A DNA stretch of 35,575 nt. Source: Chloroflexota bacterium (GTDB lineage: Bacteria; Chloroflexota; Dehalococcoidia; SpSt-223). The first letter of the stretch is position 1. Each line of letters opens with the position of its first letter. A model generated the notes under the pieces. It had not been told where the DNA came from. It made no database searches and was given only the letters and a program-made list of their open reading frames with translations. Below are positions 1-35,575 of the stretch, in pieces. Made by a program: the position numbers and the translations under genes. The stretch lies in contig JAILZB010000011.1 in NCBI GenBank assembly GCA_023512725.1, forward strand, positions 1 through 35,575, written 5' to 3'.

Positions 1-120
1 CCCCTGGCCGATGCCAACTATGTTCTCGAAGTGAATGCCGGCTGGGCCGCTGCCCATGGCATTATCGTCGGCAGCCCGGTGACGATCACGTTGCCCGCCG
101 GGATCGCGCTTCCCCGCTAG
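1..120 (+). CDS. C-terminal fragment of a DUF192-family protein (5' end outside window)
   Basis: Frame 1 reads PLADANYVLEVNAGWAAAHGIIVGSPVTITLPAGIALPR*, resembling the DUF192 C-terminal motif (YVLEVNAGWxxxHGIxVG). Confidence 0.75.
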   Translation, partial: PLADANYVLEVNAGWAAAHGIIVGSPVTITLPAGIALPR

Positions 121-194
121 CCCCCTGGCCAGGCCCCCGTGTATCATGCGCGGGGACGGCACGCAGGCATGTACCACCCGCCGGCGGAGGCCCA

Positions 195-566
195 GTGGGG
201 AAAAAGATCTTGCTTGCGGACGACGAAGAGGTCATTCGCCTGCTGGTGCGCACCACCATCGAGCGCGAAGACTACGAACTGCTCGAAGCGAAGGATGGCG
301 AAGAAGCGCTGGCCATCGTTCGCGCGGAGCACCCCGACCTCGTCTTGCTCGATGTTGGCATGCCCAAGCTGGACGGCTTTGCGGTGGCCCAAGCGATCAA
401 AAGCGACCCCAGGACGCGCGATACGATCGTGGTGATGCTCACCGCTCATGGCCGCGAGATCGACCGCGACCAGGGGCTGCAGCTGGGGGCAGACCTCTAC
501 TTCACCAAGCCGTTTAGCCCGCTCCAGCTGTTGCGGACGTTACGGGAGCTGCTTGGCAGCGAGTAG
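195..566 (+). CDS. Single-domain response regulator (CheY-like receiver)
   Basis: GTG start; KKILLADDEEVIR, VLLDVGMPKLDG phospho-acceptor motif, VVMLTAHG, and YFTKPFSP with conserved Lys. Confidence 0.93.
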   Translation: MGKKILLADDEEVIRLLVRTTIEREDYELLEAKDGEEALAIVRAEHPDLVLLDVGMPKLDGFAVAQAIKSDPRTRDTIVVMLTAHGREIDRDQGLQLGADLYFTKPFSPLQLLRTLRELLGSE

Positions 567-567
567 G

Positions 568-2265
568 TTGCCCAGCGCACGCTGGCTCAGGCGCCCGGAG
601 CACGCGGCTGCGATCGGGTGTCTGCTCGCCCTGGCGGGGCTCGCAAGCTTTTCTCTCTGCCTGCTCCCCCCGGACGGCACCTGGTCCGGCGATACTGGGA
701 TCCGGGTGCTCCAAGTCGAGACCCTCCTGCGCCAGGGCGACTTTGCCGTTCCCTATCTTGGCCAGGCAGCCGACCCGACCAACCGTTGGAACCCGCTTGC
801 TCCCCGCTACTTCGCCTGGCAAGGCGAGCGCTACTACCCCAAGTTCTCCCCGGCCTATGCTCTCCTGGTGGCCGGGGTGGTCGCGCTGGGCGGCCTGCGG
901 GCGGCAGCGCTGCCGGCGCTGCTGGCCCTGGCCCTCGCCGCGGCCGCACTCGGAGGGATGCTGCGGCTGGCCGGCAGTCGTGCCGGATGGGTCGCTGCCC
1001 TGGCGGTCATTCTCGCTTCGCCGTTGGTGTTCTACGCCAATGAGCTGTGGGAACACGAGCTGGCGGTCGCGCTGGCGCTCGTGGGCATGCTACTCCTCGT
1101 GGCCACGGCCTGGTCTTCCTCGTGGTGGCTTCCCCTGGGCGCTGGGGGGGCGTTCGGGGTGGGCCTCTGGTTCCGGGCCGAGCTGTACGCCGCTCTCCCG
1201 GCCATACTGGTTGCCGCTCTCGTTGCCCGTCTCCCTCGGCGCTCCCTTGTGCTCGCGCTGATCGCCACCCTGCTTGCGGCCCTGCCTCTGTTCGGCTGGC
1301 AGCAAGCCCTCTACGGTCGGGCCGAAGGCGCCCAGGTGGCGCTGGACTCGCCGCTCGTCTTGCGCGGTGCAGCGCCAGTGGTCATTGCCCAGCGTCTGCT
1401 CCGGCAGTGGGGCGATACCATCCCGAGCCTGGTCGTCCCGCAGGGCCCGCTTCTCCTCTGGCTACTCGCCGCTGGCCTGATCGTGGGGGGTGCGTTCACG
1501 CGCCGCCGTCACCGCTGGGGGCACGGGCTGCTGATGGCCGGGCTGGTGCTCGCGGCGGTGCTGGCGATCGTGAACCTCGCGCTCCGCCTGGCTCCGGTAG
1601 ACGTCGTTGCCTCCTGCCCGCTGGTGTTGGGAGGGCTCACGGTCTCCTGGCGCGCCCTGGAGGAGCGGCGGCAGCTCCTCTTTCGCGTGCTGGCGCTGAG
1701 TGCGCTCAGCTACGTGGTGCTTGCCCTCTTTACCGCCCCCTCGCCGGGCGGTGCCCAGCACGGCCCGCGCTATCTCCTGCTGAGCTACCCCTTGCTGATC
1801 GGCTGTGCCGTCCTGGCTGGAGAGCGCTGGCTGGCCTGCTCGCCAAGCTGGCGCCGCACCGCGACGCTGGCGACCCTGGGAGTACTGGCGGCGGCGAGCC
1901 TGGCCGTGCAACTTGCCGGGCTCCGAAACCTGCTCGTCATCCGCGAGCAGTACGCGATGGTGGCGCGGGTGAGTGCTGCGCTTCCCCCGGGCCCGCTCGT
2001 GACCGACCTCTGGTGGTACCCCCAGGTGGTGCCAGCTGAAGTCCTGCGGCGGCCGGTCTTTCTCGTTCGCGATGGCAACGACCTGGCCATGCTTGCTGAC
2101 CGGCTGGCGGAGCAGGGGGCAGCCCAAGTGACGCTGGTGACCTCAGCGGAGCAGCCCCGCTGGCCCCTTCCCGACCGGACGATGGGCGGTCGCGCGCTAC
2201 GTGCTGCTCCTCCTAAGGCCATCGCGCCGCGCCAGCTACAGTTCCAGTCCGTCACCATCGACTAG
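568..2265 (+). CDS. Polytopic membrane protein, probable GT39/PMT-like glycosyltransferase
   Basis: In-frame TTG at 568 directly after the regulator stop; many hydrophobic segments; N-terminal SGDTGIRVLQVETLLRQG / RYFAWQGERYYPKFSPAYALL resembles GT39-type first loop. Confidence 0.7.
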   Translation: MPSARWLRRPEHAAAIGCLLALAGLASFSLCLLPPDGTWSGDTGIRVLQVETLLRQGDFAVPYLGQAADPTNRWNPLAPRYFAWQGERYYPKFSPAYALLVAGVVALGGLRAAALPALLALALAAAALGGMLRLAGSRAGWVAALAVILASPLVFYANELWEHELAVALALVGMLLLVATAWSSSWWLPLGAGGAFGVGLWFRAELYAALPAILVAALVARLPRRSLVLALIATLLAALPLFGWQQALYGRAEGAQVALDSPLVLRGAAPVVIAQRLLRQWGDTIPSLVVPQGPLLLWLLAAGLIVGGAFTRRRHRWGHGLLMAGLVLAAVLAIVNLALRLAPVDVVASCPLVLGGLTVSWRALEERRQLLFRVLALSALSYVVLALFTAPSPGGAQHGPRYLLLSYPLLIGCAVLAGERWLACSPSWRRTATLATLGVLAAASLAVQLAGLRNLLVIREQYAMVARVSAALPPGPLVTDLWWYPQVVPAEVLRRPVFLVRDGNDLAMLADRLAEQGAAQVTLVTSAEQPRWPLPDRTMGGRALRAAPPKAIAPRQLQFQSVTID

Positions 2266-2706
2266 TCGCCGAGGATCAGCCTGCTGCGCTGAGGGCGGCC
2301 GGTCGGGGGTGGCGCATCGCGCGAGCTGCTCCCCGGTTCGAGCGGCTCCCGGGTGGGGCTCGCACCGCGGGTGTCGCCCAGTGGTCTCTGGCACGCGGTT
2401 GGACGAAGGCAGCGGCGCGGTCCCGACGACGCGGTGGGGGTAGTCGTCGTCGCGACGATGGCGGGGAGAACTTCCGTGTGCGTGAGCCGAAGGCGCCTCC
2501 CTCAGACGTCGGGAGAGTGCATCGGCCGGTCGGTCCACGAAAGCTTTACTTCATTACTTCACTTCAGTGGAAGTAGGGGTGCTCCTAGCTGGGGCCCCAC
2601 TGGGCCGAGGGGGCGCAGGCCCATTTGACTGCCCTCGGAAGGATTGCCAGGCTGCGCCCCGGCTTCTGGCGGAGGGAGCATCTCGGCTCGCCAGGGAGGA
2701 GGACCG

Positions 2707-3333
2707 ATGAGCCAGCGGGGGAGGCGGGCCCTGGCAGCCTCCCCCGCTGCCCTCGACGTCGGCGGGGACTTCACGACGGGGAACGACGAAGTCCACCAGG
2801 GCTACGCCGGCTTTGCCTTCACCCCCATCGCCTTCACCGCTGGCACGCTCAGCGTCGTCCAGGGGGGAAGCGCCACGGTGGGCAGCAGCGTGCTCCAAGC
2901 CACCGGTGGCTTCGCCGGCACGCCCACCAGCCAGCGCTACACCCTGGCCAGTGCGCCGAGCAGCGGCACCCTCAAGCTGGGAAGCACTCCGCTCACCGTG
3001 GGGAGCGTTTTTACCCAGCAGGATGTCAACACCGGGCAGGTGAGCTACCAGCACAACGGCAGCGCCACGGCCAGCGATACCTTCAGCCTCACCGTCAGTG
3101 ACGGAGTGGGTGGCAGTGATGGCCCGAAGCCCGTCAGCGTGACGGTCACGCTGTTCACCCCAACCCCAACTTCAACGCCAACTTCAACGCCAACTTCAAC
3201 CCCAACTTCGACCGCAACCCCAACCCCAACTTCAACGCCACCCTCGCCTGCAACCCCAACCCCAACCACGACGCCAAGCTCCGGCGGGAGCCGGACCTAC
3301 CTCGGGATTACCTACCGCTTCGCCAGCCCCTAG
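2707..3333 (+). CDS. CSPG/cadherin-like repeat domain plus Thr-Pro-rich linker; short or truncated surface protein
   Basis: ATG at 2707 with upstream GGAGGA; GGSATVGSSVLQATGG...YTLASAPSSGTLKLGSTPLTVGSVFTQQDVNTGQVSYQHNGSATASDTFSLTVSDG is CSPG/cadherin-like; followed by (TPTS)n and YLGITYRFASP*. No signal peptide seen. Confidence 0.65.
   Translation: MSQRGRRALAASPAALDVGGDFTTGNDEVHQGYAGFAFTPIAFTAGTLSVVQGGSATVGSSVLQATGGFAGTPTSQRYTLASAPSSGTLKLGSTPLTVGSVFTQQDVNTGQVSYQHNGSATASDTFSLTVSDGVGGSDGPKPVSVTVTLFTPTPTSTPTSTPTSTPTSTATPTPTSTPPSPATPTPTTTPSSGGSRTYLGITYRFASP
3157..3276 (+). repeat. Low-complexity ~12-bp tandem repeat (ccaacttcaacg/ccccaa) coding for TPTSTPTS linker
   Basis: Direct reading: ccaaccccaacttcaacgccaacttcaacgccaacttcaaccccaacttcg... 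Confidence 0.9.
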
Positions 3334-3572
3334 GCGTTGCTGGCCTCCCCGCCTCCTGCTGGGGTGGGCAGGAGCGCCACCAGCAGCGCCGAGCACCTGC
3401 CACTACGGCAGGCGCCCTCCCACACAACGGGCACTCTCACCGGCGCCTCCTCCCAGGCAACGGCCAGCTGCACCGGCGTGAGCAGCTCCTCTCCCGCCGA
3501 AGCACCTTGGCTCCCTAGCCGAGCCGGGCAATTCCCCGGCAAGGAAGCAGCCCCTTCGCTGCCAGCATGTGC

Positions 3573-3578
3573 TATAGT
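3573..3578 (+). promoter_or_regulatory. Extended -10 promoter candidate for the radical SAM operon
   Basis: TGTGCTATAGT (TGn-TATAGT) about 100 nt upstream of ATG 3681; -35 element weak. Confidence 0.45.
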
Positions 3579-3680
3579 ACCAGCGGCTTGAGAAGCGCCT
3601 GCCCGGCTGGCTCGCTGGGCAGGGCAGCACTTCCCACAGCGTCGCGAGGGCTTGCGCGACACCAAGCGAGGACCGAACCG

Positions 3681-5135
3681 ATGAACGTGCTGCTGGTCAA
3701 CCCCAACATCACCATGCCGATCGCGGTGCGGACCTCTCCTCCCCTGGGCATCGCCTACATCGCTGCCATCTCCGAGCGGATGGGCCACCAGGTCCGCGTG
3801 CTCGACATGCAGGTCGACGACACGCCGCTGGAGCAACTGGTCGACGAGTTCCCCCCGGACGTCATCGGCATTACGGCCAATACTCCCCAGGTGAAGGCCG
3901 CCTGGGCAGTCGCCGAGAAGTTCAAGCGGCTCCACCCCTGCCCGATCATGATCGGCGGCCCCCATCCTACCGTGCTGCCGGAGGAGACCCTGCGCCGCTC
4001 CCCGATCGATGTAGTTGCCCGCGGGGAAGGCGAGGCGACCTGGGAGGAGTTCCTCACCGTCGTCGCTCGCACGCCGCGCCACAACAGCGCCGCCCTGGCC
4101 GAGCACCTGGTCGGTGTCAAGGGGATCTCCTTCCGCGGGCCAAGCGGCGAGTTCATCCACGCTCCCGACCGCCCGCCCATCCGGGACCTGGACTCCCTCC
4201 CCTTCCCAGCCTACCACCTGTTCAAGAAAGAGGGCTATACCTCGCTCCAGCCCACGCTGGACGGGGGAACGGCGCGCTCGTTCGCCATGTGCACCTCGCG
4301 CGGCTGCCCCTATCGCTGCACCTACTGCTCCCAGTCGACCTTCCCCGAGAAGTGGCGTGCCCGCTCGGTCGAGAGCGTGATCGCCGAGTTCCGCCACCTC
4401 ATCCATGACCTGGGCGCCACCGAGATCGGGATCGTCGACGACTCCTTCAACATCGACCGCAAGAGAGTGGCCGCCATCTGCGATGCCTTGATCGAATCCG
4501 GGCTGAACACTGTACCGTGGCTGCTGATCAACGGCATCCGCTCTAACCTGGCCGACCGCGAACTGCTGGCGAAGATGAAGGCTGCTGGTTGCAAGCGAGT
4601 CGCGTTCGCTCCCGAGACTGGTAACGAATACATCCTCCAGCGCATCAACAAGAAGCACACCATGAAGCAGGTGCGCGAAGCGTTCGCCAACGCCAAGGCC
4701 GTGGGGATGGAGACGATCGGCTTCTTCATGATCGGCCTGCCCGGCGACACCGAAGAGACGATGGAAGAGACGATCCGCTTCGCCATCGAGCTCGACCCCG
4801 ATGTGGCCAATTTCTCGATGACCACCCCCTTCCCAGGCACCATCCTCTACAACGAAGTCCTGGAGCGGGGGCGGCTACTGATGGACGACTGGGACGACTA
4901 CATCTTCCTGGAGGGCAAAGCCCGCTACGAGCTCGACGTGCCGGCCGAGGTGATGGAGCGGAAGTGGCACGAGGCCTACCGCCGCTTCTACCTCCGACCG
5001 CGACGGATCCTCAAGACACTGGCTCGCCGCTCGACCTGGCAGCAACTCCCCCGGCTGGCCAGTATGGCCGCCAAGCTGGCCATGCCCTACCACCCTGCGC
5101 CCAAGCGACCAAGCAATGTGGAAGTGGCGTGCTAA
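3681..5135 (+). CDS. B12-binding-domain radical SAM protein (paralogue 1)
   Basis: MNVLLVNPNITMPIAVRTSPPLGIAYIAAISERMGHQVRVLD (Rossmann/B12-binding-like), IGGPHPTVLPEE, VARGEGE, and CTSRGCPYRCTYCSQ (CxxxCxxC). Confidence 0.93.
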   Translation: MNVLLVNPNITMPIAVRTSPPLGIAYIAAISERMGHQVRVLDMQVDDTPLEQLVDEFPPDVIGITANTPQVKAAWAVAEKFKRLHPCPIMIGGPHPTVLPEETLRRSPIDVVARGEGEATWEEFLTVVARTPRHNSAALAEHLVGVKGISFRGPSGEFIHAPDRPPIRDLDSLPFPAYHLFKKEGYTSLQPTLDGGTARSFAMCTSRGCPYRCTYCSQSTFPEKWRARSVESVIAEFRHLIHDLGATEIGIVDDSFNIDRKRVAAICDALIESGLNTVPWLLINGIRSNLADRELLAKMKAAGCKRVAFAPETGNEYILQRINKKHTMKQVREAFANAKAVGMETIGFFMIGLPGDTEETMEETIRFAIELDPDVANFSMTTPFPGTILYNEVLERGRLLMDDWDDYIFLEGKARYELDVPAEVMERKWHEAYRRFYLRPRRILKTLARRSTWQQLPRLASMAAKLAMPYHPAPKRPSNVEVAC

Positions 5136-5217
5136 GCGCTCGGCGCAGGATCAGCCGGTGGCCCCAGCAGTGGCCAGCCCAGCGGCTGCGCCCCCGCCAG
5201 CGGCAGGCTTCCGCCGG

Positions 5218-6183
5218 ATGAGCGCCCCGACGGAGCCGATCCGCGTCTCCCTAGGCATCATGGCGCATAACGAGGAGGCAAATATCGGCCGCCTCCTCGA
5301 AGCGCTACTCGCTCAGGAGCTGGCGACCGTCGTCATCAGCGAGATCATCGTCGTCGCCAGCGGCTGCACCGACCGCACCCACGAGATCGTCACCGCGTTC
5401 GCCGCGCGTGACCCCCGGATCCGTCTCCTCGTCCAGCCGGTACGCGAAGGGAAGACGTCGGCCATCAACCTGTTCCTCTCCCACGCCCGCGAGGAGATCG
5501 TGATCGTCCAGAGCGGCGACACCCTCGTGCGCCCCGATACGATCGAGCACCTGATCAAGCCGTTCGCCGACCCCAGCGTCGGGATGACCGGCGCCCAGAA
5601 GGTGCCAGTCAACGCCTCTGACCAGTTCATCGGCTACCTGAGCCACCTCCGCCTCCAGCTCGAACACCAGCTCTGCCTGGAAGTGCCGCGGCTGGGCGAA
5701 CTGATCGCCTTCCGCAAGCTGATCGAGGCGATCCCCCAGGATGTCGCGATGGACGAGGCGTTCATGGAGGCGTTCATCATCCGCCGGGGCTTGCGCGTGC
5801 TCTACGCCCCAAACGCGGTGGTCTACAACATGGGCCCGACCACGGTGGCCGATTTCATCCGCCAGCGCCGGCGCAACTACGCCGGTCACCTTCACCTCAA
5901 GCATAAGTACGGCTACAAGGTGGCAAGCCTGAATAGCCGCATCGTCGCTCGGCTCGCCGCCCGCGAGGTCTACCGCCTGCTGCGCATGTTCGTCTTCATC
6001 TTCTGGGCCGGCGGCCTGGAACTGATCGCCCGCGTGCTGGGAAGCTACGACTACTACATCAAAGGGCGGCGTCACGTGATCTGGGAGATGGCCTGGACAA
6101 CCAAGCGGCTGGACGGCAACGCCCTCTCGCCATTGCCCTCGGCCCCTCCCCCACGCCCACCCGGTCTCCAGGAAGCGCCGTGA
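5218..6183 (+). CDS. Glycosyltransferase family 2
   Basis: VSLGIMAHNEEANIGRLLEALLAQ, EIIVVASGCTDRTHEIV, VQSGDTLVRPDTIEHLI. The longer ORF starts at 5116 and would overlap the previous gene. Confidence 0.88.
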   Translation: MSAPTEPIRVSLGIMAHNEEANIGRLLEALLAQELATVVISEIIVVASGCTDRTHEIVTAFAARDPRIRLLVQPVREGKTSAINLFLSHAREEIVIVQSGDTLVRPDTIEHLIKPFADPSVGMTGAQKVPVNASDQFIGYLSHLRLQLEHQLCLEVPRLGELIAFRKLIEAIPQDVAMDEAFMEAFIIRRGLRVLYAPNAVVYNMGPTTVADFIRQRRRNYAGHLHLKHKYGYKVASLNSRIVARLAAREVYRLLRMFVFIFWAGGLELIARVLGSYDYYIKGRRHVIWEMAWTTKRLDGNALSPLPSAPPPRPPGLQEAP

Positions 6184-7208
6184 AGGGCCTGCCCGGCTTT
6201 GCCCTGCGGCTGGCCCTTGGGCTTGCCCTGGCAGGTTGGCTGGTCTACCAGGAGAACCCCGCAACGATCTGGGCGGCCGCCCAGCGGACGAACCTCGCGG
6301 TGCTGGGGCTGGCCTTCCTGCTCTACCAGCTGGCTATTGCCCTCAACGCCTACAAGTGGGGAGTGCTGCTCCGAGCCCAGGGGGTGACCGTCCCGTTCCC
6401 GCAGCTCCTCCGCTCGACCTTCGTCGGGCTGTTCTTCGGCAACTTCCTGCCCAGCAACGTCGGGGGGGATGCCGTGCGTGCCTTCGACCTCTCGCGCCAG
6501 GCCGGGCGCGGGACGGCCGCCGCCACCTCCGTGATCGTCGACCGGATGACCGGGCTGTTGGTCTTCATCGCCTCCGCGGCCGTCTTTGGGACACTCGCCG
6601 CCCTCTGGACCGGCGCGAGCGTGCTCTGGCAGGTCGCGCTCCTCTCCTTGCTGCTGTTCCTCGGCGGCAGTCTGCTCTTTCTGGCCCTGATCACGCGCTC
6701 GGTCACCCGGCAGGCTCGCTACCTCTTCTTACTCGTGCCCCAACTGCATCCCCTGCGGGCGAGCGGTCGGATGGTGGCCGATGCCTTCGCCGCCTATCGC
6801 CAGCACCCGCGAGCGGTGGCGCTCGCGTGCCTCACCTCTTTCGCCATCCAGACGGTCACCTCGGTCGTTAACTGGCTGATCGGGGTCTCCCTGGGTCTGG
6901 AGGCACCCTTCATCTATTTCTTCGTCTTCAACCCGATCGTCGCCTTCGTGCTGCTGGTGCCCATCGCCATCAACGGGATCGGGGTCCAGCAGGCCATCTA
7001 CGTGTTCTGCTACGCCACCCTCGCCCGGCTGATGAGCGAAACCGAAGCGTTGACGCTGTCACTCCTGATGCATGGCGTTATCATTACGACGGGCTTGCTC
7101 GGCGGCCTGGTATGGATCCGGGCGGTCCGGCGTTCTCGGGCAGGCTGGAACGCTCAACCCGGCACGGCGGTGGCGGCCGTCGGGACGAATGCGGTGGTGA
7201 GAAGGTAA
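6180..7208 (+). CDS. Lysylphosphatidylglycerol synthase TM-region / flippase-like family protein (UPF0104-like)
   Basis: NAYKWGVLLRAQGVTVPFPQLLRSTFVGLFFGNFLPSNVGGDAVRAFDLSR is the signature of this family; multiple TM segments; GTG start overlaps the GT2 stop by 4 nt. Confidence 0.87.
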   Translation: MKGLPGFALRLALGLALAGWLVYQENPATIWAAAQRTNLAVLGLAFLLYQLAIALNAYKWGVLLRAQGVTVPFPQLLRSTFVGLFFGNFLPSNVGGDAVRAFDLSRQAGRGTAAATSVIVDRMTGLLVFIASAAVFGTLAALWTGASVLWQVALLSLLLFLGGSLLFLALITRSVTRQARYLFLLVPQLHPLRASGRMVADAFAAYRQHPRAVALACLTSFAIQTVTSVVNWLIGVSLGLEAPFIYFFVFNPIVAFVLLVPIAINGIGVQQAIYVFCYATLARLMSETEALTLSLLMHGVIITTGLLGGLVWIRAVRRSRAGWNAQPGTAVAAVGTNAVVRR

Positions 7209-7213
7209 AGCCG

Positions 7214-8650
7214 ATGCGCGTCTTGCTCGTCAATCCGCAGTCCAAAGTGTGGACCTCACCCGAGCTGATCCACCTTGGCCTGGCCTACATCGCGGGTGCG
7301 CTTGAAGAGCTGGGCCATACCGTTCGGGTCTATGATGGCGCCGCCGAGACCGAGCCCTACGAGGCTGTTCTGGCCGAGGGCTGGGATGTCGTGGGTGTGA
7401 CTGCCACCACCCCCCAGATCGCTGATGCCTGGTTGGCCGTTGACCAGGCGAAGGCGACCGGCGCCCTCACCATCATGGGCGGTCCCCACCCCACGATCCA
7501 GCCGCTCGAGCAAATCGCCCGGCCGAGCGTCGACCTGGTCGTGCGGGGTGAAGGCGAGCAGCCCGTCCGCGAGCTGTTCCCGCTCCTCGAGCAGCTGAAC
7601 GGGCGCCCGCTCTCGGCCATCGCTGACCAGCTCCGCGAAATCCGCGGCCTGACCGCCAAGCTGGAAACGGGAGAGATCATTCACAACCCGGACCGTCCCT
7701 TCCAGAAAGACCTCTCCCGCTTGCCCCGTCCTGCCTTCCATCTCTTCAAGGTCGAGCGCTACAGCAACCTCCAGCCATTCACCGATGGTCGGCGCAAGGA
7801 GCGCTCCTTCACGATCATGACCTCGCGCGGCTGTCCGCACGCCTGCACCTTCTGCTCGCGCAGCGTCGAGGGACGGACCTGGCGGCCCCGCAAGATCGAC
7901 GAAGTGATCGCGGAATGGCGCTGGTTGATCGAAGAGTGCGGGGCAACCGAGATCGGGGTGGCGGATGATGTGTGGAATCTGCACCTCGCCCGAGCGAAGG
8001 AGCTCTGCCGCGCCCTCATCGCTCACGGGCTGAACCGCGTGCCCTGGGTGACCATCCACGGGATGCGCGCCGATGCCACCGACGAAGAGCTGTTCTTCCT
8101 GATGAAGCAGGCCGGCTGCAAGCGGGTGGGGTTTGGCGTCGAGAGTGGGAACCAGGCCGTGCTCGACCGGATGAAGAAGAAGCAGACCCTCGACCAGGTC
8201 CGTCAGGCCATGCGCAACGCCAAGAAAGCGGGCCTCCAGACCATGGGCTTCTTCATCTTCGGGATGCCCGGCGACACCGAAGAGACGATGGAAGAGACGA
8301 TCCGCTTCGCCATCGAACTGGACCCCGACCTGGCGAACTTTATGATCGCGACACCCTATCCCGGCACCGAACTGTACGACATCATCGTGCGGGAAGGGCA
8401 GTTCCACGTCACCAACTGGGAGGAGCTTGCCATCCACAGCGATCGCGCCCACTTCTCGATCGGGGAGACGCACGCCGCCATTGTGGAGAAGAAGTGGCAC
8501 GAAGCCTACCGCCGCTTCTACCTCCGGCCCAGTCGGCTCTGGCGGCGCGCCCTGATGCTCGATACCTGGCTGCGGCTCCCCTACTACCTCGGGGCGGCGC
8601 GTCGCTTCTTCCTTGCGACTGGCCGCCCAGAATATGTCCAGAGCGTTTAG
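7214..8650 (+). CDS. B12-binding-domain radical SAM protein (paralogue 2)
   Basis: MRVLLVNPQSKVWTSPELIHLGLAYIAGALEELGHTVRVYD, MGGPHPT, VVRGEGE, MTSRGCPHACTFCSRS (CxxxCxxC); close to paralogue 1 throughout. Confidence 0.93.
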   Translation: MRVLLVNPQSKVWTSPELIHLGLAYIAGALEELGHTVRVYDGAAETEPYEAVLAEGWDVVGVTATTPQIADAWLAVDQAKATGALTIMGGPHPTIQPLEQIARPSVDLVVRGEGEQPVRELFPLLEQLNGRPLSAIADQLREIRGLTAKLETGEIIHNPDRPFQKDLSRLPRPAFHLFKVERYSNLQPFTDGRRKERSFTIMTSRGCPHACTFCSRSVEGRTWRPRKIDEVIAEWRWLIEECGATEIGVADDVWNLHLARAKELCRALIAHGLNRVPWVTIHGMRADATDEELFFLMKQAGCKRVGFGVESGNQAVLDRMKKKQTLDQVRQAMRNAKKAGLQTMGFFIFGMPGDTEETMEETIRFAIELDPDLANFMIATPYPGTELYDIIVREGQFHVTNWEELAIHSDRAHFSIGETHAAIVEKKWHEAYRRFYLRPSRLWRRALMLDTWLRLPYYLGAARRFFLATGRPEYVQSV

Positions 8651-8666
8651 CGTTTAGGGCAGGCAG

Positions 8667-9998
8667 ATGGGAAAAGTCGTTCTGGTCTACCCCAAGCGCG
8701 ACGGGCGGGTGCTCGGGCGCGTACCTGGCTCGCCGTACACCTTGATGCGGCTGGCCTCGCTCGTGCCTCCCACCATCCCAGTCGAGATCTGGGACGAGAA
8801 CTGGGCGGACCTCCCCTACCATCGCCTTCGCCCCGGCGACCTCGTGGGCATCACCAGCATGACCAACTCGATCGACCGGGCTCGCCAGATCGGCCTGCGC
8901 GCCCGCGAGCACGGTGCCACCATCGTTGTCGGTGGCGTCCACGCCACCCTCTGCCCGGAGGACGTCGCGCAGTGGGCGGACGTGGTGAACGTGGGCGAGG
9001 CCTACCGCACCTGGCCCCAGATCGTGCAGGACCACTTCTCGGGCGGCGCGCGACCGTTCTACCACGATGACGCCTGGAACAGCCTCGAAGGGGTCGCTCC
9101 GCTGACCGACCACGTGATCGCCCAGGTGCAGGAGAACCACCGCTACTGGACGCCTTACCTGGAGATCACCCGCGGCTGCCCGCGCAACTGCTCCTTCTGC
9201 ACCGCCATCCGGGTCTCGGGGCAGAAGATGCGCTTGCGCCCCATCGAGGAAGTGATCGAAGAGATCCAGCGCCGCCAGATCCGGCGCTTCTTCCTGACGG
9301 ATGACAACTTCGGCTTGAACTTTCGCCTCAACCCCGACTACATCGTGGCGCTGTTCCGCGCCCTGGCTAAGCTCCCCCTGACCGGCTGGACGGCCCAGGC
9401 CGAGCAGATGGTGGGCAAATACCCCGAGCTGCTCGACCTCGCGCGCGAGGCCCACCTGGACAAGTTCTTCATCGGCTTCGAATCGGTCAACCCTCGCAAC
9501 AAGCGCAACCTGGGGGGCAAGGCCCGCGGCCTGCAGGACGAGTACCGCCAAGTGATCAAGACCTGCCACGACCACGGCATCGGCGTCGTCGGGCTGTTCG
9601 TCTTCGGGTTCGATGAGGACACCCTCGAGACCTTCGAGGAGACCTGGAAGTTCATCCGGGAAAGCGAGCTCGACTCGGTGTCGGTCACGGTGCTCACGCC
9701 TTTCCCCGGCACCCCACAGCGTGCCGAGCTGGAACGCGAAGGGCGCTTGCTGGATGTCCCCTGGAGCTACTACGACACTGCCCACGTGACCTTCATTCCG
9801 AAACAGATGACCGTCGAGGAGCTCAAGCAGGGCTACGACTGGCTCTGCCGCAAGGTCTACAGCCCTCACCGCATCATCCAGCGCGGCCTGCGCACGCTCA
9901 GCCGCTACCCGCTGGCACGCCGGAGCCGCAAGCTGATGGTCTCCTTCGGCACCGACCTCGGCTACTGGCGGACGTACCGCTACCGCTACGCCTCCTAG
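8667..9998 (+). CDS. B12-binding-domain radical SAM protein (third, divergent)
   Basis: KVVLVYPKRDG..., VVGGVHATLCPED, ITRGCPRNCSFCTA (CxxxCxxC), FFLTDDNFGLNF; C-terminal region recalls HpnP/DUF4070-type proteins. Confidence 0.9.
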   Translation: MGKVVLVYPKRDGRVLGRVPGSPYTLMRLASLVPPTIPVEIWDENWADLPYHRLRPGDLVGITSMTNSIDRARQIGLRAREHGATIVVGGVHATLCPEDVAQWADVVNVGEAYRTWPQIVQDHFSGGARPFYHDDAWNSLEGVAPLTDHVIAQVQENHRYWTPYLEITRGCPRNCSFCTAIRVSGQKMRLRPIEEVIEEIQRRQIRRFFLTDDNFGLNFRLNPDYIVALFRALAKLPLTGWTAQAEQMVGKYPELLDLAREAHLDKFFIGFESVNPRNKRNLGGKARGLQDEYRQVIKTCHDHGIGVVGLFVFGFDEDTLETFEETWKFIRESELDSVSVTVLTPFPGTPQRAELEREGRLLDVPWSYYDTAHVTFIPKQMTVEELKQGYDWLCRKVYSPHRIIQRGLRTLSRYPLARRSRKLMVSFGTDLGYWRTYRYRYAS

Positions 9999-11518
9999 CT
10001 GCCCTCATCCTGCCAGCCGGCCGGCAGCAAGCGGATGCCGCGCACCTGGAGGTCCTCCCAGCGATTGTTGGCCACCTGGAAGGCGGGCAGCCACTGACCG
10101 ACCCGCAATTCGAGCACATTGCGGCCTGCGCGCAGCACCCCTGGCGGCACGCGGAAGCGCAGCCGGCTCCAATAGGAGGCGTAATCCCAGTCGCGCCCAG
10201 GCCAGTAGGGTGGCACAAGCAGCTCGCCGTTCAACCGGAAGTGGTTCCCGCGGTCGTTGGCCTGGAGCACGATCGCTTCCAGCTCCCAGTCGCCACTCGG
10301 GTCGCGGAGGTAGAACTCTCCCTGCCAGGAGAGCGCAAGCGGACCGAAGCCCCGGATTGGCCGCCAGGGAGCAGCGAGGTCAGGTTGGTCCCCGAGGTGG
10401 ACCGGTACATCGTTCGCGAGCACTTCGACCGGCTGCCGGGAAGCGCCCGGCCAGGTCAGGGGCCAGGGCACAAGCGGGCGGGGCGGGGGCGGCTTCGCCA
10501 TCGCGTGGAGCGCACGCCAGCTCGGTTTCGGCTGGTAGCCCGCTTCCGCCAGCCGAAAGCCGGCCTGGGCGTCGTCATCTGGCTCGTCCGCTCCCAACAC
10601 CCAGACGGCGACCATGCCCAGCCAGGGCCATTCGCGCGCCGCCTGCTGGAAGGCTTCCACCAGGTACGCCCCGCGTTGCTCCTCGCTCACCGCTGGCGCT
10701 CCCACCGGCGAGGTGGGGTCGACCGTCCAGCCCAGCTCAGTGACCCAGACCGGGCGGTCGCCTAGCCCCGCCTCGAGGAGGATGCGACGCTGGTGCTCGA
10801 TCCGGCGGACGTTCAGCCCCTGGTTCGTCTCGGCCGGCACCTGCGGGGGCAGGCCGAAGCCATAGGCATGCACGGCCAGCACGTCGAACTCGCGCCCGCC
10901 CGGGGCAGCGAGCTGACGGCGGAGAAAGATCCGATCGTCCAGTGCTCGCGGGCTCACCTCATTGGTCGGTGCCAGCCCAGCTGCTATCACCAACGCCTGG
11001 GGGTCTGCCTCGCGGACTGCACGCGCTGCGGCGCCGAGCAGGCGGGCATAGCCTTCGGGGTCGGGCGGGTCACCACCCCACTCGTGGGCGAGGTTCGGCT
11101 CGTTCCAGATGATGTACCCCACCACCCGTCCACGGTAGCGCTCAGCAACCCGGCGGACAAAGGCAGAGTAGAGCGTCTCGTCGCGCGGCGGAGCATTGAG
11201 GCGGCCGGGCCGGGCCCAGGCTGGCTGCTGGTCCAGTCGGAAGACCACGTCAAGGCCATAGTAGGCCGCGGCCCGCACCACCTGGTCGGGGTACTCCCAG
11301 TACCATTCCCCAGGCGCCGGCTCGACCTCTCGCCAGCTGAGAAGCTGGATGACCGTGTCGAACCCTGCCTCGGCGATCAAGCGCAGCGGTTGGTCAGCCG
11401 CCCGCACCGTATGGATGGCGTAGCGGAACGGTCGTCCCGGTGGGCGCGTCAGCATGGCGCCGCCAGCCAGCAGCAGCCCAGCAGTGAGGAGCAGCCCGAC
11501 CACGAACACCCGCTTCAT
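9995..11518 (-). CDS. Secreted/membrane-anchored clan GH-A-like glycoside hydrolase with C-terminal beta-sandwich-like region
   Basis: N-terminal hydrophobic segment; TIM-barrel motifs VIQLLSWREVEPAPGEWYWEYPD, GYIIWNEPNLAHEWGG (acid/base NEP), and VWVTELGWT (nucleophile Glu). Confidence 0.78.
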   Translation of the reverse strand: MKRVFVVGLLLTAGLLLAGGAMLTRPPGRPFRYAIHTVRAADQPLRLIAEAGFDTVIQLLSWREVEPAPGEWYWEYPDQVVRAAAYYGLDVVFRLDQQPAWARPGRLNAPPRDETLYSAFVRRVAERYRGRVVGYIIWNEPNLAHEWGGDPPDPEGYARLLGAAARAVREADPQALVIAAGLAPTNEVSPRALDDRIFLRRQLAAPGGREFDVLAVHAYGFGLPPQVPAETNQGLNVRRIEHQRRILLEAGLGDRPVWVTELGWTVDPTSPVGAPAVSEEQRGAYLVEAFQQAAREWPWLGMVAVWVLGADEPDDDAQAGFRLAEAGYQPKPSWRALHAMAKPPPPRPLVPWPLTWPGASRQPVEVLANDVPVHLGDQPDLAAPWRPIRGFGPLALSWQGEFYLRDPSGDWELEAIVLQANDRGNHFRLNGELLVPPYWPGRDWDYASYWSRLRFRVPPGVLRAGRNVLELRVGQWLPAFQVANNRWEDLQVRGIRLLPAGWQDEGS

Positions 11519-13215
11519 CGCAGCCGCCAGACCCCTCGCTCAGTTGCCACTACCAGCTCGCCACTCACCGGATCACGCGCCAGGCTGTTCACGCGCTCAC
11601 CTACCAGGCCAAGGAGTTCCCAACGGCCACCCTGCCAGCGGAACACCCCTGCGTGACTGGTGCCAGCCACTGCGGGCTGGCCATCAGCTCCTGCCAGGAG
11701 CGCGACCACGTGGCGCCCCGCGAGCCCAGCGGGCTGCCACCGTTCCCCCTGCCAGCGAAAGAGCCCGTCGGTGGTGCCGGCAACGAGGCCGGTCGGCGTG
11801 GCCAGGAGAGCCGTAACCGAGCCAGCCAGGGGTGCCAGCGCGCGCCAGCGCGCGCCATCCAACCAGAACACGCCAGCATCGGTGCCCGCCCAGAACGACT
11901 GGCCATCGCTCGCCAGTGCAAAGACGGTCCGCCCCATCAGCCCCTCATCAGCCAGGGACCAGCGCTCACCACCATCGCTGCGAAGGGTGCGGTCATACTC
12001 GACACGCGCCAGCAACGTCTCCCCCCCACGCGCCAGCTGCGGAATGATCGCCTGCTGGTATTCGAACTCCGTCACCGTCTCCCAACTGGCCCCGCCATCG
12101 GTCGAGCGCACCACCCCGCGTTCCCAGGTCCCCGCGAAGAGCTGGCGGCCGGCGGGAAGCACGAAGAGGGTCAGCACCCCGCGCAGGTCGCTGCCGATCG
12201 GGCGCCAGCCCTCCGCCTCGCGGCGGTAGACCCCATCACTAGTGGCAGCGAGGAGGGCATCGCTCGCCGCCAGCCCCCGCACCAGCGGCCGACCATAGCA
12301 CGGCCCGCTCGGCCGCCAGCTTCCTCCCTCTTCCACCAGCACCCCCTGGGCGGTTGCCGCCCAGACGCGCGTCCGCCCTCCAGCGGCATAGACCGTCATC
12401 GCCAGCGGGCTGGCCACCTGTTGCCACTGCTGGCCGCCATCCCGACTGAGGAACACCCCCGCGCCTTCGCTCGTTGCCAGCAGCCCCTCGGGAATCGCCC
12501 CCACGGCAACCACCGGCCTGGGCACCGGCAAGCTCACTTCGGTCCACTCCTCGCCACTCTCACTCCGCCAGAGCGTTCCCTCACTGCGCGCAACCAGGCG
12601 CCCGGCGGCATCGGCTGCCACCGACGAGACCACCCGCGCGAGGGGAAGGACCGCCTGCGGCTGGCCCGCCCGCCAGAGGAGAAGGCCCTCCCCCGCCGTC
12701 GCGAGCACAAGCCCGGCCCGCCCCTCCGCGAGGCCAAGCACCGTCACAAGGGGGTCGAACTGCCAGGCCCGCTGCCAGGAGCGGCCACCGTCCTCTGAGC
12801 GGAGCAGGACCCCCTCCCCACCCGCCCAGACGACCCCATCGCGGCCGACCAGCAAGGCCGTTATGGCCAGGCGAGGCCCAGTTCGCTGCCAGGAGCGGCC
12901 ATCGTCTTCCGTCCGGTAGACCCCATCGACCGTCCCGGCGAAGGCGAGCCCTGGCGTGGGAGCCGCGGCGACGGCGTAGGCAGCGAGGTCTTCCAAGTCG
13001 GCGCTCGCGCTCCAGGCCTCACCCGGTCGCTGGACGTAAACCGCCCCCTCGCGGTAGACCGCCACGTAGACGGTCTCATCTGGTCCGACGGCCAGCCCGG
13101 TTGCGAGGGCATAGCCAGGCAGCCCCTGCTCATCACGTTCCCACTGGGGCGCTGGCGCACGACACGCGCTCAGGCTGAGCACGGCAAGCAGGAGGAGGAG
13201 GCGAAGGGGCGCCAC
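11515..13215 (-). CDS. Lipoprotein beta-propeller with YCF48/Asp-box (BNR/sortilin-like) repeats
   Basis: LSLSAC lipobox; repeated RTEDDGRSWQR, RSEDGGRSWQR, LSRDGGQQWQQ, RSTDGGASWET motifs. Confidence 0.85.
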   Translation of the reverse strand: MAPLRLLLLLAVLSLSACRAPAPQWERDEQGLPGYALATGLAVGPDETVYVAVYREGAVYVQRPGEAWSASADLEDLAAYAVAAAPTPGLAFAGTVDGVYRTEDDGRSWQRTGPRLAITALLVGRDGVVWAGGEGVLLRSEDGGRSWQRAWQFDPLVTVLGLAEGRAGLVLATAGEGLLLWRAGQPQAVLPLARVVSSVAADAAGRLVARSEGTLWRSESGEEWTEVSLPVPRPVVAVGAIPEGLLATSEGAGVFLSRDGGQQWQQVASPLAMTVYAAGGRTRVWAATAQGVLVEEGGSWRPSGPCYGRPLVRGLAASDALLAATSDGVYRREAEGWRPIGSDLRGVLTLFVLPAGRQLFAGTWERGVVRSTDGGASWETVTEFEYQQAIIPQLARGGETLLARVEYDRTLRSDGGERWSLADEGLMGRTVFALASDGQSFWAGTDAGVFWLDGARWRALAPLAGSVTALLATPTGLVAGTTDGLFRWQGERWQPAGLAGRHVVALLAGADGQPAVAGTSHAGVFRWQGGRWELLGLVGERVNSLARDPVSGELVVATERGVWRLR

Positions 13216-13221
13216 GGGCCA

Positions 13222-14760
13222 CTACACCGAGGAGCTTTCTTTCCTGGTCTGCTCCCGGCCGAGATGGTCTTCCGGCACTAGCAGCGGCACGCTATGCCGA
13301 CGCGCACTGCCACCAGGCATGGTCAGGGCAGGCACGATCGCCAGCATCGCTACCACGGCAACCAGCACGAGGACGGGCAGAAGCGCAGTGGCGATCGCGG
13401 TGGAGAAGGTCTCAAGGACCTCCGGCGGGAAGGACGCTCGCTCGCGCACATCGAGCAATTGGCTCGCGAGACTGGCCGAAGCTCCGGGGACCCCAGCGAG
13501 GTTCGCCAGCACCCCGCTGGTAAAGACCGCGCCGAAGACCGCCACCCCAACTGTGCCACCGATCATCCGCGCGAACTGCACCGCCGAGGTAGCCACCCCG
13601 CGCCGGGCCCACTCGACTGCGTTTTGGACCGAGATCGTAAATGCCGTGAAGCCAAACCCCGAGCCGATCCCAATCACCAACATCACGGCGAGGAAGACCA
13701 CCGTCTCAGCACGGGGTACCAGCACCATTACGCTCGCTGCCAGTGCGACTGCCAGAGTACCGAGCGCGGCTGTCCAGCGGTAGCCCAGCCCGAGGATCAT
13801 CCGCCCAGCAATCACCGCTCCGAGCATCCAGCCCAGGGATTGCGGGATCAGGGCGATGCCAGCATCGGCGACGCTCCCACCCCGCACTACCTGGACGAGC
13901 ACCGGCACGAACGTCGGCTGACTGAACACGACCATCCCAAGCAGAAACGCCCCCACGCTCGCCGAGCGGATAATGGGGAGCTGAAACAGGGAGAACGGCA
14001 GGAGCGGCGCCGCCACCCGTCGCTCGATCGCGAGGAAAGTGACCAGCAGCAGCCCGGCAGCGGCCATCAGGGTGAGCACCCCCGGCGAGAGCGCACCCTG
14101 GTCCCGCAGGTTGAGCAGGGCAAACTGAAAGAGCGCCACTGCTGCGGTCAGCGTGAGCGCGCCAGCCCAGTCGACCCCGCCCTGACCCCGGCGAACACGT
14201 GGCTCGCGCAAGCACCACCAGACCAGCGCTGCCGAGATCAGCCCGATTGGAAGATTGAGAAAAAAGATCCACTGCCAGGCCAGGCTCTGCACGATCAGAG
14301 CGCCCAGAACAGGAGCGATCAGACTCGCGATCCCCCAGACGGCGCTGAAGAGCCCCTGGATGCGCGCCCGCTCCTCCAGGGTGAAGATATCGCCCACAAT
14401 CGTGAAGGCCAGCGGCTGCACCGCCCCAGCACCCAGACCCTGGACCGTGCGCGAGGCGATCAGCTCCGGCAGGGAGCCCGAGAGACCGCAGAGCGCCGAG
14501 CCGAGGAGGAAGAGGCCCACCCCCACCACGTAGACCGGTCGTCGGCCGTAGAGGTCGGCCAGCTTGCCAAACACCGGCACGGTCGTCGAGGAGGTCAGGA
14601 AGTAGATGGTAAAGGCCCAGGCGTACAGCTCGATGCCCCCCAGCCGCCCCACGATCGTGGGCATGGCCGTGGCGACAATCGTGCTCTCGGCCGCCGCCAG
14701 GAAGAGCCCGATCAGGACTGCGAGCGTAACGGTGCCCCGTTGGCGGTTCGAGAGTGGCAC
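13222..14760 (-). CDS. MFS drug/proton antiporter, DHA2 (EmrB/QacA) family
   Basis: LAAAESTIVATAMPTIVGRLGG, GKLADLYGRRPVYVVGVGLFLLGSALCGLS, RTVQGLGAGAV; about 14 hydrophobic segments. Confidence 0.93.
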   Translation of the reverse strand: MPLSNRQRGTVTLAVLIGLFLAAAESTIVATAMPTIVGRLGGIELYAWAFTIYFLTSSTTVPVFGKLADLYGRRPVYVVGVGLFLLGSALCGLSGSLPELIASRTVQGLGAGAVQPLAFTIVGDIFTLEERARIQGLFSAVWGIASLIAPVLGALIVQSLAWQWIFFLNLPIGLISAALVWWCLREPRVRRGQGGVDWAGALTLTAAVALFQFALLNLRDQGALSPGVLTLMAAAGLLLVTFLAIERRVAAPLLPFSLFQLPIIRSASVGAFLLGMVVFSQPTFVPVLVQVVRGGSVADAGIALIPQSLGWMLGAVIAGRMILGLGYRWTAALGTLAVALAASVMVLVPRAETVVFLAVMLVIGIGSGFGFTAFTISVQNAVEWARRGVATSAVQFARMIGGTVGVAVFGAVFTSGVLANLAGVPGASASLASQLLDVRERASFPPEVLETFSTAIATALLPVLVLVAVVAMLAIVPALTMPGGSARRHSVPLLVPEDHLGREQTRKESSSV

Positions 14761-14847
14761 GCCATCCTCCAGCCAGGAATGCTAACCAGCGGCTTGCCGG
14801 CTGGTCAAACTCGACACCACCCCTCTCAGGCCCCACAATCGGGAGTG

Positions 14848-15681
14848 ATGGTACGCCCACCGTACCGCCTGGAGGACCCCGCCGACCTGCGGGCGCTGCG
14901 CCGCCTCGTCCGCGAAACCACCGGTGCTCCTCGCCCCGCGGCACGCTGGGTCCGCCCCGTGGCGCAGCCATCCCGCTGGCTGGTCGCTCTAGCGGGCACT
15001 TTCAACCCGCCCACCCGGGCTCATCTTGCCTTGCTCGAGGCCGCCCGCGCTGCCGGTGCCGACGCGGTGACATTCGTCGTAGCCGTGGTCAGCATCGAGA
15101 AGGAGCAGCTCAGCGCTGTCCTGCTGGAAGACCGCCTCGCTCTGCTCGACCAGATCGCGGCCCGCCTGGAGGCGGGGCTGGTGCTGACGAACGCCGGCCT
15201 GTATGCGGAGCAAGCAGTGGCCCTGCGGACCCTGCTGCCCACGACAACGCGGCTGAGTTTCATCCTGGGCGCCGATAAGGTGCTCCAAATTTTCGACCCG
15301 CGTTACTACCACGACCGCGATGCTGCCCTCGAGCAGCTCTTCGCTCAGGCTGACCTGCTCGTCGTCCCGCGCGCGGAACTGGAGAGCGAAGCGATCGCGC
15401 GCTTCCTGGCGACACCGCCCGCTGCTCGCTGGCGGCACGCGGTCACGCTCCTCTCCCCACCCGCCAGCCTGGACCGCTGGCTTTCGGCCTCGGCGGTACG
15501 GCGCGGTGAAGTCACGTCGCTGGAGCAGGCCCTTCCTCCCGAGAGCGTGCGCTTCCTCGAGCAGTGGCAGCCGTACCAGCCTGGCAGCTACGAGCGTCGC
15601 CGCGCGCTCCTTGACCAGCTCGAACGCGAGGGCACCTCGGCCTCAGGCGCACCCGCTACCGGGAGCGAGCCTGCCCCGTAA
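14848..15681 (+). CDS. NadD-like nucleotidyltransferase (nicotinate-nucleotide adenylyltransferase-related)
   Basis: LAGTFNPPTRAHLALLEAA, SFILGADKVLQIFDPRYY, LLVVPR, LSASAVRRG. The ORF-track start at 13294 is an antisense extension across the MFS gene. Confidence 0.75.
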   Translation: MVRPPYRLEDPADLRALRRLVRETTGAPRPAARWVRPVAQPSRWLVALAGTFNPPTRAHLALLEAARAAGADAVTFVVAVVSIEKEQLSAVLLEDRLALLDQIAARLEAGLVLTNAGLYAEQAVALRTLLPTTTRLSFILGADKVLQIFDPRYYHDRDAALEQLFAQADLLVVPRAELESEAIARFLATPPAARWRHAVTLLSPPASLDRWLSASAVRRGEVTSLEQALPPESVRFLEQWQPYQPGSYERRRALLDQLEREGTSASGAPATGSEPAP

Positions 15682-16649
15682 CCGGGGCGGGCCCACTGGA
15701 GGGTCGCGCGGGCAAGAGCGGCCGGCTGGAGGTTCGCAACCACGAGCCCGGAGAGCACCAGCACTGCCCCCACCAACTGGAGCACGGTCAGGCGCTCGCC
15801 GAATAGCCCCGCCGAGATGATGGCTGCCGCCACTGGATTGACGTTGTTGAAGAGCGATGCGCGCGAAGGCCCAATGCGGCGGACCCCCTCGTTCCAGGCG
15901 AGGTAGGCCATCACCGAGGCACAGATGCCGGTGTAGAGCACCGCGCCGATGACGGCGAGCTCGAGTGCAGCGGTCGTGAGCGGGCGCGGCTCGAAGGGAA
16001 GGACCGGCAGGCTGATGAGGGCCCCCACGATCACCGTCCAGACCGTGGTATCGAGCAAGCTCAGCCCGCGCCGCTGGGCGAACCGGACGAGCACCGAATA
16101 GGTACCCCAGCTGATCGCCGCCGCCAGGACGAGCAGGTCACCCAGCCCTCGGTTCGGCCCGACCGCAGTCGCCGCCGGACCGGCGAGCACCAGCAGCGCT
16201 ACTCCCACCAGCGCAACGATACCCGCCACCACGCGTCGCAGCGTCACTGGCTCCCGCAGCCACCACGCCGTCAGCAGCATTGCCACGAAGGGGCTCAGGG
16301 CCGTTAGAATAGCCCCCTCGCCAGCGCCCGTGAACTGAAGACCGGCATTGAAGGGCGCAGCAAAGCCGACCACGCCGGTCAGTCCCATCGCGAGCAGGAG
16401 GGGAAGGTCGCGCCGCCGCGGCAGGGGACGCCGCTGCCAGACCAGGAGCAGCGAAAGCACGGTCGCCGCCACCCCGTAGCGAGCGGTGACGAGCATGAGC
16501 AGCGGGATAGCCGCGACCGCGACCTTGACCGCGATCGCGCCGCCGCCCCAGGTGAGGGCCGCCCCGGCGAGCAGCAGGTAGGCGGTCATACCGCCCTGAC
16601 CGGTGGGCGGCTGGCGCATCGCCTGGGTCGGGGAGGGAAGGAGGCTCAC
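15588..16649 (-). CDS. EamA/DMT-family transporter
   Basis: Two EamA-like repeats, ~10 TM segments (AYLLLAGAALTWGGGAIAVKVAV..., LVGAVLVLSGLVVANL). Confidence 0.9.
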   Translation of the reverse strand: MSLLPSPTQAMRQPPTGQGGMTAYLLLAGAALTWGGGAIAVKVAVAAIPLLMLVTARYGVAATVLSLLLVWQRRPLPRRRDLPLLLAMGLTGVVGFAAPFNAGLQFTGAGEGAILTALSPFVAMLLTAWWLREPVTLRRVVAGIVALVGVALLVLAGPAATAVGPNRGLGDLLVLAAAISWGTYSVLVRFAQRRGLSLLDTTVWTVIVGALISLPVLPFEPRPLTTAALELAVIGAVLYTGICASVMAYLAWNEGVRRIGPSRASLFNNVNPVAAAIISAGLFGERLTVLQLVGAVLVLSGLVVANLQPAALARATLQWARPGYGAGSLPVAGAPEAEVPSRSSWSRSARRRS

Positions 16650-17608
16650 CCGACCAGCTCAACCCGCGCGCGCACCTGCTCGACATCACGCGCCATCTGG
16701 TGCACCAGCGCCTCGACATTCTCGAAGCGAAGCTCGCCGCGCAAGCGGGCCAGGAATTCCAGGCGCAGCGTACGGCCGTAGAGATCCCCCTCAAAATCGA
16801 TTAGATACGCCTCGATCAGGCGCTGGAGGTCACGGCCAAAGGTGGGGCGCACCCCGATACTCACCGCTGCCCGGTAGGGAATACCATTGAGCATGGTCCG
16901 GCACGCGTAGATCCCATCAGCGGGGACCACCAGATGCTCCGGCGGCACCAGGTTCGCCGTGGGGTAGCCAAGCTGGCGACCGCGGCGGTCACCGGGGACC
17001 ACCGTTCCCGTGAGGGCGTACGGCCGGCCAAGGGCCCGGGCAGCTTGTTCGACATCCCCAGCCCAGAGCAGATGGCGGATCAGCGAACTGTTCACGGGAA
17101 CGCCATCCAGGAGCACCGGTGGCACCACCGTCAGCTGGAGGCCGAGTTCTTCTGCCAGCGCCCGGAGCCGCTCGCCACTCCCCTCCCGCGCGTGGCCGAT
17201 AGCCGTGTCGGGCCCACCAACGAGCTCGACCATCTGCACCGTGTCTCTCAGGATCACCAGGAACTCCCGCGCCGAAAGGCGCGAGATCGCCAGCGAGAAG
17301 GTCATCGGGCAGACAAAAGCAGCCCCCAGCTGCTGCAACAGCGTAATCCGCTCCTCGAGGGTGCAGAGATAGTGGTAGGGCTTGCCCGGGTTGAACACCA
17401 CGTAGGGCAGCGGGTCGAAGGTGAGGGCGCCAGGAGTAGCCCCCCGGGCGCGTGCCCGCTCCACCGTCGTCCCCACCACCCGCGCGTGCGCGAGATGCAC
17501 GCCATCGAACTTGCCGACCGTGAGGACGGTTGGCCCTCCCGGCGCGACCGCCTGGAGTTCAGCGATCAGCTGCTCCCGCGCCGCGCGGGTGGCTGCATCC
17601 ACACTCAT
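16646..17608 (-). CDS. ribF: Bifunctional riboflavin kinase/FAD synthetase
   Basis: LTVGKFDGVHLAHARVV, FDPLPYVVFNPGKP, GDRRGRQLGYPTANL, GVRPTFG, IEAYLIDFEGDLYGRTLRLEFLARLRGE. Confidence 0.95.
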   Translation of the reverse strand: MSVDAATRAAREQLIAELQAVAPGGPTVLTVGKFDGVHLAHARVVGTTVERARARGATPGALTFDPLPYVVFNPGKPYHYLCTLEERITLLQQLGAAFVCPMTFSLAISRLSAREFLVILRDTVQMVELVGGPDTAIGHAREGSGERLRALAEELGLQLTVVPPVLLDGVPVNSSLIRHLLWAGDVEQAARALGRPYALTGTVVPGDRRGRQLGYPTANLVPPEHLVVPADGIYACRTMLNGIPYRAAVSIGVRPTFGRDLQRLIEAYLIDFEGDLYGRTLRLEFLARLRGELRFENVEALVHQMARDVEQVRARVELVG

Positions 17609-18489
17609 GGACCCTCTTCCTGCGGCCAGACTTTCGTCGGCTGCCAGTATCCATTCGCTGCCTCAAGGATAGCAACCAGTCGCCCACGCTCGTCGATCGC
17701 GGCCGCGCGCGGTTGGGTCGGCTCAGCAGCAAGCGGCTTCCCCTGGCGCAGGCACGCCGCCTCGCGGGCGGTGACGGGGATGAGCAACCAGCCGGCAAGG
17801 GCACGCTCGGGCGGCAGGACCAGCTGGGAGAGGGTGCCGCGGCGGGTTGCTTCCTCTAGCTCGTCCAGTGAATGAGCCTGGGCAAGGGAAAACTCCCCCA
17901 CCGCGAGCCGTCGCAGCTCCAGAACGTGGCCACCAACCCCAAGCCGCTCGCCCAGGTCGCGCGCGATTGAGCGGATGTAGACGCCACTCCCACAGTGGAC
18001 GCGGAGCCGTACCGTCGGCGGGGTGATCGCGAGGGGCGTGATGGCAAACACCACGACCCAGCGAGGCGGGAGTGCCACGTCCCGGCCCGCCCGCGCGAGG
18101 CGATAAGCACGCTCCCCCCCGACCTTGACGGCGCTCACGGCCGGTGGCACCTGCCGGATCTCGCCGACGAACTGCTCGAGCGCGCGTCGGATCTCCTCCG
18201 GGCTCAGCTGGGAGGCATCGACGCGCCGGAGGACGCGCCCCGCAGCGTCGGCAGTATCGGTCGTTACCCCGAGCAGGATCGTCGTCTCATACTGCTTGTC
18301 GGCCCCGCTCAGGTATTCCAGAAGGCGGGTCGCCGGACCGAGCGCGACCACCAGCACCCCGGTGGCCAGAGGGTCGAGCGTGCCAGCGTGGCCGACCCGC
18401 CGGGTCTTGGTCAGCCGGCGGAGGCGCGCCACCACGTCGAAGGAGGTCAGTCCCGCTGGCTTATCGACGACCAGCAGTCCGTTCATCAC
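17605..18489 (-). CDS. truB: tRNA pseudouridine(55) synthase
   Basis: GLLVVDKPAGLTSFDVVARLRRLTKTRRVGHAGTLDPLATGVL; GVYIRSIARDLGERLGVGGHV. Confidence 0.97.
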   Translation of the reverse strand: MMNGLLVVDKPAGLTSFDVVARLRRLTKTRRVGHAGTLDPLATGVLVVALGPATRLLEYLSGADKQYETTILLGVTTDTADAAGRVLRRVDASQLSPEEIRRALEQFVGEIRQVPPAVSAVKVGGERAYRLARAGRDVALPPRWVVVFAITPLAITPPTVRLRVHCGSGVYIRSIARDLGERLGVGGHVLELRRLAVGEFSLAQAHSLDELEEATRRGTLSQLVLPPERALAGWLLIPVTAREAACLRQGKPLAAEPTQPRAAAIDERGRLVAILEAANGYWQPTKVWPQEEGP

Positions 18490-18866
18490 TCGCGCTGCTC
18501 TCCCGGCGTCGGTGGCAGGTGGGAAGCTGCCTGCAACTCGGCCAGCAGCTCGTCGACCCGCCGGCCGCGCTCCAGCGCGGGGTCGATGGCAAAGGCCAGC
18601 TCGGGTACCGTACGCCAGGGCAGGCGGTCGCGCAGCTGGCGCCGGAGATAGCCGGCCGCCTGGCGGAGGGCGGCCAGGGAAGCGGCCTCATCGTTGGCGC
18701 CCCCGTACACGGAGATATACACCCGCGCGTGGCGGAGGTCGGGCGAGGTGACCACGCCCGTCACGCTCACCAGGGTACTCAGGCGGGGGTCGCGCACGTC
18801 CTGGAGGACGAGCGCGCTGATCTCTTCGCGGAGGAGCTCATTCACGCGCTCAATGCGTCGGCTCAT
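18486..18866 (-). CDS. rbfA: Ribosome-binding factor A
   Basis: MSRRIERVNELLREEISALVLQDVRDPRLSTLVSVTGVVTSPDLRHARVYISVYG; internal start chosen. Confidence 0.95.
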   Translation of the reverse strand: MSRRIERVNELLREEISALVLQDVRDPRLSTLVSVTGVVTSPDLRHARVYISVYGGANDEAASLAALRQAAGYLRRQLRDRLPWRTVPELAFAIDPALERGRRVDELLAELQAASHLPPTPGEQRE

Positions 18867-18976
18867 GGAAACCCTCCTGCAGCGGAGCGGGGCCGCTCGG
18901 GCGAAAGGGAGAAGCAGGCCTGCTACGGCGGCCGCTTCCTGGCAGGCTCCGGCCACGCGAACGGTGGCCGCCAAGG

Positions 18977-20887
18977 TTAGCTGGTTCGCAGGGGGGGAGC
19001 GGCGCGCTCCATGGTGTAGAACTCGATGATGTCGCCGACCTCGAAGCGGTCAAAGTCTTCCAGGGTCAGGCCGCATTCGTAGCCCTCGCGGACCTCGCGG
19101 ACGTCATCCTTGAACCGCTTGAGGGTAGCAACCTTCCCCTCGTAGACCAGATCTTTGCCGCGCCGGATGCGGGCCAGGCTGTTGCGGGTCACCACGCCAT
19201 CGCGGACGTAGCAGCCCGCGATCGCAGTCCGCCCACCCAGCCGGAAGAGCTGGCGCACCTCGGCATGCCCCTGGATCTGCTCGACATAGCGCTCCTCCTG
19301 GAGGCCCGCGAGCGAGCGGGCGATATCGTCAGCGACTTCATAGATGACCTGGTAGTAGCGGATATCTACCCCGTACTGCTCGGCGAGGCTGCGCGCTCCC
19401 GCATCGGGGCGGACGTTAAAGCCCACGATGATCCCTTTCGAGGCGATGGCCAGGTTGACGTCCGACTCCGTGATAACCCCCGTTGCCGCGTGGATCACCC
19501 GCACCCGCACGTTGTCGCCCGTGATGCGCTCCAGCACAGCGCGCAGGGGCTCAATCGAGCCCTGGACATCGGTCTTGAGGATGATATTCAGCTCACGCGG
19601 CCCACTGCTCTGGCTGGTCAGCAGTTCCTCCAGGGAGACTGCTCGCCCACCCCAGAGGGGCTCGCGGCGGCGCTCCTGGAGGCGGCGTTCCACCAGCTCC
19701 CGGGCTTCCTTCTCGTCAGCGACCACCTGGAAGGGATCGCCGGGGGTAGGGGCATCCTCCAGGCCCAACACCTGGACGGGGGTCGACGGCCCTGCCTCGC
19801 GCAGTGCTTGCCCGCGGTCGTTCAGCATGGCGCGGATGCGCCCCCAGGTCTCACCGGCTACCACCACGTCGCCGCGCCGCAACGTCCCGCGCTTGACCAG
19901 CAAGGTGGCTACCGCTCCCCGGCTCTTATCGATCCGCGCTTCCAGCACGGTGCCCGCAGCGGGGGCATTCGGGTTGGCCTTCAGCTCCAGCAAATCAGCT
20001 AGAAGCAGGATCACCTCCAGGAGGTCGGCGATCCCTTGCCCCGTGCGCGCCGAGACGAGCACGGCAGGCACATCGCCCCCGTACTCTTCCACCACCACTC
20101 CTGCCTCGGCGAGCTCGGTCTTGACCCGCTCTGGGTTCGCATCCGGGCGGTCGATCTTGTTGATCGCCACCACCATCGCCACGCCCGCCGCCTTCGCGTG
20201 GGCGATCGCCTCGCGGGTCTGCGGCATGACACCGTCGTCAGCGGCTACCACGATCACCGCGATGTCCGTCGTCCGGGCGCCCCGCGCGCGCATGGCGGTG
20301 AAGGCCTCGTGACCCGGCGTGTCGATGAAGGTCACCAGCCGGCCACCGACCTCCACCTGATAGGCACCGATGTGCTGGGTGATCCCGCCCGCCTCGCCAG
20401 CAGCCACATTCGCCTTGCGGATGGCATCCAGGAGCGACGTCTTGCCGTGGTCGACGTGGCCCATGACGGTCACGACCGGGGGGCGGGGGACGAGGGAGGT
20501 GGGGTCATCCTCGCCGGGGGGCAGGGTGGGAGCAGCTGCCTCCTCCAGTTGCTCCTGCTCTTCCACCACGGTAAAGCCTAACTCTTGTGCCACCCGGGCT
20601 GCCGTCTCGTAGTCGAGGGTCTGGTTGAGGGCGGCCATCACCCCGCCCTTCATCAGTTGCTTGATCACGTCGATCCCGCTGACCCCCAGCAGCTCGGCCA
20701 GCTCAGCCACCGTAATGACGCGCGGGAGGGTGAGCGGTCCCGCCGACCGCGTGGTGGCGGGAGGCGCCGGTCGTGAGGAAGCAACGGCGGCGGGACGGCC
20801 ACCGCGCGCTGCCGGTGGGGTCGAGGCGTTTCCCCGACGCTGGGAAGCGGTTCCCCCACGCTGTCCGTTGGACCGTGAATTTGCCAT
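18977..20887 (-). CDS. infB: Translation initiation factor IF-2
   Basis: IF2_N motif and [52 protein letters not shown]. Confidence 0.98.
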
Positions 20888-20979
20888 GCGACCTCCTCGT
20901 GCGCCTCGCACACGCGGGACGCGGAATCTTCGAACGTGCTCGGCCGGGGGGCGAGGGCGGCCACCGCCCGACCAGGTCC

Positions 20980-21282
20980 TTATGGGGCCGGAGCGGCCTC
21001 CGGATAGGTTGCGGCCTGTTCGCGTAGCCGCGTCACCTCTTCGGGACTGAGCCGGGCCTTGAGTGCCTGCTCCAGGCTCCCGCGACGGAGCGCCATCTCC
21101 CAGCAGGGCCGCAACGGGCAGAGATAGGCGCCCCGCCCAGGGTGCTTGCCGGTCGGGTCGACGACCACCGCCCCCGTGCGGTCACGCACCAGCCGGACGA
21201 GCGCCCGCTTCGCAGACGATTGTCGGCAGGCAACGCACATCCGGATGGGGATGTGTCGGGTGCGCCGGGGCCCACCAGCCAT
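20980..21282 (-). CDS. ylxR: YlxR (DUF448) family RNA-binding protein
   Basis: IPIRMCVACRQSSAKRALVRLVRD...GKHPGRGAYLCPLRPCWEMALRR, between nusA and infB. Confidence 0.94.
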   Translation of the reverse strand: MAGGPRRTRHIPIRMCVACRQSSAKRALVRLVRDRTGAVVVDPTGKHPGRGAYLCPLRPCWEMALRRGSLEQALKARLSPEEVTRLREQAATYPEAAPAP

Positions 21283-21285
21283 CGC

Positions 21286-22770
21286 TTAGCGGATCCGGCG
21301 GAGGATATCTTCGTACTCCGCCTCCTCGTCGTCTTCTTCGAAGTAAACGCGCTGGCGCCGCGGCCCTTTCTTGGCCGGCTTGGCGGGCTCTTCCTCCTCG
21401 CGGCCGCGCTCGCGCCCCTTCTTGCGTCCGCCCACTTCGCCGAGGATCTCCTCGGCAAAGCGGATCCGGCCCCGCTCGGCCGGCGGCGTGAGCAGCAACT
21501 CCTCCATGGTCATGCCGGTCTCGTCGAACTCCTCGACCGGCTCTTCCTCCGGTGCGGCTACCTCCGGTGCCGCTTCTGCCACGGGTGCGGCGAGCGTTGG
21601 AACCTCCACAGGGGCCACCGGCACCACCGGCTCGGCTGGGGGTGCTGACGCTGGCACCACCTCCGCCACCGGTGCTGGCTCACCGCGGGCCGCACGCTCG
21701 GCCTCCTCGCGGGCCAGCCTCTCGGCTTCCTCCTCACGGAAGGCCGAGAGGCTCTTGATATCGATCCGCCAGCCAGTGAGCTTAGCGGCGAGGCGCGCGT
21801 TCTGCCCCTCTTTGCCGATCGCAAGCGAGAGCTGACGGTCCGGGACCACGCAGGTTGCCGTTTTCTCCTCTTCGTTGATCACCACCCGAAGGACCTGAGC
21901 GGGGCTGAGCGCCTTGGCGACGAACATCGCCGGGTCGGGGTGCCATTCGACGACGTCGATCTTCTCGCCGTTCACCTCGTTGACGATGTTCTGGATTCGG
22001 ATGCCGCGTAGCCCGACACAGGCTCCCACCGGGTCGACCCCAGGCTGGCGGGCCGCAACGGCAACCTTGCTCCGCGAGCCCGCCTCACGCGCGATCCCTT
22101 TGATCTCGACGATGCCATTGGCGATCTCGGGAACTTCCAGTTCGAAGAGCCGCCGCAGCAGGTTGCGATGGGTGCGTGAAGCGATCAACTGAGGCCCTTT
22201 GGGCGTCCGGTTCACTTCGACCAGGTAGGCCTTGATCCGCTGGCCAACCCGGTAGGTCTCGCCGGGCACCTGTTCGCTGGCGGGGAGCACTGCCTCAGCG
22301 CGGGGCAGACCGATGATCAACCGGTTCGGCTCGACCCGCTGGACGATCCCCGTGATGATCTCTCCTTCACGGTCGGTGTACTCGTCGTAGACGACCTCCC
22401 GCTCGGCCTCGCGCAGGCGCTGCATGATCACCTGCTTGGCCGTCTGGGCGGCGATCCGTCCGAACTCCTTGGGGGTCCGGTCCTCCTCAACCTGCTCCCC
22501 AACGCGGGGCTGGCGGCCGAGCAACCGCTTGGCCTCCTCAACGCTGATCTCCAGCGCCGGGTCGGTCACCGCTTCGACGACCGTCCGGCGGACCAGGACT
22601 TTCGGCTGCCCGCTCATCGAGTCGAGGCGAACGATGACCTCCTGATTGCTGCCAAAGTTTTTCTTGTACGCCGAAGCCAGGGCGGCTTCGAGGGCCTCGA
22701 TCACTACCTCTTTCGAGAGGTTCTTTTCCGCGCACAGCTGGGTGATAGCGATCAAAAAGTCGTTCTTCAT
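21286..22770 (-). CDS. nusA: Transcription termination/antitermination protein NusA with extended acidic C-terminal tail
   Basis: [38 protein letters not shown]1 and KH motifs ([29 protein letters not shown]). Confidence 0.97.
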
Positions 22771-22854
22771 GCCCGCCCGAACCCTCCATAGGCGCCAACC
22801 AGGACCGCCCTCCCGGGCCAGTGCGGCCCGCCAGCGACGGACCGTACGGCTACG

Positions 22855-22879
22855 AAAAAGAGTGGGGTTCACCCACTCT
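22855..22879 (-). terminator. Intrinsic-terminator-like hairpin in nusA 5' leader (candidate attenuator)
   Basis: Minus strand AGAGTGGG-tgaac-CCCACTCT followed by TTTTC; 8-bp perfect stem, 5-nt loop, short T-tract. Confidence 0.6.
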
Positions 22880-22914
22880 CTCACACCAAAGACGCCCGGC
22901 GAGTTGTCCTTCTG

Positions 22915-22944
22915 AGTATAGCAAGGTGCCTTTTCGGCTGTCAA
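22915..22944 (-). promoter_or_regulatory. Near-consensus sigma70 promoter for the nusA operon
   Basis: Minus strand TTGACA (22944-22939) N18 TATACT (22920-22915). Confidence 0.82.
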
Positions 22945-23024
22945 TCAGGGGAGCAGGGAAGGAGTTGTCACCAGAATAGTCAATTGGTGCAGCTACTCGC
23001 CAGCTAATGGGGATCTCACTTGAC

Positions 23025-23053
23025 TTGCTGACCCCAGGGGACTAGTGTAGTAT
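23025..23053 (+). promoter_or_regulatory. Sigma70 promoter candidate for the desulforedoxin-like pair
   Basis: TTGCTG N17 TAGTAT, ~30 nt upstream of the TTG start at 23082. Confidence 0.55.
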
Positions 23054-23081
23054 CGGCCTAGCGTACGCCTGGAGGACGAGC

Positions 23082-23201
23082 TTGGCAACCGAGCTTGGGA
23101 AACGCTACCGCTGTCCGGTCTGTCAGACGGAAGTGATTGTGACCCGCAAGGGCACCGGCGACCTGACGTGCTGCAATACGCCGATGGAGCTCAAGAAATG
23201 A
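23082..23201 (+). CDS. Desulforedoxin-like mini-protein 1 (39 aa; not in ORF track)
   Basis: TTG start after GGAGGA; reads (M)ATELGKRYRCPVCQTEVIVTRKGTGDLTCCNTPMELKK*, C-x2-C-x15-CC motif. Confidence 0.83.
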   Translation: MATELGKRYRCPVCQTEVIVTRKGTGDLTCCNTPMELKK

Positions 23202-23359
23202 CTGAGGAACCCGACGTCCGCAATGAGCTGGGCAAACGGTTCCACTGCCAGGAATGTAACGCCGAGGTGTTGGTGACAAAGGCTGGCCCTGGGCGCGTGC
23301 ACTGCTGCAACAAGCCGATGGAGGTCCTGCGGCCACGAGCGTTGCCCTCCTCGGACTAG
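23198..23359 (+). CDS. Desulforedoxin-like mini-protein 2 (53 aa)
   Basis: ATG overlaps previous stop (ATGA); MTEEPDVRNELGKRFHCQECNAEVLVTKAGPGRVHCCNKPMEVLRPRALPSSD*, same C-x2-C-x15-CC spacing. Confidence 0.85.
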   Translation: MTEEPDVRNELGKRFHCQECNAEVLVTKAGPGRVHCCNKPMEVLRPRALPSSD

Positions 23360-23405
23360 CCCCTCTCCCCTGGGCAAGCCGGCAGGCGCGCTGAGGGCGT
23401 TCTCG

Positions 23406-24029
23406 CTAGCGGTCTGCCCGGCGTTCCACCCAGCTACTATAGACCCAGCCGGTCTCGCCGGTCGCCGCAACTTTCACGCGGTACCACTTGGCTGGCTCGG
23501 GGAGAGCGGGGTCGACGATCTCGCCGGCTTTGCTATCGATCAGCTCGAGGGTGGTGCCCACCAGGACGATCGACTTCTTGAGGGCATCCGTGCGCGCATC
23601 ATCGCGGAGCCAGAAGTCTACCCGCGCGATAGCAGCCGGCTGGGCCTTGGTCTGCTGAGCAGCAACGGTGGCCCGGGTAGTCTGCAGCGAGAAGAGGACC
23701 GCTGCCACGAACGCGACCACCATCACCACGGCGGCGTAGAGCAGCGGGGTCGAGAGCGCCGCAGGAAGCGAGCGCTGCAGCCGCGCGAGCGGGCGGCGGC
23801 GCCGGACTGGTCGCTGGCCCTCCTGCTGGAGCTGCAGAGCAGGCTGCCAGTGGTCGGTGAGCATCGTCTTGCAGCGGTGCTCATCGTCGGCCACTAACGC
23901 ACGTTCGTCGGGCGCGTGGAGCGCCGGGTGACGGCACCAGCCCATCCGCCGCAGGGGGGCAGGTTCAAAGAAGGCACAGTTCCCGCAGCGCCGTGCTCTG
24001 CCATAATCAGGTTCGAACGACGAAGTCAT
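23406..24029 (-). CDS. Single-pass membrane protein: N-terminal Cys-rich motif, TM helix, C-terminal bacterial SH3-like domain
   Basis: RRCGNCAFFEPAPLRRMGWCRHP...DEHRCKT; TPLLYAAVVMVVAFVAAVLFSL; GTTLELIDSKAGEIVDPALPEPAKWYRVKVAATGETGWVYSSWVE. Confidence 0.72.
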   Translation of the reverse strand: MTSSFEPDYGRARRCGNCAFFEPAPLRRMGWCRHPALHAPDERALVADDEHRCKTMLTDHWQPALQLQQEGQRPVRRRRPLARLQRSLPAALSTPLLYAAVVMVVAFVAAVLFSLQTTRATVAAQQTKAQPAAIARVDFWLRDDARTDALKKSIVLVGTTLELIDSKAGEIVDPALPEPAKWYRVKVAATGETGWVYSSWVERRADR

Positions 24030-24115
24030 GGCCTCGTCACCACCTCTCTGGCATCGCGCTTGCACCAGCCACTCTGCCAGGCGGCTGACCAGCTGGTTCT
24101 CCCGAAAACGGGGCG

Positions 24116-24143
24116 ATTATATCCATCATCCGCGGCGGCGCAA
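24116..24143 (-). promoter_or_regulatory. Sigma70 promoter candidate for the SH3-like gene
   Basis: Minus strand TTGCGC N16 TATAAT (perfect -10). Confidence 0.6.
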
Positions 24144-24179
24144 GCACTTCTCGGAAAGAATCGCTGCCTTCTCGGTGCC

Positions 24180-24311
24180 CGGAAGGTCATTGGCGCGGTC
24201 GCTCCCGCACGGTTTCTTGCGCGCTTTCCCGGTGCGGCTCCTGGGCAGGGAACCCCATTGTTCACTGGGTGCGACCACCCGACGGCCGTGCCCCCGGCCG
24301 CCTGCCCGCAC
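24180..24311 (-). ncRNA. Candidate structured RNA (leader or sRNA), class unknown
   Basis: Minus strand: closing helix GTGCGG/CCGCAC plus GCAGG/CCTGC encloses hairpins CGGCCG-ggggca-CGGCCG and GGGTG-gtcg-CACCC; GTGCGG recurs downstream as a competing partner. Confidence 0.4.
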
Positions 24312-24313
24312 GG

Positions 24314-24343
24314 AGTGTATCAGTCGGCCAGAACTGCCGTCAA
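24314..24343 (-). promoter_or_regulatory. Sigma70 promoter candidate upstream of the structured RNA
   Basis: Minus strand TTGACG (24343-24338) N18 TACACT (24319-24314). Confidence 0.55.
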
Positions 24344-24370
24344 CTGCCGCTTGCCCGCCTGGTACCTGCC

Positions 24371-25093
24371 CTAGGGCCCCAGGTAGCCGCCGAGGGCAGC
24401 GAGCTGCTGCTGGTGGAGCTGCTGAATCCCTGCACTCGCCAGGTCGATGAGACGGTCGGCGACGGTGCGGTCGAACGGCTCCCCTTCAGCTGTGCCCTGG
24501 AGTTCGACGAACCGCCCGCTACTGGTCATCACCACGTTGAAGTCGACCGCGGCCTGGGAGTCTTCCTCGTAGGTCAGGTCCAGCAACAGCTCCCCTGCTA
24601 CCACCCCTGCTGAGACGGCCGCGACCGCCTCGCGGACCGGCCAGCGCACGAGCACCTCAGCAGGAAGCGTCCGCAGCGCCAGCACCACGGCAACGAACGC
24701 CCCCGTGATCGCAGCGGTACGGGTGCCTCCATCCGCCTGGAGAACATCGCAATCGACCAGCAGGGTCCGCTCTCCCACCGCTTCGAGGTCCACTGCCGCC
24801 CGCAGGGAACGACCGATCAAGCGCTGGATCTCGACCGTCCGCCCCCCCTGGCGCCCGCGGATGGCCTCGCGCTCGCTGCGGGTGTGGGTCGCCCGCGGCA
24901 ACATCCCATACTCGGCCGTGAGCCACCCTCCCTTTCCCATCCGAAAGGGTGGGACCCGCTCTTCGATGCTGACGGTGCAGATGACGCGGGTCTTGCCGAA
25001 CTCGATCAGGGTGGAGCCTTCGGCATGCTCGATTACGCCCGGTACGATGCGGACCGGCCGGAGAGCGTCGGCCGGGCGACCATCACTCCGCAC
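24371..25093 (-). CDS. rph: Ribonuclease PH
   Basis: GTG start; [84 protein letters not shown]. Confidence 0.97.
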
Positions 25094-25313
25094 GCTCGTC
25101 CTCCTCGGTGCCGAACAGTTCGGGCGCGACCTCTGCTGCCAGGGCGGCCCAATCCCGCTCCCAGACGGCCGCCCCCCGGGCATCGAACTCTCCTGGGCCG
25201 AGCAGGCCTTTTTCTTCGAGTAGCTCCAGGAGCGCGCGCGTGCGCACGCGCTGGGAGACGACTTCCGTCGCGAGGCGGAAGAGCAGGTCGAGCAAGGGCG
25301 AGGAGCCGTTCAT
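25083..25313 (-). CDS. Small protein of unknown function (76 aa)
   Basis: [76 protein letters not shown]; overlaps both neighbours. Confidence 0.65.
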
Positions 25314-26485
25314 CCCTCCTCCGTAGGCAGTGCATCGGTGCCGCCGAGCAGCGGAATGCGTAAGCGTGCGCGCTCGCGCAGAAGGGGAGCGCGCTGGCTG
25401 CCACTGAATCCCATCAGCAGCACCGAGGCGCCACCAGCAGCCTGGCCGAAGACGAGGAACCGCCCGAGCCCACCTGGTGCTGCTAGCTGCACCATTGCCT
25501 CGCGGTTCCACTCCCAGCTGGCGAGGTCAAGCGGGCGCTCGCTGAGGGCGTGGAGATAGGCATCAAGCCCGAGGTTGCGCAAGAACTCCCGCTGGGTGAG
25601 GAGCCCCACTGGCTGCAGCCCGACCTCGCGCCCCCAGCGGCTCAGGGCGGTAAAGTCGATGTGCGCCGTGATATCCTGCTCCCCAACCCGACGCAACGGC
25701 TCGTAGTTCCAGCTTCCGCCGGCATAGCAGGTGAGGACACCGCGGAACCGCTGCGGGTCGTAGCGGAGCGCTGCGGGCGCGCCGTAGTCGATGGTGATCA
25801 CCCAGCCCCGGTGCAGGGCACGGCCGATCTGTTTGATCACGGTTGTCGCCGCCAGGTTTACCTCCAGCGGGATATCTTCCACCGGCTGAACCCCCACTCG
25901 CTGAAAGTAGGCAGCCAGCCGTCGCGTCGAGGGCGGCCCTTCGACGAAACGGAACTCCTCTCCCGTCCAGTCCACGTACTGCTCGCGCAGCTGCCCCTGC
26001 CGGACAATAACGAGATGGACGGGGAGGGCATCGAAGAACTCGTTGCTGAGTACGAGCCCCTGGACGACCCGCGGCACCCCCCCCCAGGAGACGGGAAGCC
26101 CGCGCAGCCGCTGGCGCTGGCGAGCCCGCAGGGCGGCACTCCGCTCAACGATACGATAGCAGACGGCTGCCGCACAGGCGGGCCACTCCTGCTTCAGCTC
26201 GCGTAGCAGACTTGCGGCTAGGCCGCCATTCCCACCCCCCAGCTCGACGACATCCATCGTCGCGGGGCGGTCAAGCAGCTCCCAGCATTCGGCAACCTGG
26301 CGCGCTATCAGGGCCCCGAAGAGCGGATGGATCTCGGGCGAGGTGTGGAAATCACGCCCGATCCCAGCGCCCCGGCTGTAGTAGCCCCAGCGCGGATGGT
26401 AGAGCGCCAGCGCCATGAAGCGGGCAAACGACATTGGCCCCCGGCGCGCGATCTCAGCCGCGATCTCCTGTTCGAGCGGGTTCAC
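25310..26485 (-). CDS. MidA/NDUFAF7-type SAM-dependent methyltransferase (DUF185 family)
   Basis: MNPLEQEIAAEIARRGPMSFARFMALALYHPRWGYYSRGAGIGRDFHTSPEIHPLFGALIARQ...MDVVELGGGNGGLAASLL; LSNEFFDALPVH. Confidence 0.93.
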   Translation of the reverse strand: MNPLEQEIAAEIARRGPMSFARFMALALYHPRWGYYSRGAGIGRDFHTSPEIHPLFGALIARQVAECWELLDRPATMDVVELGGGNGGLAASLLRELKQEWPACAAAVCYRIVERSAALRARQRQRLRGLPVSWGGVPRVVQGLVLSNEFFDALPVHLVIVRQGQLREQYVDWTGEEFRFVEGPPSTRRLAAYFQRVGVQPVEDIPLEVNLAATTVIKQIGRALHRGWVITIDYGAPAALRYDPQRFRGVLTCYAGGSWNYEPLRRVGEQDITAHIDFTALSRWGREVGLQPVGLLTQREFLRNLGLDAYLHALSERPLDLASWEWNREAMVQLAAPGGLGRFLVFGQAAGGASVLLMGFSGSQRAPLLRERARLRIPLLGGTDALPTEEG

Positions 26486-26528
26486 ACGCTAGTTGTAGCG
26501 TAGACGAAGCACCGTCAGCAGGCTGGGC

Positions 26529-26711
26529 TCACCAGCGCGGGTCACGCTGGGCCGTCCAGAAGACGATCGCAACACCCCCCGCGAACGCGCCGATGAGGGC
26601 CCAGCCAGCGGTACCCGTTACCTCCTGGAGGAGGGCACCCAGCAGCCCTCCCAGCACGCTGCCGCTCAGGCACCAGCCAAGAAAGCGGAGGAAGCGCTGC
26701 CAACCGCCCAT
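26529..26711 (-). CDS. Small two-TM Gly-rich membrane protein (60 aa)
   Basis: MGGWQRFLRFLGWCLSGSVLGGLLGALLQEVTGTAGWALIGAFAGGVAIVFWTAQRDPRW; start overlaps upstream stop (TGATG). Confidence 0.6.
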   Translation of the reverse strand: MGGWQRFLRFLGWCLSGSVLGGLLGALLQEVTGTAGWALIGAFAGGVAIVFWTAQRDPRW

Positions 26712-29437
26712 CAGGGCAGGCTCAGCTCACCCACCAGCAGCCGCCCGTCGCCCGGGCCGACCCGCTGGCCCGCAGGGGTGTACAGCCCCGCCCAGAGCCG
26801 ATAGGTCCCTCCGGGAAGCCCAGCTAGGGGAATCACCCGTTCCTCGCTGACCACCTCACCCTGACGCCAGCTCGTGGTCGGGGCGCTCCCGCCAGGCACG
26901 CCATCCACCTGGGCCACAATCCGCTCGCTGGCATCGACCAGGTGAAGGAACGCAAGCAGCTCCATCGCTGGCTCCTGCTCCGCCCGCCAGACCAGCCGGA
27001 CACGCAGTTCGGTTGGCGAGCGGTTCACGGCCACGCCGAGCAGGGTGATGCCTGCGCCAGCTGGCTGGTCCAGGCGCGTGAGGTCTGCTGGTGGCGCAAA
27101 CTGGCGTGGCCGGTCCACCACCTCGATCTCGCCGAGCTGAGCTGTGCCCGCTGGTCCGATCACGCTCAGTGGGTAACGCCCGCTGGTCAGCGCCCGGGGG
27201 AGCAGCAGATGCAGCGGGGCCAGGCGGAGCTCTCCTGGTCGGAGGGCGGGAAGAGTGATCTCCTGGCGGGCATGCGGATGTTCCGCCTCGCCGAGGAGCA
27301 CCGTGAGAGTGGTGGGCTCCTGGCGGACTGCGCGGACGAGCAGGAACCCGGCGAGGGGGGTGCCGGGCTGCCATGGCCCGCGGGGAAGCTCCGCTCCCAG
27401 GACGGCCAGTTGCGCACTGGCCTGGCCGCGGGCTGGGCGCGCCAGGCTCGGGGTGGGGCGGTCGGTCCGGGGGTCGGGCAGCACGGTCAGTTCGCCAATC
27501 GTCGCACCCTCCGGTGGGAGGGCCTCACCATGATCGCTGTACAGCACCACGCTCAGCTGGTAGCGGCCCGGGGGCAGGCCAGCTGGCAGGTTGAGGCGGT
27601 AGGGGTCACGATAGACTGCGCCGGGCTGCCAGTGGTCGGTCGGCAGGGCCCCTTCTAGCGGTGGGCCATCGGTCTGCACCCAGCGCTGCCCCGCTGCATC
27701 GAGCAGGCGGAGCGAAAGTTGATAGGCGGTCTCCGGCCGGCTGGTGGCCTGCCAGAACAATCGGATTGCCAACGGTTCGCCCGCGGTGGGCGGTGGCCCG
27801 GCCAGTTCGTAGCCGAGCAGCCGGAGTCCACCGGGGTACTGGCGCGCCAGGGCGACGCGGGTGGGTGGTACAGCCGCAACTGGCGTAAGGTAGCGGACGA
27901 GCCGGATGCCGCCGTACCAGGCATCGCCCACCTTGTAGGCGTGTTCGTCCAACCAGCCTTCCACGAAGCTGGTGGGGTCCATGCTGGCATTGCCGTAGAG
28001 CACCAGCCAGATCCCCGCCACCTGCTCGAGGAGCGTGCGCAGTTTCGGTTCGGTCACGGCGGGGTCGAGCGGGTCTTCGTGTGGCAGCCCAACGAGCGGG
28101 AGCGGCCCCTTGTAGTAGTAGGGGAAGTTGTAGATCTGCCAGGGGGCATTCAGGATGATGACATCGTCCGGCTGAGCGCGGGCGCTGATGGTGCGGGCCA
28201 CGCCCCGATAGTCGTCCCGGAAGTAGGCCGGGTCGAAGTAGGCATTCGCGAGCGAGCGGCCAGCGGTGAGCAGGAAGACCGCACCTGCTGCCGCCGCGAA
28301 AGGAATGAACAGGCGCCGTAGCGACGGGCAAGGCGCGAACGGCCAGCTCAGCCCAGCAGCGATCAGCAGGTAGAGCGCAGGGGTGGCGAAGAGGAGGTAA
28401 CGGGGAAGGAAGTGCGGGTAGCGGAGGTTGATGACGAAGACGCCCAGCAGGGGCACGACAAGCAAAAGCGGCAGTAGTGGACGGTAGCGCGCTCGCCCGA
28501 GAGCCGGCAGCGCAAGGAGGAGGGCGAGCCCCACCGGGGCAAGAGGCCAGGCGAGCCGCTCGGGCTCAGCGGTCACGCCCGCGATCGCGGCCTTCCAGTT
28601 CAGGCTCAGGAAGTCCACCAGGTCGTAGCGGAGAAAGTCCTTACTCTTATGCTCGGCTTGTTCGGCCAGCCGGCTGGCGGCGAGCAGCGCCCAGGGAGCA
28701 AACGCCAGGAGGATACCCCCATTGGCACTGACGAGGACCACGAGAGCCCGTCCCTGGCGGCGGGCGAGGAGCACAGCGGCCGCGGCGAGCGAGAGCCCGG
28801 CCAGAGCGAAGCCAGCATAGTAGAAGGTGTAGAGCCCCAGGATGCCAGCGCCGGCAAACAGCGCCCAGCGCCGCCCGTCGCCGGGGCGGTCGAGCGCCCA
28901 GGTGAGCGCGTTGGCCGCCAGCAGGACGAGCACCGTCGTCCAGATGTGCATCCGCGCTTCCTGGGAGTAGTAGACCTGAAAGGGGGCGATCGTACTGAGC
29001 GTGGCCGCGACGATGCCGACCCACCGGTCGAACAGGGTACGCCCCAGGCGGTAGCTCAGGGCTGGCACGAGCACCCCACCCAGCAGCGAGAGGTAGCGGA
29101 CGGCAAACTCGCTCTCTCCCGCTAGGCGGACCCAGAAGTGGAGCGCAAAAAAGTAGAGGGGAACGTGATTAAGGTCGATCAGGACATCGCGGCTCAGATC
29201 TGGCAGGGGCTGGCTGGCCAGATAGAGGCCGTACCCTTCATCTGCCCAGAGGCTCTGCTCCCCCAGGCGGAAGATGCGAAGCGCGAAGGCCAGCAGGAGC
29301 AGGAAGGCGATACCTCCACCTCCCAGTAGTGGTGCGACTGGGAGGAATTGTGGCAGATCAGCGCGCCTGGCTCGTAACAGCGAGCGTGGCTCCGTTGCTG
29401 GCCGCCGCGGCCTGCTGCGGGGTGAGGAAGGGCTCAC
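26711..29437 (-). CDS. GT39-like membrane glycosyltransferase with C-terminal repeated beta-sandwich-like domains
   Basis: FALRIFRLGEQSLWADEGYGLYLASQPLPDLSRDVLIDLNHVPLYFFALHFWVRLAGESEFAVRYLS is the GT39/ArnT-like first loop; long soluble C-terminus. Confidence 0.85.
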   Translation of the reverse strand: MSPSSPRSRPRRPATEPRSLLRARRADLPQFLPVAPLLGGGGIAFLLLLAFALRIFRLGEQSLWADEGYGLYLASQPLPDLSRDVLIDLNHVPLYFFALHFWVRLAGESEFAVRYLSLLGGVLVPALSYRLGRTLFDRWVGIVAATLSTIAPFQVYYSQEARMHIWTTVLVLLAANALTWALDRPGDGRRWALFAGAGILGLYTFYYAGFALAGLSLAAAAVLLARRQGRALVVLVSANGGILLAFAPWALLAASRLAEQAEHKSKDFLRYDLVDFLSLNWKAAIAGVTAEPERLAWPLAPVGLALLLALPALGRARYRPLLPLLLVVPLLGVFVINLRYPHFLPRYLLFATPALYLLIAAGLSWPFAPCPSLRRLFIPFAAAAGAVFLLTAGRSLANAYFDPAYFRDDYRGVARTISARAQPDDVIILNAPWQIYNFPYYYKGPLPLVGLPHEDPLDPAVTEPKLRTLLEQVAGIWLVLYGNASMDPTSFVEGWLDEHAYKVGDAWYGGIRLVRYLTPVAAVPPTRVALARQYPGGLRLLGYELAGPPPTAGEPLAIRLFWQATSRPETAYQLSLRLLDAAGQRWVQTDGPPLEGALPTDHWQPGAVYRDPYRLNLPAGLPPGRYQLSVVLYSDHGEALPPEGATIGELTVLPDPRTDRPTPSLARPARGQASAQLAVLGAELPRGPWQPGTPLAGFLLVRAVRQEPTTLTVLLGEAEHPHARQEITLPALRPGELRLAPLHLLLPRALTSGRYPLSVIGPAGTAQLGEIEVVDRPRQFAPPADLTRLDQPAGAGITLLGVAVNRSPTELRVRLVWRAEQEPAMELLAFLHLVDASERIVAQVDGVPGGSAPTTSWRQGEVVSEERVIPLAGLPGGTYRLWAGLYTPAGQRVGPGDGRLLVGELSLP

Positions 29438-29541
29438 CCAGCTGCGTTGGCCCTGCGGCGGTACCTGGTTCCTGGTTGGGAGGCGCGCGCGCGTCAGCTA
29501 CACTTCCTGCGGCGCTTCATCCTGTCTCCGGAGCCATCGCG

Positions 29542-30333
29542 ATGCGCCACCTCATCGCCACCTTCACCACCTTTGCCTTGCTTACCTTCCCCCACCCTGC
29601 TGGTGCGGAGACCCCACCGCTGGTGAAGAGTGTCCTTGCCGAAGGGAGCCAGCGTATCCTTCCGGTGGGGCCGCTCGTCTGGCAGACCTTCGCACTCACG
29701 TTCCTCCCCGGAGACCCACCCCAGCTGTTCGGTGACGATGCGGGCTTCACCTGGGTGCGCACAGGCGCCGCCCGGGTCCAGTTCAGTGGTGAGGAGGCGC
29801 AGCTTCTCCCCGCGGGGGCCGCGCTGGCCAGCCAGACGGGTGTGCTACGGCGCCTCGAAGGTGCCAGCAGCAGCAGCACCGTCTGGCTGGTGGGGCTGGG
29901 GGGGCCTGTTCCGCCACCCACTCCCCAGCCACCACGGCTGATCTTCCGTAGCGAGCCCCTGGTCCCGCCGGGTGCAGGTGGGTACCGCTTCCGCCTTAGC
30001 ATCCTGGAACTGAGCGGCCCGGCCGACCTTGCCCCGGAGGAAAGCCCCGGCAGCCTGACCGTGTTCGTCGAAGCAGGTGCCCTCTTCCTGCAAGCGCCAG
30101 CGGGCGCGGCCGTCCTCCGCGTGGGGACAGTCACCACCCTGCCGGCGGACCAACCGCTCCAGGTGCGCCCCCTGGGCAGCCAGCCAGCGCGCCTGGTCAC
30201 CCTCACCCTGCTCGCAGGCCCACCCGCAACACCGGTGAGCGGTCCGCCCTCGCTCGTACCCGACCCGCCCGCGGCGCCTGCGCCGTTTCCCCTGCCCCTG
30301 CTCCCTTCCGGCAGCTTCCCACGACGGAGCTAG
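29542..30333 (+). CDS. Secreted protein, possibly cupin-like
   Basis: Signal peptide MRHLIATFTTFALLTFPHPAGA; two repeats resembling cupin strands (AARVQFSGEEAQLLPAGAALASQTGVLRRLEG; GSLTVFVEAGALFLQAPAGAAVLRVGTVTTLPADQPLQV). Confidence 0.65.
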   Translation: MRHLIATFTTFALLTFPHPAGAETPPLVKSVLAEGSQRILPVGPLVWQTFALTFLPGDPPQLFGDDAGFTWVRTGAARVQFSGEEAQLLPAGAALASQTGVLRRLEGASSSSTVWLVGLGGPVPPPTPQPPRLIFRSEPLVPPGAGGYRFRLSILELSGPADLAPEESPGSLTVFVEAGALFLQAPAGAAVLRVGTVTTLPADQPLQVRPLGSQPARLVTLTLLAGPPATPVSGPPSLVPDPPAAPAPFPLPLLPSGSFPRRS

Positions 30334-30449
30334 GTGGCCGTTCATCAACGGAACCGTGCAAGAAAAAAGCGCCTGAATGCCGGCCGGCATGGTATATAGG
30401 GGAAGGCCGCGCGACCGAGCCGCTGGCGGGTTGCGTGGTTCAGCCGCCT

Positions 30450-33251
30450 ATGCCGCGACGGTCGTCTCTTCGCTTCCATGCCCCTCGCCGGGCTAGCCGG
30501 CATTCGTGGCCGCTTGGCCCGAACCAGCTCTACCGGCACCTCTTCAAGACTGCCCCCTCAGCCAAGCTGGTCGTCGACGCAGTAAGCGGCCAGATCCTGG
30601 ATGCCAATCCGGCCGCCGCGCGCTTCTACCACCAGTCGATGGCTCGCCTTCGGCAGCGTCGCCTGGCGGACCTCGAGATGCCAACCATCGGCCGGCGCCT
30701 CCCCGCGGTTGCCGCTGACGGTCGCCACCGGGCGTACTTCGCCCAGCACCGTACCGGCAGTGGCGAGGTCCATGAGGTCCTGGTCTACGTGAGCGAACTG
30801 AAAGTTGCCGGGCGACCGCTGGAATACCTAGTGGTCAAGGACGTTGCCGAGAGCGAGATCGGGGCAGAAGCCTTTCTAACGAGCCACCGCCAGTTCCGCG
30901 CTATCATCGAGCAGACCTCTGACCTGGTTCTGCTCCTCGACCGCGCGGGCATCGTCCAGTACGCCAGCCCCTCGGCTCAGCGGCTCCTGGGCTTCCCCCC
31001 AGAGCAGCTTGCCGGCCACCCCTGGCCCACCCTGGTTGTCGAGCGGGACCGTACGCTCGCCGTGGACCTCATGCAGCAGGGGCTTCAACAGCCTACCAGC
31101 GGGGAGGTGCGCGTGCAGGGGGCCGATGGCAGGCTGCTCATCTTCTCGGTAGCGGTCAGCCCGCTGGCGGCACATGGCCTGGAGCATGTAGCCGTCCTCA
31201 GCGCCCGCGACGTGACGGCCTGGCGACAGCGGGAGCAGGCCGAGGCCAGCGAGCGCGAGGCGCTGGAAACGGTGCTTTCCGGCCAACCGCTCGCCGCGGT
31301 ACTCACCGCACTCTGCCAGCTCGTTGAGCGTGCGGTCGAAGGCGGGCGCTGCGCCATTCTGGAAGTCGCTGGCGCCCCTCCGGCTGCCTGTCTCCTGGCG
31401 GCACCGCACCTTACCCTCGCTCCCCCCACGCTCCCTCCCACCGGCCTTCCGCCCGGGGCGTGGATCATCTCCTGCGACCTAGCGACCGACCCGCTCTGGG
31501 CCGCTCAGGGGGAGCAGCTCGCTTCGGCTAGCCTGAAGGCCAGCTGGTTGCTTACACTGATCGACCGCTCGTCCGGCGAAGCCGTGGGGCTGCTCGCGGT
31601 GTTCCACCCCGAGCCCCGCGGGCCGCTCCCCCGCGAGCGGCTCCTCCTCGAGTTCATCGGCCAGCTCGCCGGGGTGGCGATCCAGCGAGAGGCTACTCTC
31701 CGCCAGATCCGGGAGAGTGAGGAGCGTCACCGATTGATCCTCGACCACACGCCAACCGGTATCGTCGCCGTCGACCTCGACTGGCGGATTGTGGCGGTCA
31801 ACCGGGCGATCTGCGAGCTGCTCGGCTACTCCGCCGAGGAGCTGCTGGGCATGACGATAGACCAGATCTCGGCGCCGGAAGATATGCCCCTCAACCGGCT
31901 GCTGGCCGAGCGTCTCCTCCGCGGTGAGATCGCAGTGGCGGAGATGGAGAAGGAGTATCTGCGCAAGGATGGCCAGCGGGTCCGGGGCAAGCTCCGTTCG
32001 GTAGTGCTGCGCGACCGCGAGGGACGGCCCGTCCAGCGCATCGGCGTGGTGGAGGATGTGACTGAGCGGCGGCGGATCGAAGCGGAGCAGCGCGCGCTCG
32101 AGCGGAAACTGCTCGAGACCCAGAAGATGGAGAGCCTCGGCCTGCTTGCCGGGGGGATCGCGCACGACTTCAACAATCTGCTGGTCGCGGTGCTCGGGAA
32201 CGTGGACCTGGCCCTGCTCCAGCTGGAGGAGCACTCGCCCGCCTACCAGACGGTGCTCCAGCTCAAGACCGCCGCCGAACGTGCCGCCGACCTGACCCGA
32301 CAGCTGCTGGCCTACTCCGGCCGTGGGCGTTTCGAGCTCCAGCCGGTGGAATTGGGGGCGCTGGTCGAGGAGATGGCCGGCCTGCTGAAAGCCTCGCTTC
32401 CCCGGATGGTCACCCTCGAGCTGCAACGGGAAGGGGAGGCCCTGGCACACGGTGACCCCACCCAGCTCCGCCAGGTTGTGCTCAATCTTATCGTCAACGC
32501 GGCCGAAGCGATTGGGGAAGCGCCCGGCCAGGTGAGCGTGCGGACCGGCCTCGGCTGGCCCTCGCCGGCTGACCGTGCTAATCTGGTCGGTGAACGTCCG
32601 CAGGGTAGTGGCCCCTACGCCTTCCTCGAAGTGCGCGATACCGGCATCGGGATGGACGAGGCAACCCGCGCCCGGATCTTCGACCCCTTCTTCACTACCA
32701 AGTTTACCGGTCGCGGGCTGGGCCTAGCTGCCGTCCTCGGGATTGTGCGTAGCCACGGTGGCTTCCTCGCGGTCGAAAGCGCACCCGCCCGCGGTGCCAC
32801 CTTCCGGATCTGGCTCCCGCGGGCCCAGCGCCCAGCGCCCGTGCCGGCACCCGAGACGAGCGAGCGGAGCCTAAGCTCCCGGCGTGGGATAGCGCTCGTC
32901 ATCGATGATGAGCCCTCGGTTCGGGAAGTCGCCGCCCGGATGCTTGAGCACCTTGGCTTTCGGGTGCTGACTGCAGCCGACGGCGAGAGCGGGCTTACGC
33001 TGTTCGCCCAGCACCACCCGGAAATCGAGCTCGTTCTGCTCGACCTAACGATGCCGGGGATGGACGGCACCCAGGCCTGTCAGCGCCTGCTCGCCCTCCA
33101 GCCGCGGGCACGGGTAATCCTGATGAGCGGCTATAGCGACCTGGATGCCGCCCTGCGGCCCGGCAGCGATGGCGCCGCCGGGTTCCTCGCCAAGCCCTTC
33201 ACGCTGGCCCAGCTGCGTCAGCTGGTGGCCAGGGCGCTTGACCACCCCTGA
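30450..33251 (+). CDS. Soluble hybrid sensor histidine kinase: PAS-PAS-GAF-PAS-HisKA-HATPase-REC
   Basis: PAS-like segments; H-box GGIAHDFNNLLVAVLGN; ATP-binding DTGIGMDEATRARIFDPFFTTKFTGRGLGLAAVLGI; C-terminal REC LLDLTMPGMDG. ORF may start at GTG 30435. Confidence 0.93.
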   Translation: MPRRSSLRFHAPRRASRHSWPLGPNQLYRHLFKTAPSAKLVVDAVSGQILDANPAAARFYHQSMARLRQRRLADLEMPTIGRRLPAVAADGRHRAYFAQHRTGSGEVHEVLVYVSELKVAGRPLEYLVVKDVAESEIGAEAFLTSHRQFRAIIEQTSDLVLLLDRAGIVQYASPSAQRLLGFPPEQLAGHPWPTLVVERDRTLAVDLMQQGLQQPTSGEVRVQGADGRLLIFSVAVSPLAAHGLEHVAVLSARDVTAWRQREQAEASEREALETVLSGQPLAAVLTALCQLVERAVEGGRCAILEVAGAPPAACLLAAPHLTLAPPTLPPTGLPPGAWIISCDLATDPLWAAQGEQLASASLKASWLLTLIDRSSGEAVGLLAVFHPEPRGPLPRERLLLEFIGQLAGVAIQREATLRQIRESEERHRLILDHTPTGIVAVDLDWRIVAVNRAICELLGYSAEELLGMTIDQISAPEDMPLNRLLAERLLRGEIAVAEMEKEYLRKDGQRVRGKLRSVVLRDREGRPVQRIGVVEDVTERRRIEAEQRALERKLLETQKMESLGLLAGGIAHDFNNLLVAVLGNVDLALLQLEEHSPAYQTVLQLKTAAERAADLTRQLLAYSGRGRFELQPVELGALVEEMAGLLKASLPRMVTLELQREGEALAHGDPTQLRQVVLNLIVNAAEAIGEAPGQVSVRTGLGWPSPADRANLVGERPQGSGPYAFLEVRDTGIGMDEATRARIFDPFFTTKFTGRGLGLAAVLGIVRSHGGFLAVESAPARGATFRIWLPRAQRPAPVPAPETSERSLSSRRGIALVIDDEPSVREVAARMLEHLGFRVLTAADGESGLTLFAQHHPEIELVLLDLTMPGMDGTQACQRLLALQPRARVILMSGYSDLDAALRPGSDGAAGFLAKPFTLAQLRQLVARALDHP

Positions 33252-33259
33252 CCCTCACT

Positions 33260-35092
33260 TCAGGCGACTGCGGCGTAGGTCAGGGTGTAGAGGCGATGGT
33301 AGAGCCCGCCGCGCCGGAGCAGTTCCTCGTGGCGGCCAGTCTCGACGACCCGGCCCTGGTCGAGCACCACCACCAGGTCGGCATTTTTGACCGTCGAGAG
33401 GCGATGGGCGATCACCAGAGCGGTGCGGCCACGCAGCAGCTGGACGAGCCCCTGCTGGATGATGGCTTCGGTGGCGGTATCGATCGTGGCAGTCGCCTCA
33501 TCCAGGACGAGGATGCGCGGGTCGGCCAGGAGGGCACGCACGAAGGAGATCAGCTGCTTCTGGCCGGCTGAGAGCAAGCTGCCCCGCTCGCGGACGTCGG
33601 TCTCGTAGCCCTGGGGCAGGCGCAGGATCAGCTCGTGGACACCGAGCGCCCGCGCGGCCACCTCGATGTCCGCGTCGCTCGCCTCCGGCCGACCGAAGCG
33701 GAGGTTGTCGCGGACGGTGCCGGAGAAGAGGAAGGGGTCCTGCGGCACCCAGCCGATCTGAGCACGCAAGGTGGGAAGGTCGAACTCGCGCACGTCGATG
33801 CCATCAATCCGGATGCTGCCGCTCGTCACGTCGTAGAAGCGTGCAACCAGGTTGACCAGCGTGCTCTTCCCTGCTCCCGTCTGCCCGACGAGGGCGACAG
33901 TCTGGCCCGGCGCGATCCGCAAGGAGACGCCCCGCAGCACCGCCACCCCCGGCACGTACTCGAAGTGGACATCCTCGAACACGATCTCACCGCGGAGGGG
34001 GGCCACCCGCTTCGGCTGGGGCGGATTGAGGATCGTCACCGGGGTATCGAGCACTTCAAAGATGCGCTCCCCCGAGGCCATCGCCTGCTGCATCATGGTC
34101 ACCCGGAGCGTCAGGTCGCGGATCGGCTCGAAAAAGCGGTTGACGTAGAGGGCAAAGGCAACCAGCGCTCCAGCAGTCAGCTCGTGGGCGAGCACCAGCG
34201 CCCCACCGTAGGCGATCACGACCGCCAGCGCGAGCGCGCTGATCAGTTCCACCACGGGCTGGGCCAGGGCGGCCAGGCGGGTTGCCTGCAGGTTGGCGAC
34301 CAGATGCCGTTCGTTCAACTGGTCGAAGCGGCGGAGGTTAGCATCCTCCCGCGAGAGGCTCTGGATCACCCGCACGCCCGAGATGTTCTCCTGCAGCCCG
34401 GCATTGACCGCCGAGATCGTGGCCCGCACCGTGCGATAGGCCGTCCGGGCGCGCGCTTGCCAGACCCACATCACTGCCGCCAGCACCGGCACCAGCAGAA
34501 AGCTTGCTGCCGTTAGCTTGGCACTCATCGTGAGCATCACGATGACGATCCCCAGGAGGGTGAGCAGGTCGGAGAGGAGCTGAAGGAAGCCGCTTGTCAG
34601 CAGTTCCTGGAGGGTGCCGACATCGTTCATCACCCGGCTCATCAGGCGGCCCACTTCGTTGCGGTCGTAGAAGGCCTGCTGGAGGGCGAGCAACTTCTCG
34701 AACATCTGGCTGCGCAAGGTGACCAGCACGCTCTGGGCTGCAACGGTCATGGTGGTGGTCTGCAGGAAGCTCCCTGCCCAGTTGAGTACGCTGACCGCGA
34801 GATAGGCGAGCCCGACCAGGGCCACGCCGTTGAGGTCACCCTGGGCAAGCGGCCCATCGATGGCAAGCTTGACGAGATACGGCATCGCCAGGTTGGTCAG
34901 GGCGACGACGGTCATCATGAGCAGGCCGATTGCCAGGCGCTGCCAGTGGGGCCGCAGGTAGCCGGCGAGCCGGTTCACCACCCGGGCGTTATAGACCGCC
35001 CCGATCTCGTCATCGTCGGCCGCGCTCCGCAGCCCTCCCCGCCAGCCAGCGCCGCCCCGCCAGCCACCACCCTGCCAGCCGCCGGCCATCAT
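33260..35092 (-). CDS. ABC exporter half-transporter (TMD-NBD), canonical Walker B Glu
   Basis: Walker A GQTGAGKST; signature SAGQKQ; Walker B ILVLDEATATID; H-loop IAHRLST. Confidence 0.96.
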   Translation of the reverse strand: MMAGGWQGGGWRGGAGWRGGLRSAADDDEIGAVYNARVVNRLAGYLRPHWQRLAIGLLMMTVVALTNLAMPYLVKLAIDGPLAQGDLNGVALVGLAYLAVSVLNWAGSFLQTTTMTVAAQSVLVTLRSQMFEKLLALQQAFYDRNEVGRLMSRVMNDVGTLQELLTSGFLQLLSDLLTLLGIVIVMLTMSAKLTAASFLLVPVLAAVMWVWQARARTAYRTVRATISAVNAGLQENISGVRVIQSLSREDANLRRFDQLNERHLVANLQATRLAALAQPVVELISALALAVVIAYGGALVLAHELTAGALVAFALYVNRFFEPIRDLTLRVTMMQQAMASGERIFEVLDTPVTILNPPQPKRVAPLRGEIVFEDVHFEYVPGVAVLRGVSLRIAPGQTVALVGQTGAGKSTLVNLVARFYDVTSGSIRIDGIDVREFDLPTLRAQIGWVPQDPFLFSGTVRDNLRFGRPEASDADIEVAARALGVHELILRLPQGYETDVRERGSLLSAGQKQLISFVRALLADPRILVLDEATATIDTATEAIIQQGLVQLLRGRTALVIAHRLSTVKNADLVVVLDQGRVVETGRHEELLRRGGLYHRLYTLTYAAVA

Positions 35093-35470
35093 CGCGTCTG
35101 CTCCCGACCCGGCTCGACCGCGACCGGAGGGCCGTTCCGTGCTGTTCGCGTGGCCGCCCTGAGTTCCTCCTGATCGCGCAGCTGGAGGTCGTAGATCCGG
35201 CGGTAGAGCCCGGAACGACGGAGCAGCTCCTCGTGAGTGCCCCGCTCGACGATCCGCCCGCCTTCCAGCACGAGGATCTGGTCGGCATGCTGAACGGTGC
35301 GCAGGCGGTGGGCAATGACGAACGTCGTCCGGCCAACCATCAATTGCTGGAGGGCGTGCTGGATCTGATGCTCGGTGGCGCTATCGACCGAAGAGGTCGA
35401 GTCGTCGAGGATGAGGATACGCGGGTCGAGGAGCAGCGTGCGCGCAATCGCCAGACGCTGCTTCTGGCGC
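35089..35470 (-). CDS. ABC exporter half-transporter, C-terminal part (partner), truncated by contig end
   Basis: Minus strand reads QKQRLAIARTLLLDPRILILDDSTSSVDSATEHQIQHALQQLMVGRTTFVIAHRLRTVQHADQILVLEGGRIVERGTHEELL...; overlaps the next gene by 4 nt. Confidence 0.92.
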
Positions 35471-35575
35471 GGCGGGGGGGGGGGGGGGGGGGGGCGGGGG
35501 GGGGGGGGGGTGGCCTGGGGGGCGGGGAGGGGGCGGGGCGCGGCGGCCGGCGGCGGGGGGGGGGGGTCGGGGTGG
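35468..35575. other. Probable sequencing/assembly artefact (poly-G-rich contig end)
   Basis: Long G runs replace the expected ABC signature-motif coding sequence upstream of QKQR. Confidence 0.92.

Follow-up and report, generated by a model that had tools for sequence, protein, structure and literature searches.

The gene cluster and its surroundings

The window, meaning the whole stretch of 35,575 nucleotides analysed here, is contig C12 of a Chloroflexota MAG (G000) that comprises 4.08 Mb in 461 contigs and is about 91% complete. Five intact, collinear and tightly packed open reading frames occupy positions 3681-9998 of its + strand. The first, RSAM1 (3681..5135, 484 aa), encodes a B12-binding and radical SAM enzyme (Pfam PF02310, 86.3 bits; PF04055, 105 bits). 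It is followed by a GT2 family glycosyltransferase (5218..6183, 321 aa; PF00535, 83 bits); a flippase-like polytopic membrane protein of the LPG_synthase_TM/UPF0104/TIGR00374 type, hereafter LPG-TM (6180..7208, 342 aa; PF03706, 129 bits); RSAM2 (7214..8650, 478 aa), again with B12-binding and radical SAM domains (PF02310, 63.9 bits; PF04055, 94.8 bits); and RSAM3 (8667..9998, 443 aa), a radical SAM enzyme with a weak B12-binding segment and a DUF4070 match (PF04055, 75.5 bits). The GT2 start at 5218 is backed by the gene of a sister species, and a longer open reading frame is possible from 5116.

The junctions between successive genes measure +82, -4, +5 and +16 nt, which confirms the run of five same-strand genes with short junctions described in a sequence-only reading of this DNA. 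The order is operon-like, and the five genes are probably transcribed as one operon. Between the window genome and the congeneric sister species G001, dN/dS is 0.04 for RSAM1, 0.11 for GT2, 0.21 for LPG-TM, 0.05 for RSAM2 and 0.06 for RSAM3, indicating purifying selection on all five genes. The recurrence of the five-gene order in G001, together with these low values between the two species, shows that the cluster is not a product of chance.

Upstream lies a gene for a large membrane protein (448-2265) that is not conserved with the cluster and resembles the LA_3751/LA_3752 putative glycosyltransferase family below the cut-off (152 of 200 bits). Downstream, a block on the - strand (9995-13215) encodes a GH5/GH39-like secreted protein and a BNR-repeat protein; it is convergent with RSAM3 and overlaps the end of that gene by 4 bases. 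A housekeeping block, also on the - strand, extends from 15588 to 25183 and includes an EamA transporter, RibF, TruB, IF-2, NusA and RNase PH. The other window genes tested have no match in the 19.5 kb G001 locus, and the flanks of the two clusters differ.

The encoded proteins

The sequence-only reading had assigned a B12-binding segment and a CxxxCxxC site to all three radical SAM enzymes. This stands firmly for RSAM1 and RSAM2, in which PF02310 is clear, while in RSAM3 the B12 domain is borderline (31.5 bits against a cut-off of 32.1) beside a DUF4070 match of 30.7 bits (cut-off 22). The arrangement is that of class B radical SAM enzymes, with PF02310 N-terminal to PF04055 and a CxxxCxxC motif, the B12 part of RSAM3 being marginal. 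The motif cysteines of RSAM1 (C209, C213 and C216) are invariant in a 40-sequence alignment of RSAM1 and RSAM2, and an AlphaFold2 model of RSAM1 (pLDDT 89.8) has a complete B12-Rossmann and radical-SAM barrel architecture. RSAM1 and RSAM2 would accordingly be candidates for cobalamin binding and use, as judged from their domains. AprD4-like enzymes, however, retain the B12 fold without using B12.

The fold matches of the RSAM1 model are led by MgmA, a protein methylase, with AprD4 second; TsrM, CysS and OxsB also appear. AprD4, a radical SAM 1,2-diol dehydratase that acts on the aminosugar paromamine, is in addition the PDB entry closest to RSAM1 in sequence, at about 22% identity, which is a superfamily-level likeness. 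RSAM2 is a paralogue of RSAM1, with 48% identity. The best NCBIfam models for both are HpnJ and BchE (E about 1e-54 to 1e-59), yet RSAM1 and RSAM2 score 199 and 189 bits against the HpnJ cut-off of 577.6 (TIGR03471), and 200 and 185 bits against the BchE cut-off of 481 (TIGR02026). They likewise fall short of the ladderane-type lipid family TIGR04072 (118 and 120 bits; cut-off 360) and of the AprD4 family NF033070 (100-114; cut-off 500). Membership in the HpnJ, BchE, HpnR, ladderane and AprD4 families was rejected, every curated cut-off being missed widely. No curated family fits these enzymes, which appear to lie outside any family of assigned function.

By both sequence and fold, the closest PDB match of the GT2 (model pLDDT 76, moderate) is PcManGT (6yv7), a mannosyltransferase of lipid-linked glycans. 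The GT2 has the features of the cellulose-synthase-like or PcManGT type: a GT-A fold, a DxD-type acid, an acceptor-site acid, a Q/RxxR motif and a C-terminal membrane segment. Its invariant motifs are D101, D179-E180 and Q216-R219 (QRRR), and the hydrophobic C-terminal segment spans residues 257-275. LPG-TM scores 76 bits against TIGR00374 (cut-off 43) and has many hydrophobic segments. A role in flipping lipid-linked saccharides has been proposed for PF03706 proteins, and in AglD a glycosyltransferase is fused to such a domain (PMC5898192). LPG-TM may therefore flip a lipid, to judge by its family.

Distribution and linkage in related genomes

In the sister species G001 (L039, 5950-12205), the five-gene order is repeated at 67-91% identity. 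G002, a third species of the window's genus (80% complete), has no matches to RSAM2, RSAM3 or GT2, and a search of 60 relatives returned close RSAM1 orthologues in G001 only. Across 400 sampled Chloroflexota genomes, close RSAM1 is found in five (G000, G061, G069, G073 and G234), at 51-61% identity in the four other than G000; the sixth match, in G341, drops to 41%. Exactly the same five genomes carry the GT2 at 55% identity or more, the next best GT2 reaching at most 47%. This co-occurrence is strong but does not amount to five independent events, since the 55% line was chosen after the gap was seen and G061 and G073 belong to one genus.

A scan of the genome collection gave nine further Chloroflexota RSAM1 loci at 51-59% identity among the matches listed (L040-L048, of which L040 comes from the same assembly as G073 and was counted once), and matches outside the phylum reached at most 40% among those listed. 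RSAM1 is present in at least 14 distinct genomes, all of them Chloroflexota. Within these 14, RSAM2 occurs in 12 (once as a contig-end fragment) and the close GT2 in 11, and the three genes co-occur even where they are unlinked. RSAM3 is more restricted: orthologues (60-84%) were found only in G001, G234 and G446, and it adjoins RSAM2 in all four genomes, including that of the window. The cluster is patchy rather than general in Chloroflexota. A literature search found no relevant publication on such a gene cluster.

The genes also recur in partial combinations. RSAM1 and GT2 are adjacent in 6 of the 14 genomes, and GT2 and LPG-TM in 9 of the 11 that have the close GT2. G073 and G442 carry RSAM1-GT2-LPG as an unbroken run, and G441 almost does; in G061, RSAM1-GT2 runs to the contig end; GT2-LPG stands by itself in G443, G445, G446 and G234; and the full five-gene form is that of G000 and G001. 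RSAM2 is separate in G440, G441 and G442, where it adjoins an HD phosphohydrolase, and the same phosphohydrolase adjoins LPG-GT2 in G445 and G234. RSAM1 and RSAM2 share one cluster with more radical SAM genes in G445, G446 and G234, with RSAM3 in two of the three, and in G444 RSAM2 lies in a comparable cluster, RSAM1 being on a different contig. These overlapping subsets (RSAM1-GT2-LPG; GT2-LPG-HD; RSAM2-HD; RSAM1...RSAM3-RSAM2) link the genes as one pathway independently of any single operon. In the related loci, genes were called by a simple codon-usage method, which may miss genes or misplace their starts.

Several other genes lie near members of the set. The HD phosphohydrolase (L174 6652-7269, L172 7417-8022, L173 6081-6689, L199 about 7177-7791 and L202 10692-11342) was rejected as a core gene, being absent from G000, G001 and G002. 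In Anaerolineae/Caldilineae-type genomes, radical SAM genes are clustered in groups of five to eight (L177 1773-12474, L180 4624-17655, L128 5499-15860 and L176 195-8063); the groups comprise rSAM_A, RSAM1, RSAM1b, a SPASM-type gene, rSAM_C, RSAM3, RSAM2 and rSAM_E, with RSAM2 present throughout and RSAM1 in most. A type I phosphodiesterase (PF01663; L199 5690-7033) lies near GT2-LPG, and a protein resembling it by look alone (L228 12370-13512) adjoins an RSAM1 relative. A wider GT2 subfamily, 42-51% identical to this GT2, is paired with the SPASM-type rSAM_E in 9 of the 12 loci read (L232, L234, L235, L237, L238, L240 and L203-L205), forming a second uncharacterised association of GT2 and radical SAM genes. 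The rSAM_E gene was rejected as a core component: each of the 15 genomes searched has it, even G002, which lacks the cluster, and in the window's genus it is unlinked.

Evolution of the cluster

When RSAM1 and RSAM2 are placed in a tree with distant relatives, RSAM1 forms one clade (support 98/95) and RSAM2 another (100/100), and the two clades are sisters (100/100). The pair thus derives from one duplication that preceded the split of the sampled lineages. Across genomes, the pairwise distances for RSAM1, RSAM2 and GT2 are correlated (r = 0.84-0.87), a result compatible with joint inheritance but also expected from plain vertical descent. Within the window's class the cluster is confined to a single genus, a pattern suggestive of horizontal transfer.

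A proposed pathway and its alternatives

That the five genes constitute a real, conserved and uncharacterised pathway, common to a few distant relatives, is well supported. The sequence-only reading had proposed such a pathway of B12-type radical SAM enzymes with a GT2 and a UPF0104-like protein, and the conserved synteny and the want of an assigned family for the radical SAM enzymes bear it out. The gene order extends beyond the window's genome to G001, with subsets elsewhere; across Chloroflexota the genes are spread only patchily (close RSAM1 and GT2 in 5 of 400 sampled genomes).

The best explanation, at about even odds, is that the five genes together build an unusual lipid-linked glycan in a few steps. 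The model draws on the architecture of the radical SAM enzymes, the AprD4 matches of RSAM1, the glycan context of their relatives, the PcManGT-like GT2 and the proposed flippase role of PF03706 proteins. The GT2, of GT-A fold and presumably tethered to the membrane on its cytoplasmic side, would use a nucleotide sugar to glycosylate a membrane lipid or a polyprenyl carrier. RSAM1 and RSAM2 would then successively modify the sugar or polyol head group by C-methylation, dehydration or ring contraction, RSAM3 would make a further, lineage-restricted modification, and LPG-TM would carry the product to the outer leaflet. The substrate, the order of steps and the type of radical reaction are all putative here, as are the glycolipid product and the choice between methylation and rearrangement that the earlier reading had raised. 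More tentatively, the lipid-linked sugar formed by the GT2 might be the substrate of RSAM1 and RSAM2, working one after the other or as a heteromer. The product would be a carbocyclic or C-branched head group of a kind not described in bacteria, and in some lineages it might be elaborated further by seven to eight clustered radical SAM enzymes; we consider this scenario somewhat improbable.

The glycan context comes from chloroflexotal and archaeal relatives of RSAM1 at roughly 35-40% identity, about 10 of whose 14 loci read were judged to be surface-glycan loci. Pfam searches of 64 neighbours from nine such loci found about 15 GT1-type and 7 GT2 transferases, 7 sugar epimerase/dehydratases, 4 DegT aminotransferases and 2 UDP-GlcNAc 2-epimerases, a count that is biased by the choice of loci, since these had already been read as glycan-like and L049, L051, L056 and L057 were left out. 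This context points to the sugar part rather than the lipid tail as the probable target, with the caveat that the relatives are too distant to guarantee the same substrate. Several observations count against the lipid-linked glycan model. The cluster contains no nucleotide-sugar gene, carrier-lipid gene or ligase, the B12 domain of RSAM3 is marginal, and the window has no cobalamin riboswitch or other Rfam match. A sugar substrate is also questioned by the top rank of the protein methylase MgmA among the RSAM1 fold matches, the likeness to AprD4 being at superfamily level.

The radical SAM enzymes could instead modify the hydrophobic lipid part by alkyl or isoprenoid methylation, cyclisation or cross-linking (cf. 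GrsA/B, Tes, Gms and Mss), with the GT2 and LPG-TM only adding and flipping a head group. Several radical SAM enzymes do act on lipid tails, Tes homologues have been reported in many Chloroflexota MAGs (PMC11868695), the cluster supplies membrane partners, and RSAM1 and RSAM2 have a weak superfamily likeness to TIGR04072, whose members are B12 radical SAM enzymes of lipid biosynthesis. That likeness amounts to 118-120 bits against a cut-off of 360, however; no solved Tes structure is among the RSAM1 fold matches listed, and the distant homologues mostly sit beside sugar enzymes rather than lipid-core enzymes, leaving tail modification unlikely. We assign a similarly low probability to RSAM1 and RSAM2 working ahead of the GT2, with a soluble nucleotide sugar or a free small molecule as their substrate, in which case the novelty would be an unusual donor sugar. 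AprD4-like folds accept aminosugars, and UDP-GlcNAc 2-epimerase, DegT and SDR genes adjoin distant RSAM1 homologues (L132, L228-L231), but the core cluster lacks an NDP-sugar enzyme and carries the membrane GT2-LPG pair instead.

A hopanoid or bacteriochlorophyll-type pathway, with RSAM1 and RSAM2 as HpnJ or BchE orthologues, is highly improbable: these are their best NCBIfam models, but scores of 185-200 bits against cut-offs of 578 and 481 refute membership. The earlier remark that the window has no hopanoid cyclase extends to the whole genome and both sister species, with no squalene-hopene cyclase match (PF13243) in G000, G001 or G002 (MAGs 80-96% complete); a full-length copy was found in only one genome searched, G445. 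HpnJ-like ring-contraction chemistry is possible for RSAM1 and RSAM2.

The cluster is a compact, conserved and transferable gene set of uncultured Chloroflexota, the core of which is RSAM1, RSAM2, GT2 and LPG-TM. It is small enough to be studied in a heterologous host, where a new head group of membrane lipids or a lipid biomarker might come to light.

Comparison with known systems

To our knowledge, radical SAM chemistry on lipid-linked glycans is represented by very few systems, those of hopanoid cyclitol ethers and archaeal calditol. In the HpnI-HpnK-HpnJ pathway to bacteriohopane cyclitol ether, a GT2 and a B12-type radical SAM enzyme act on a lipid-linked sugar, and the present cluster likewise joins a GT2 glycosyltransferase to B12-type radical SAM enzymes. 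In contrast to that pathway, RSAM1 and RSAM2 reach about one third of the score required for HpnJ, the GT2 scores 23 bits against an HpnI cut-off of 310, and the cluster has no hopene cyclase, two paralogous radical SAM enzymes and a flippase-like partner. The calditol synthase Cds of Sulfolobales uses radical SAM chemistry to contract the ring of a sugar head group that a glycosyltransferase has first put in place (PMC9385802). Compared by description, the cluster differs from Cds in being bacterial and in having two paralogues and a linked flippase-like protein.

Single components have counterparts elsewhere. AglD-type archaeal N-glycosylation proteins also partner a GT2 with a UPF0104/PF03706 domain (PMC5898192), but here the two are separate genes rather than a fusion and are linked to B12-type radical SAM enzymes. 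AprD4 shares the overall architecture of RSAM1 and has a sugar as its substrate, whereas the two proteins are only about 22% identical and the family score (NF033070) is 100-114 against 500. The GT2-rSAM_E pair of Chloroflexota similarly places a related GT2 (42-51%) next to a radical SAM gene, but rSAM_E is of the SPASM rather than the B12 type, and the pair is more widely spread and mostly without RSAM1, RSAM2 or LPG-TM. The cluster is an uncharacterised pathway built from known superfamilies. By analogy, it would work most like the HpnJ and calditol systems, through radical SAM remodelling of a sugar head group.
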